Shown: positions 1 through 48,229 of the stretch, piece after piece
Numbering within the stretch: position 1 is the stretch's first letter
How the letters are laid out: every line of letters starts with the position of its first letter
Assembly (NCBI RefSeq): GCF_003130405.1
Contig: NZ_QEAS01000020.1
Span: forward strand, 59,027-107,255
Reading direction: 5' to 3'
Source of the DNA: Pararcticibacter amylolyticus
GTDB lineage: Bacteria > Bacteroidota > Bacteroidia > Sphingobacteriales > Sphingobacteriaceae
Length of the DNA stretch: 48,229 nt
Position numbers and translations under genes: made by a program
The notes under the pieces: model-generated
What the model was told of the DNA's origin: nothing
Database searches by the model: none
What the model saw: only the letters and a program-made list of their open reading frames with translations

Positions 1-12
1 GTATGCCAGGCC

Positions 13-40
13 TTACAACTTACAATTTACAACTTACAAC
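13..40. repeat. Four tandem heptamers TTACAA[C/T] before atpH
   Basis: Four consecutive 7-nt units (TTACAAC, TTACAAT, TTACAAC, TTACAAC) fill positions 13-40 and end 8 nt before the atpH start codon. They lie in the spacer preceding atpH. No function is evident; degenerate 7-nt repeats also occur in the atpA-atpG spacer of the same operon. Confidence 0.75.
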
Positions 41-48
41 ACATAGAG

Positions 49-597
49 ATGTCTGAAATACAAGTAGCATCACGGTACGCAAAATCATTAATAGACCTGG
101 CTGAAGAGCAAAATGCGCTTGAGCCTATCAAGTCTGATATAGAGTCGTTTCTGAAGGTTCTGAAGTCGAATCCGCAGTTAGCTGCGATTCTCAGGAATCC
201 CATTATACATATGGACAAGAAACTCGCTATTCTTAAAGGTCTGTTTGGAGCCGGGTTTCATAAAATAGTGATGTCCTTTTTCACAATTGTTGTAAATAAG
301 GGACGTGCTGAGATCCTTTATTCCACCGCGAAGGAATTTATCAACGAGTATAACAAACGGAAAGGGATTATAAGGGCAATTGTTACTTCTGCCGCGCCTT
401 TAAGTGAGGATAACAGGAAGCAGATTGAGCAACTTGTGACTGAAGCTACGAAGAACCAGGTTGTTCTTGAAACTAAAATAGATACCGGCCTGATCGGAGG
501 GTTTATTTTAAAAGTAGGGGACAGGCAGTTTGATGCCAGTATTGTAAGCAACCTGAACAAGTTAAAGAAAGAGTTTGCACAGAAAGCGTCTGTTTAA
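49..597 (+). CDS. atpH: F1Fo ATP synthase subunit delta
   Basis: This 182-residue protein is the delta (OSCP-type) subunit that joins the F1 head to the peripheral stalk. It has the all-helical N-terminal half (start MSEIQVASRYAKSLIDLAEE) and the conserved C-terminal segment with DTGLIGGFILKVGDRQFDAS that is diagnostic of the family. Length is normal for the family. The ATG at 49 follows a tandem heptamer repeat rather than a clear Shine-Dalgarno site. It is followed at 62 nt by atpA and then atpG, the usual Bacteroidota order; the Fo genes (atpB, atpE, atpF) would lie upstream, outside the window. Confidence 0.96.
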   Translation: MSEIQVASRYAKSLIDLAEEQNALEPIKSDIESFLKVLKSNPQLAAILRNPIIHMDKKLAILKGLFGAGFHKIVMSFFTIVVNKGRAEILYSTAKEFINEYNKRKGIIRAIVTSAAPLSEDNRKQIEQLVTEATKNQVVLETKIDTGLIGGFILKVGDRQFDASIVSNLNKLKKEFAQKASV

Positions 598-659
598 AGA
601 AGGCGGACTTATTGCATAAATAATCAATCATTAAAGAAAAAAAATTAAGATAAAAAACT

Positions 660-2234
660 ATGGTAGAGGTAAGACCAGATGAAGTTTCGGCGATACTGCG
701 TCAGCAGTTGTCGGGCTTTAAATCAGAGGCCGAGCTTGAAGAAGTAGGTACCGTGTTGCAGGTAGGCGATGGGATCGCCCGGGTATACGGCCTCACCAAA
801 GTTCAATCAGGTGAGCTGGTTGAATTTGACAACGGACTACAGGGGGTTGTATTAAACCTGGAAGAAGACAACGTAGGGGTCGTATTATTAGGCCCTACAG
901 AAGGTGTTAAAGAAGGTGATACCATAAAGCGTACAAAGAGAATCGCTTCTATACGTGTTGGAGACGGCATGCTTGGCCGGGTTGTGAACACCATAGGAGA
1001 GCCAATAGACGGAAAAGGACCTATTGCCGGTGAGACTTATGAAATGCCGATTGAGCGTAAAGCTCCGGGAGTAATTTATCGTCAGCCGGTGAATGAGCCT
1101 TTGCAGACAGGTATCAAAGCTATCGATGCTATGATTCCTATCGGCCGCGGACAGCGTGAGCTTGTAATCGGCGATCGTCAGACTGGTAAGACTGCTGTTT
1201 GTATCGATACCATCATCAATCAGAAGGAGTTTTATGCGGCGGGCAAACCCGTATATTGTATTTACGTTGCGATTGGTCAGAAGAATTCTACAGTAGCTAA
1301 TATTGTACGTACGCTTGAAGAAAATGGTGCTATGCCGTATTCTATAGTTGTAGCTGCATCCGCTTCTGAGCCTGCACCGATGCAATTCTTTGCACCATTT
1401 GCAGGTGCTGCAATCGGAGAGTTTTTCCGTGATACCGGTCGTCCGGCGCTGATTATCTACGATGACCTTTCAAAGCAGGCTGTAGCTTACCGTGAGGTGT
1501 CTCTGCTGCTTCGTCGTCCTCCAGGCCGTGAAGCTTATCCAGGCGATGTATTTTATCTGCACAGCCGTTTGCTGGAAAGAGCTGCAAAGATTAACAGTTC
1601 TGATGAGATTGCGCAGCAGATGAATGACCTCCCTGAGTCAATCAGGCCTCTTGTTAAGGGTGGTGGTTCGCTGACAGCTCTTCCTATCATTGAAACACAG
1701 GCTGGTGACGTATCTGCATATATTCCGACAAATGTAATTTCTATTACTGACGGGCAGATCTTCCTCGAGTCTAACTTGTTCAATGCCGGTGTACGTCCTG
1801 CAATCAACGTTGGTATCTCGGTATCGCGTGTGGGAGGTAATGCACAGATCAAGTCGATGAAGAAGGTTGCCGGTACATTGAAGCTTGACCAGGCGCAGTA
1901 CCGCGAACTGGAAGCGTTTGCAAAGTTCGGTTCTGACCTTGATGCGGCTACCAAGTCTGTACTCGACAAGGGTGCAAGAAATGTGGAGATCCTTAAGCAG
2001 GGACAGTTCTCTCCGGTTACAGTAGAAAAACAGGTTGCTATTATCTATGCGGGTACTAAGGGATTGCTTCGTCAGGTACCTGTGAACAAGGTAAAGCAAT
2101 TTGAAGCAGAATATACCCAGCAGCTTGAAGTTCGCCATCCGGAAGTCCTGGAGGCACTAAAGGCTGGAAAATTTGATGACAGCATTACGGAAGTGCTTGA
2201 GAAAGTAGCTAAAGAACTGGCAGCAAATTATTAA
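660..2234 (+). CDS. atpA: F1Fo ATP synthase subunit alpha
   Basis: This 524-residue protein is the non-catalytic nucleotide-binding alpha subunit of F1. The beta-barrel N-terminal domain is followed by the P-loop GDRQTGKTA at about residues 171-179, a Walker B region [11 protein letters not shown], the segment [14 protein letters not shown], and the alpha arginine-finger segment ISVSRVGG. Full length, no anomalies. The leader just before the ATG is very A-rich, typical of Bacteroidota. Long minus-strand open frames inside it are shadows. It lies between atpH and atpG and is certainly co-transcribed with them. Confidence 0.98.
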
Positions 2235-2235
2235 T

Positions 2236-2317
2236 TGAGATATTAGATGTGAGATCTGAGGCGGAGATGAGGGGACCGGCAGGTAACCTGATCTTAAGTC
2301 TTAAATCTCATATCTTA
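2236..2317. repeat. Imperfect long inverted repeat of degenerate heptamers, atpA-atpG spacer
   Basis: Arms 2236-2260 and 2293-2317 (25 nt each) pair with about 18 Watson-Crick positions, plus several G-U wobbles in RNA. Each arm is made of degenerate 7-nt units (TGAGATA, TTAGATG, TGAGATC on the left; CTTAAGT, CTTAAAT, CTCATAT on the right). The loop includes CAGGTAACCTG, itself a 5-bp palindrome around one base. It fills nearly all of the atpA-atpG gap and could act as an mRNA processing or stability hairpin that sets subunit stoichiometry; that role is inference. Confidence 0.6.
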
Positions 2318-2328
2318 TTAAGAGAAAA

Positions 2329-3216
2329 ATGGCGAATTTAAAAGAAGTTAGAAACAGGATTACGTCGGTAGGTTCAACGCAGCAGATCACAAAAGCTATG
2401 AAAATGGTTTCGGCTGCAAAACTTAAGAGAGCTACGAATGCTATTGTTCAGCTACGTCCATATGCTAATAAGCTTAAGGATATTCTGGGCAACCTTTCCG
2501 CAAGCCTTGAAAGTTCTACTTCTCCATATATTCAGGAGCGTGAACCTGTAAGAGTTTTAATCGTAGCAGTTTCCTCGAACAGGGGATTGGCCGGAGCTTT
2601 TAATGCCAATGTTATTAAGACGGTAAATCAATTAATAGCAGAGAAGTACAGCGAACAGTTCAGAAAGGGGAATGTAAGCATAGTTGCGATCGGAAAGAAG
2701 ACCCAGGACTTTTTCGAAAGACGTAAATTCAATGTAATAGGGAATAACAATGAAGTTTATTCCAATTTGACTTTTGAGAACGTTTCTGCTATTACAGAGT
2801 CTATCATGCAGGGCTTTGTTAATGGGAACTATGATCGTGTGGAAGTAGTTTACAACCATTTCAGAAATGCTGCCGTTCAATACCTGCTTACCGAGCAGCT
2901 TCTTCCTCTTCCAAGGAATACAGAGGATGCAAAGGCCGGGAATGCATCTAAAGTTGACTATATTCTTGAGCCTTCCCAGGAAGAGATCGTTAATGAACTC
3001 ATTCCGAAGTCGATCAAGATTCAGCTATATAAAGCGGTGCTTGATTCTCATGCTTCAGAGCATGGAGCCCGGATGACCGCAATGGACAAGGCTACTGAAA
3101 ATGCAGGAGAACTGTTGCGTTCCCTTCGCTTATCATATAACCAGGCCAGACAAGCCGCAATCACTACAGAGCTTACTGAAATTGTAAGTGGTGCTGCTGC
3201 ATTGTCGAACGGATAA
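2329..3216 (+). CDS. atpG: F1Fo ATP synthase subunit gamma
   Basis: This 295-residue protein is the central rotor shaft of F1. The N-terminus MANLKEVRNRITSV leads into QQITKAMKMVSAAKLKRA, the conserved first coiled-coil helix, and the C-terminal helix contains MTAMDKATENAGELL followed by NQARQAAITTELTEIVSGAAAL, both hallmark gamma segments. Start and end match the usual gamma length for Bacteroidota. It is preceded by a 94-nt spacer with an imperfect hairpin and is followed by an intrinsic terminator, so it is the last gene of this ATP synthase transcript. Confidence 0.97.
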   Translation: MANLKEVRNRITSVGSTQQITKAMKMVSAAKLKRATNAIVQLRPYANKLKDILGNLSASLESSTSPYIQEREPVRVLIVAVSSNRGLAGAFNANVIKTVNQLIAEKYSEQFRKGNVSIVAIGKKTQDFFERRKFNVIGNNNEVYSNLTFENVSAITESIMQGFVNGNYDRVEVVYNHFRNAAVQYLLTEQLLPLPRNTEDAKAGNASKVDYILEPSQEEIVNELIPKSIKIQLYKAVLDSHASEHGARMTAMDKATENAGELLRSLRLSYNQARQAAITTELTEIVSGAAALSNG

Positions 3217-3240
3217 AGAATATAAATAACATAATTGAAG

Positions 3241-3279
3241 TCAGACATTGGAAATCGGATCCGGTGTCTGATTTTTTTT
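3241..3279 (+). terminator. Intrinsic terminator after atpG
   Basis: A stem TCAGACA (3241-3247) / TGTCTGA (3265-3271) is followed directly by eight T residues (3272-3279). It lies 24 nt after the atpG stop codon and closes the ATP synthase operon. Confidence 0.85.
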
Positions 3280-3354
3280 GTCGTCTGCATTGCAGCGGGA
3301 CCAGGTTCCTAAAAACTTATCATTCTTCTTTCTTGTTAGGAAAATAAACAATTT

Positions 3355-4344
3355 ATGGAATACAGAAAAATAGGTAATTCAGATCTTGAGTTATCAATAG
3401 TGACGTTTGGGTCCTGGGCTGCCGGCGGATGGATGTGGGGAGGCACGGAACGTAAAGATGCCGTAGAGGCTATCCGGGCCTCGTATGATCTCGGAGTAAC
3501 ATCTATTGATACAGCACCTGTCTATGGACAAGGGTTGAGTGAAGAAATCGTGGGAGAAGCAATTAAAGGGCTGCCAAGAGATAAGGTCCAGATCCTGACG
3601 AAGTACGGAATGAGGTGGGATCTGGCAAAAGGCTCATTTGCCATGAAAAGCAAGAACAATGCCGGGCAGGAGATTGAAATTTATAAATATGCCGGGAGGG
3701 AAAGTATTATAAAAGAATGTGAGGATAGTCTCAGACGCCTGGGGACAGACTATATTGATCTTTACCAGATACACTGGCCTGACGAAACCACTCCGGTAAC
3801 CGAGAGTATGGAGGCTGTACAACGGCTGATTAAAGACGGAAAGGTGCGGCATGCCGGTGTGTGCAATTACAATGAGGACCAGATGAAGGAAGCAGAGTCT
3901 TCGATAGATCTGGTATCTAACCAGGTGCCTTACAGTATGGTAAACAGGCATATCGAGGAGGTAGTTATTCCTTATTGTCTGGCAAATAATAAATCAATCC
4001 TTGCCTACAGCCCATTGGAAAGAGGCCTGCTTACCGGGAAGATGAAACCAGGATATCAGTTTTCAGAAGGAGATCACAGGGCTGCTCACAGATATTTCAA
4101 TGGAAACAGTATGCAGCGTGTGAATGCTTTTCTTGACAAAGTAAAGCCTCTTGCAGACGAGAAGGGCGTTACACTGAGCCAGCTGGTGCTTCGCTGGACA
4201 GTTGAGAAGCCAGGGATTACGATAGCGCTTGTGGGTGCACGTAATGCAGAACAGGCCGTGCAAAATGCAAGAGCTGCCAGTGTGAAACTGTCAGCGGACG
4301 AATTAAGCTTTATCAGCAGGGAGCTGGAGGATCTGAAGATTTAA
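3355..4344 (+). CDS. Aldo/keto reductase
   Basis: This 329-residue cytoplasmic oxidoreductase of the aldo/keto reductase superfamily has a TIM-barrel fold and uses NADPH; the substrate cannot be told from sequence. Visible family features are the catalytic Asp and Tyr in SIDTAPVYGQGLSEEIVGEA, the Lys in ILTKYGM, the His in YQIHWPD, the segment GKVRHAGVCNYN, and the C-terminal cofactor-binding stretch TIALVGARNAEQ. It stands alone between the atpG terminator and a large hairpin. A 7-bp inverted repeat (TTCCTAA 3306-3312, TTAGGAA 3336-3342) just upstream could be an operator, but this is unproven. Confidence 0.93.
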   Translation: MEYRKIGNSDLELSIVTFGSWAAGGWMWGGTERKDAVEAIRASYDLGVTSIDTAPVYGQGLSEEIVGEAIKGLPRDKVQILTKYGMRWDLAKGSFAMKSKNNAGQEIEIYKYAGRESIIKECEDSLRRLGTDYIDLYQIHWPDETTPVTESMEAVQRLIKDGKVRHAGVCNYNEDQMKEAESSIDLVSNQVPYSMVNRHIEEVVIPYCLANNKSILAYSPLERGLLTGKMKPGYQFSEGDHRAAHRYFNGNSMQRVNAFLDKVKPLADEKGVTLSQLVLRWTVEKPGITIALVGARNAEQAVQNARAASVKLSADELSFISRELEDLKI

Positions 4345-4354
4345 GGAATCAGCA

Positions 4355-4413
4355 ATTAGTCTGTTAGCTGTCAGATTTCGCGAAATGGCTGATCGGCCAG
4401 CTAACAAACTAAT
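4355..4413. terminator. Large bidirectional hairpin between convergent genes
   Basis: Outer arms 4355-4370 and 4398-4413 are 16 nt with one mismatch. Inside them lie TCAG (4371-4374) / CTGA (4389-4392) and the perfect 12-nt palindrome ATTTCGCGAAAT (4375-4386). The structure starts 10 nt after the aldo/keto reductase stop and ends 15 nt before the stop of the minus-strand small gene, so it probably terminates both. T-tracts on both sides are short. Confidence 0.65.
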
Positions 4414-4428
4414 TTTCGGTCTTTGTTT

Positions 4429-4605
4429 TTATTTTTTCTTTTTCGGTACCTTCGCACCTTCCTCCCTGGCTTCTGACAGTCCAATAGCTACAGCCTGTTT
4501 GGGGTTGGTGACTTTTTTACCGGTACCGCTTTTTAGTTTCCCTTCTTTCATCTCGTGCATAGCTTCATGCACTTTCTCCTGAGATTTTTCTGAATACTTT
4601 GCCAT
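4429..4605 (-). CDS. Small Lys-rich protein, DUF6496-like
   Basis: This 58-residue frame reads from ATG at 4605-4603 to TAA at 4431-4429. It begins MAKYSEKSQEKVHEAMHEMK, continues with a segment rich in Gly, Lys and Ser (GKLKSGTGKKVTNPKQA), then AVAIGLSEAREEGAKV, and ends PKKKK. The pattern KYS..., MHE, GKKVT..KQAIAIGLSEAR is what I know from small DUF6496 proteins, whose function is unknown. It is highly charged and probably cytoplasmic and nucleic-acid binding; that role is inference. AAGGA lies about 12 nt before the start. It converges on the aldo/keto reductase. Confidence 0.8.
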   Translation of the reverse strand: MAKYSEKSQEKVHEAMHEMKEGKLKSGTGKKVTNPKQAVAIGLSEAREEGAKVPKKKK

Positions 4606-4723
4606 AGGTTTATTGTTTCCTTAAGAACCCGTGCCCGACTTAATTGTTTTACAGTCGGATAGTGCGCCCTGAAGATGGCTTGATTCCCGGATTTTTTATA
4701 AATTAGCAGCAGTATAATAGAAA

Positions 4724-4942
4724 ATGGAAAACGTAAAACAAACTTACAACACTAGCAACGGAAGCGATAACGCTAATAATCCTGCTCATTACAGTTTAAT
4801 GACTATTGGTATCGTTGTCATTATGATTGGTGTAGTCCTTCGCTTCCTCGGGGAATGGACAATGATAGACCTTGTTTCCAATCTGATAACATTAGCAGGT
4901 ATCGCGATTGCGCTGAAGTCAGTTTATAACATACTACGCTAA
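4724..4942 (+). CDS. Small membrane protein, two predicted helices
   Basis: This 72-residue protein is not recognised. A polar N-terminus rich in Asn and Ser (residues 1-22) is followed by a hydrophobic stretch LMTIGIVVIMIGVVLRFLG (about 25-43) and a second one around LVSNLITLAGIAIALKSVY (about 50-68), so it likely spans the inner membrane twice with a short turn. Codon use and the A-rich leader before the ATG suggest a real gene. It lies between the DUF6496-like gene (minus) and a secreted hypothetical protein, with no clear operon partner. Confidence 0.6.
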   Translation: MENVKQTYNTSNGSDNANNPAHYSLMTIGIVVIMIGVVLRFLGEWTMIDLVSNLITLAGIAIALKSVYNILR

Positions 4943-5008
4943 TTTCTTCCGGAATTTTTTCCAGGATTTATGGAGAACCGAGACTAAGTGCATCTCTTTA
5001 TCGTTAAT

Positions 5009-5716
5009 ATGAATGTAATGATAAAGAGACTGATTTTTTGCGCATTAGCATTTATCTCCTTGCTGGGCCCTGCTTTTGCCCAGGCCGGTAGTGAGCCTGT
5101 TAGAATTGGTAAGCTGGAGCTTAAAAAACGGCAGGAATACAGAATTAGCGGGAGAGACTCCCTCACTTCTATCGTGATAGATACTTTAATTATGGGAGAC
5201 AAGTCTTCTATTGATTTTCTAAATAAGAAAAAGGTTAACCTGCTTATAAAATATGCAGTTATCGGCAGGGAATGTATTATCAGAGGAAGTGACGGCAGGA
5301 ATAACGGGACCGACATCGTTCTTTCTGTAAATTTTGCAGCGCTCAATGGTCTTGTTATTCAAGTTCCCGGGCTGGATGCCAAGATGTCTAACCGCAAGCA
5401 CGACAACGGTAACGGGGGAAAAGTGCTTATAAATTATCTTTCTTCAGGGGTGAAGCCACAGATGTCAGATCCCCGGCAGACGGCATTTATCGGTATCAAC
5501 AACAGGGCGGGAGGTTATCTTACAAATGCTCAAACCGACTTGTATACGATTTATTCCCAGCTTAACAGCGGGGTGCCGGGCAGGCCCCTGAGCCAGCTTC
5601 CGCAAGGCCGTGTTTATTCGGGAGGTACCGGGCGTGCGGGTAAATCAGATATCAGGGGTGTTAATGAACTTGCTGTTTCCCCCGCAGATCAGAAGTCCTC
5701 TCCGGAGAACTTTTGA
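5009..5716 (+). CDS. Secreted protein of unknown function
   Basis: The product of about 235 residues has a Sec signal peptide: MNVMIKRLIFCALAF is followed by a hydrophobic core and a likely cut after LLGPAFA. The frame can also be read from GTG at 4988 or ATG at 5018. ATG 5009 or 5018 fits the signal peptide best. The mature part has no domain I recognise; the C-terminal third is rich in Gly, Ser, Pro and Arg (GVPGRPLSQLPQGRVYSGG) and looks disordered. Its stop codon TGA (5714-5716) directly abuts the gldB stop on the other strand, with no bases between them. Confidence 0.65.
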   Translation: MNVMIKRLIFCALAFISLLGPAFAQAGSEPVRIGKLELKKRQEYRISGRDSLTSIVIDTLIMGDKSSIDFLNKKKVNLLIKYAVIGRECIIRGSDGRNNGTDIVLSVNFAALNGLVIQVPGLDAKMSNRKHDNGNGGKVLINYLSSGVKPQMSDPRQTAFIGINNRAGGYLTNAQTDLYTIYSQLNSGVPGRPLSQLPQGRVYSGGTGRAGKSDIRGVNELAVSPADQKSSPENF

Positions 5717-6745
5717 TTATTTGGGCTTATAGTGAGACCGGTTGAGGATCTCCTGGTATTTTGTATCCTGCATTAGTTGCAGAGGGGTAATCCCTGGATT
5801 TTCTGACATGTATTTCTTTACGATCTGCCAGCCAATATAAATACCAAGCTTCGGTGCTGAGTTGTTTCCTTCTCCAATACCCGGAGTAAACGGAGCTTCC
5901 GAAAGGAACTTCTGTGTTTTTATATAGTCTGTTTCATACAGTAAATTTTCCTGCAGGAAATAAGCCCATATATCTGCCTCATAGGTCTCACACCATTTTT
6001 GTTGTTTTCCGGTATAGCCGATGACTACGGAGTCGGGCACATCAGGCAATACCGAATTCATCAGATACATGATCTTGCCATTATAAATCATCCTTTCCAG
6101 AAATGAATTCAGGTGGTCGGGTTCGGGAAACATATCTTCCCTGATGAATGATTCCGTTACCCTGGGGGTGATATTGGAAGGGGTAAATCTCCTGGAGATA
6201 TATACAGGTATGCTTTGTCTGAGAGCCGGGTAGAATTTTGAGTCGGCTCCGAGAAACATATCGAGACCAATCCCCACATAGTTATCTCCTACGGGAACCT
6301 GGACTGCGAAGCCGGAAAGGAATGTGATGATCCTGGGAGCTTGCTGATCAGGGAAATAGTATTTAATATGCTTAAATGCATCCGTTAGTTCTTTCTGCCA
6401 GGGACTCATGTCTCGGAACTTTTGCTGAACCGCCTGGTGGAGGGCCTTATAGTCCTGATTAGTCAGTATCGTTCGCAGATTTTGATAATAGGAAGTGTCG
6501 GTGGTGCTTCCGGCATTGAGCATTCCTTCTACATAGTCCTTATAAAAGCTACCGTATCTTTTCTGCAGGGCGGGTATTTGCCGGCCGAAGTTACCGGGGG
6601 CAAGTTTCCCGAAATCCTGATCAAACCGTTCGATTTGAATGTCCAGTTTTATATTGCTAATGTCTGCACGCTTCTTATTCTTGCATGAGACCAACAATGC
6701 AATTAAAAAAAACAAGTAGATTTGAAAACTTCTTTTACGTATCAT
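5717..6745 (-). CDS. gldB: GldB-like gliding motility lipoprotein
   Basis: This 342-residue lipoprotein has a type II signal peptide MIRKRSFQIYLFFLIALLVS followed by the lipobox Cys (C21). The body matches the GldB family in its segments: IERFDQDFGKL, YGSFYKDYVEGML, ITFLSGFAVQVPVGDNYVGI, LDMFLGADSKFYP, SVVIGYTGKQQKWCETYE and C-terminal PKLGIYIGWQIVKKYM. In Flavobacterium GldB is needed for gliding motility and type IX secretion; in non-gliding relatives it is conserved with an unclear role. A neighbouring nadE is a known conserved association of gldB. It diverges from the beta-barrel gene with only 21 bp between start codons. Confidence 0.85.
   Translation of the reverse strand: MIRKRSFQIYLFFLIALLVSCKNKKRADISNIKLDIQIERFDQDFGKLAPGNFGRQIPALQKRYGSFYKDYVEGMLNAGSTTDTSYYQNLRTILTNQDYKALHQAVQQKFRDMSPWQKELTDAFKHIKYYFPDQQAPRIITFLSGFAVQVPVGDNYVGIGLDMFLGADSKFYPALRQSIPVYISRRFTPSNITPRVTESFIREDMFPEPDHLNSFLERMIYNGKIMYLMNSVLPDVPDSVVIGYTGKQQKWCETYEADIWAYFLQENLLYETDYIKTQKFLSEAPFTPGIGEGNNSAPKLGIYIGWQIVKKYMSENPGITPLQLMQDTKYQEILNRSHYKPK
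6717..6724 (+). promoter_or_regulatory. Bacteroidota -7 element TAGATTTG for the PorT-like gene
   Basis: TAGATTTG fits TAnnTTTG and lies 42 nt before the ATG at 6767, inside the gldB signal-peptide codons on the opposite strand. No good -33 TTTG is seen at the usual distance. Confidence 0.45.
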
Positions 6746-6766
6746 GTTTATATCAGAAGCGAAAAT

Positions 6767-7426
6767 ATGAAAAAACTAATTGGTGTTCTTGCGATACTTT
6801 TCCTGGCTTTACAGTCGGGCGCTCAAACAATAACAGATAATTTGCAGCTTGGGTTTACGGCTTCGCCAAATATTGCCTGGCTCTCCGTGGATGAGGGTAA
6901 TGGTATTCCCGAGAATGATGGTGTAAGGACCGGCTTTTCTTATGGTGTACTGGCCGACATCGGTTTTGCCCGTAATTATTACTTTTCTACCGCTTTCACC
7001 CTTACAACAATCAACGGGAAGACAACAGAAGGTATACAGAGTAACTCTTCTACTTATTATAATGATGTTTATAAGATCCGGTACATTGAAGTACCTTTTA
7101 CTTTAAAACTCAAGAGCAATCCTGTTCAGGCGGGAAGGTTCTACGGGCAATTCGGACTCGGGACGGGGGTAAAGATAGGAGCTAAGGGAACACGGGCTGA
7201 AAAAGTTATAGGGGAGCAGGCTGCGGATCAACGTAATCCGAATATTTCGGATGTTAAAACTTTCCGTCTGAGCATGATAATTGGCGGAGGTGCGGAATGG
7301 AACATAAATGATAACTTTAATATTGTTACAGGCTTAACCTACAATAATGGTTTTACAAAGGTGATAAGCGGAAGTCCTGATATGAAGAATTCATATCTCG
7401 CATTGACTGTGGGTGTTTTCTTTTAA
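6767..7426 (+). CDS. PorT-family outer membrane beta-barrel protein
   Basis: This 219-residue protein has the Sec signal peptide MKKLIGVLAILFLALQSGAQ (cut after AQ) and alternating hydrophobic strands ending in LALTVGVFF, with a terminal Phe as in outer membrane barrels. It fits the PorT-like OMP_b-brl_2 group: LQLGFTASPNIAWL near the N-terminus, IRYIEVPFTLKLK in the middle, FYGQFGLGTGVKIG, and GGGAEWNINDNFNIVTGLTY. Location is the outer membrane; any link to type IX secretion is inference. ATG 6767 is chosen because it begins the signal peptide and a -7 element lies upstream. nadE follows after 64 nt. Confidence 0.82.
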   Translation: MKKLIGVLAILFLALQSGAQTITDNLQLGFTASPNIAWLSVDEGNGIPENDGVRTGFSYGVLADIGFARNYYFSTAFTLTTINGKTTEGIQSNSSTYYNDVYKIRYIEVPFTLKLKSNPVQAGRFYGQFGLGTGVKIGAKGTRAEKVIGEQAADQRNPNISDVKTFRLSMIIGGGAEWNINDNFNIVTGLTYNNGFTKVISGSPDMKNSYLALTVGVFF

Positions 7427-7490
7427 ACGTTATCATCAAAAATCCTTTTATCATATAAATTATTCTACCAATAACGTTGAAGCTTTTATT

Positions 7491-9131
7491 ATGAAGATTG
7501 CTCTTGCACAACTAAATTATCACATAGGAAATTTTGAATCAAATACTCAAAAGATCATTGACGCTATTAACAGAGCAAGAACACAGGGTGCAGATCTTGT
7601 GGTGTTTGCCGAACTGGCTGTATGCGGATATCCCCCCAGGGATTTTCTTGAGTTTACAGAGTTTCTTGAGTTGTGTGAGAGTTCTGTGCAAGATATTGCT
7701 GCGGCCTGTCATGGGATCGCCTGTATTTTAGGTACCCCTACCCGAAATCCAAAAACAGAGGGTAAAGATCTGTTTAACTCTGCCTGCTTCATTGAAGATG
7801 GCGAAATTAAATCGATAGTAAACAAAGCGTTGCTGCCGACGTATGATGTGTTTGATGAATACCGGTATTTTGAGCCGTCTGCAGAGTTTAATTGTGTTGA
7901 TTTTAAGGGCTGCAAGATCGCTTTGACGATTTGTGAAGATCTGTGGAACATCAATGACAATCCCCTCTATATTGCAGCTCCGATGGATCAGCTGATAGAA
8001 GAGAAGCCAGACCTCATGATCAATATTGCGGCGTCGCCTTTTGCTTATAATCATGATGATAATCGGGTGAAGGTGTTGAGTGATAACAGCAGGAAGTACA
8101 GTCTTCCTCTGTTGTATGTTAATCAGGTGGGGGCTCAGACTGAAATTATATTTGACGGGGGATCGTTTGTGTTTAATGAGGAGGGAGAGATCCTTGACCA
8201 GCTTAAGTACTTTGAAGAAGATCTCCGGATTTATGAATTTGCAGGGGGGAAGATCCAGGATCTGACTCCTGTGCCCTATAATCCGTTGCCGGATATTGAT
8301 CAGATCCATCAGGGATTATTGCTTGGGATAAGAGATTATTTTACGAAATCAGGGTTTACGCAAGCTGTTCTTGGATTATCCGGAGGGATTGATTCAGCCA
8401 TCGTATGTGCGCTGGCTGCAGAAGCTCTGGGTCCGGAAAACGTGACAGCGGTACTGATGCCTTCTAAATTTTCGACGGATCATTCTATTAAAGATGCAAT
8501 GGATCTGGTCAATAACTTAGGGTGTAAGCATTATGTTGTTCCGATTAAAGAAGCTGCTGATGCATTTGAACGCATGCTGGAGCCTGCATTTAAAGGCCTT
8601 CCGTTCAATATCACCGAAGAAAACATTCAGGCCCGCTGCCGTGCGGTCATTGTGATGGCTTTCTCTAATAAATTTGGGTACATTCTGTTGAATACCTCCA
8701 ATAAAAGTGAGTGTGCTGTGGGATATGGTACACTTTACGGGGATATGGCGGGCGCTATTTCTGTGCTGGGAGATGTTTATAAGACCCAGGTTTATGAACT
8801 TGCTAACCATATCAACAGGGAACGTGAAATCATTCCGCAGAACAGTATTGTGAAACCTCCGTCTGCAGAACTTCGTCCCGGGCAGAAAGACAGCGACTCT
8901 CTGCCGGATTATGATATCCTTGACCGGCTTCTCTATCAGTATGTAGAGCTTAAGAAAAGCTCGAGGGATATAATTGCCCAGGGATTTGACGAGGAACTTG
9001 TGAGGAAAGTTATTAAAATGGTTAATAAGGCCGAGTTTAAGCGTTATCAAACACCCCCTATTCTACGGGTATCGCCAAAAGCGTTCGGTATGGGCAGGAG
9101 AATGCCGATAGTGGGCAAATATCTTTCTTAG
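7491..9131 (+). CDS. nadE: Glutamine-dependent NAD(+) synthetase
   Basis: This 546-residue enzyme makes NAD from deamido-NAD, ATP and glutamine. The N-terminal nitrilase/glutaminase domain shows the Glu-Lys-Cys triad: E41 in VVFAELAVCGYPP, K112 in NKALLPTYDVFDEYRYF and C148 in LTICEDLWN. The C-terminal synthetase domain has the PP-loop LSGGIDSAIVCALAA (SGGIDS at about 297-302), then NTSNKSECAVGYGTLYGD and PPSAELRPGQKD. Start ATG 7491 gives MKIALAQLNY, the family N-terminus; upstream in-frame codons are not needed. Bases 7426-7433 and 7471-7478 form an 8-bp inverted repeat in the preceding gap. Confidence 0.96.
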   Translation: MKIALAQLNYHIGNFESNTQKIIDAINRARTQGADLVVFAELAVCGYPPRDFLEFTEFLELCESSVQDIAAACHGIACILGTPTRNPKTEGKDLFNSACFIEDGEIKSIVNKALLPTYDVFDEYRYFEPSAEFNCVDFKGCKIALTICEDLWNINDNPLYIAAPMDQLIEEKPDLMINIAASPFAYNHDDNRVKVLSDNSRKYSLPLLYVNQVGAQTEIIFDGGSFVFNEEGEILDQLKYFEEDLRIYEFAGGKIQDLTPVPYNPLPDIDQIHQGLLLGIRDYFTKSGFTQAVLGLSGGIDSAIVCALAAEALGPENVTAVLMPSKFSTDHSIKDAMDLVNNLGCKHYVVPIKEAADAFERMLEPAFKGLPFNITEENIQARCRAVIVMAFSNKFGYILLNTSNKSECAVGYGTLYGDMAGAISVLGDVYKTQVYELANHINREREIIPQNSIVKPPSAELRPGQKDSDSLPDYDILDRLLYQYVELKKSSRDIIAQGFDEELVRKVIKMVNKAEFKRYQTPPILRVSPKAFGMGRRMPIVGKYLS

Positions 9132-9388
9132 CAGCTGCGTAATCTTTGTATATCATGCTTGTGTAAATCTGGTGTAACAAACTTATAACCAGATAGTAAA
9201 GTTGTGTTTTGCGCGTTTGTAATATATAAGGAACGCACATGGAGGAGCCAATAATATTATTGGCCTGATAGATTATAGCATCAAAAGTTATCGAAAAGCA
9301 GTGAGAGATTCAAAAAGATTGCAGAAAAGCTTTTTGACGAGTTTCCGGCATAAAGGCTTGGTTTAGTAATGTTTAGTGAGTTAGGTTA

Positions 9389-9422
9389 GCCGCTCCCGGA
9401 GATTATCCGGAGCGGCTTTTTT
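9389..9422 (+). terminator. Intrinsic terminator between nadE and glutathione peroxidase
   Basis: The GC-rich stem GCCGCTCCCGGA / TCCGGAGCGGC (9389-9416, with one bulged C) is followed by T6 (9417-9422). It ends transcription from nadE or from a small RNA in the gap. Confidence 0.85.
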
Positions 9423-9506
9423 GTACTGCTGCGGAAAGGATTAAAAATTTACGTTGAGGCTACTTTTCTTTCGTATATATAGCTGGACGTGTACAAATAT
9501 ATTTTC

Positions 9507-9514
9507 TAAGTTTG
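9507..9514 (+). promoter_or_regulatory. Bacteroidota -7 element TAAGTTTG for glutathione peroxidase
   Basis: TAAGTTTG fits TAnnTTTG and lies 19 nt before the ATG at 9534. The -33 box is weak (only TTTC-like sequence upstream). Confidence 0.45.
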
Positions 9515-9533
9515 TTTTATATACCGAGAAATT

Positions 9534-10046
9534 ATGAAATTTGCAGCAATTATTCTGTTATCTCTTTTAACTTTCCCGCCTAAAGGCATCCACGGCTTTA
9601 AATTCACGTCTATAGACGGAGAAACGGTTAGCCTGTCGAAGTTTAAAGGCAAGAAGATCCTGATCGTTAATACGGCTTCCAAATGCGGTTTTACGCCTCA
9701 GTATGCTGAGCTTGAAAAGCTTTCGCAGGAATACAAGGATAAGCTGGTAATTATTGGGTTTCCTGCAAATAACTTCGGAGGGCAGGAGCCCGGATCGAAT
9801 GAAGATATCCAGGAATTTTGTCAGAAGAATTATGGGGTGAGTTTTCTGATGGCTGAAAAAGTAAGCGTGAAAGGGGAGGATATCAATTCTCTTTTCAAAT
9901 ATCTGACCACGGAGGACAATCCAGATTTTACCGGTGACATTAAATGGAATTTTGAGAAATTTCTTATAGATGAAAACGGGAAGCTTATTCACCGGTTCCG
10001 GTCGGCTGTGAAACCTGATTCTCCCGAACTCACAAAATATCTGTAA
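9534..10046 (+). CDS. Glutathione peroxidase family protein, exported
   Basis: This 170-residue thiol peroxidase reduces peroxides. The family signature NTASKCGFTPQYAELEKL carries the peroxidatic Cys (C51), where selenoenzymes have Sec. FPANNFGGQEPGSNEDI supplies the Gln, and IKWNFEKFLID supplies the Trp and Asn of the catalytic tetrad. Residues 1-20 form a hydrophobic segment that looks like a signal peptide, so the enzyme probably acts in the periplasm, most likely with a thioredoxin-like partner as for other Cys-type bacterial members (inference). It stands alone between a terminator and the tRNA-Val pair. Confidence 0.92.
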   Translation: MKFAAIILLSLLTFPPKGIHGFKFTSIDGETVSLSKFKGKKILIVNTASKCGFTPQYAELEKLSQEYKDKLVIIGFPANNFGGQEPGSNEDIQEFCQKNYGVSFLMAEKVSVKGEDINSLFKYLTTEDNPDFTGDIKWNFEKFLIDENGKLIHRFRSAVKPDSPELTKYL

Positions 10047-10074
10047 TCCTTTTACAGGAAATTTTAAAATATAT

Positions 10075-10105
10075 TTTGCAGAGTTCATCAACGATTCTAT
10101 ATTTG
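10075..10105 (+). promoter_or_regulatory. Bacteroidota promoter for the tRNA-Val pair
   Basis: TTTG (10075-10078), a 19-nt spacer and TATATTTG (10098-10105) match the Bacteroidota consensus TTTG-N19-TAnnTTTG exactly. It lies 34 nt before the first tRNA-Val and is the best promoter in the window. Confidence 0.75.
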
Positions 10106-10139
10106 CAGTCCCAAACGGGATAGCCCGTATGACAGGGAG

Positions 10140-10217
10140 GGAGGCTTAGCTCAGCTGGTTCAGAGCATCTGCCTTACAAGCAGAGGGTCACTGGTTCGAA
10201 TCCAGTAGCCTCCACCA
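10140..10217 (+). tRNA. tRNA-Val (anticodon TAC), copy 1
   Basis: The acceptor stem GGAGGCT / AGCCTCC, the D-arm containing AGCTCAGCTGGTTCAGAGC, the anticodon stem TCTGC-loop-GCAGA with loop CTTACAA (anticodon TAC), the T-arm CTGGTTCGAATCCAG and an encoded CCA tail are all visible. TAC decodes GUA and other Val codons by wobble. Confidence 0.97.
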
Positions 10218-10270
10218 AAGTTCTTCGGGTAGTACTCAGACGGACTTGTTTTTGAAATATATCCTGTAAT

Positions 10271-10348
10271 GGAGGCTTAGCTCAGCTGGTTCAGAGCATC
10301 TGCCTTACAAGCAGAGGGTCACTGGTTCGAATCCAGTAGCCTCCACCA
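10271..10348 (+). tRNA. tRNA-Val (anticodon TAC), copy 2
   Basis: This is an exact 78-nt duplicate of the tRNA at 10140, 53 nt downstream, with encoded CCA. Both copies appear to be one transcript from the promoter at 10075-10105, ended by the hairpin that follows. Confidence 0.97.
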
Positions 10349-10351
10349 AAG

Positions 10352-10390
10352 AAACCCCTCGGAAGAAGCTCTGAGGGGTTTTGTTTTTTA
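10352..10390 (+). terminator. Intrinsic terminator after the tRNA-Val pair
   Basis: AACCCCTC and GAGGGGTT form the stem around a loop of roughly a dozen bases, followed by a T-rich tract interrupted by one G. It ends the tRNA transcript. Confidence 0.8.
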
Positions 10391-10452
10391 TTGGCTTGCC
10401 CTGTTGCCCCGATTTGTTGCCGCAGGCTTTACTTTTATTGATAGCAAACAGT

Positions 10453-11688
10453 ATGAAAGTCTCAAAATCTGCATTGACTCCGGAAGCTAAATCGTTCACA
10501 CAGCAGACTGTCTATTCTATATTATTTGCGATCAGTTTTACGCACCTGCTTAATGATATGATGCAGTCTGTGATTCCTGCTGTCTATCCATTGATAAAGG
10601 AAAAATATCATCTGTCATTCACCCAGATCGGGTTGATTACTTTTACGTTTCAACTCACTGCCTCGCTTCTGCAGCCCTTTGTTGGCCATTATACCGACCG
10701 AACACCCCGGCCTTATTCCCTGGCTGCAGGAATGGCATTTACTTTTTTAGGACTTATTTCCGTTTCTTTTGCTTCAAGTTTTATCACTATACTCATTTCA
10801 GTAAGCCTGATCGGGATAGGATCCTCGGTCTTCCATCCTGAATCTTCGCGTGTCGCACATTTAGCGTCGGGCGGGAAGAAAGGGCTGGCTCAGTCGATTT
10901 TTCAACTGGGCGGAAATGCCGGCAGTGCTACTGGTCCTTTGCTCGCAGCCCTGGTGGTTGTGCCCTACGGGCAATTTAATATTATCTGGTTTGCACTTGC
11001 AGCTATCCTTGCGATAATCGTGTTGTCGAGAGTCGGTACTTGGTATAAGGAGCATCTGATTCTCAGATCGAAGGGTAAAGGTGCGAATGCAGCAGACGCC
11101 GGTCCGGGAATTTCGAAAACGAGGGTAACGATTTCGCTGGCAATATTACTGGTCCTGATCTTTTCGAAATATTTCTACATGGCCAGTATGACCAGTTATT
11201 TTACCTTCTACCTGATCGATAAGTTTGGGGTATCAGTGCAGCTGTCGCAAATCTATTTGTTTGTATTTCTTGCCTCGGTTGCGGCGGGTACTTTGATCGG
11301 AGGGCCGCTCGGTGACCGGTTTGGAAGGAAGTACATTATATGGGTGTCTATTCTGGGAGTGGCTCCGTTTACTTTGCTTCTCCCTCATGTAAACTTGTTC
11401 TGGACGGGGATCCTGTCTGTTATTATTGGAGTTATCATATCCTCGGCCTTTTCAGCTATCCTGGTTTATGCAACGGAACTGGTTCCGGGAAAAGTAGGAA
11501 TGATTGCGGGCTTGTTCTTTGGTTTCGCATTCGGAATGGGAGGACTGGGTTCAGCATTGCTGGGAAAACTTGCAGATATGACGAGTGTCGGGTATGTTTT
11601 TAGCGTTTGTGCTTACCTTCCGCTTATTGGCATTATAACGGGACTTTTACCCAATATAGAAGGCCGGCGAAAGGGGATTAAAGCATAA
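10453..11688 (+). CDS. MFS efflux transporter, fosmidomycin-resistance (Fsr) type
   Basis: This 411-residue inner-membrane protein of the major facilitator superfamily has about 12 hydrophobic segments. The N-terminal segment THLLNDMMQSVIPAVYPLIK is typical of the Fsr group, followed by GLITFTFQLTASLLQPFVGH with the MFS loop DRTPRPYS, and GGPLGDRFGRKYI repeats the loop in the second half. Fsr proteins export fosmidomycin and related small molecules; the natural substrate here is unknown. ATG 10453 is chosen because the longer frame would begin inside the tRNA terminator. The ABC ATPase gene follows after 27 nt and is likely co-transcribed. Confidence 0.88.
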   Translation: MKVSKSALTPEAKSFTQQTVYSILFAISFTHLLNDMMQSVIPAVYPLIKEKYHLSFTQIGLITFTFQLTASLLQPFVGHYTDRTPRPYSLAAGMAFTFLGLISVSFASSFITILISVSLIGIGSSVFHPESSRVAHLASGGKKGLAQSIFQLGGNAGSATGPLLAALVVVPYGQFNIIWFALAAILAIIVLSRVGTWYKEHLILRSKGKGANAADAGPGISKTRVTISLAILLVLIFSKYFYMASMTSYFTFYLIDKFGVSVQLSQIYLFVFLASVAAGTLIGGPLGDRFGRKYIIWVSILGVAPFTLLLPHVNLFWTGILSVIIGVIISSAFSAILVYATELVPGKVGMIAGLFFGFAFGMGGLGSALLGKLADMTSVGYVFSVCAYLPLIGIITGLLPNIEGRRKGIKA

Positions 11689-11715
11689 GATATTTGCCGT
11701 GATATAGCTGTTCAA

Positions 11716-13218
11716 ATGGAAAATATAATACTTTCTTTCAAAGATGTAACAGTGCGCGGAGCTACACAAACAATATTTGGTGGGCTCGACTTCGAAATTA
11801 AGAAAGGCGAACACTGGGCGCTTGTGGGAGCAAGCGGATCTGGTAAGAGCAGTCTTCTGGATACTATTGCCGGAAAGTATCCTATTTCAGGAGGCCATGT
11901 GGTTCATCCTTTACCAGAGGGCGGGCAGGAAGCAGAAAGAGTGCGCGATCCTTTGTTCACCTGGCACAAGCTTGTTGCGCTGGTAGGTACACGACATGGT
12001 TTTCGCAATCTTTCTAATGTCAGCAATTTTTATTACCAGCAGCGCTTTAATTCATCTGATTCTGAGGACTCAGAATTGGTAGAAGAGTATCTGCTTAGGG
12101 TTCAGCATACCGGAAGGGGCGGGATCTGGGATTTCGGCAGGGTAACAGAGAAACTGAAACTTACGCCTCTTCTTAATAAGCAGCTGATTAAACTTTCGAA
12201 CGGTGAGACCAAACGCTTACTGATAGCGTCTGCACTGATTAAGAATCCGGTTTTATTATTACTTGATAATCCTTTAACCGGGCTTGACACAGGTACGAGA
12301 AAGGAGTTTAATGATCTGTTATCAGAAATTTCGGCCACTGGAATCAGTGTGATAATGTCTACAGCTCCAACTGAGATCCCCGATTCGATTACCCATGTAG
12401 CAGTACTTGAGAAGGGAAAGATTGTGGCCTCTATGGACAAAAGCGGGTTTGATGCCGCAATGCTTAATTTTTCAAGTTTGCCGGTAATTAATACCGAAGA
12501 ACTCGGTACCCTGATTTCTGAAGGCCAAGGGCAGGCTTATTCAAGTATTGTTGAAATGAAAGATATCGTGATACAATATGGAGAGAAGGTGATTCTTGAT
12601 CATGTCAACTGGACGATAAAGCAGGGAGAGCGATGGGCGTTAGTTGGACACAACGGGGCGGGAAAATCGACCTTATTGAGTCTTATAAATGCAGATAACC
12701 CCCAGGCATATGCTAATCATATCATTTTGTTCGACAGGAAAAGAGGAAGCGGGGAAAGTATCTGGGATATTAAGAGGAAAACTGGTTTTGTATCACCGGA
12801 GCTCTTTCAATACTTTCCGGCAGGTACTTCCTGTCTGCAGGTTATTGAATCGGGCTATTATGATACACTTGGGCTTTTTCGTCCTTCCAATCCCCAAAAG
12901 GCTGAAGTTGCCAAGCGATGGATGCGGTTGCTCGAAATAGAATGCTTTGCTGCCAGGTTATTTAAGAATGTACCGGCAAGTACACAGCGTCTTTGCCTGC
13001 TTGCGCGTGCTCTGATTAAGAATCCGCCTTTATTAATATTCGATGAACCTTGCCAGGGCCTGGACAGACATCAGCAGGACCACTTTAAACATGTTGTTGA
13101 TGCCATCTGCAGTCGTTCCAATGTATCGCTGATTTATGTCAGCCATTATGAGCATGAGATACCGGCAAGTGTCGATAAGATATTGAAGTTAGAGAATGGT
13201 AAGGTGGTAATTGATTAG
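11716..13218 (+). CDS. Double-domain ABC ATPase, ModF-like
   Basis: This 500-residue protein has two ABC nucleotide-binding domains in tandem and no membrane segment. Domain 1 has Walker A VGASGSGKSSLLD, signature LSNGETKRLLIASALI and Walker B LLLLDNPLTGLD. Domain 2 has Walker A VGHNGAGKSTLLS, a degenerate signature (ASTQRLCLLARALI in place of LSGGQ) and Walker B LLIFDEPCQGLD. The arrangement and the phrase GEHWALVG resemble ModF/PhrA-type ATPases, whose role is poorly defined. No permease or binding protein is adjacent. It follows the MFS exporter gene closely. Confidence 0.85.
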   Translation: MENIILSFKDVTVRGATQTIFGGLDFEIKKGEHWALVGASGSGKSSLLDTIAGKYPISGGHVVHPLPEGGQEAERVRDPLFTWHKLVALVGTRHGFRNLSNVSNFYYQQRFNSSDSEDSELVEEYLLRVQHTGRGGIWDFGRVTEKLKLTPLLNKQLIKLSNGETKRLLIASALIKNPVLLLLDNPLTGLDTGTRKEFNDLLSEISATGISVIMSTAPTEIPDSITHVAVLEKGKIVASMDKSGFDAAMLNFSSLPVINTEELGTLISEGQGQAYSSIVEMKDIVIQYGEKVILDHVNWTIKQGERWALVGHNGAGKSTLLSLINADNPQAYANHIILFDRKRGSGESIWDIKRKTGFVSPELFQYFPAGTSCLQVIESGYYDTLGLFRPSNPQKAEVAKRWMRLLEIECFAARLFKNVPASTQRLCLLARALIKNPPLLIFDEPCQGLDRHQQDHFKHVVDAICSRSNVSLIYVSHYEHEIPASVDKILKLENGKVVID

Positions 13219-13714
13219 TTTTTTGATATTAAGTGTAATAATGCTTTGAAATGCGGGGGCTAAGAGTTATCTTTAGCCTCATATTCAAACTACTGCTACA
13301 CATCAGCAATCTAAAAGTTTTCCCGAGCTCAGACAAACCATAGGAAAGGTATGGCCAAGTTCATGCCTTTCTTTTCTATAAAGATAAATACCCAACAAGT
13401 TAATCTTTATTTTTAAGCTCTTTTGTTGTTCTTATTGTATATTCAATAGTTTTTTGTGAAAAAAAGATCATAACTAGGTTGTATGAAGTTTTTTCAATAT
13501 TAAAGTCAGTGATAGAAGCCTTTTTTGATGAGGTGAGATAGGCATTCTGTCAGATCATAAGGTGATATGAAGTAAATTCGTTTTGGAGGTGATTGATATT
13601 TGAGTGGTCTGGGTCATAAAAATAAATGATCTTAATCATAATTTAATTTAAATGCTTTATAACTCTATTTTTGAAGTTGTTTACTGTAACCTAATAATAT
13701 TAGTGAGGTATAAG
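13219..13714. other. AT-rich intergenic region before the beta-helix gene
   Basis: No protein gene is supported. A weak hairpin (GGCTAA / TTTAGCC, about 13257-13279) follows the ABC gene but lacks a T-tract. The rest is AT-rich, with a candidate -7 element near the end (13666-13673). The change in base composition begins here and continues through the polysaccharide locus. Confidence 0.5.
13666..13673 (+). promoter_or_regulatory. Bacteroidota -7 element TATTTTTG for the beta-helix gene
   Basis: TATTTTTG fits TAnnTTTG. It lies downstream of a possible ATG at 13652 and 41 nt before ATG 13715, and so supports the later start. The -33 box is not obvious. Confidence 0.4.
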
Positions 13715-15088
13715 ATGAAAAGATTATCAAGAAGTTTAATCTTAAAATCAATATCGAAAATATTATTAGTTATTATGAAAGCATTTATTTTTCCTCTTTT
13801 AGTTGTTACTTCGTTTCTGGTTTGTTGTAAGGCTGAGGAAACCGAAATCGTACCAGAAGAAATTACATCAGTTGAGCAGAACCTGACATTGACAGATGTA
13901 ACAAAATCAGGAATTAGCAGCAATGGACTCTCCGATGAAAGTCAAAAAATTCAATCACTTATTGCAAGTAACAAAAAACTCTTTTTTCCAAAAGGAACAT
14001 ATAGAATAAGTAAACCAATCACACTTAGTAAAGTAAATAATCTTCAAATTTTAGGAGAGGAGGGTACTGTTTTTACTACAGATCAGAATAAAATGTTTGT
14101 AGTTTCAGGAAGTATTAAAACCCTGGATATTCAACGGATTTCTTTCATTTCTACTAAGAACAGTACAGCTGAAGACGCCGAGGGTCTGATCTTTATTGCT
14201 AATTATGGCGCAAGTGATGTTATGGATGGGATTAATATTAATCAATGTACATTTTCTATTCCAAACTCGAAGGTTAATGCTATTAAAATGGTAAGCGAAG
14301 GGGCAAATTCATTGGTGAAGAATGTTAATATAACTTATAATAAGTTCTTAAGTATTGGAAGGATGGGTGTTGAGTTTCAGAATCACAATTCTTCTCCAAA
14401 GATAGCCCGGTTCCGCGACTATACCATTAATAATAATTATTTCAATGATATCGGTACGGTTCAAACAGGCTCAGCTCCCTCCTGTATATCGGTTAGCGGA
14501 TATTCTCTGAATGGTAAGATCAATTATAATAAAATCTATGACATGAGAATGAATACAACGTCTAGTGTTTATTATGGAATTGAGAACGCCGGCACAGATG
14601 GACTTGAAACCGTTGGAAATGAAATGTACTCTACTACATATGGTTTTACTGGGATATTAGGTTCGTCTACATATGCTAAGGCTAAATGGATTATTAAAGA
14701 TAATATTATTAATCTTACCGGTAGCTCCAGCAATACTAAAATAAGAGGACTTGAACTTAATAATATAGAAGGAGTTGTTGTCGCAAACAATAAAATACAG
14801 GTTGATGGATATGGTATGAAGTTAGATAACTGCAAGAAGGGAAAGATAACCGGTAATAATGTAGTGGTTACAAAGGCGGGAAATGTACTCTACCTTCAAT
14901 CAGGCAGTGCAACTAATGAGATCAGCAGCAATACGCTTGACGCGAGCCGAGGTTTAGATCATGGAGTAGTGATATTTAATGGTTCAGCAACAAGTGGGAA
15001 CAATGCTTTCCAGAATACATTGATTAAACCAGGTAATAAAAAAGGCGATTATGTAAACTTAAATGGCGCAGTTAATAGCGTAAAGTAA
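13715..15088 (+). CDS. Secreted right-handed beta-helix protein (pectate-lyase-like fold)
   Basis: The product has about 457 residues from ATG 13715, which has GAGG nine bases upstream; ATG 13775 is another possible start. A hydrophobic segment starting MKAFIFPLLVVTSFLVCC is a signal peptide, possibly of a lipoprotein. After it, DESQKIQSLIASNKKLFFPK and GTYRISKPITL match the start of pectate_lyase_3/GH28-type helices, followed by repeated Asn-rich rungs (ITYNKF, INNNYFNDI, INYNKIYDM, VVANNKIQVDG, ITGNNVV). Catalytic residues cannot be assigned, so it could be a polysaccharide lyase, hydrolase or epimerase, or only a binding protein. It converges on the exopolysaccharide locus with 4 nt between stop codons. 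Confidence 0.75.
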   Translation: MKRLSRSLILKSISKILLVIMKAFIFPLLVVTSFLVCCKAEETEIVPEEITSVEQNLTLTDVTKSGISSNGLSDESQKIQSLIASNKKLFFPKGTYRISKPITLSKVNNLQILGEEGTVFTTDQNKMFVVSGSIKTLDIQRISFISTKNSTAEDAEGLIFIANYGASDVMDGININQCTFSIPNSKVNAIKMVSEGANSLVKNVNITYNKFLSIGRMGVEFQNHNSSPKIARFRDYTINNNYFNDIGTVQTGSAPSCISVSGYSLNGKINYNKIYDMRMNTTSSVYYGIENAGTDGLETVGNEMYSTTYGFTGILGSSTYAKAKWIIKDNIINLTGSSSNTKIRGLELNNIEGVVVANNKIQVDGYGMKLDNCKKGKITGNNVVVTKAGNVLYLQSGSATNEISSNTLDASRGLDHGVVIFNGSATSGNNAFQNTLIKPGNKKGDYVNLNGAVNSVK

Positions 15089-15092
15089 GAAT

Positions 15093-15608
15093 TTAATATA
15101 AGTTGTTGAATGCAGACAAAAGATGTAAGGTCGAACTTACTCTTTTGTCTGCATATTTGCTTTCATAGCCAGATATATAAATTGTTTTGATTCCGAGTTC
15201 TTTTGCCGGAATCAAATCGGATTCAGAATCTCCTACAAGTACGGAATTACTAAAGTCAATATTATAAATATCCCCAGCCTTGCGGAAAAGTCCATCTTTG
15301 GGTTTTCGACACTCGCACATATCGTTATTCAGGTGCGGACAAACGAGGAAATGGTCTATATGAGAACCTGTTAATTGGTTTAAGGTCCGATTGATCATTT
15401 CCAGGCGGTCCATCGTCAGCATTCCTCTCCCTACACATCGCTGGTTCGTAACAACAATGATCTGATTAAATAGATTACGAACCCGGGATAAGAAGTAGAC
15501 TACACCCGGAAGAACTTCAATGTCGCAGATATCGAGTACATAGCCAGCTTCAATCTTTTTGTTAAGTACCCCGTCCCTGTCTAAAAAAAGCGTATCATAC
15601 TTTTTCAT
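15093..15608 (-). CDS. gmhB: D-glycero-D-manno-heptose bisphosphate phosphatase (GmhB type)
   Basis: This 171-residue HAD-IIIA phosphatase should remove the C7 phosphate from heptose 1,7-bisphosphate. Motif I is FLDRDGVLN with nucleophile D10 and acid D12; motif II is VVTNQRCVGRG, with Thr; the zinc site C90-x-H92...C98-x-C100 (CPHLNNDMCECRKP) is characteristic of GmhB; VLVGDSESDLIPA is motif IV. The ATG at 15608 lies one base after the hddC stop (TGAAATG), so the two are translationally coupled; a longer frame from 15647 would overlap hddC. A strong hairpin (15112-15152) lies within its last codons. It is the last gene of the polysaccharide locus. Confidence 0.88.
   Translation of the reverse strand: MKKYDTLFLDRDGVLNKKIEAGYVLDICDIEVLPGVVYFLSRVRNLFNQIIVVTNQRCVGRGMLTMDRLEMINRTLNQLTGSHIDHFLVCPHLNNDMCECRKPKDGLFRKAGDIYNIDFSNSVLVGDSESDLIPAKELGIKTIYISGYESKYADKRVSSTLHLLSAFNNLY
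15112..15152. repeat. Strong hairpin inside the 3' end of gmhB
   Basis: The arms are GCAGACAAAAGA-T-GTAAG (15112-15129) and CTTAC-TCTTTTGTCTGC (15136-15152): 17 bp with a single bulged T and a 6-nt loop. It lies within the last gmhB codons and 23 nt past the stop of the convergent beta-helix gene. It could act as a bidirectional terminator, but neither side has a T-tract. Confidence 0.7.
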
Positions 15609-15609
15609 T

Positions 15610-16323
15610 TCAGATAATATTCTTAAGGATCGTCTGAGCTGCCGCATAGTCAGAAGGAATTCCTATGTCGATAAAAGTATTATGATAAATCTTTCCGAAC
15701 ATCGCCAAATCGTTTACCTTATCCTCAAAAAGGTCTTTTTCGAGAGAAAACTTTTTTGGCATATTAAATTGATCTATCAGGGCTTTTTTCATGTAATAAA
15801 TTCCCCCATTGATTATTGTATTTCCTTCTGGAGATAGCCCCTTTTCCTTAAAGCCTATTATTTTGCCGTTTTCTGTAATTGATACACTGCCGTAGCGTTG
15901 TGAATTCTGTATTTTTTTTAAGGCCATGGCCACGCTGGCGGAACTGGATTGTGCAAATTTCTCGAGATCACTCAGGTCTGGATCAAAATAGGTGTCTCCG
16001 TTAATGATGAAAGCGCTTTCTCCTGCTATCTGTTCAAAACCCTTATATACAGCGCCTCCTGTACCAAGCAGATCTTCCTCAATGCTATAGCAGATTTCCA
16101 ATCCGTAATTATTGTGAGGGTTTTCGAGGAAATTTCTGATGATTTCATGTTTGTATCCGACAGCAAGAATTACCCTGGAAATTTTATTTGCCCGAAGATA
16201 GTTTAATGTATATTTCAGGAATGGGACTCCGGCGACCTCAGCCATCGGCTTTGGAATGTCTTTTATTACAGACCTCAGTCTGGTGCCGAGTCCTCCTGCT
16301 AAGATAATCGCTTCGCGTATCAT
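15610..16323 (-). CDS. hddC: D-glycero-alpha-D-manno-heptose 1-phosphate guanylyltransferase (HddC type)
   Basis: This 237-residue nucleotidyltransferase should make GDP-D-glycero-alpha-D-manno-heptose from heptose 1-phosphate and GTP. The N-terminus AIILAGGLGTRLRSVIKDI with PKPMAEVAGVPFLKYTL is the nucleotide-binding signature of sugar nucleotidyltransferases, and ESAFIINGDTYFDPDL holds the metal-binding Asp. Guanylyl rather than thymidylyl specificity is inferred from its place between an HddA-like kinase and GmhB. It starts 12 nt after hddA and couples to gmhB. Confidence 0.85.
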   Translation of the reverse strand: MIREAIILAGGLGTRLRSVIKDIPKPMAEVAGVPFLKYTLNYLRANKISRVILAVGYKHEIIRNFLENPHNNYGLEICYSIEEDLLGTGGAVYKGFEQIAGESAFIINGDTYFDPDLSDLEKFAQSSSASVAMALKKIQNSQRYGSVSITENGKIIGFKEKGLSPEGNTIINGGIYYMKKALIDQFNMPKKFSLEKDLFEDKVNDLAMFGKIYHNTFIDIGIPSDYAAAQTILKNII

Positions 16324-16335
16324 TCAATTCATAGT

Positions 16336-17367
16336 TTATGCGTCGGTTTTCCATGTCATGACTCCTTTATCGTAGAAATTAACTCTTTCTACTTGTCCCC
16401 CCATCTCATGAAGTACATTTCCGAGATGATAGACATAGCAATTCTTTACGTAAAACATCATATACCCACCTCCCCCCGCGCCAGAAATCTTTCCACCCAA
16501 AGCTCCGTTCTTCAATGCGACTTCATAGATTTCATCGACCACAGGGTTGGAGATTTCGTCTGCTGTCTCTTTTTTTGAGAACCAGCTTTCATTTAATAAA
16601 TTTCCTATATCCGTCAATCTTCCCCTGAGAAGAGATTCCTTCATGTTGTATGCTAAGTCTTTGAGAGAATGCATGGCTTCAATTGACTTAGAGGCATTTT
16701 CGCTTACATTTCTTACCTGGGCATCAATAATCTTAGAAGAAAGCCTGGATGTTCCTGTATAATATTGGATAAGGGAAAACTCAAGCTCATAAATATATTT
16801 TTGCTTGATGCGCAATGGATTGACCACAACCCGGTCGGCATAAAACTCCATAAAATTAAATCCGCCGAATGTGGCAGCATATTGATCCTGTTTACCGCCA
16901 CTTAGTCCTAAATCTTCCCGCTCTATGCTGTATGCCAAATGTGCAATATCATAGTCGCCTAAGGGGAGTCCGAGCCATTCTGAAAATGCGGCGACAATGG
17001 CTACAACGAGTGTGGACGATGAACCGAGTCCTGATCCGGGAGGGGCATCAACGTAAGTTTCCAGCTGATAAAACATTGGTTCTTTAATTCTGAACTCTTT
17101 TTTTATCCTGTTGTGGATGCATTTGATTAACGCAAGTTTTGAATCTGTAAGATCAAATTCATCAATATTATTGAATATGTGGTGCTCGTTAATGTCATGA
17201 CATTTTATTACAATTTGAGGTAAATCCAGAGGGATTAAAGTTGCATACGCAAACTTTGTAATCGTGGCGTTCAATATGGCTCCTCCAAACTGATCGCTAT
17301 AAGGGCTTACATCGGTTCCTCCTCCTGCGAGGCCTAGCCTAAGAGGTGCTCTGGATCGTATTATCAT
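16336..17367 (-). CDS. hddA: D-glycero-alpha-D-manno-heptose 7-phosphate kinase (HddA type)
   Basis: This 343-residue GHMP-family kinase should phosphorylate the anomeric carbon of heptose 7-phosphate. The N-terminal motif RSRAPLRLGLAGGGTDVSPY is the signature of HddA-like sugar kinases. Motif 2 PPGSGLGSSSTLVVAIVAAF binds ATP phosphates, and motif 3 KISGAGGGGYMMFYV lies near the C-terminus. Length is normal. It begins 36 nt after the cupin gene and is followed by hddC and gmhB, the expected order of steps in the GDP-heptose pathway known from Aneurinibacillus S-layer glycans. The first enzyme, GmhA isomerase, is not in the window. Confidence 0.88.
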   Translation of the reverse strand: MIIRSRAPLRLGLAGGGTDVSPYSDQFGGAILNATITKFAYATLIPLDLPQIVIKCHDINEHHIFNNIDEFDLTDSKLALIKCIHNRIKKEFRIKEPMFYQLETYVDAPPGSGLGSSSTLVVAIVAAFSEWLGLPLGDYDIAHLAYSIEREDLGLSGGKQDQYAATFGGFNFMEFYADRVVVNPLRIKQKYIYELEFSLIQYYTGTSRLSSKIIDAQVRNVSENASKSIEAMHSLKDLAYNMKESLLRGRLTDIGNLLNESWFSKKETADEISNPVVDEIYEVALKNGALGGKISGAGGGGYMMFYVKNCYVYHLGNVLHEMGGQVERVNFYDKGVMTWKTDA

Positions 17368-17403
17368 AAGAAAGTCGGGTCTAATTTGTGATAATGGAAA
17401 TGC

Positions 17404-17760
17404 TTAAGGAATAAGCATCAGACAAGAATACAGAAAACGTAAGGATGACGAGCATTCAATGGAATGAAATGACCTGGCAGGAATGTTAAAGAATGCCCCT
17501 GTAGTAGCTGGGTAAGTAGTTCCATCAATGTGAAAAGTTCCTTCGCCTTCCAGTACATAATAGCATTCGTCCATATCTGGGTGCGAATGCGGGGGAATTA
17601 CTTCGCCTTTCTGCAATATTCCGACGGCTATTTGTTTCACCTGCATTTTTTCGTTGAAGCCTTTGCAAAGTATTTGTTTTAAGCCGCTAGTATGGGAAGT
17701 GGGAATTGGAACTATACTGCTTATGTTCGTATAGATCAATCTTTTTTGTTCATCTTGCAT
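17404..17760 (-). CDS. Single-domain cupin protein
   Basis: This 118-residue cupin_2 protein starts at ATG 17760 (MQDEQKRLIYTNISS); a longer frame to 17904 would run into the preceding epimerase gene and is unlikely. Motif 1 is PPHSHPDMDECYYVLEGEG, with metal-binding His-x-His and Glu, and motif 2 is FNIPARSFHSIE, with the fourth metal-ligand His. It is too short for an RmlC-type epimerase. It lies between a GME-like epimerase and hddA, so it may act on a heptose or heptose phosphate as an isomerase or mutarotase, or it may be regulatory. No specific function can be read from the sequence. Confidence 0.8.
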   Translation of the reverse strand: MQDEQKRLIYTNISSIVPIPTSHTSGLKQILCKGFNEKMQVKQIAVGILQKGEVIPPHSHPDMDECYYVLEGEGTFHIDGTTYPATTGAFFNIPARSFHSIECSSSLRFLYSCLMLIP

Positions 17761-17785
17761 GATTTTGCGTTCTGAGAATAAAGGA

Positions 17786-17808
17786 CCGGGGAAGTGAAAC
17801 TTCCCCGG
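17786..17808. repeat. Perfect 10-bp hairpin between GME-like and cupin genes
   Basis: CCGGGGAAGT (17786-17795) and ACTTCCCCGG (17799-17808) form a perfect 10-bp stem with a 3-nt loop in the 77-nt gap. In the direction of transcription (minus) it is followed by TCCTTTATT, a poor U-tract. It may be a partial terminator or an mRNA-stability hairpin that lowers or separates expression of the downstream hdd genes. Confidence 0.75.
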
Positions 17809-17837
17809 AAGGAAGCCCATTGTAAAGAGGTAGAGAA

Positions 17838-18845
17838 TTATAGGGTCATTTCTTCGGTGGCAGATACCTTCTCTTTGGTTGCTAACACCTGTTCTTCTAT
17901 CCATTTGTAAGTCTTGGAGATTCCAACTCTTAAGGGTACAGAGGGTTCCCAGTCGAGCTTTTGCATAATGAGCTTATTATCAGAATTCCGGCCTCTTACT
18001 CCGATAGGGCCTGTAATATGCTTTATTGTTATTTCCTTTCCAGCAATTTCAGCTACCATTTTAACCAGGTCATTTATTGGGAGCATCTCTTCAGAGCCGA
18101 TATTGACAGGCCCCGAAAAGTCGCTGTTCATGAGCCTTCTAACAGCCTCTACACATTCGTCGATAAACAGAAAAGAGCGGGTTTGCTTTCCGTCTCCCCA
18201 AATTTCTATTTCTCCTCCATTTTCTGCCATGGCAACCTTTCTGCATACAGCAGCCGGAACTTTTTCTTTTCCCCCATCCCAGGTGCCCTGAGGCCCGAAG
18301 ATGTTATGGAAACGGCCGACTTTAACAGAGATATTACAGTTTTTCTGATAGGTGAGGTAAAGTCTTTCGCTAAAGAGCTTTTCCCAGCCATATTCGCTGT
18401 CAGGCGCAGCGGGATAAACAGTATCTTCTGAGCATTTTGGATTATCGGGATCCATTTGATTATATTCCGGATAAACACATGCGGAAGAGGAATAGAATAT
18501 TTTTTTTACATTATTCAAACGGCTAACTTCAAGCATATTCAGGTTGATTAAGGCCGAATTATGCATTACTGCCGCATCATTTTCTCCTGTAAATAGATAA
18601 CCAGCACCACCCATGTCGGCTGCCAACTGATAGACTTCATCAATTTCCCGATCAAACAAAGATTTACAGATGTTAAAATCGCGTAAATCTCCCAGAACGA
18701 AATCGTCTGAATTGTTGTTGTTGTATTCGTTAGCTTTGATGTCTACTCCTCTAACCCAGTATCCTTCACTCTTCAATCTGTTAACAAGATGGCCGCCAAT
18801 AAATCCTCCGGCGCCACAAACAATAGCACTTTTGTTTCTGTTCAT
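17838..18845 (-). CDS. GDP-mannose 3,5-epimerase-like SDR
   Basis: This 335-residue extended SDR binds NAD through GAGGFIGG (residues 11-18). Plant GME hallmarks are present throughout: LAADMGGAGYL, SSSACVYPEYNQ with the acid/base Cys (C123), the Y152-x3-K156 pair in EYGWEK, GTWDGGKEKVPAA with the second acid/base Lys (about K195), GDGKQTRSFLFIDECVEA, and GPIGVRGRNSDN. The chemistry should therefore be C3 and/or C5 epimerisation of a GDP-hexose or GDP-heptose via a C4-keto intermediate. Its position just before the hdd genes suggests GDP-D-glycero-D-manno-heptose as a substrate; this is inference, and GDP-mannose remains possible. Confidence 0.85.
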   Translation of the reverse strand: MNRNKSAIVCGAGGFIGGHLVNRLKSEGYWVRGVDIKANEYNNNNSDDFVLGDLRDFNICKSLFDREIDEVYQLAADMGGAGYLFTGENDAAVMHNSALINLNMLEVSRLNNVKKIFYSSSACVYPEYNQMDPDNPKCSEDTVYPAAPDSEYGWEKLFSERLYLTYQKNCNISVKVGRFHNIFGPQGTWDGGKEKVPAAVCRKVAMAENGGEIEIWGDGKQTRSFLFIDECVEAVRRLMNSDFSGPVNIGSEEMLPINDLVKMVAEIAGKEITIKHITGPIGVRGRNSDNKLIMQKLDWEPSVPLRVGISKTYKWIEEQVLATKEKVSATEEMTL

Positions 18846-18974
18846 AAATCTGTTTGTTATAATTAATTGATTTCTAAAAAATATTTAAGACAAGCATTGA
18901 GATCAGCAGTCATAGGCTGATAGCTGATTCCGGCTTTTTAAATTCGACAGGTAATATACTTTTGGTAACTAAGG

Positions 18975-20105
18975 TTATAGAGAAAGGGCAAGCTCCTGCT
19001 TTTTGCCTGCAGTTTCATTGAACATTGTTTGGTATGATTTTACCAGCTTCTCCATTGAGTAATTGCTGTTAACATATTCTTTCTGTCTTTTCCTGAGCTC
19101 GAGGTAGTCATCTTCTGTACGTTCTATGGCTTCTGCCAATACCCGATCAATGTCATTGGGTATCTCTAGGTCAAACATATAACCAGATGTCTGCTCCTCA
19201 AAGAACTCTCTAAAACCAACAGCATTGCTTGCTATTACAGGTGTATTGTAATGATATGCAATCATCAGTGGTCCGCTTTGCGTTGTGTCCCGATATGGAA
19301 GAATGAGATAATCGGAACTTAAGAAGTACCGAGGAATATCTTCGTTCTTAATGAATCCGATATTAACAGAAACTAATTCTTTGTTTAAAACAAGAGGAGC
19401 GTACAGTTCTTCCCAGTCTGTACATCTTCCGGCGATCAGCAGTCTGAAATTAGAATATCGCTTTGAGAGCCTGTTGACAGCTTTAAGCAAAATATCAAGG
19501 CCTTTATAATGCTGGATGTTTCCGAAAAATAAGAATGTCACATTCTTGTTTTTGCGTGGAGTAAGTATCTCCGGTTTACCAAAACCAATTAAAGGAAGAG
19601 GGATTGTATAGATTTTTTTTCCGGGATACCTCTCATTAAGTAAACGCGATTGTGATTTTGAGTAAGTTAAAAAACGGTTGAAATTTTTGAATAAAATTGT
19701 TTTACTAAGGCTTACTAGTTTGTCAAAAGCTGTTTTACTATGATTACTTACATCATGCATTGCAATAATTGTATTTTTGGGATTCAGTAACAATAGCATT
19801 AAGTTAAGATAGAGCTGATCGAAATTGGCAAAGAGAACCACGTCGGGCTTTGTAGACTTAATTGTTTTAATTATTCTGTAATAACTGAGAAACAGAAGCG
19901 GATTTCTGAAGCGATATTTTAGTTTAAAGGGCAAGAATCTGATATTATGCTGCTCGCAATATGATGAAAGCTCTTCTTCCGTATAGTTGGAGTTTTTTGA
20001 AGGAATAATTACTCCGTAGGTTAACTCATATTCCTCCGGAAAATGGTGGATCAGATTTATCTGATTGTCTGAGTATGCTGAACTTGTTAAATAGAAAACT
20101 TTCAT
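18975..20105 (-). CDS. Glycosyltransferase family 4 protein
   Basis: This 376-residue GT-B enzyme is predicted to add one sugar to the polymer repeat unit at the cytoplasmic membrane face. The C-terminal GT1/GT4 domain shows VTFLFFGNIQHYKGLDILLK, RLLIAGRCTDW, and the donor-site region SDYLILPYRDTTQSGPLMIA followed by TPVIASNAVGFREFF; the usual first Glu of the EX7E motif is replaced in this stretch. Its start codon overlaps the stop of the HldD-like gene (ATGA), so the two are translationally coupled. Sugar specificity cannot be read. Confidence 0.88.
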   Translation of the reverse strand: MKVFYLTSSAYSDNQINLIHHFPEEYELTYGVIIPSKNSNYTEEELSSYCEQHNIRFLPFKLKYRFRNPLLFLSYYRIIKTIKSTKPDVVLFANFDQLYLNLMLLLLNPKNTIIAMHDVSNHSKTAFDKLVSLSKTILFKNFNRFLTYSKSQSRLLNERYPGKKIYTIPLPLIGFGKPEILTPRKNKNVTFLFFGNIQHYKGLDILLKAVNRLSKRYSNFRLLIAGRCTDWEELYAPLVLNKELVSVNIGFIKNEDIPRYFLSSDYLILPYRDTTQSGPLMIAYHYNTPVIASNAVGFREFFEEQTSGYMFDLEIPNDIDRVLAEAIERTEDDYLELRKRQKEYVNSNYSMEKLVKSYQTMFNETAGKKQELALSL

Positions 20106-21094
20106 AATGAGCTGGATATGAGATTGGTTTCGTCTTTCTCTTCGTGCAAATCGATTAATTCATTAATATATAGCTTGACCTTTTCTTCGTTGTTGCTGGT
20201 GTAACGCTGTACTATTTCATGAAGATTCTCTGCGCGGGTAAAAAATTGAAAACTGTCTGTTAAGTCATCCGGCATGGGAATAAGACGGACGAGGCGATCG
20301 CCGGAATTTTTGAGTCCTCTTTCAATGAATGAATTGGATACAATTTCGGCGAGGGACTTATGTGAAATGGGATTTCCGGAGCCAAGGTTATAGATTCCGT
20401 TTGGTAAAGAGGAATTGTACAATATATCCAAAATGACATTTGCAACATCTTCTACCCAAACATAATCTCTTTGGATTTCTTTATTAAAAAGATCTATATA
20501 GCCATTATTCTGAATAAATGAAAAGAAACGATGGGGCAGGCTGGCATTTTTGCCTTTATGAGATTCTCCGTGGCCAAAGATATTGAAGAATCTCAATCCA
20601 ATTACCCTGTTTGTGAATGTGTCGATATTATTCAGAACTAATTTGTCAAACATCCATTTTGACCAGGAATATACATTGTGAGGGTGTTCGAAATTATCCC
20701 CGACTACACAGTTATATGAATTTCCGTATACGGCAGAGCTTGAGGCATATAGAAGCGGGATATTTCTCCTGATGCAGAAGTTTAAGTAGAATTTAGAGTG
20801 TTCGTAATTTGAGGCCATCATCAGATTTGCGTCTTTAATTAATACGTCCGCATTGGCCCCGATGTGAAGAATGGCTTCAATTTCATATTTGTCCAGCTGT
20901 TGTTCAATTTCTTTTAATTCATTTTTATAGGATATATAATCTACGAATGAGCAGTTTTTTATATTCCAGAATTTCTGTTCGTCGTAGTTGTCTATAATGA
21001 TAATATTTGTTACTCCCCGTTGATTGAGCTTTTTTATAAGATTTGATCCTACGAATCCTGATCCTCCTGTTACAACAATTGTCTTTTGTTTCAT
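20102..21094 (-). CDS. NAD-dependent epimerase, HldD (heptose 6-epimerase)-like
   Basis: This 330-residue extended SDR has the Rossmann motif GGSGFVGSN (residues 10-18). HldD-specific features are ASSSAVYG, the Y142-x3-K146 pair in VYSWSKWMFDKLV, GHGESHKGKNAS with Lys at about 180 (equivalent to the HldD catalytic Lys178), RDYVWVEDVANVIL and IPMPDDLTDSFQFFT. HldD inverts C6 of ADP-beta-heptose, but the window carries a GDP-heptose pathway and no hldE, so the substrate may be a GDP-heptose. This is inference. It lies in mid-operon, overlapping the downstream GT4 by 4 nt. Confidence 0.82.
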   Translation of the reverse strand: MKQKTIVVTGGSGFVGSNLIKKLNQRGVTNIIIIDNYDEQKFWNIKNCSFVDYISYKNELKEIEQQLDKYEIEAILHIGANADVLIKDANLMMASNYEHSKFYLNFCIRRNIPLLYASSSAVYGNSYNCVVGDNFEHPHNVYSWSKWMFDKLVLNNIDTFTNRVIGLRFFNIFGHGESHKGKNASLPHRFFSFIQNNGYIDLFNKEIQRDYVWVEDVANVILDILYNSSLPNGIYNLGSGNPISHKSLAEIVSNSFIERGLKNSGDRLVRLIPMPDDLTDSFQFFTRAENLHEIVQRYTSNNEEKVKLYINELIDLHEEKDETNLISSSL

Positions 21095-21141
21095 GACTTC
21101 AATCGTGATGTTTTAGATTTACTTAATGTTTTATCGGGCGG

Positions 21142-22155
21142 TTAGCGAATAACCTGGTCCATCATAATGTTGTGTTTGGCACGGCCATAGTTGTTGATAA
21201 CGGTCTCATGCGCATTTTTTCCAATAAGTTCTTTGTCAAATAAGTCTGATTCGAGGTTTTTGATGATTTGAGGGATTTCCTTTTCTGCATTGTGTACGAC
21301 AAAGCCATTAGCTTCATTGCTGATCATTTCTTTCAGAATGCTGGAAGAAGATGAAATTACGATACGTTTATGATACATTGCTTCAAGTGTAAAAAGCTGT
21401 CCGGCTGCACCTGAGTCATCTTTGATCAGGATAACACATCCTTCGGATCTTTTGATGAGCTCACTGAAGTCTTCCTTCTGAACGTCATTCAGGATAATGA
21501 CATTGTTAGGGAGTTTTGCTCCTTTTACGTCATCATTTAATGTTGAGGAACAGATTATCAGGGGATGAGAAATGTTTTCAAATACCTTAATAAGTGTTGC
21601 ATAGTCGCGGTGACTGTAGCCACCGGAGAAATAATATTTTTCCGGAAGTTGTTCCCATTCAACTCTTTTTGTATAATCCGTGTAAATTGATTTTCCGGGA
21701 TTAAATACCAGAGGTACATAGTAGAGTGCGCCGGGGCTTAAACCGAGTTCTTCAGAGTACAGTTTACGCTCATATTCTGAATATACAATCAACTTATCTT
21801 TATGAGTGAAAAGCAGGGTGAAGATTTTTTTGAATATGCTGAAATACTTCTTGTTGTGGAGGAAAAAGCCGGCCCAGATAATTGTAGTGTTCTTATTTAT
21901 AAGACCAAGCTTACGGAAAATAAGAATCGGTACAGAAATAAAGAATACACATATAATCTGATCTGCTTTTCTTATCTCTTTCAAATGACCTAAACACTTC
22001 AATGTATCTTTGATCATTTTTAGAATCAATATAAACTTAGGGAATATGGATTTAATATCATTATTTAATCTTATAACCTGTAAGGAATTTTCTTTGCAGT
22101 AGTTTTCCAGGTTACCGGGTAGAAATGCAGATGTTATAACAATCGTTTTCATCAT
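21142..22155 (-). CDS. Glycosyltransferase, GT4-like
   Basis: This 337-residue protein is predicted to be a GT-B glycosyltransferase. The N-terminal half is poorly conserved and has a hydrophobic patch (ADQIICVFFISVPILIF) that may dock on the membrane. The C-terminal half has IICSSTLNDDVKGAKLPNNV, then FSELIKRSEGCVILIKDDSG with AAGQLFTLEAMYHKRIVISS in the donor-binding position, and GFVVHNAEKE. A family assignment below GT-B is uncertain. It starts 12 nt after the acyltransferase gene. Confidence 0.75.
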   Translation of the reverse strand: MMKTIVITSAFLPGNLENYCKENSLQVIRLNNDIKSIFPKFILILKMIKDTLKCLGHLKEIRKADQIICVFFISVPILIFRKLGLINKNTTIIWAGFFLHNKKYFSIFKKIFTLLFTHKDKLIVYSEYERKLYSEELGLSPGALYYVPLVFNPGKSIYTDYTKRVEWEQLPEKYYFSGGYSHRDYATLIKVFENISHPLIICSSTLNDDVKGAKLPNNVIILNDVQKEDFSELIKRSEGCVILIKDDSGAAGQLFTLEAMYHKRIVISSSSSILKEMISNEANGFVVHNAEKEIPQIIKNLESDLFDKELIGKNAHETVINNYGRAKHNIMMDQVIR

Positions 22156-22167
22156 ACGAAATCTGTT

Positions 22168-23250
22168 TTATAAAACGTTTGATCCAAATTGTTTTCTTAT
22201 ATGTACAAAGGGTTTTTCGACCAGATAGTAAGAGGTCAGAGAAAATATTATCGTCAAAGAAATAGTGGCTGCCATCCATTTGGCTGAATGGACCCCCTCG
22301 AAAAAGTTTTCCTGAAAGTATTCATTCATCATCATAATGCACAGTCCGTTAAAAAGATAAAGAGAGTAGCTGAGTTTTCCGATGAAGATCAGTGCGGGAC
22401 TTTCAATAAGTTTTTTTAACAGGGAATCAGATGGATAGAACATTGGACCAGGGAGGAGCAGCATTAAAGCCAAACCCTGAATAGAGTATCGAATTGATTC
22501 TCTGAAGAGCGGGTCGCGGTATAAGAGCGAAATGAGAATTAAAGCAACTCCTATAAATACGGTCAATTTATTGTTCAAAATACCCATGTAGGTTTTGCTA
22601 TTTTGTTTATAGATCAGAATAGCAGATAAACAGCCGTAGATGATCGAATCCACTCTTGTATGAGTTGAATGGTAAATGATTAAGCTCGATTGGTTAAAAT
22701 CATTATTGAACATGAGTATAAACAGTCGTATGAGTAAAGAGAGGATTGCTATCAGTATTAGTATGGATATAAGGTGCCGGGTGTTTTTATTAAAGAACAA
22801 AAAGATAAAAGGGAAGAAAAGATAGAAGTGCTCTTCAACTGCCAGTGACCATAGAGCATCAAATACACGCTCACAATCTAACGGAGCCGCAGATCTGAAG
22901 AAGCTGATGTAATAATTTGTATAGTAAAAAATGCCTGAGAAGATGTAGGGTTTAACGGATGCATTGCTGCAGGTAAGAAATATAAGAGCTGAAGTAACAG
23001 CTATCATCGTAAGTAATGCGGGGTAAAGTCTGAGTAATCTTCTTACATAGAATTTCTTGATATCAATTGTTTGGTTTTTGTGATATTCGAAGATTAAGAG
23101 TCTTGTAATTAGAAATCCACTTATGAAGAAGAACAGTGTGACCCCAAAGCCACCGGGGATAAAGTTGCCAAAACCGAGATGTCCTAAGATCACTAACATT
23201 ATTGCAATTCCCCGGAACCCATCGAAGTATGGAAGATATGTATTGTTCAT
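22168..23250 (-). CDS. Membrane O-acyltransferase, acyltransferase-3 (OafA-like)
   Basis: This 360-residue inner-membrane protein has roughly ten hydrophobic segments. N-terminal PYFDGFRGIAIMLVILGHLG carries the catalytic His of the acyltransferase-3 family, followed by TLFFFISGFLITRLLIFEY and the conserved ALWSLAVEEHFYLFFPF. KLSYSLYLFNGLCIM is the C-terminal family segment. Such enzymes O-acetylate polysaccharide or lipid-linked repeat units with acetyl-CoA. In this locus it probably decorates the repeat unit or the finished polymer. Confidence 0.9.
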   Translation of the reverse strand: MNNTYLPYFDGFRGIAIMLVILGHLGFGNFIPGGFGVTLFFFISGFLITRLLIFEYHKNQTIDIKKFYVRRLLRLYPALLTMIAVTSALIFLTCSNASVKPYIFSGIFYYTNYYISFFRSAAPLDCERVFDALWSLAVEEHFYLFFPFIFLFFNKNTRHLISILILIAILSLLIRLFILMFNNDFNQSSLIIYHSTHTRVDSIIYGCLSAILIYKQNSKTYMGILNNKLTVFIGVALILISLLYRDPLFRESIRYSIQGLALMLLLPGPMFYPSDSLLKKLIESPALIFIGKLSYSLYLFNGLCIMMMNEYFQENFFEGVHSAKWMAATISLTIIFSLTSYYLVEKPFVHIRKQFGSNVL

Positions 23251-23297
23251 TTCGTAGTACTATAGCGTGTGTATATAAAAGCTTTTCTTACGTTTAA

Positions 23298-24212
23298 CTA
23301 TCTGATGAGCCATTGTTTGCAGTACCTCCAGCAGATGCCTCTGAAATTGTAATAGAAATTACTTATAAAAAATATTATAAATTGAAGTGGTGACCTTGTG
23401 GCTATCAGGGAATAGTGATAAATGAACCCTATGTTATTCGAAGACCTGAAGTCAGTTAAAGAACGGTAGATATCTTTTAGTGTTAAATGCTCTTGTGAGT
23501 CGAGTGAGAATGAATGCTGAGGTAGTTCGTAGACAATTGCATCGTAAGACACCAGCAGATGATATCCTTCTTTTTTTGCGCGGAGAGGTATATCAAGATC
23601 TCCGCGGTGTTTGAAGCGTTTTTGATCGAAGAGTCCCGTTTTATGGAAGACTTCAACGGGAATGTATAGTCCCCGTCCGTATAAATCAAACGAGTCGGTT
23701 ACATACCCTTTTTGGAAATTGAGGCGTGGAACTTTATAATTTATTCTTTTCTCCTTTGCGAACCATGCATTTATGTCTCTTCCTCCATAATTGATCAGGT
23801 CCCTGGAATCGGGAACCGATGTCGCGCAGCCTATTAAGCATCCGGGGTGTTTAGAGGCTGTTTTAATCAAAACATGTAACCAGTCTTCTTCTAACATTAC
23901 ATCATCATTCTGAAGGATTACTGCTTTGAGATTTTCAAAGTGCTGCAGGCTATAGTTTATACCCAGGTTTACTGCTCCTGTCCACCAGAGATCACCTTCG
24001 CTTTCCACAACATGGATGTATGGATAGGCCTTTTTGATCAATTCCGCTGTCCCATCGGTCGATCCGTCGTCAACCATCACAATTTGGATGTTGTATTCAG
24101 GAGAGGATGCTTGTTTGTTATAATAATCAACAGATCTGGAGATGTATGTGAGACCTTGCTTGGTTACTTCGATTCGGTTATAAACCGGTATTATAATAGT
24201 AATAGTATCCAT
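23298..24212 (-). CDS. Glycosyltransferase family 2 protein
   Basis: This GT-A enzyme of about 304 residues starts at ATG 24212 (MDTITIIIPVYNRIEV). A 13-codon extension to 24251 would overlap the upstream gene and precede the conserved fold. VMVDDGSTDGTAELI is the nucleotide-binding motif, SEGDLWWTGAVNLGI is typical of rhamnosyl-type GT2 enzymes, and VILQNDDVML is the metal-binding DXD region. FYGRGLYIP-like sequence (LYGRGLYIPVEVF) and HRGDLDIPLRAKKEGY form the acceptor side. It adds a sugar to the repeat unit; the sugar is unknown. Confidence 0.88.
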   Translation of the reverse strand: MDTITIIIPVYNRIEVTKQGLTYISRSVDYYNKQASSPEYNIQIVMVDDGSTDGTAELIKKAYPYIHVVESEGDLWWTGAVNLGINYSLQHFENLKAVILQNDDVMLEEDWLHVLIKTASKHPGCLIGCATSVPDSRDLINYGGRDINAWFAKEKRINYKVPRLNFQKGYVTDSFDLYGRGLYIPVEVFHKTGLFDQKRFKHRGDLDIPLRAKKEGYHLLVSYDAIVYELPQHSFSLDSQEHLTLKDIYRSLTDFRSSNNIGFIYHYSLIATRSPLQFIIFFISNFYYNFRGICWRYCKQWLIR

Positions 24213-24229
24213 GGGTGGGTTAGTACGTT

Positions 24230-25525
24230 TTAAGCGGTTGTAAGTGAGCATTCTGATGCTTTGCTTTGTCTGGAATTGCTTTCTCCGAGTATTTCGCGGT
24301 ATGTGTTAACGACGGTGCGGACAATTTCTTTCGGATTGTGTCTTGTTTGTGCTAACATGCGTGCATTTTTACCATATGCAATTAGTTCAGACGGAGAATC
24401 ATAGAATTCCAGAATTCTTCCGGCAAGCTCGTATGGGTCATGTGAATTGTATAAAATACCTGTTTTCTCATGTTGTATTATAGTAGAGATCCCACCAACA
24501 TTTCCTGCTATAATGGGCATTCCAAGCAGCATCGCCTCACATATGCTGTTAGGGCTATTTTCAATGTGAGAAGGATGTATATAAATATTTGATGATAGCA
24601 GCTCCTGTATTAATGACTCTTCATCTTTTGCACCAGCCAGGATTATTCCGTTGTGGGAGAAACGTGTTTTTACCAATTTTTCAACAAGCCTGACCAGTTC
24701 GTGATCCTGATTGATTCCGAGGATGGTCCATTTGAAGTTGAAATTGAGTTTCTCTTTAAGAATCTTTGCTGTCTCAAGAATGATCTCTAAACCTTTGAAT
24801 AGGTAGGGGTTGATCGTTGTGACAATCTTCAGTTCTGTGTCAGGATGATTATTCCAATGTCTGTTATAAAACGAAGGCCTAAGCATTTCCTCACATTTTA
24901 TATAGCGGAACTGATCTTTATACAGACGGATGTAATTCTTGTCCCAATGGGTCCGTCCGAAGAATAACTGACAGTTTGAAATGATTTTCTTTTCCCTGAT
25001 CCCCCGCTTTTTGAAGAACTTATGTTCGAAATAGTATCCTGTTCTAAAAATAATTGATTTTATAGGCGAATTAAACAGTACCTGCCATTTTGAAACTCCT
25101 TTTGGCAGCCATGCATATGTACAAGGATTAATGAGCCCCTGTAAGTGTATAACAACCGGGATTTTTGTTAATTCAAGGATTTCCCCCATTCCCGTTTCTG
25201 TTCCAAAGAGATGAATAATGTCTGGTTTAAAATCGTCAAGAACTTTTTGTAAGCCTTCTGTATTTACATCATATAGAGCGGAAGAGAATTTTTGATATAT
25301 TTTCCCGGTTAGGGAGGTGTATTTTTGCTTTAGGGGGTAGTATGTGACATTTTTATATTCGATCTTAAACTGATCATGCCTAAGAAAAAAGCACAGACCT
25401 AATGTAATGCTTTTTTCATCCATGAGATAGTTTTGTAACGAACTGATCCACCCGCATCCGGGATTATTATAATTTAATAATTCACTCGCATTGGCGGGTG
25501 TTTGAGTTAACCAGAGAATCCGCAT
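24230..25525 (-). CDS. Glycosyltransferase family 4 protein
   Basis: This 431-residue GT-B glycosyltransferase has IIHLFGTETGMGEIL in the acceptor domain and, in the donor domain, LKIVTTINPYLFKGLEIILE, ILAGAKDEESLIQEL, NIYIHPSHIENSPNSICEAM (EX7E) and MPIIAGNVGGISTIIQHEKT. These are standard GT4 elements. It begins 29 nt after the Wzy-like gene. The sugar and linkage are not predictable. Confidence 0.9.
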   Translation of the reverse strand: MRILWLTQTPANASELLNYNNPGCGWISSLQNYLMDEKSITLGLCFFLRHDQFKIEYKNVTYYPLKQKYTSLTGKIYQKFSSALYDVNTEGLQKVLDDFKPDIIHLFGTETGMGEILELTKIPVVIHLQGLINPCTYAWLPKGVSKWQVLFNSPIKSIIFRTGYYFEHKFFKKRGIREKKIISNCQLFFGRTHWDKNYIRLYKDQFRYIKCEEMLRPSFYNRHWNNHPDTELKIVTTINPYLFKGLEIILETAKILKEKLNFNFKWTILGINQDHELVRLVEKLVKTRFSHNGIILAGAKDEESLIQELLSSNIYIHPSHIENSPNSICEAMLLGMPIIAGNVGGISTIIQHEKTGILYNSHDPYELAGRILEFYDSPSELIAYGKNARMLAQTRHNPKEIVRTVVNTYREILGESNSRQSKASECSLTTA

Positions 25526-25554
25526 AATTGTGTTTTTTGAGAAAGTAAGAATGT

Positions 25555-26892
25555 TTAAAGATTGTTATTGGCTATTTTTAATCCGGTATGGAGATGGCTG
25601 GGAGTGATCCGATTGGGCGAATCAATAGTTTTGTCAATAATAATCCGTACTCTTTTTCTGTTTGGCAATGGGGCCATGTATAATAGTGTCAGACATTTAA
25701 AAACGAGAAAAATAAAATATACTTCACTGAATGAGAGAATCAGAACAACAAACAGAGAAAGATAAGCGAGGCTAGAAGGGATGTTTCCAATCTTCGTGAG
25801 CTGCTTAAAAGACAGGGCGATTGAAATAATGGAAAAAATGAAAAAGAATAAACCATATCTTGTCAGTAGATCTGTTATTCCATTATTGCGTAATACCTCT
25901 TTATCGTCTCCGGCTACGCGAGTATCCTGGTGAGAACCGCGGCCAAAAAAAATAAAAAATGCATTTTCTCTTATCTCTGCTAAATCCAGGAGAGCACTGG
26001 CTACCCGGCCGTCTCCGCCTTTTGTAAATGCATAGTATTCAGCATCATCTATTTCTTCCTGTATTTTCTTTCCCAGAAATTCAATCTTAAAAAACGATAT
26101 AGCAGAAACGGCGAGAAGAATAATCATTAGTCCCCATTTTACTCCCGGGCTTTTTATTTTAAAGAATGCATATCCGCATAGGAAAACGGCAAAAGCAAGG
26201 TAAGTTGTAGTTGAGAATGTAGTAATGATTGCGACAACAAGTATTATATTATCTTTTTTTAACCACGTTTTGGTGGTCAACATATCGAAAATTAATGCAA
26301 TTAAAAGATAGCCGCCAAAAGCTCCAGGTTCCCAGAATGGTCCGCTATTCCTTACCAGTCCTTCGAAAAAGTCGGGAGGAAAGTTCATTATAAAGATGTT
26401 ATGGGAAGTGCTTTCCCATCCATATGCTTCTGCTGTTTTTGAGATATGAATAGGAGAGGCTGAGATTAAAGTATCACTAAAACCCGGTATTATTAGCATT
26501 GGGATAAAAAGCAATGAAGCGATAGCGGCAATAATAACGAGGGTCTTTTTATATAAATAGATAAAATTTGTCCCGAGTATTGCTATACTAAAACAAGCAG
26601 TAGTAAATAGCAGTATCTGATTTATAGCTGTTGTAATATAAAATGCTCCCCAAAAAGCCGTTTGGAATAGCATGAGCAATATAAAGAACGAGCTGTATTT
26701 GAAAACCCATCTTAAATCAGGTTTATACATGATAACTCCTGCAAGGCTATAGAGAAATGTAGTGATGTAAACTAACTTATCGTTTACAAACATCGGAAAA
26801 CCCGAAGAAATTATTAAGATCAGAACAAGCCCGGTCTGGTAAACTTTATCTCTGAACGGCAGATTTTTATATTTTAGCGCGATGTTCATCAT
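25555..26892 (-). CDS. Wzy-like polysaccharide polymerase
   Basis: This 445-residue integral membrane protein has about ten hydrophobic segments and a long central periplasmic loop containing RNSGPFWEPGAFGGYL, the short motif common in Wzy and O-antigen-ligase family proteins. The following loop carries KGGDGRVASALLDLAEIREN and GRGSHQDTRVAGDD. Given a Wzx-like flippase and a Wzc-like kinase in the same locus, it should polymerise lipid-linked repeat units in the periplasm. Sequence conservation in this family is low, so identification relies on topology, motif and context. Confidence 0.82.
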   Translation of the reverse strand: MMNIALKYKNLPFRDKVYQTGLVLILIISSGFPMFVNDKLVYITTFLYSLAGVIMYKPDLRWVFKYSSFFILLMLFQTAFWGAFYITTAINQILLFTTACFSIAILGTNFIYLYKKTLVIIAAIASLLFIPMLIIPGFSDTLISASPIHISKTAEAYGWESTSHNIFIMNFPPDFFEGLVRNSGPFWEPGAFGGYLLIALIFDMLTTKTWLKKDNIILVVAIITTFSTTTYLAFAVFLCGYAFFKIKSPGVKWGLMIILLAVSAISFFKIEFLGKKIQEEIDDAEYYAFTKGGDGRVASALLDLAEIRENAFFIFFGRGSHQDTRVAGDDKEVLRNNGITDLLTRYGLFFFIFSIISIALSFKQLTKIGNIPSSLAYLSLFVVLILSFSEVYFIFLVFKCLTLLYMAPLPNRKRVRIIIDKTIDSPNRITPSHLHTGLKIANNNL

Positions 26893-26925
26893 ACTGGATA
26901 TTGTCTTTAGATATCTGCCCCGCGG

Positions 26926-27795
26926 CTATACTGTCTGCCAGACTGCTTGTAAAGAGTTAATGTTAACGTCTATAAATTTCTTCCAGAATGACGGATCGTA
27001 TTTTTCCCAGGCATGACAGCCAAACGGCAATTCATTATTGTTGAGCTTTAGAAGTTCCTCCGGCAATACTTCAAAACTAAATCTTAAAGCTTCTTCCGGC
27101 CTGGCAACATTAAACCATTTGAAATATCTGGGCACAATAAGCCCCCAGAATTCATCTTCATAGCCCATGTGAGGTTTAATTATCTTCATTAAATAATTTA
27201 TACCAAGCGTTTTTCTTAGGAGATTATAATTATTCCCCTGAAGAAACTGGTATAAGGTATACATAAACAGGTAATTCCGGATAATTCGCTTGTTGCCTGA
27301 AATTTCTATAAAAGAGCTAAGTTTTCTTAATGAGAAACCGCCATTTCCTACACCCTTAAATTGGAGTGGTTTAGCGGGTTCGCTATTTCCAACAAACCAC
27401 GGCGCGCCTATATAGTCGAAATTTAAACTGCACCAATAGTCCAGCTGATCAGAAAAAACATACGCATCAGTATGATATATCAGCATGAAATCGTAATCCG
27501 AAAATTTTGAATAGAATTTGTATTGAACAAAAAGCCGATTGCCCCGCACCGGGTTACCAAAGTATTTATCATCAATGAGAATTGATCTGACGTTTAATGG
27601 TTGGAACAGTTCGATGTATTCTGTGACATTAACGTAAGAAGGATGAATAAAAAAGATGTCCCTGTTACCTAATATGGTTTTTAGCTGTAAAAGAGATTGT
27701 ATCTCGCCAGGGAGCTGCTGATTGAAGGCTTTGTAAACAGGCGTTACTATTGCTACGTTGGCCATTTTTAATGTTTCAGGTTTGTTCATACACAA
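26926..27795 (-). CDS. DUF5672 protein, putative glycosyltransferase
   Basis: The 289-residue protein (perhaps 279 from ATG 27765, MANVAIVTPVYKAF) fits DUF5672. Visible features are VAIVTPVYKAF, FMLIYHTDAYVFSD with a DxD-like element, FDYIGAPWFVGNSEP, GVGNGGFSLRKLSSFIEI, and GYEDEFWGLIVPRYF near the C-terminus. The pattern of VTPVY, acidic motif and GNGGFSLR resembles GT-A glycosyltransferases, and members are common in polysaccharide loci, but no reaction is established to my knowledge. It lies between the flippase and the polymerase, so a role in building the repeat unit is likely. Confidence 0.78.
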   Translation of the reverse strand: MCMNKPETLKMANVAIVTPVYKAFNQQLPGEIQSLLQLKTILGNRDIFFIHPSYVNVTEYIELFQPLNVRSILIDDKYFGNPVRGNRLFVQYKFYSKFSDYDFMLIYHTDAYVFSDQLDYWCSLNFDYIGAPWFVGNSEPAKPLQFKGVGNGGFSLRKLSSFIEISGNKRIIRNYLFMYTLYQFLQGNNYNLLRKTLGINYLMKIIKPHMGYEDEFWGLIVPRYFKWFNVARPEEALRFSFEVLPEELLKLNNNELPFGCHAWEKYDPSFWKKFIDVNINSLQAVWQTV

Positions 27796-27832
27796 CTTCA
27801 GTTAATAGTTGGTAAAAGAGGATGACATCAGC

Positions 27833-29203
27833 TTAAAGTTCGTTGTCGTGCCCTGACCTGGCACTTAGAATTTTGCGGGTTTGAATAGAAACTACAATAG
27901 AACTGGGTATCAGGCTGATGATGTTGGCGAGGCAAATGGATGTTAATCCTAATTCCGTATAACGTGCCAATAGAATCGTAATTGGGATGTTAATAATTGC
28001 TCCGCTTATACCACACCATAATTGGGACTTGAGTCTGCCAATACCATTTAGAAACAGTACGAATACGTTATTGAAAATCATTTGTGTGTTATAGATAATG
28101 AGGCTAAGCGCAAGGTGATTGTGTATATGAAAGGATCTTCCAAGCCATAGTTTTACTAAGGGTTCAAATGCGAAGAATAAACATATGTTGACAGCCAGAA
28201 ACAAAAGGTTCATGAAGTGCATTCTTTTAACCATTTTTATGATCCAACTGATATCACCCTGATACCATGCATTGGTAAAGGCGCTCCACAAGGGAGCCAT
28301 TACCATATTCGATAGCAGGAAGACAATCCCGTAGTAACGGGAAGCTATATTAAATGTAGTTACTGATTGCATATCGAATAAATTGGCAACAAGAAATTCG
28401 GATGTGGAAAATATGATTATCACACAGATCTGAAGTAAGAAAAATTGATATCCTAACGTCAACAGACTCTTTCTTAAAGAGTGATCTATGAATTTAATAG
28501 ATGGTCTCAGAAATTTATAGCTGCCATTAAAAAAGAAGAAGTTATATCCTATCAGCACTATTATCGGCGTTATGCTCATTGACAACATCAGGTTGTAAAA
28601 GTTGGCGTGCCCGCTTTTATAGAGTATGAATATTAGCAGGATTGTTATCACATTGGCTATAGGCATGATGGCGTCACTCAAATAACCTTTCTGATCTGCT
28701 AACAGAATCATGCTTATCAGCTGCAAGATGAACCTTACAATAAATATTGCTATTACAATGTAAATACAGAGGGAAAGTTCCGGTACCTCGGAAGAAGAAA
28801 TGTGCAGTAGTCCGTGCCAGTTTATGAGAGGATGTACAATTGTATAAAGTACGAGGATGGATAAGAAGATAATTGTTACATAATAAAATGCGGTACTGAC
28901 ATATCTTCTGCCTAGCTCCGGATTATTTTCAGCAATTGCCTGACTTAGTTTGTTCCGTAAACCATTTCCGATGCCGATATCAAAGAATGAAATCCAATTG
29001 ACGATTGATGTAATGGTTAGAACAAGTCCATATTCTTTTTCTGTTATAGCATTTAAACACAGAGGTACTAATATGAAGTTAATAAGAATGGATATCCCTT
29101 TGAGAAATAGCGATGAGAGGGTGTTTATTAATACCGTATTGGTCCTGTCGTTTGAAGTTCTAAGTCCTCTTACAGCCCCATACAGGCGAAGTAGTAGTTG
29201 CAT
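27833..29203 (-). CDS. Wzx-like polysaccharide flippase
   Basis: This 456-residue protein has around twelve to fourteen hydrophobic helices and belongs to the polysaccharide transporter branch of the MOP superfamily. N-terminal NTVLINTLSSLFLKGISILI and LVLTITSIVNWISFFDIGIG, followed by NGLRNKLSQAIAENN, is the characteristic first module. It should flip undecaprenyl-linked repeat units across the inner membrane for the Wzy-like polymerase encoded two genes downstream. No truncation is seen. Confidence 0.88.
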   Translation of the reverse strand: MQLLLRLYGAVRGLRTSNDRTNTVLINTLSSLFLKGISILINFILVPLCLNAITEKEYGLVLTITSIVNWISFFDIGIGNGLRNKLSQAIAENNPELGRRYVSTAFYYVTIIFLSILVLYTIVHPLINWHGLLHISSSEVPELSLCIYIVIAIFIVRFILQLISMILLADQKGYLSDAIMPIANVITILLIFILYKSGHANFYNLMLSMSITPIIVLIGYNFFFFNGSYKFLRPSIKFIDHSLRKSLLTLGYQFFLLQICVIIIFSTSEFLVANLFDMQSVTTFNIASRYYGIVFLLSNMVMAPLWSAFTNAWYQGDISWIIKMVKRMHFMNLLFLAVNICLFFAFEPLVKLWLGRSFHIHNHLALSLIIYNTQMIFNNVFVLFLNGIGRLKSQLWCGISGAIINIPITILLARYTELGLTSICLANIISLIPSSIVVSIQTRKILSARSGHDNEL

Positions 29204-29251
29204 ATTGCTTTTTCTGGTATTGTGTTTTTGCTTATGATTTGATTTTTAATA

Positions 29252-31612
29252 TCAAAAGCGCTTAAAGAAATCTCTTACCCCGGCTTCCATTAACTCTTTC
29301 TTAGTTATGTCTTTATTATCATAATATCCATAATGATAATTAGAGCTTTGCTCGGAGGAATTTATTCCATTAAACACAATATTCAGATTTCTTAACTTTT
29401 GTTCTCTGAAGAGTTGTTTTATAAAATCGAGATGTGATTTATAGGTATATCCATGTCTGACAACAAAGAGATTTACATCGCTATATTTCGAAAGGATCAT
29501 AGCATCGGCTACAAGGCGGATTGGAGGGGTATCAATGAGTATTTCGTCAAAGTTGATACTTAACCAGTCTATTAACTCCTGCATCTGTGGTTTAATGAGC
29601 AATTCAGTCGGAAATTCAGGCAGGCTTCCTGCACTTGCTATATATAGGTTCTCATTGATATCAGATCGTTTTACTATTTTTTCTTTATAAGCTTTGTCGT
29701 TTAAATAATCACTAATACCGACATCGTTACTTAACTGGAGGTAATTTGATATCATAGGGCTCCGTAGATCTAATTCCAGGATTACGGTTTTTCTTCCTGT
29801 CGCGGCTAACGCTGCCCCCAGATTACAACTGACGAAGCTTTTGCCTTCACCCGACATTCCTGAAGTTAACAAAGTAACCCTTCCTTCCTTTTTTTGTGCG
29901 TAAATGTACTCGAGGTTTGTTCTAAGAGACCGGAATTGCTCAGCGATCATTCTCCTGCTTTTATCTTTTATCACAACCGGAGAATTTGACTTTTGATAGG
30001 CCAGTTCTGCAAGCACCGGAACAGATGTTGCTTCCTGGATTTCTTTTGAAGTTAGAATACGATTGTTGAGCAGACCTCTTCCATATATTATACCAGTGGG
30101 AAATAGCAGGCCTATTATTGCAGCAATCCCCAATATTAATGTTTTGTCAGGACTATCCGGACTTCCATAAAAAGCCTGATCTACTGTTCTGCTGTCGGCA
30201 ATAGTGGATGCGTAGCTAACAGCGGCCTCTTCCCGTTTTTGCAACAGATATACATAAAGTTCTTCCTTTATGCTCTGTTGTCTCTTTATTGTAATGAATT
30301 CTCTTTCCTGACCAGGTAGTTTTTTTATAGAAGCTTCAAAATTAGAGTTGAAATTCTGAAGTTGTTTCCGTGATGTTACAAGGGCGTTCTTAATGCCTTT
30401 GATGTTTTCTCTGATCGAGTGTTTTATACCGCTGATCTGTCTGTTTAGTGCTTCAAATACCGGACTTCCTTCAGGTGCTGTTTCCAGAAGTTGTTCTTTT
30501 TTTAATTCGAGGTTAATTAACTGATTAATTAATGCCACGAGTCCAGGATCACTAATTCCGGTTGTGGCGGGTGCATGCCCAGTATTTTGAGAAGAATTGA
30601 TATAGGCTTCGATTCCATTTACTACTTCAAGCTGTACATTAACCTCGTTTAATTTAGAGTCAATATCTTTTACGTTTTCCAGAAAGAATTTTGACTCAGA
30701 GGAGATATCAATCAAGCCCCTGCTGCTTTTAAAGTCCTCAACGTTTTTTTCGACAGAGGTTAACTCACCAGTAAGGGAAGACAATCGTTTGTCTATGAAA
30801 TTCAAGGTGCTCTGCCTGACCCGATTTTTGTCATTGATAGCAGCGCTGTTATAGGCTTCTATTAGCTTATTTAATACATCCTTGCCTCTTTGAGGTGTTG
30901 TTTCTCTTATGCTAAGTTCGACTACTGTTGCCTTCTTGTTTGTTAGTACAACGTTTAGTGACTTTTCGTACTGATCTGTTATCTTATCAGGAGGGTTTAT
31001 TGAAATTTTTATCTTTTTGCCTTCATACAATGGCAAATGTTCGCTTGGGTCAAGCTTCCAGGTTCCAAACCTGCTTCTTAGTTTAGAATTAAAGGAAACC
31101 AGGCTTTCAGAATTTTTATGTTTTAAGATAAACGATTTCTTATCCTTAATGGTTATTTCAATGCTGGCACTCTCCAGATCTTTCAATGGTGTCAGAAGAG
31201 TAAGCCTGACGGGACTTTTGTCATAAAGATCCTTGTATTTCAAATTATCCTGGCCCTGGTATTGAACCCAGAGCTTCAGGTCCTGGACCACATTATTCAG
31301 TAAAGAGCGCGATTTCAATACTTCCAGTTCATTTTCAACTACGGTGTTGGATTTAAAAAGATTTAGCTCCTTCAGGGCGGTTTCTGCTCCGATTCCTTTC
31401 TCGCTGTCTTTTATCAAAAGCCTAGCCCTGACAGTATAGGCAGGTGTTGCATAGTGCAGATAAATCAGAGCACCTGTAACGCTTATAAGCAGAAATAAGA
31501 CAAATAAAGGCCAATGGTATAAGTATTCTCCTATTATATTGCGGAAGCTTCCTGACTGTTGCGGTCCTGCGTTTTCTTCATAATAGAAGTATGCATTCTT
31601 TTCTGTATTCAT
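29252..31612 (-). CDS. Wzc-like polysaccharide tyrosine autokinase
   Basis: This 786-residue inner-membrane protein joins a Wzz-type chain-length domain to a BY-kinase. TM1 is at about residues 34-53, a long periplasmic coiled-coil region follows (near 250-480), TM2 is near 505-525, and the cytoplasmic ATPase has Walker A TSGMSGEGKSFVSCNLG, Walker A' VILELDLRSPMI and Walker B EILIDTPPIR. The tail has a Tyr cluster (Y759, Y761, Y763, Y764) that is the expected autophosphorylation site. It controls polymer length and export with the OPX lipoprotein. A cognate low-molecular-weight tyrosine phosphatase is not in the window. Confidence 0.92.
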   Translation of the reverse strand: MNTEKNAYFYYEENAGPQQSGSFRNIIGEYLYHWPLFVLFLLISVTGALIYLHYATPAYTVRARLLIKDSEKGIGAETALKELNLFKSNTVVENELEVLKSRSLLNNVVQDLKLWVQYQGQDNLKYKDLYDKSPVRLTLLTPLKDLESASIEITIKDKKSFILKHKNSESLVSFNSKLRSRFGTWKLDPSEHLPLYEGKKIKISINPPDKITDQYEKSLNVVLTNKKATVVELSIRETTPQRGKDVLNKLIEAYNSAAINDKNRVRQSTLNFIDKRLSSLTGELTSVEKNVEDFKSSRGLIDISSESKFFLENVKDIDSKLNEVNVQLEVVNGIEAYINSSQNTGHAPATTGISDPGLVALINQLINLELKKEQLLETAPEGSPVFEALNRQISGIKHSIRENIKGIKNALVTSRKQLQNFNSNFEASIKKLPGQEREFITIKRQQSIKEELYVYLLQKREEAAVSYASTIADSRTVDQAFYGSPDSPDKTLILGIAAIIGLLFPTGIIYGRGLLNNRILTSKEIQEATSVPVLAELAYQKSNSPVVIKDKSRRMIAEQFRSLRTNLEYIYAQKKEGRVTLLTSGMSGEGKSFVSCNLGAALAATGRKTVILELDLRSPMISNYLQLSNDVGISDYLNDKAYKEKIVKRSDINENLYIASAGSLPEFPTELLIKPQMQELIDWLSINFDEILIDTPPIRLVADAMILSKYSDVNLFVVRHGYTYKSHLDFIKQLFREQKLRNLNIVFNGINSSEQSSNYHYGYYDNKDITKKELMEAGVRDFFKRF

Positions 31613-31675
31613 ATTGATGCTTTATGTGATAGACAATGGAGAGAATTAGATCCGGACAGATTTATTGTAGGGTAT

Positions 31676-32491
31676 TTATGCCGGAACATGTTCCTCAAGA
31701 AGGAAATCGTTATGTTTACTATCGATGAGATGGTATTTCGCTATGCCGGTTTTTTGAAGGAAAAAGTGGTACATAAACAGGAAGTACATAACAGTGTATC
31801 TCTTCCATAATCTCTTAAAATCCTTCCCTAAAAGGCGATATAGCCATTCAAAACCCGATCTGCGGATAAAGGTCGGAGCCATTTTAATCCGTCCGCCAAA
31901 GAAATCAAATGTGGCTCCGGAAGCGATAAGTACAGATCCTCTGATTTTATGGAGATGATCTGCTATCCAGTAGTCCTGTTTGGGCGTACCGAGACCTACG
32001 CATACGATATCGGGGGCGAGACTGTTTATTTCATCTACAATAGCCTGGTCTTCCTCTTCGGTCAATTCACGAAAAGGGGGAGAATAATGGCCTACAATAT
32101 TTATATGCGGAAATTTCTCTTCCAGGAATTCTTTCATCTTGACACAGACGTCTGGTGCTCCACCATATAGATAAAAGGTATAATTTGTCATTTTCGCATG
32201 TTCTGCGAGCTGTAGGATCGTATCAGGAGCGGCGATGCGATCACAGGACTGTTTGTTTATTGACCGGATCCATCTCACGAAAGGCATTCCATCTGCACCT
32301 ACTACATCAGCTGCGTTGTAAATTTTTCTGAGTTTTTCATTTTTAAGTGACAGAGAGATGTTGTACGCATTTACACATGCAATATGATGTGACCGGTTGC
32401 TCTTATCGGAGATCCAAACATCAATTTTCTTAAACAATTCACTGTATGTGATGGGGTTCAGCCCGATGCCTAAAAAGTTTATCTGATTCAT
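31676..32491 (-). CDS. WecG/TagA/CpsF-family glycosyltransferase (GT26)
   Basis: This 271-residue protein fits GT26. The family signature appears as ADVVGADGMPFVRWIRS, then YLYGGAPDVCVKMKEFLEE, VGHYSPPFRELTEEE, APDIVCVGLGTPKQDYWIAD, SVLIASGATFDFFGGRIKMA and PTFIRRSGFEWLYRLLG. The C-terminus (RLWKRYTVMYFLFMYHFFLQ) is basic and hydrophobic, which suits membrane docking. Members typically transfer the second sugar onto a lipid-linked primer. Its start lies inside the upstream GT4 gene (53-nt overlap). Confidence 0.92.
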   Translation of the reverse strand: MNQINFLGIGLNPITYSELFKKIDVWISDKSNRSHHIACVNAYNISLSLKNEKLRKIYNAADVVGADGMPFVRWIRSINKQSCDRIAAPDTILQLAEHAKMTNYTFYLYGGAPDVCVKMKEFLEEKFPHINIVGHYSPPFRELTEEEDQAIVDEINSLAPDIVCVGLGTPKQDYWIADHLHKIRGSVLIASGATFDFFGGRIKMAPTFIRRSGFEWLYRLLGKDFKRLWKRYTVMYFLFMYHFFLQKTGIAKYHLIDSKHNDFLLEEHVPA

Positions 32492-33569
32492 GACTGTTGA
32501 TTTTTTGATATAATTCGTTTAAACTGGTTAAGTAATTTTTAAGGTCGTATCGTGATACGATAGTATTACGCGCGTTCTTGCTTAATTCTGTAAGTCTTTC
32601 TCTGTAAGTTAAAGCTTTAATCAGGTTGGCTTTTAATCCTTCTGCATTGCCTTTAGTGCTTATGTAACCATTATGATTATTAGAGATTACTGTTGATATA
32701 GAAGCATCGTCGGATACAATTGGTACACAGCCGTAGCTCATGCTTTCGAGCATAGCTATAGGTAAGCCTTCACCAAAACGGGAGGGGAGGAGAAAAACAT
32801 GAGCATTTCTTAAAACTTCTTCCTTGTAATTGCCTCTTACTACCCCATGATAACTATAGTTAAGTCCATTTATTGAAGATAATTTGCTGAGAAGTTCTTC
32901 CTTGTCAGGGCCAGTACCATAGATATGCAGGCTGAATTGAGAGAAGAATGAAGCCAACTCTTTCAAACATTCACATATCAGAAAGATACCCTTGGCTTCA
33001 ACTATTCTTCCCATAAAGAAAAATGTGAGTTTTCCGGAGAAATCCTTGTCACTTCTATAATTATTGCTTTTTACCGCATTTGGTAAAACCGAGCAGTCAA
33101 GAATATAGGACCGGGCTATGGCTGTTCTCTCTGTTTCACTTAATACTACTGTTGTATCTGCATTTTTAAGCATGGTTTTTATCAGAAAGAAGAATATAGA
33201 GCGGCTGGGTGGCGGCTTCATAAGAAAACGTCCGCCATGAAGGTGAAGCAGTATTTTTTTCCTTAATATGAATTTCCCGGTAATTAGAAGTGGAAAATCT
33301 CTTATCAAAGACAATGGAGTTAAATCTGTATTCAGATGAATTAGTGTGATGTTGTTTTTTAATGTAAACAGAAGAAAGCCAGGAATAATCAATAATTGGT
33401 TAAATAACCATTTAAGTCCTTTGCCTTCTGAATCTTTTTTTCCCAGCCGAAAATGAAAATACGAGTGTTGTTCTGAGTTGTTGTTAATAATTGTTTTAGC
33501 AAGGCTTGAAATTCCACTGATATTAATGTTCTCATCAAGAGATGGAGCTGTTATTAAGATGTTCGCCAT
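32439..33569 (-). CDS. Glycosyltransferase family 4 protein
   Basis: This 376-residue GT-B enzyme has LIHLNTDLTPLSLIRD in the N-terminal domain and, in the donor domain, LTFFFMGRIVEAKGIFLICE, LHIYGTGPDKEELLSKL, HVFLLPSRFGEGLPIAMLES (EX7E) and GCVPIVSDDASISTVI. It is the second gene of the locus, 29 nt after the OPX lipoprotein gene, and its last 53 nt overlap the GT26 gene in another frame. The donor sugar is not predictable. Confidence 0.9.
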   Translation of the reverse strand: MANILITAPSLDENINISGISSLAKTIINNNSEQHSYFHFRLGKKDSEGKGLKWLFNQLLIIPGFLLFTLKNNITLIHLNTDLTPLSLIRDFPLLITGKFILRKKILLHLHGGRFLMKPPPSRSIFFFLIKTMLKNADTTVVLSETERTAIARSYILDCSVLPNAVKSNNYRSDKDFSGKLTFFFMGRIVEAKGIFLICECLKELASFFSQFSLHIYGTGPDKEELLSKLSSINGLNYSYHGVVRGNYKEEVLRNAHVFLLPSRFGEGLPIAMLESMSYGCVPIVSDDASISTVISNNHNGYISTKGNAEGLKANLIKALTYRERLTELSKNARNTIVSRYDLKNYLTSLNELYQKINSHESDKLFRHRAEPHHIQ

Positions 33570-33598
33570 GGTTTACTCTCCTGGATTGAGCCTCTTTG

Positions 33599-34369
33599 TT
33601 ATTTTAAAGCAGTAACCATCACAGCGAGAAAAGATAGTGCAGAAATGATAAGAGAGGTAGTTCTATAGCCGCGTTCTACCGTGGCATATTTTGTTTTATC
33701 TGGCTGTACATATATTTCATCGTTGTTTTTCAAATAGAAATAGGGCGAATTAAATAGTTCTTTTGATGTTAAGTCTATTCGAATAAATTTTCTTTTGCCG
33801 TCTTCATTCCTAATAAGGAGAACGTTTTTTCTTTTTGCCGTAATGTTTAAATCTCCGGCGAGGCTTAATGCCTGAGTTATGGACGTATGCTCGTTTTGTA
33901 ATGAATATATATCAGGACGAAGAACGTCTCCATAAATAGCGACTTTGAAGTTTATTACACGTAAATTTACAACCGGATCTTTGTAAATTGCTTCCAGTTT
34001 GTCGTTAAGTTGCTGTCTGGCCTGAGCTGTTGTTAACCCAGCGACCTTCAGTGCACCTATATAGGGCAGATGAATATTGCCATTCTCGTCAACCAGATAA
34101 CCTATAACAGGATTGTCGGGCGAGGCTTGAGAAGTCCCTTTGATATTTCCTAAGTTATAATTGAATATTACCGACGACTCAGGGTTTCGGCTTGTAACAC
34201 TTATTGCCAGTATATCTGCCTCTTTTATAATTAGAGGCGAATAGTTGGTCATAGCTTCGTTTGTGCTGTTCTGACTAAGGTCCTGAAAGTATTGGACGTG
34301 TTTATAAGAGCTACATGAGCTTATAATGCCTGCAAGAAGCAAAAGTGAAATACCAATGATATTACGCAT
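33599..34369 (-). CDS. OPX polysaccharide export lipoprotein (Wza-like)
   Basis: This 256-residue outer-membrane lipoprotein has the type II signal MRNIIGISLLLLAGIISS followed by the lipobox Cys (C19). The polysaccharide export domain starts near IIKEADILAISVTSRNPES, VDENGNIHLPYIGALKVAGL leads into the SLBB-type region with KVAIYGDVLRPDIYSL, and the C-terminal hydrophobic helix is SLIISALSFLAVMVTA. It is expected to form the export channel with the Wzc-like kinase. It is the promoter-proximal gene of the minus-strand locus. Its upstream region (34370-34993) is long, AT-rich and carries repeats. Confidence 0.92.
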   Translation of the reverse strand: MRNIIGISLLLLAGIISSCSSYKHVQYFQDLSQNSTNEAMTNYSPLIIKEADILAISVTSRNPESSVIFNYNLGNIKGTSQASPDNPVIGYLVDENGNIHLPYIGALKVAGLTTAQARQQLNDKLEAIYKDPVVNLRVINFKVAIYGDVLRPDIYSLQNEHTSITQALSLAGDLNITAKRKNVLLIRNEDGKRKFIRIDLTSKELFNSPYFYLKNNDEIYVQPDKTKYATVERGYRTTSLIISALSFLAVMVTALK

Positions 34370-34506
34370 AGATTAATAGAATATGATGGAATAATGAATA
34401 ATTGAGCGAGAGAAGTATTCCTCCGTAATTCTTTTGTTTAGGCTGCTGAGTTTTTAGTTGTGCAATTAAATTTTCTAAATCAAAACGTTAGTTGAAGATT
34501 AACAAT

Positions 34507-34615
34507 AGCTTCGCCATTCCGCTTACACAGATATTTTATTTAAAAAATAGTTAAATGTTTCTTTAGCCCGATCTTAGCTGTGTTTTCAAAGCTTCGCCAT
34601 TCCACTTACGCGGAT
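34507..34615. repeat. Direct repeats upstream of the polysaccharide locus
   Basis: AGCTTCGCCATTCCGCTTAC (34507-34526, plus 6 more bases to 34532) recurs at 34590-34615 with three substitutions over 26 nt. The copies are 83 nt apart, and each is followed by an AT-rich tract containing TTTAAAAA. A third sequence near 34672-34700 shares only the later part (ATACAGAT then TTTTAAAAA). They may be regulator-binding sites or remnants of duplication. Confidence 0.6.
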
Positions 34616-34940
34616 GATCTAGTTTAAAAATTTTTATTTTGCTATCTGTTTATTTCGCTTATTAAGCTTTTTATACAGATGTTTTTTTAAAAATTTTTAA
34701 GTGTCAATTTTCATTGAAGAAAACCAAGCTTTAAAATTTAAATTATACCCCACAGGAACTGTTAATCATAGACAATTCGAAGGTAAAAGTTTTATTTTAA
34801 CTTGGATTTGATTTTTGTACGATGTGTATTAGAATGTGGTAAGTTGTGAAAGTATATGTGAATTTTAACCACAATGTATCACTGTCTGAATTGGATAACT
34901 TTCTATTGTCTATATTATTCATTGTAAGGTTAGGTAAACT

Positions 34941-34970
34941 AAAGCCGGCTTGTTTAGGAGCCGGCTTTTT
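34941..34970. terminator. Hairpin after the M13 peptidase gene
   Basis: AAAGCCGGCT (34941-34950) and AGCCGGCTTT (34959-34968) form a perfect 10-bp stem with an 8-nt loop. In the minus direction it follows the peptidase stop codon by 23 nt, with a TTTAGTTT tail; in the plus direction the tail is T5. Confidence 0.75.
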
Positions 34971-34993
34971 AATGCAAAACAATAAATAGTTTA

Positions 34994-37045
34994 TTACCAG
35001 ATCTTTACTCTTTTTTGAGGCGGCAGCCACATAGGATCACCTTCTTTTACATTAAAGGCTTTGTAGAATTCGGGAATATCGGAGAATGGACCATTCACCC
35101 TTAAAAAGGCGGGAGAGTGGACATCTGTCATAATCTGATTGGCGAGATTTTCATCTCGGGTGTGGTAAAGCCATCCCAATGCATACCCAAGAAAGAATCG
35201 CTGAAGAGGGGTAAATCCATTGATCTTTTCGTTCTTTTTATACTGCTCAGTCTTCTTAAATGCATCGAGTCCGAGTGCAATGCCTCCCAGGTCGGCTATG
35301 TTCTCGCCGAGCGTAGCGTTGCCGTTAACGTGCAGACTGTCGAGCACTAGGTAGCTGTTGAATTGATTCGCCAGCATGTTCGCCTTGAAGGTGAATTTTA
35401 CAGAATCTTCTTTCGTCCACCAGGATCTCAGGTTCCCTTTTTCATCGTATTGCCTTCCCTGGTCATCGAAACCATGAGTTATTTCATGCCCTATGGTAGA
35501 AGCTGCTGCATAGCCATATACCACAGCGTCGTCTACGTTCTCGTCTTTTACATCGGGAATCAGAAAAATGGCAGCGGGCAGAGTGATTTCGTTGTTTGAA
35601 GGACTGTAGTTAGCGTTATATGTTTGAGGGGACATATTCCACTCAGAATGATCGACAGGTTTTCCGATCTTATGAATACTGTGCCTGTATTGCCATTGAT
35701 TAGCTTTCATGACATTACCGGCATAACTTTTCCGGTCAATGGCGAGTTGGCTGTAGTCTTTCCACTTATCGGGGTAGCCCACGCGGGCTTTCATTTTATC
35801 AAGTTTCAACAGGGCCTTTTTCTTTGTTTCCTGCCCCATCCAGTCGAGCTTATTGATATGCTCCTTATAGGAATCACGTACTGCTTCTACGAGTTGTTGA
35901 TATCGTTCTTTGGCTTTTTCGGGGAAATAATCCTTCACGAAAATCTGACCCAGAAGTTCGTCAAGCAGATCGTTTTCTGTTGTGAGAACTCTTTTCCAAC
36001 GAGGAAGTTGCTGGGGAACACCCCTGAGCGTTGTTTGATAAAAGCGGAAATCTTCTTTTTCTACTTCCTTGTTAAGAAAAGCGGCAAATGAAGAAATGAG
36101 ATGCCAGCGTAAATAAGCCTTCCACTGGGCGACCGGAAATTTCTTTAACGCAGTACCTACGGCTTTGTAATATTCGGGTTGACCGATAATAACCGAATCC
36201 GCGTTTTGAACTTCCAGGCTCTTAAGTATTGCAGTCCAGTTTAAACCGGGAATGGCGTTGTCAAGGTCTTTAACAGCATATTTGTTGTAGTTTTTATATG
36301 GGTCGCGGAGGTCTTCCAGTCTTCTGGAATTTGAAGCAAGGAAAAGCTCTATCGCATATACTTTTTCAGCGAGCTGACCGGCATCAGATGCCTTAATGCC
36401 CGAAAGTGTCAGCATGTATGGTAAATGTTTTTCTTTATAGTCTTTGCGAACGGCAGTTGTCCGTTTATCTGTGTTGAAATAATAGTCGCGGTCAGGCAGC
36501 CCCAGTCCTCCCTGATAGAACTGCAACAGCATTTTTTCACTGTTCTTATCATCCTGGCTTACATAGGGGCTGAAGAGACTGCCGGCTCCCAGGGTATTCA
36601 ACCAGGCTGCGGTCTGTATGATGTCCTGAGGTGTCCCTGCCTGGTCGATTTTCCTGAGCTGTTCCTGAATAGGGCTTAGTTTCTGACGTTCTATATTTAG
36701 GGAATCCATACCTGAAAAATAGAAGTCGCCAATTTTTTGTTGGTCGGTTCCGCTGGCAGCCCCGGCATTCATGGCTTCAGTGCAGATTTTCAAGAGCCTA
36801 TCCCGAATTTCTTCAACAATGAGGTTTCCAATTCCCCATGAAGAGTATGCCGGTGGAATTGGGTTTTTCTTTATCCATGTTCCGTTGGCATATTTGAAGA
36901 AATCGCGGCCCGGACTCACAGTGGAGTCTATATTCTTTGCGACGGGATCATGCTGAGCATAGTTCTTCGTCTCATTCCGGCATGAAGACAGTCCCAGGTA
37001 AAACAATACAAAGCAACCAATAATAAAGTGGGATCGATTGAACAT
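34994..37045 (-). CDS. M13-family metallopeptidase (neprilysin/PepO-like), lipoprotein
   Basis: This zinc endopeptidase has about 683 residues from ATG 37045. The signal peptide MFNRSHFIIGCFVLFYLGLS precedes the lipobox SC, so it is lipid-anchored. The N-terminal Peptidase_M13_N part includes DFFKYANGTWIKKNPIPPAY; the catalytic domain has STIGHEITHGFDDQGRQYD with HExxH at about residue 520, and GENIADLGG with the third zinc ligand Glu. NANYSPSNNEITLPAAIF is also a family signature. The in-frame ATG at 37072 is rejected because a -7 promoter element overlaps it. It degrades peptides in the envelope. Confidence 0.94.
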   Translation of the reverse strand: MFNRSHFIIGCFVLFYLGLSSCRNETKNYAQHDPVAKNIDSTVSPGRDFFKYANGTWIKKNPIPPAYSSWGIGNLIVEEIRDRLLKICTEAMNAGAASGTDQQKIGDFYFSGMDSLNIERQKLSPIQEQLRKIDQAGTPQDIIQTAAWLNTLGAGSLFSPYVSQDDKNSEKMLLQFYQGGLGLPDRDYYFNTDKRTTAVRKDYKEKHLPYMLTLSGIKASDAGQLAEKVYAIELFLASNSRRLEDLRDPYKNYNKYAVKDLDNAIPGLNWTAILKSLEVQNADSVIIGQPEYYKAVGTALKKFPVAQWKAYLRWHLISSFAAFLNKEVEKEDFRFYQTTLRGVPQQLPRWKRVLTTENDLLDELLGQIFVKDYFPEKAKERYQQLVEAVRDSYKEHINKLDWMGQETKKKALLKLDKMKARVGYPDKWKDYSQLAIDRKSYAGNVMKANQWQYRHSIHKIGKPVDHSEWNMSPQTYNANYSPSNNEITLPAAIFLIPDVKDENVDDAVVYGYAAASTIGHEITHGFDDQGRQYDEKGNLRSWWTKEDSVKFTFKANMLANQFNSYLVLDSLHVNGNATLGENIADLGGIALGLDAFKKTEQYKKNEKINGFTPLQRFFLGYALGWLYHTRDENLANQIMTDVHSPAFLRVNGPFSDIPEFYKAFNVKEGDPMWLPPQKRVKIW

Positions 37046-37069
37046 ATATGTGAAGTTTAATAGCAGGGA

Positions 37070-37077
37070 CAAAAGTA
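37070..37077 (-). promoter_or_regulatory. Bacteroidota -7 element TACTTTTG for the M13 peptidase
   Basis: On the minus strand TACTTTTG fits TAnnTTTG and lies 24 nt before the ATG at 37045. This supports that start over the one at 37072. No clear -33 box is seen. Confidence 0.4.
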
Positions 37078-37273
37078 CCGTTTAACTTCTTGTTATTATA
37101 GCGGGCTGCTAAGATTTGGGAACCAGCACGCTGAAACATCGGAGAACCGATATAAGGGCATTCCGGTACTAACGGGAGCCTGATTTGGTTCCCGGGACAC
37201 TTAACTGGTTTGCCTCAGTTTTGATTCTGCTGCTTCGTGTTAAAGTTTAATGGATTAAAGCCTATAAAAATCG

Positions 37274-37281
37274 TAATTTTG
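37274..37281 (+). promoter_or_regulatory. Bacteroidota -7 element TAATTTTG for the deoxyhypusine synthase-like gene
   Basis: TAATTTTG fits TAnnTTTG and lies 19 nt before the ATG at 37301. The upstream -33 candidate is poor (TTTA at 37246-37249). Confidence 0.45.
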
Positions 37282-37300
37282 CAGCCTCAAATCAGGAATT

Positions 37301-38275
37301 ATGGAAAGAGGACCTATTTCTCAGTTTATAGAAAAACATTATCGTCACTTCAATGCTGCGGCTTTGATAGACGCTGCGAAAGGATATGAAACGCATCTTG
37401 AAGAAGGCGGAAAGATGATGATCACCCTTGCGGGGGCAATGAGTACAGCAGAGCTTGGTATTTCACTGGCTGAAATGATCAGACAGGATAAGGTAGCCAT
37501 TATTTCGTGTACAGGAGCGAACCTGGAAGAGGATGTTATGAACCTGGTGGCCCATTCGCATTATAAAAGAGTTCCGAATTACCGGGATTTGAGTCCGCAG
37601 GAAGAATGGGATTTGCTTGAGAATGGATTTAACCGGGTTACAGACACCTGTATTCCTGAGGAAGAGGCTTTCAGAAGAATTCAAAAACATATCTTTAAGA
37701 TCTGGAAAGATGCTGAGGACGCCGGTGAGCGTTATTTTCCTCACGAATTCATGTATAAGCTTCTTTTGAGCGGCGTGATGCAGGAGCACTATGAAATTCC
37801 AGTTGAGCATAGCTGGATGATTGCTGCTGCTGAGAAGAACCTGCCAATCATTGTGCCGGGATGGGAAGACAGTACGATGGGGAATATTTTTGCTTCATAT
37901 GTAATTAAGGGTGAACTGAAGGCCTCTACTATGAAAAGTGGTATAGAGTATATGGCCTGGCTTGCAGACTGGTACCGTGCAAACAGCAGCGGAAAGGGAA
38001 TCGGTTTCTTCCAGATCGGCGGGGGAATTGCTGGTGATTTCCCTATATGTGTTGTGCCTATGCTTTACCAGGACCTGGAAATGCATGATGTGCCTTTCTG
38101 GAGTTATTTCTGCCAGATATCAGATTCGACTACTTCCTACGGTTCTTATTCCGGGGCGGTTCCAAATGAAAAGATCACCTGGGGGAAACTGGATATTCAT
38201 ACGCCGAAATTTATTGTTGAGTCAGATGCAACCATTGTCGCTCCTCTTATTTTCGCATGGGTGTTAAAGCAGTAA
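37301..38275 (+). CDS. Deoxyhypusine synthase-like protein
   Basis: This 324-residue NAD-dependent protein of the deoxyhypusine synthase family has MMITLAGAMSTAELGISLAE and VAIISCTGANLEEDVMNLVA at the N-terminal NAD side, PIIVPGWEDSTMGNIFASYV in the middle, GIGFFQIGGGIAGDFPICV, and EKITWGKLDIHT, where K296 corresponds to the catalytic Lys of eukaryotic DHS (SWGK motif). Bacteria lack eIF5A, so the acceptor must differ; related bacterial enzymes have been linked to spermidine or homospermidine chemistry. Its own substrate cannot be decided here. It is monocistronic: promoter element upstream, perfect terminator downstream. Confidence 0.9.
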   Translation: MERGPISQFIEKHYRHFNAAALIDAAKGYETHLEEGGKMMITLAGAMSTAELGISLAEMIRQDKVAIISCTGANLEEDVMNLVAHSHYKRVPNYRDLSPQEEWDLLENGFNRVTDTCIPEEEAFRRIQKHIFKIWKDAEDAGERYFPHEFMYKLLLSGVMQEHYEIPVEHSWMIAAAEKNLPIIVPGWEDSTMGNIFASYVIKGELKASTMKSGIEYMAWLADWYRANSSGKGIGFFQIGGGIAGDFPICVVPMLYQDLEMHDVPFWSYFCQISDSTTSYGSYSGAVPNEKITWGKLDIHTPKFIVESDATIVAPLIFAWVLKQ

Positions 38276-38328
38276 TAAAAATCGTATTATCTCCAAACGA
38301 CGAACTAATCGAAATGGTTTAAATAGAC

Positions 38329-38370
38329 CTCAAAAAGGCGCTTCATTATATGGTGAAGCGCCTTTTTGAG
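38329..38370. terminator. Perfect 17-bp terminator after the deoxyhypusine synthase-like gene
   Basis: CTCAAAAAGGCGCTTCA (38329-38345) and TGAAGCGCCTTTTTGAG (38354-38370) pair perfectly around an 8-nt loop. The T5 lies inside the second arm and the A5 in the first, so it can work in both directions. It separates this gene from the act operon. Confidence 0.9.
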
Positions 38371-38438
38371 TATAATTTAGAATGAATATAAATTATTTTT
38401 ACCCGTCATTATAATGTCACAGATCATTTAATTAATTA

Positions 38439-38446
38439 TACTTTTG
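38439..38446 (+). promoter_or_regulatory. Bacteroidota -7 element TACTTTTG for the act operon
   Basis: TACTTTTG fits TAnnTTTG and lies 67 nt before the actA ATG. The -33 region is AT-rich without a clear TTTG at 19 nt. Confidence 0.45.
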
Positions 38447-38453
38447 TCATCCG

Positions 38454-38477
38454 AAATTGTGACTTCGAGCACAATTT
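38454..38477. promoter_or_regulatory. CRP/FNR-like palindrome in the act operon leader
   Basis: AAATTGTG (38454-38461) and CACAATTT (38470-38477) are perfect 8-bp inverted arms. The core TGTGA-N6-GCACA (38458-38473) differs by one base from the CRP consensus TGTGA-N6-TCACA. It starts 8 nt after the candidate -7 element, near the expected transcription start, and 37 nt before actA. Confidence 0.55.
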
Positions 38478-38513
38478 TGATTTGACATTCAAAAATTATC
38501 GTAAAATAGTAAT

Positions 38514-39881
38514 ATGAGTAGCATCTCATTGGTTTTTAGAAGAGTTGTAAAATCATTAATCTTAGTTTCCGTCCTAAGTATTGGTATTCATGTTAAAGCT
38601 CAAAATGCTCCTGACGCAAATGCGGCTGCCGAACAAAGTGCTGCCGGTGCAGCCACCGGAGCTTCCGCAGCTCAGGCTGTAAAGGGTGATGCCAATGCAG
38701 GAGGGGCTATTTTCAAACAGAAGTGTACAGCCTGTCATGCAATGGACAGAACCGTTGTTGGTCCTGCCTTAAAGGGTGTACACGAACGGCATGATGAAGC
38801 ATGGCTGATCAAATGGATCAAAAATTCCCAGGCACTTGTTGCTGCCGGAGATCCGGCAGCGGTTAAGGTATTCAATGAATACAACAAGACAGTTATGACT
38901 CCGTTCCCGGAATTGAGTGATGATGATGTCCGAAACATCCTTGCTTATATTCAGGTTGAAGGAGACAAGCCAGCTGCTCCTGCGGGCGGCGCTCAGGGAG
39001 CGGAGGGCAGTACAGGCGCTGGTCAGGGTTCCGGTGAAGTCAGTAACTTCATGCTGGGCGGTTTGATTGTGGTTGTCATCGTCGCATTGCTTGTCATTCT
39101 GGTTTTAAACCGGGTGATCAAGACTCTTGAAAGATTGCTTTTGCAGAAACAGGGTATAGTGATTGAAGAGGAAGCAGATGAAGAAGGAGAAAGTGCTGCT
39201 GCGAAAATAAGAAGGCTTTCAAAGAATAAGAAACTCGTATTTTTTATAACGATTCTTCTCATTATCTTCTTCGGTACATGGGGATGGATAGCCATGTGGA
39301 ACACTGGTGTTCACCAGGGATATCAGCCTACACAACCGATCAAGTATTCTCACCAGCTTCATGCGGGAACGTTGAAGATCGATTGTCAATACTGTCACTC
39401 TGGTGCGTACAAATCTAAAAATGCATCTATTCCATCTCTGAACGTTTGTATGAACTGTCACAACTATGTACAGGCAACAGAGAAATATAACGGGGAAATC
39501 TCACCGGAGATCATGAAGATCTATAAAGCTCTTGATTATGATCCGCAAACAAAGCAATACGGCTCTAATCCAAAGCCAATCCAGTGGGTAAGGATCCACA
39601 ATCTTCCTGATTTTGCTTACTTCAATCACTCTCAGCACGTATCGGTGGGTGGTCTGGCCTGTCAAAAGTGCCACGGACCAATTCAGACAATGTCGGAGGT
39701 TTATCAATACTCGCCTTTGACCATGAAATGGTGTATTAACTGCCACCGTGAGAACAATGTGAACTATAAGGGTAATGCTTATTACGATAAGGTTATTGCG
39801 GTTCACGATCAGCTAAAGAAAGGCGAAAAGGTAACTCCGGCAGTCTTAGGTGGTCTTGAGTGCGGAAAGTGTCATTATTAA
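38514..39881 (+). CDS. actA: Alternative complex III ActA, monohaem-pentahaem cytochrome c fusion
   Basis: This 455-residue membrane-bound cytochrome c belongs to alternative complex III, the quinol oxidising complex. A signal peptide (cut near residue 30, KAQ-N) is followed by a class I cytochrome domain with CTACH (C71-H75) and a likely axial Met (M129, in VMTPFPEL). Two hydrophobic segments follow, at about 178-199 and 241-260. The second part has five CxxCH motifs, at C291, C312, C383, C407 and C450, the usual ActA pentahaem set. Six haems are therefore predicted. It is the first gene of actABCDEF-cox. Confidence 0.93.
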   Translation: MSSISLVFRRVVKSLILVSVLSIGIHVKAQNAPDANAAAEQSAAGAATGASAAQAVKGDANAGGAIFKQKCTACHAMDRTVVGPALKGVHERHDEAWLIKWIKNSQALVAAGDPAAVKVFNEYNKTVMTPFPELSDDDVRNILAYIQVEGDKPAAPAGGAQGAEGSTGAGQGSGEVSNFMLGGLIVVVIVALLVILVLNRVIKTLERLLLQKQGIVIEEEADEEGESAAAKIRRLSKNKKLVFFITILLIIFFGTWGWIAMWNTGVHQGYQPTQPIKYSHQLHAGTLKIDCQYCHSGAYKSKNASIPSLNVCMNCHNYVQATEKYNGEISPEIMKIYKALDYDPQTKQYGSNPKPIQWVRIHNLPDFAYFNHSQHVSVGGLACQKCHGPIQTMSEVYQYSPLTMKWCINCHRENNVNYKGNAYYDKVIAVHDQLKKGEKVTPAVLGGLECGKCHY

Positions 39882-39918
39882 TCATTTGTAAGAATACGAT
39901 ACAGTTTATATAGCTTAA

Positions 39919-42900
39919 ATGGAAAGCAATAAAAAATACTGGAAAGGTTTAGATGAACTGCAAAGAACTCCAGAATTTGCAGAAAAAAATAAAAACGAAT
40001 TTGCAGAAGAACTTCCTCTCGAGGAGGTTCTTAGCGAATCTGGTCTGAATACAGTAACACCCCGCCGCGACTTTCTAAAGACTCTGGGCTTTGGATTAGG
40101 GGCGGTATCACTGGCTGCTTGTCAGACTGCTCCCGTACACAAGTCAATCCCTTATTTAATAAAGCCGGAGGAGGTCACTCCAGGTGTGCCAAACTATTAT
40201 GTTTCGAGTTACAATGGTCAGAGTATCCTGGTAAAGACAAGGGAAGGGCGGCCTATTAAAGTTGAAGGTAACGGCACAGGTCTTTTTGGCAACCATGGTA
40301 CCGATGCTACAGCCCAGGCTTCAGTGCTTGATCTTTATGACGTTTCAAAGTTAAAAAGCCCGAAATTAAACGGAGCAGAAACCTCATGGAAGGAACTGGA
40401 TGCCTTCGTTAAAGGAGAGCTTAACAAAGTTCAGGCTTCGGGAAAGAAGATCCGTATCGTTTCTTCAACCGTAACAAGTCCATCAGCCAAATCGGTTATT
40501 GCCGAGTTTATTTCTCAGTACCCTAATACTACACATGTTCAGGCAGATGCCGTGTCTTACAGCGGCATCATACAGGCGAATGGAAGCAGCTTTGGTAAAG
40601 CGGTTCTTCCGCGTTACCGTTTTGACCGGGCTGATGTCATCGTAAGCTTCGGTGCCGATTTTCTTGGTACCTGGATCGCGGGCGAGGAATTCACCAAACA
40701 ATATGTGAGCAACCGGAACGCTCAGTCCCTGAAGAAGGGAAAGATGTCAAGGCATATACAGTTTGAAGCCGGAATGAGTATGACCGGTACTAATGCAGAT
40801 TCCAGGATTGCGGTGAAGCCATCGGAAATGGGACTGGCAGTTCTAGCATTGTACAATGCGGTAACAGGAAGCCAGACAGGCGGCGCCCAGATTGGAAATA
40901 ACACCGCAGCAGATAAGGCTGTGAAGCTGGCTGCGAAGGAACTGCAGAATGCGAGGGGCCGAGCACTGGTTGTAGCCGGCTCGAACGATGTTGCAATACA
41001 GACAGTTGTTAACGCCATCAATGCTGCTCTAGGAAGCTACGGAGCAACAATAGATCTTGATAATCCTTTTTATACATACTCAGGAAATGATGCATCATTT
41101 AATGCATTCGTTGACGAGATGGGCAGGGGAGAAGTAGGAGCTGTATTTTTCCTGAATACTAATCCGGCTTATACTTACTTTAACAGTAAGGCATTCTCTG
41201 ATGCACTTGCAAAGGTGCCTTTGAAGGTTTCTTTTGCTGACCGTGAAGACGAGACTGCGTCTCTATGTAATGTGATTGCCACTAACGCTAATTACCTTGA
41301 GTCATGGGGTGATGAAAACGCGTTTGAAGGATATTATACTCTCATACAACCTGCCATTAACCCGGTATTTTCTACCCGCCAGGCTGAGCAGAGTTTATTG
41401 ATCTGGTCTGATAACGCCCAGAAGAATTATTATCAGTACGTTAAAGCGTACTGGGAGAAGAACCTGTTGCCAGCTGCGGGAAAGACCTGGAAGCAATTAT
41501 TGCAGGAGGGTTTTGTTTATACAGGCGAGAAGCCGGCAACGGCATACACGTTTGGAGGTAACGTAGCTGCAGCTTCACAAGCTATAGCAACTCAAAGCAA
41601 GGCACTTGCAAAAGATATTGAAGTTCAGCTTTACGAGAGCGTTGCAATAAGGGACGGAAGGCACGCTAATAACGCCTTTTTACAAGAGCTTCCTGATCCG
41701 GTATCCAAGGTTACCTGGGACAATTATGCTGCTGTTGCTCCAAAGTTCGCTGAAGAGCAGGGAATCGAAGAGTTTGACCTGATAGAGATCAAAGGAGCTA
41801 ATGGTTATACTGTTGTCCTGCCGGTACTTTTACAGCCCGGACAGGCTAAGGGAACCATTTCTATCGCTGTTGGTTACGGCCGAACCAAGACTGGTAAGGC
41901 TGGAAACGGTGTAGGAAAGAATGCATATCCATTTGCATCGGTCGTGAATGGCACTGTGCAATTCCTGACTACTGCTACTATCAGCAAGACCGGCGGTAAG
42001 ATGGAGCTTGCGCAAACGCAGACGCACCATTCTTATGAAGGCCGTACTGTGATACGCGAGGCATCATTCAAGAACTATCTTAAGGATCCTCATACCGGAA
42101 ATGATAAACACCAGGGTGAGCATAAAACCTATGATTTATGGCCAGAGCACAAGCAGATCGGTCATAGCTGGGTAATGGCGATCGACCTGAATGCATGTAC
42201 CGGCTGCGGCTCCTGTGTGGTAGCGTGTAATGTTGAGAATAACATTCCGGTTGTGGGTAAAGATGAAGTGCGCAGAAGACGGGAAATGCACTGGATCCGG
42301 ATAGACCGCTATTACAGTTTCAATGAAGGTGGTAAGTCTGTGACGGAAGAGAAGGAGATTGAGAAGCTTGATAACTTTGATGACGTTTCGGTTGTTCACC
42401 AGCCAATGCTTTGTCAGCATTGCGATCATGCACCATGTGAAACTGTTTGTCCGGTTATTGCGACCATGCACTCGTCTGACGGCTTAAATCATATGGCTTA
42501 TAACCGTTGTGTGGGTACCCGTTATTGCGCAAACAACTGTCCATATAAAGTACGCCGGTTCAACTGGTTCAATTACTGGAACGATTCCCGGTTTGACAAC
42601 TATCTGAACAATGAATTTTCTCAGTTGTTGCTAAATCCGGATGTTACAACCCGTTCACGTGGTGTAATGGAAAAATGTACCATGTGCATTCAGCGTATTC
42701 AGGGTGGCCGTTTACAGGCTAAACTTGAAAAACGCCCGTTGAAAGACGGAGAAATACAGATGGCCTGCCAGCAGGCATGTACTGCAGGGGCCATTATTTT
42801 CGGGGACTTTAATGATCCGAACTCTGAAGTAAGGAAAGCTCTGGGAGATGAACGTACCTATTATGTGCTTCAGGAATTAAATGTGCAGCCGGGCATAGGC

Positions 42901-42936
42901 TACCAGACAAAAGTTAGAAATACAGTAGAAGCTTAA
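39919..42936 (+). CDS. actB: Alternative complex III ActB, molybdopterin-like/iron-sulfur subunit
   Basis: This 1005-residue periplasmic subunit has the twin-Arg motif [20 protein letters not shown] (RR at 49-50) and then a Cys at 68 that could be lipidated. The first two thirds resemble the molybdopterin oxidoreductase fold but are known in this family to lack the cofactor. The C-terminal third is a ferredoxin-like domain with [43 protein letters not shown] and CTMCIQRIQ, enough for four Fe-S clusters. It relays electrons from menaquinol to the ActA/ActE haems. It starts 37 nt after actA. Confidence 0.95.
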
Positions 42937-42965
42937 CAGATTTCATTAAGAGATTTAAATATATT

Positions 42966-44438
42966 ATGTCAGCTCATAACGAATCAATATTAAGGGAACC
43001 ATTAATCACTGGTGAGAATATAACCTATTCAAAGATTACCAATGATGTATTGGTACCCGTGGAAAATAAGCCCAATAAGGCTTGGTGGATCGGCTTCGGA
43101 ATAGCAGTTGCATTCGCACTTACCTGGGTGGTTACAATCAGTTATACTTTCTGGGTAGGACTGGGTACCTGGGGATTAAATAAAACAGTTGGATGGGCCT
43201 GGGATATTACCGGCTTCGTATGGTGGGTAGGTATTGGTCACGCGGGTACGCTGATCTCGGCGGTGTTGTTACTGTTCAGACAAAACTGGCGTAACTCCAT
43301 TAACCGGTCGGCAGAGGCGATGACGATCTTTGCGGTTATCTGTGCTGCCACTTACATTTTTGCACACATGGGACGTCCGTGGTTAGCCTACTGGGTGTTC
43401 CCTCTTCCAAATCAATTCGGTTCTTTATGGGTAAACTTTAATTCTCCGCTGGTTTGGGACGTATTCGCGATTTCGACTTACTTCTCTGTATCGCTGGTTT
43501 TCTGGTATACCGGATTATTACCTGATATCGCCACTATCCGCGACCGTGCTACCGGTGCACGCCGCAGAATCTATTCCATCCTGTCTTTCGGATGGGCCGG
43601 ATCAGTAAAGAACTGGCAGAGATTTGAAGCGGTGTCGCTGATCCTTGCAGGTGTATCCACACCGCTTGTACTTTCTGTACACACCATTGTATCCTTCGAC
43701 TTTGCTACTTCTCTTGAGCCGGGCTGGCATACTACTATCTTCCCTCCATATTTCGTTGCCGGAGCTATTTTCTCTGGCTTTGCGATGGTTCAGACTCTTC
43801 TTCTAATTGCAAGAAAAGTAATGAAGTGGGAAAATTACATCACCATGTTTCATATTGAATCCATGAATAAGGTGATCATCGTTACCGGATCTATCGTTGG
43901 GGTTGCTTATTTAACAGAGCTCTTCATCGCATGGTATTCGGGAGTTGAGTATGAACAGTATGCGTTCCTTAACCGTATCAGCGGTCCTTACTGGTGGGCA
44001 TACTGGAGTATGATGACCTGTAACGTAATCTCTCCGCAGTTGTTCTGGTTTAAGAAGATCCGGACAAGTATCTGGGCATCCTGGGTTCTTTCTATCGTTG
44101 TAAATATCGGGATGTGGTTTGAACGTTTCGTGATCATCGTAACTTCGCTGCACCGTGACTTTATACCATCAAGCTGGGTGATGTTCTATCCTACCGTTGT
44201 AGACGTTCTGCTCTTTGTAGGATCAATCGGGGTATTTTTTACATTATTCCTGTTGTTCCTGAGGGTTCTTCCTGGTATTGCGATGGCTGAGGTTAAACTG
44301 ATCCTGAAAAGTTCAAGCGATCAGGCTAAGCAGAAACTGATCAGAGAGGGAAAAGTAGACCCTGAACAGGCAGAGTTCTATAAGAACTCTTTGGAGAAAT
44401 ATGATAGTGTGTCAAAAACTGAATACGCGAATATTTAA
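42966..44438 (+). CDS. actC: Alternative complex III ActC, NrfD-like membrane subunit
   Basis: This 490-residue polytopic protein of the NrfD/PsrC family should bind the quinol and may conduct protons. About ten transmembrane helices are visible, including [40 protein letters not shown] and [15 protein letters not shown]. The loop [12 protein letters not shown] near the N-terminus and [15 protein letters not shown] after helix three are typical of ActC. It is placed between actB and actD, with a 2-nt gap to actD. Confidence 0.95.
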
Positions 44439-44440
44439 AA

Positions 44441-44977
44441 ATGAGCAACGTCAAATATATATTAGGCCATTTTGAAGATCCTGATGATCTGATGCACGGG
44501 ATCGAGAAACTTCAGGAAAATAACGTAGGCATTTATGATGTTTATACCCCTATGCCTATTCACGGAATTGAGGAAAAGCTGGGATATAAGCGGTCCAGGC
44601 TTCCTATTGCAGCGTTTTGTTTCGGTCTTACCGGTACAATTACTGCGTTCTCCATGATTTATTATATGCTGGTATACGACTGGCCGATGAACATTGGTGG
44701 TAAACCTGCGTTTGCTATGCCCAATTTCGTTCCGATTACCTTTGAGCTTACCGTTCTGTTTGCTGCATACGGAATGATGTTTACATTCTTTTATGCCAAT
44801 CATTTCTTCCCGGGAAGAGCGCCGAGGGTAATGGATTTGCGGGCGACAGATGATCGTTTTATAATCGCGGTAGACGCTAAGGCGAATCCTTATCCGGATA
44901 AAATTGAAAATCTTTTAAAAGATGCTGGAGCTGTAGAAGTAAAGCATAATGAAAGGAAGTATGTTAGTTATGAATAA
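44441..44977 (+). CDS. actD: Alternative complex III ActD (DUF3341)
   Basis: This 178-residue DUF3341 protein begins NVKYILGHFEDPDDLMHGIE, then VYTPMPIHGIEEKLGYKRSR, two hydrophobic helices (about 56-80 and 100-120) and the C-terminal domain with RATDDRFIIAVDAK. ActD is a small membrane-attached subunit that contacts ActC and ActB in known complexes. The gene starts 2 nt after actC, and its 3' end overlaps actE by 8 nt. Confidence 0.94.
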   Translation: MSNVKYILGHFEDPDDLMHGIEKLQENNVGIYDVYTPMPIHGIEEKLGYKRSRLPIAAFCFGLTGTITAFSMIYYMLVYDWPMNIGGKPAFAMPNFVPITFELTVLFAAYGMMFTFFYANHFFPGRAPRVMDLRATDDRFIIAVDAKANPYPDKIENLLKDAGAVEVKHNERKYVSYE

Positions 44978-45557
44978 GCTCAGGATAGTAAGTGCAGCAG
45001 TCATTACGGTTGCTGTTGCCGCCGGCCTTTCATCCTGTGGCAATAAGAAGAACCCTGGGCTGGAGTTTGCCCGGAATATGTACGATCCGATTGCATTTAA
45101 CCCGGATCAGCCGAATGATAATTTTGCGAACGGACAAACCGCTCAGTTACCACCGGAAGGAACGATGCCTGTAGGATATGATCCTGTTGCGGATGCTTAT
45201 CCGAATACACCGGAAGGATATCAGGCAGCAAGTGCTAATTTGAAAAATCCACTTCCTGCAACTCAGCAGAATTTATCACAGGGAAGGACCCTATATCTTC
45301 ATATGTGTTCACATTGTCACGGAACCCAGGGGCACGGGGACGGGCAAATTATTAAGTTGGAAAAGTTCCCTCCTCCTCCCTCATATTCAACGGGAAACTC
45401 CTCAAGAGGAGGAGCTATGAAGGATTTAACCGATGGAAAGATTTTTCATACGATCACATACGGTTTAAATCTTATGGGGCCGCACCGTACGCAGCTTAAT
45501 CCCACCGAAAGATGGAAGATCGTTATGTACGTTCATGAATTGCAAAAACTTCAATAG
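44970..45557 (+). CDS. actE: Alternative complex III ActE, monohaem cytochrome c lipoprotein
   Basis: The 195-residue protein starts at ATG 44970 with GGAAG about 11 nt upstream; in-frame ATGs at 44949 and 44961 are less likely. The signal sequence MNKLRIVSAAVITVAVAAGL ends in a lipobox with C23. One haem motif CSHCH (C113-H117) follows in GRTLYLHMCSHCHGTQGHGD, with a likely axial Met in GLNLMGPHRTQL. ActE is the exit haem for electrons to the oxidase in known structures. It overlaps actD by 8 nt, and actF follows after 16 nt. Confidence 0.94.
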   Translation: MNKLRIVSAAVITVAVAAGLSSCGNKKNPGLEFARNMYDPIAFNPDQPNDNFANGQTAQLPPEGTMPVGYDPVADAYPNTPEGYQAASANLKNPLPATQQNLSQGRTLYLHMCSHCHGTQGHGDGQIIKLEKFPPPPSYSTGNSSRGGAMKDLTDGKIFHTITYGLNLMGPHRTQLNPTERWKIVMYVHELQKLQ

Positions 45558-45573
45558 TTAATGTTTAAGCCAA

Positions 45574-46809
45574 ATGGGAACTCACAGTCATCATACACAT
45601 AATTTTACTCAACAATACGAATTCTCTGGAAAAGCAAAAACCTGGAGTTTAATTGCTATTGTGATCGGAATACTCGCCGTCTTATATGGTTTTCTAATGG
45701 ATCCGGCAGAGAATCACGCGGAGCGGACTTTCGCAAATCTTTTATTAATGGGCTATTACTTTACATCTGTATGTGCAGCGGGGGCTTTCTTTCTTGCACT
45801 TCAGTTTGTTACCCAGGCTGGCTGGTCTGCAGCTCTCCTCAGAATACCTCAGGCTTTTGCAAAAGTGCTTCCTATTGCCTCGATTATCTTAATTGCGATC
45901 TGTGTTGCGGGATTATTTACTCATAATCTTTATCATCACTGGAATCACGAAGGGATTACGATCCCCGGGCATAAGAATTATGATCCGATTATTGCAAACA
46001 AAGCCAGTTATCTTAATGTTCCTTTCTTCATTATAAGGCAGGTAATCTTTTTGGGAATATACAGTATTTTTGCTCTCTCTCTGACACGGTTTTCCAGGAA
46101 CGAAGATCTGGAAGGCGGACTGAAAAGCTATAAGAAGAGTTTTAAGATTTCCGCAATTTTCCTTGTGATCTTTGGTTTTACTACTCCTATATGGTCTTTT
46201 GATACCATCATGTCTCTTGAAGCTCATTGGTTTTCAACGATGTTTGGCTGGTATAATTTCGCGGCTATGTGGGTAAGTGGTCTTTGTGTTATTTCGATAA
46301 CGGCTATACTGCTAAAAAGAGCGGGATATATGAACTGGCTTAATGATAGCCATTTCCATGATCTTGGTAAGCTTGTATTTGCGTTTTCTATCTTCTGGAC
46401 CTATGTATGGTTTGCACAATTCCTTCTTACGTGGTATGCTAATATTCCGGAGGAGACAGTATACTTTTACAAAAGATGGGAAGACAATTACAAGCCATGG
46501 TTCTGGTTGAATATTGTGATTAATTTTGTAGCACCTGTTTTAATTCTGATGACGAGAGATGCAAAGAGAAGGACTAATACCCTTTTATTTGTATGCATTC
46601 TTCTGCTGATGGGACACTGGCTGGATTATTATATCATGATCATGCCCGGAACTGTAGAGGAGCATCCTGGTTTCGGAATCATTGAGATCGGTACAGCCAT
46701 AGGCTTTGCAGGATTATTCACCTTCCTGATGCTTAATCAGCTGAGCAAGCACGCTTTAATTCCGAAGAACCATCCTTTCCTTGAAGAAAGTTTACATCAC
46801 TCTATATAA
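45574..46809 (+). CDS. actF: Alternative complex III ActF, NrfD-like membrane subunit
   Basis: This 411-residue integral membrane protein is the second NrfD-like subunit of the complex. It has about ten transmembrane helices, such as SLIAIVIGILAVLYGFL, FIIRQVIFLGIYSIFALSLT and KLVFAFSIFWTYVWFAQFLL with WYANIPEETVYF, which is characteristic of ActF. Its N-terminus is His-rich (MGTHSHHTHNF). coxB follows after 44 nt with no terminator between, so oxidase genes are probably co-transcribed. Confidence 0.94.
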   Translation: MGTHSHHTHNFTQQYEFSGKAKTWSLIAIVIGILAVLYGFLMDPAENHAERTFANLLLMGYYFTSVCAAGAFFLALQFVTQAGWSAALLRIPQAFAKVLPIASIILIAICVAGLFTHNLYHHWNHEGITIPGHKNYDPIIANKASYLNVPFFIIRQVIFLGIYSIFALSLTRFSRNEDLEGGLKSYKKSFKISAIFLVIFGFTTPIWSFDTIMSLEAHWFSTMFGWYNFAAMWVSGLCVISITAILLKRAGYMNWLNDSHFHDLGKLVFAFSIFWTYVWFAQFLLTWYANIPEETVYFYKRWEDNYKPWFWLNIVINFVAPVLILMTRDAKRRTNTLLFVCILLLMGHWLDYYIMIMPGTVEEHPGFGIIEIGTAIGFAGLFTFLMLNQLSKHALIPKNHPFLEESLHHSI

Positions 46810-46853
46810 TAATACTTTACAGACGGATTTAAGTCAAGAATTGTTAGAAAGAA

Positions 46854-48170
46854 ATGCAGTTTAATAGAATTTTTAATATCAGGAGCTTTTTTGCAGTACT
46901 TGTTGTATGCTTACTTATCAGTAGCATACAAGTATTAGCCCGCCAGGCCTCACCGGCGACAGAGGGCGATATGGTTGCTGCTGACACCGCTCAGCAAATC
47001 AACTCAACAACGGGGTCTATTGGGGAGACCCCCACTGCTGTTTCGGAGTCGGAAACAGATGACGGAACAACATTGGCTTCAGCCGAAGAGGTGGTGCAAA
47101 ATACAGCAATGTATAAATCTGCTGCATTTTATGTCATTCTTTTTATTCTCGTTTGCATATTTCTCGGTGTCATCGGAAAGGTGCTGAAAGTATACGAGCT
47201 AACAAGAGAGATACAAGGGAAACAGGCACCTCTTAACAGAAATACTGTTCAGGCTTTTCTGTTCATCATTACGCTTGCTATCCTGTTTTTTGGTACTTAC
47301 TGGTCGTATCATACCTGGGGCAATGTAGCCACAGGCCCATCAGGATCTGTACACGGAGAGCGTATTGATAATATGATGATGGTGACAATCACTATTACAA
47401 CCATCGTTTTTGTCATTACTCAATTCCTGCTGTTCGGTTTTTCATTCCGTTATAAAGGGTCTGAGAAAAGAAAGGCTTATTATTATCCGCACAATAATGC
47501 AATCGAGCGTTTGTGGACTATTATTCCTGCACTAGTTTTGACGGCTTTGGTTGTATTCGGGTTTTTCACATGGAGAAGTATTACGAATCCTCCTGAAGAA
47601 GAGATAAAGCGGGCTTTATCTGTAGAGGTAACGGGTGAACAGTTTAAATGGAATGTTCGTTATGCCGGAGAAGACAATCAATTGGGTGTGAGAAATTACA
47701 AACTTACCACCCCGCTAAATACACTTGGTATTGATTTTACTGATAAGAAAAGCTGGGATGATAAGTTAGGGGGCGAGATCGTTCTTCCCAAAGGGAGGCC
47801 TGTACGGTTCACTATCAACTCAAAGGATATTCTTCACAGTTTCTATATTCCTGATTTCAGGGTACAGATGAATGCTGTTCCCGGTATGCCTACTTATTTT
47901 CAGTTTACTCCCCGTTTTACTACTGATGAAATGCGTGAGAAAACAGGAAATGCTGCCTTTGATTATGTTTTATTGTGTAACAAGATCTGTGGAACCGGAC
48001 ATTACAATATGCAATATAAGGTAAGGGTTGTAGACGAAAAAGAGTATAACGAGTGGATAGCCAAGCAACCGCTATATTACAATGACGATGTGAAGAAGGA
48101 AACTGAGCAGAGAATGGTTAAATCGGAGGCGGCAAAGGCAGATAACAAATTAGCGATTAATAATCAGTAA
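46854..48170 (+). CDS. coxB: Cytochrome c oxidase subunit II
   Basis: This 438-residue subunit carries CuA. A signal peptide (residues 1-29) and a Thr/Ser/Glu-rich linker (30-85) precede four hydrophobic segments (about 90-110, 132-150, 174-197 and 220-240), of which the last two are the usual subunit II hairpin. The CuA domain shows H328 in ILHSFYIPDF and C375, C379, H383 and M386 in CNKICGTGHYNM. The residue that is usually Glu in the CxExC core is Lys here (K377). The extended N-terminus with extra helices is common in Bacteroidota but not in proteobacterial CoxB. Confidence 0.94.
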   Translation: MQFNRIFNIRSFFAVLVVCLLISSIQVLARQASPATEGDMVAADTAQQINSTTGSIGETPTAVSESETDDGTTLASAEEVVQNTAMYKSAAFYVILFILVCIFLGVIGKVLKVYELTREIQGKQAPLNRNTVQAFLFIITLAILFFGTYWSYHTWGNVATGPSGSVHGERIDNMMMVTITITTIVFVITQFLLFGFSFRYKGSEKRKAYYYPHNNAIERLWTIIPALVLTALVVFGFFTWRSITNPPEEEIKRALSVEVTGEQFKWNVRYAGEDNQLGVRNYKLTTPLNTLGIDFTDKKSWDDKLGGEIVLPKGRPVRFTINSKDILHSFYIPDFRVQMNAVPGMPTYFQFTPRFTTDEMREKTGNAAFDYVLLCNKICGTGHYNMQYKVRVVDEKEYNEWIAKQPLYYNDDVKKETEQRMVKSEAAKADNKLAINNQ

Positions 48171-48187
48171 ACAGATAGGTCGAGAAT

Positions 48188-48229
48188 ATGTCAAGTACAG
48201 CAATTCATCATACATTAGAGCATTCAGGG
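48188..48229 (+). CDS. Partial gene, probable cytochrome c oxidase subunit I (5' end only)
   Basis: An open frame starts at ATG 48188 and runs off the window after 14 codons (MSSTAIHHTLEHSG). The fragment is too short to identify by itself; the position 17 nt after coxB and the His-rich start make subunit I (coxA) the likely product. Confidence 0.6.
   Translation, partial: MSSTAIHHTLEHSG

Follow-up and report, generated by a model that had tools for sequence, protein, structure and literature searches.

A candidate GDP-heptose 6-epimerase of the HldD family in an Arcticibacter exopolysaccharide locus

Gene content of the locus

The window, by which we mean the whole 48,229-nucleotide stretch of DNA analysed, from a bacterium of the genus Arcticibacter, carries an 18-gene exopolysaccharide operon that is closed by a minus-strand run (21094-15093) encoding an HldD-like SDR, a GT4 glycosyltransferase, a GME-like SDR, a cupin, HddA, HddC and a GmhB-like phosphatase. 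Every gene named in an initial annotation of this DNA was recovered as an intact open reading frame at its assigned position; the list itself was incomplete, since it omitted the GT4 gene at 18975-20105. The features are as follows.

13652..15088, plus strand: protein weakly similar to NosD (19.2 bits against a cut-off of 300)
15093..15608, minus strand: GmhB-like HAD phosphatase (heptose 1,7-bisphosphate 7-phosphatase), from family and structure matches and orthologues; the frame runs to 15647, with the likely start placed by eye at 15608
15610..16323, minus strand: HddC, heptose-1-phosphate guanylyltransferase, from family and structure matches and orthologues
16336..17367, minus strand: HddA, GHMP heptose-7-phosphate kinase, from family and structure matches and orthologues
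17404..17760, minus strand: small cupin (Cupin_2); the frame runs to 17904, with the probable start placed by eye at an internal ATG at 17760
17838..18845, minus strand: GME-like SDR of the GDP-mannose 3,5-epimerase family, loop type A, from structure match and alignment
18975..20105, minus strand: GT4 glycosyltransferase, candidate heptosyltransferase, from Pfam and locus comparison
20102..21094, minus strand: HldD-like SDR, proposed GDP-heptose 6-epimerase, from family and structure matches, residues and context
21142..34369, minus strand: remainder of the exopolysaccharide operon, from Pfam

The GT4 and HldD-like genes overlap by 4 nt, and HddA, HddC and GmhB follow one another closely, 12 and 1 nt apart. 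The remainder of the operon encodes glycosyltransferases, an acyltransferase, a DUF5672 protein, a Wzz/GNVR-ATPase (Wzc-type), a WecG/TagA-type transferase and a Wza-type export protein. Two further operon proteins of 445 and 456 amino acids had no Pfam match and are read, from size and position only, as candidate Wzy and Wzx. The weakly NosD-like protein is kept beside the module in two other genomes (G001 and G004).

A probable GDP-heptose branch

HddA (NF049969, 391.9 bits; cut-off 600), HddC (NF049965, 239.3 bits; cut-off 300), the GmhB-like protein (NF006506, 115 bits; cut-off 178) and the HldD-like protein (TIGR02197, 265.5 bits; cut-off 274.6) all gave strong model matches that fell under the curated equivalog cut-off. 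The best solved chains for the first three were 3k85 ('D-glycero-D-manno-heptose 1-phosphate kinase', E=5.6e-102), 5xhw ('Putative 6-deoxy-D-mannoheptose pathway protein', 4.1e-36) and 4pnh ('D,D-heptose 1,7-bisphosphate phosphatase', 2.6e-19), respectively. HddA is 85% identical in G001, G004 and G005, while orthologues in loci L013 and L015 are 57-60% (HddC) and 54-55% (GmhB-like) identical. The HddA-type, HddC-type and GmhB-type trio of the GDP-heptose pathway is thus present together, in agreement with the earlier claim that the locus holds three of its four enzymes. The fourth, GmhA, gave a single match at E<=1e-10 in the same genome, over cut-off and outside the window (G000:C106:278437). 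Given this match, the absence of GmhA from the cluster could be dismissed as a break in the pathway; at 22 of the 34 other phylum loci, a gene of the GmhA type is situated no more than ~10 kb from HddA. Taken together, these findings support the view that a GDP-heptose branch would feed the exopolysaccharide operon.

Three more Arcticibacter genomes likewise have HddA, GT4, HldD-like and GME genes as a group, and we therefore regard this grouping as non-random. Among these three, HddC and GmhB occur in both of those with a contig that covers them; two of the three have the cupin. The HldD-like gene adjoins GT4 in all four HddA-bearing Arcticibacter genomes; HddC and GmhB follow HddA in each of the three (of four) loci where the contig reaches that far, and GT4 is followed directly by HddA in three of the four, the window having GME and the cupin in between. 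The same four of six genus genomes carry HddA, GME and HldD-like genes, none of which was found in the other two. The position of the GME block relative to the heptose genes varies among these loci, which may go back to a single locus that was passed on or transferred whole and so count as nearly one event.

The HldD-like protein

The HldD-like proteins of four Arcticibacter genomes scored 258-265 bits against TIGR02197, and that of locus L090 scored 248.7. The window's protein had 1eq2 as its best solved chain (2e-53) and 4ej0, 2x6t and 1eq2 as its closest folds. The extended-SDR residues S116, Y140, K144 and K178 (E. coli numbering), which we take to be the catalytic Ser/Tyr/Lys of HldD and a second Lys, are retained in all six HldD-like sequences. 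As aligned, 17 positions (residue 1 excluded) that are invariant in all 14 comparison rows, representing 13 distinct canonical HldDs mostly from one bacterial class plus E. coli, appear altered in all six HldD-like sequences, which derive from only two lineages; the changes include T81V, A117S, T119V, L137H, M181N, V184L/I, H187R, A240P, F243H and Y272F. At position 199, 12 of the 14 canonical rows have K, and all six HldD-like sequences have D. The HldD-like protein shares 31% identity with the canonical HldD of its own genome and 38% with E. coli HldD, so a recent duplication of the resident HldD was ruled out.

A scan of named genomes with two exact peptide patterns, which may miss further relatives, returned eight loci, five of them at E<=9e-97 (three Arcticibacter and two Prevotellaceae MAGs). 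In each of the two MAGs, HddA' and GmhA flank the HldD-like gene (47-49% identical), in L090 with gaps of 6 and 4 nt. HddA-type genes stand beside the HldD-like gene in all six HldD-like loci found. At >220 bits, with up to five candidates scored per genome, the window's own genome is the one among 395 in the phylum sample that has an HldD-like protein, and no match at E<=1e-70 was obtained in 86 genomes of another family, a search run without a positive control; the association with GDP-heptose genes is therefore based on few cases. A search of plasmids for relatives returned nothing beyond the canonical level, and among 36 HddA-type phylum loci the window's locus was the only one with an HldD-like gene within ~10 kb.

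All six genus genomes encode canonical HldD, GmhA and HldE domain II, the HldE domain covered by the search, each over cut-off, and a second HldD for ADP-heptose is therefore unneeded. That the HldD-like protein might nevertheless be such an enzyme, making extra ADP-L,D-heptose for the exopolysaccharide, is consistent with its family, catalytic residues and closest folds, which are those of HldD. We consider this improbable, given the canonical copy in every genus genome, the alteration of positions fixed in canonical HldD, the adjoining HddA-type genes and the absence of an HldE-type domain, by Pfam, from the 18 operon genes. Genomic context and residue changes argue against ADP as the nucleotide, and the HldD-like enzyme probably flips GDP-heptose at carbon 6. 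The proposal that an HldD-type 6-epimerase is tied to GDP-heptose rather than ADP-heptose synthesis was thus supported by the canonical HldD in each genus genome and by the setting of the gene, which in two lineages is surrounded by GDP-heptose genes.

The GME-like protein and the cupin

The best solved chain for the GME-like protein was 2c59, Arabidopsis GME (4.5e-100), and its NCBIfam matches included no GME model. By alignment its catalytic residues are intact (Ser143, Tyr174 and Lys178, and the Cys, Lys and Arg that we take to be positions 145, 217 and 306). Ser143, Tyr174 and Lys178, with a further Cys, Lys and Arg, are named as catalytic in a published study (PMC8787198). The window's protein has an A-type loop (2-residue insert, GAGY-F-TG), which it has in common with 14 of the 20 other GMEs examined from the phylum.

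The cupin matched Cupin_2 (6.6e-15) and, among family models, no sugar-epimerase family. Residues H58, H60, E65 and H99 of the trimmed protein, presumably the usual metal-ligand pattern, are invariant in all three sequences available. The C3/C5-epimerase of Campylobacter also has a cupin fold. An AlphaFold model of the window's cupin, built from 3 sequences, had a mean pLDDT of 74.1, and the best 50 Foldseek rows were small cupins of mixed kinds at 13-30% identity, among them KdgF, phosphomannose isomerase and an oxalate-decarboxylase-like protein, and favoured no single role.

We rate as about an even chance that the GME-like protein acts on GDP-mannose only, in which case the exopolysaccharide would contain (epimerised) heptose and, in parallel, L-galactose or L-gulose, with no doubly epimerised heptose; this is a branch of our preferred explanation and compatible with its HldD-like part. 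GME was found in 23 of 395 phylum genomes (E<=1e-50) and HddA-type genes in 34, after three of 37 genomes with weak matches were dropped (G367, G475 and G372; E 5e-22 to 2e-21; those in G367 and G475 lying in frames of 949-963 aa). The two coincide in three genomes against 1.98 expected (hypergeometric P=0.32), and HddA-type genes occur in 3/23 GME genomes versus 1/40 chosen GME-negative genomes (Fisher P=0.13), a chance level that disqualifies genome-wide co-occurrence as support for a heptose-acting GME. Of the 22 GME neighbourhoods in other genomes 20 were fetched (G277 and G472 left out), several ending at contig ends, and 19 contained no HddA, HddC or GmhB homologue. L068 and L071 each have a GME-cupin pair and no heptose genes in the stretch seen, GMEs from heptose contexts form no single clade, the GME motifs compared held no heptose-specific residue signature, and two ManC-like matches in the window's own genome, below family cut-off, suggest that it can make GDP-mannose.

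In the opposing reading the protein acts on GDP-heptose, either by itself or following the HldD-like enzyme, so that a single enzyme would yield GDP-D- or GDP-L-glycero-beta-L-gulo/galacto-heptose; Campylobacter employs three. This reading seems somewhat less likely. It would account for the presence of GME in the four Arcticibacter genomes with HddA and not in the two without, albeit at a varying position in the locus, and accords with the intact catalytic residues. It is kept alive by an unrelated genome (G230, locus L070) in which GME overlaps the end of a tight GmhA-HddA'-HddC'-GmhB operon. However, besides the lack of phylum enrichment and of a heptose-specific clade, 34 of 36 HddA-type loci (the 34 other phylum loci, the window's own and that of G230) have no GME within ~10 kb, some stretches stopping at contig ends. 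GDP-mannose is thus slightly favoured over GDP-heptose as the substrate. With respect to the initial annotation, its heptose-acting GME was not upheld in that form, given the chance co-occurrence, the shifting place of the GME block, the GME-cupin pairs seen apart from heptose genes and the ManC-like genes.

Proposed pathway

On balance we think it likely that the product of the locus is a nucleotide-activated heptose destined for the exopolysaccharide, with C6 inverted by the HldD-like enzyme and with GME and the cupin as a separate block. The reactions and their order, which we infer from the observed gene content, conservation, adjacency and residue conservation, would begin with GmhA, encoded elsewhere, converting sedoheptulose-7-phosphate to heptose-7-phosphate. 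By transient oxidation the HldD-like SDR would invert C6 of the GDP-heptose; from the resulting GDP-L-glycero-alpha-D-manno-heptose, the neighbouring GT4 would transfer the heptose. The GME-like protein and cupin would belong to another block of this locus, separable from the first, in which C3/C5 epimerisation may yield an L-configured GDP-sugar from GDP-mannose (somewhat likelier) or GDP-heptose.

Comparison with known systems

Like the known GDP-heptose pathway, the window has homologues of HddA, HddC and GmhB side by side, with GmhA elsewhere; unlike it, the cluster itself lacks GmhA. The HldD-like protein shares with HldD/RfaD its fold, family, catalytic Ser/Tyr/Lys and second Lys, but differs in its GDP-type context, its changes at fixed positions, its score under the TIGR02197 cut-off and the presence of a canonical copy elsewhere. 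If our reading is true, HldD annotations beside HddA/HddC genes should not be taken as ADP-heptose enzymes. The GME-like protein resembles, by description, GM35E of M. fumariolicum (PMC6678494) in family and catalytic residues, and its A-type loop sets it apart from Arabidopsis-type GME.

In the capsule of Campylobacter jejuni, GDP-heptose is modified by the C4-dehydrogenase Cj1427, the C3/C5-epimerase Cj1430 and the C4-reductase Cj1428, according to a 2023 study (PMC10680097). The same study reports that L-glycero-D-ido-heptose in two serotypes requires C6 epimerisation, that no C6-epimerising enzyme was identifiable in the gene clusters studied and that C6 L-configured substrates were unavailable. 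The HldD-like clade, which two distinct lineages carry amid GDP-heptose genes, offers a concrete, expressible candidate for a GDP-heptose 6-epimerase; if our reading is true, the missing reaction type would gain a sequence family, and access to L-glycero GDP-heptoses would be opened. Compared by description and Pfam, the 18 operon genes contain two SDRs and one Cupin_2 protein rather than the Campylobacter three-enzyme set. As that study describes the C. jejuni system, the window would share with it a GDP-heptose start that is epimerised for a surface polysaccharide, and would differ in having a C6-epimerase candidate and a GME-type SDR in place of the three-enzyme route.

Results

Organization of the heptose and epimerase genes

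The initial annotation had placed HddA, HddC and GmhB together with a GME-like epimerase, an HldD-like epimerase and a cupin. This gene set was present as open reading frames:

21094-15093, minus strand: ORFs for the HldD-like SDR, GT4 glycosyltransferase, GME-like SDR, small cupin, HddA, HddC and GmhB-like HAD phosphatase

HddA, HddC, GmhB and the HldD-like protein scored strongly with NCBIfam models, yet under the curated equivalog cut-off. GME models were absent from the NCBIfam matches of the GME-like protein; the closest solved chain to this protein was Arabidopsis GME, and six of six catalytic positions were retained in the alignment (residue roles are described in PMC8787198 and PMC6678494). 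These genes close an 18-gene exopolysaccharide operon that begins with a Wza-type gene (34369) and ends with GmhB (15093), its intergenic gaps spanning -53 to 129 nt. A conserved protein adjoining the module displayed weak NosD-type similarity (window 13652-15088; L015 5087-6379 and L013 14213-15520 in stretches from other genomes; 51-52% identity) and, by eye, an N-terminal hydrophobic stretch; it may act on the polysaccharide.

GT4 adjoined the HldD-like gene in all 4 Arcticibacter genomes bearing the module, and was followed directly by HddA in the relatives G001, G004 and G005, with GME and the cupin intervening in the window. HddA preceded HddC and GmhB in the window, G001 and G004; the latter two genes were not visible in G005 because the contig ends, and HddA itself was divided there between two contig ends. 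GME lay upstream of the HldD-like gene in G001 and G005, and ~5 kb from it in G004, adjoining a gene related to the wzy-like one in the window. The cupin adjoined GME in 3 of the 4 genomes; a related cupin query returned only short chance matches from the G004 stretch (E of 2 or more). The four gene orders therefore indicate two groups of genes that move together: the HldD-like gene, GT4 and the heptose genes in one, GME and the cupin in the other.

HddA, GME and the HldD-like gene were found in the same 4 of 6 genus genomes, and none of them in G002 or G003 (G003 being 87% complete). Canonical HldD and HldE domain II were above cut-off in all 6, as was one GmhA match in each, consistent with a predicted ADP-heptose route apart from the window locus. 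Two ManC-like matches in the window's own genome, both under the family cut-off, suggest that GDP-mannose could be made there. HldE domain II occurred in G002 at C1:5879-6298 and C2:460677-461096 with equal scores, as if duplicated, and two adjoining open frames shared the HldD match at L016 9362-10218 (genome G012).

The HldD-like protein accompanies heptose genes

When GTDB species genomes were scanned with a four-sequence HldD-like alignment, 8 loci matched, 3 of them in Arcticibacter, 2 in Prevotellaceae MAGs at identities of 47-49%, and 3 others weakly (E 9e-13 to 1e-5). Both MAGs had the order HddA'-HldD-like-GmhA-HddC'-GmhB fusion (HddA' and HddC' denoting HddA- and HddC-type homologues), with gaps of 6, 4 and -4 nt in L090, and a GME match was absent from both stretches. 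Against 395 phylum genomes, a six-sequence profile scored the window protein at 594.9 bits and any other at no more than 218.4, the level of canonical HldD. The HldD-like clade had local support of 0.999 in a FastTree tree.

Residues S116, Y140, K144 and K178 (E. coli HldD numbering) were retained in 6 of 6 HldD-like proteins. The canonical set comprised 13 distinct HldDs, from 12 loci and E. coli, aligned in 14 rows with one protein duplicated. Seventeen positions invariant in these rows, residue 1 excluded, were changed in all 6, including 81, 117, 119, 137, 181, 184, 187, 240, 243 and 272; several presumably fall in the nucleotide-binding half, judging from the SDR fold. Position 199 was Lys in 12 of 14 canonical rows versus Asp in all 6, and loop 201-209 was shorter than in canonical HldD. 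The closest matches to the AlphaFold model (mean pLDDT 77.6) were HldD structures.

GME and the heptose genes

GME was found in 23 of 395 phylum genomes and convincing HddA-type kinases in 34 (37 minus three weak matches). Both occurred in 3 (the window's own, G174 and G230) versus 1.98 expected (P=0.32), on separate contigs in G174; HddA-type kinases were present in 3/23 GME genomes versus 1/40 chosen GME-negative genomes. Heptose genes appeared at 1 of 20 other GME loci fetched (of 22), that of the unrelated genome G230, where L070 9675-15371 is a tight operon of HddC', HddA', GmhA, a GmhB::WecG fusion and GME (overlaps of 10 to 37 nt, assuming first possible starts; identities of 29% for HddA', 28% for HddC' and 69-71% for GME). 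By eye, UDP-sugar type genes lie close to this operon. Within ~10 kb of 36 HddA-type loci in 34 genomes (34 fetched, own and G230), GME occurred at 2 (own, G230) and the HldD-like gene at 1 (own). The GMEs in heptose contexts sit at two places in the GME tree. Cupins related to the window's (L068 9167-9508 and L071 8715-9125; 31-35% identity) adjoin GME in stretches lacking heptose genes, which suggests that the cupin handles the GME product. Taken together, the chance-level co-occurrence, single heptose locus among 20, split tree positions and GME-cupin pairs make it less likely that GME is reserved for heptose. The proposed association of both epimerases with GDP-heptose genes was supported for the HldD-like protein (Arcticibacter and the two MAGs) and not supported for GME, the G230 operon being an exception. 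A GDP sugar of mannose is about an even bet as the GME substrate; one of heptose is less likely, and the remaining probability falls to another activity or an inactive protein.

Among the 20 other phylum GMEs, 14 (L067-L080) had the loop form GA[GE][YF]..F.G with a two-residue insert, and 6 (L081-L086) an Arabidopsis-like loop without it; the insert-bearing type may differ in substrate. At L067 8808-10631 (G165), the GME frame stays open for ~280 residues N-terminal to the GME domain, which may point to a fusion. By eye, a GT11-like transferase is encoded near GME at L077 12090-13001, and a GT11 match (PF01531, 29 bits) lies upstream of HddA' at L090 8108-8947, as if the transferred sugars were of GDP-beta-L type.

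Discussion

In the proposed pathway, GmhA would act in trans on sedoheptulose-7-P, followed by HddA, GmhB and HddC; the HldD-like enzyme would then invert C6, and GT4 would transfer the sugar. The predicted products of GME are GDP sugars of L-gulo or L-galacto configuration. Inversion of an ADP sugar at C6 proceeds through oxidation and reduction at C6, according to PMC10680097.

In the open-licence literature we found no mention of GDP-L-glycero-manno-heptose. The matches listed from that literature gave only Helicobacter pylori work for HldD together with GDP-heptose, only everninomicin and methanogen SDR work for bacterial GME with heptose, and nothing else on point; we do not claim absence from print. 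Epimerised GDP-heptoses are already known from C. jejuni, made via a C4-dehydrogenase, C3/C5-epimerase and C4-reductase. PMC10680097, which describes these, reports that no C6-epimerase was found in the HS:3 and HS:4 clusters and that the origin of their L-glycero configuration at C6 is unexplained. The window locus is a variant of the GDP-heptose type.
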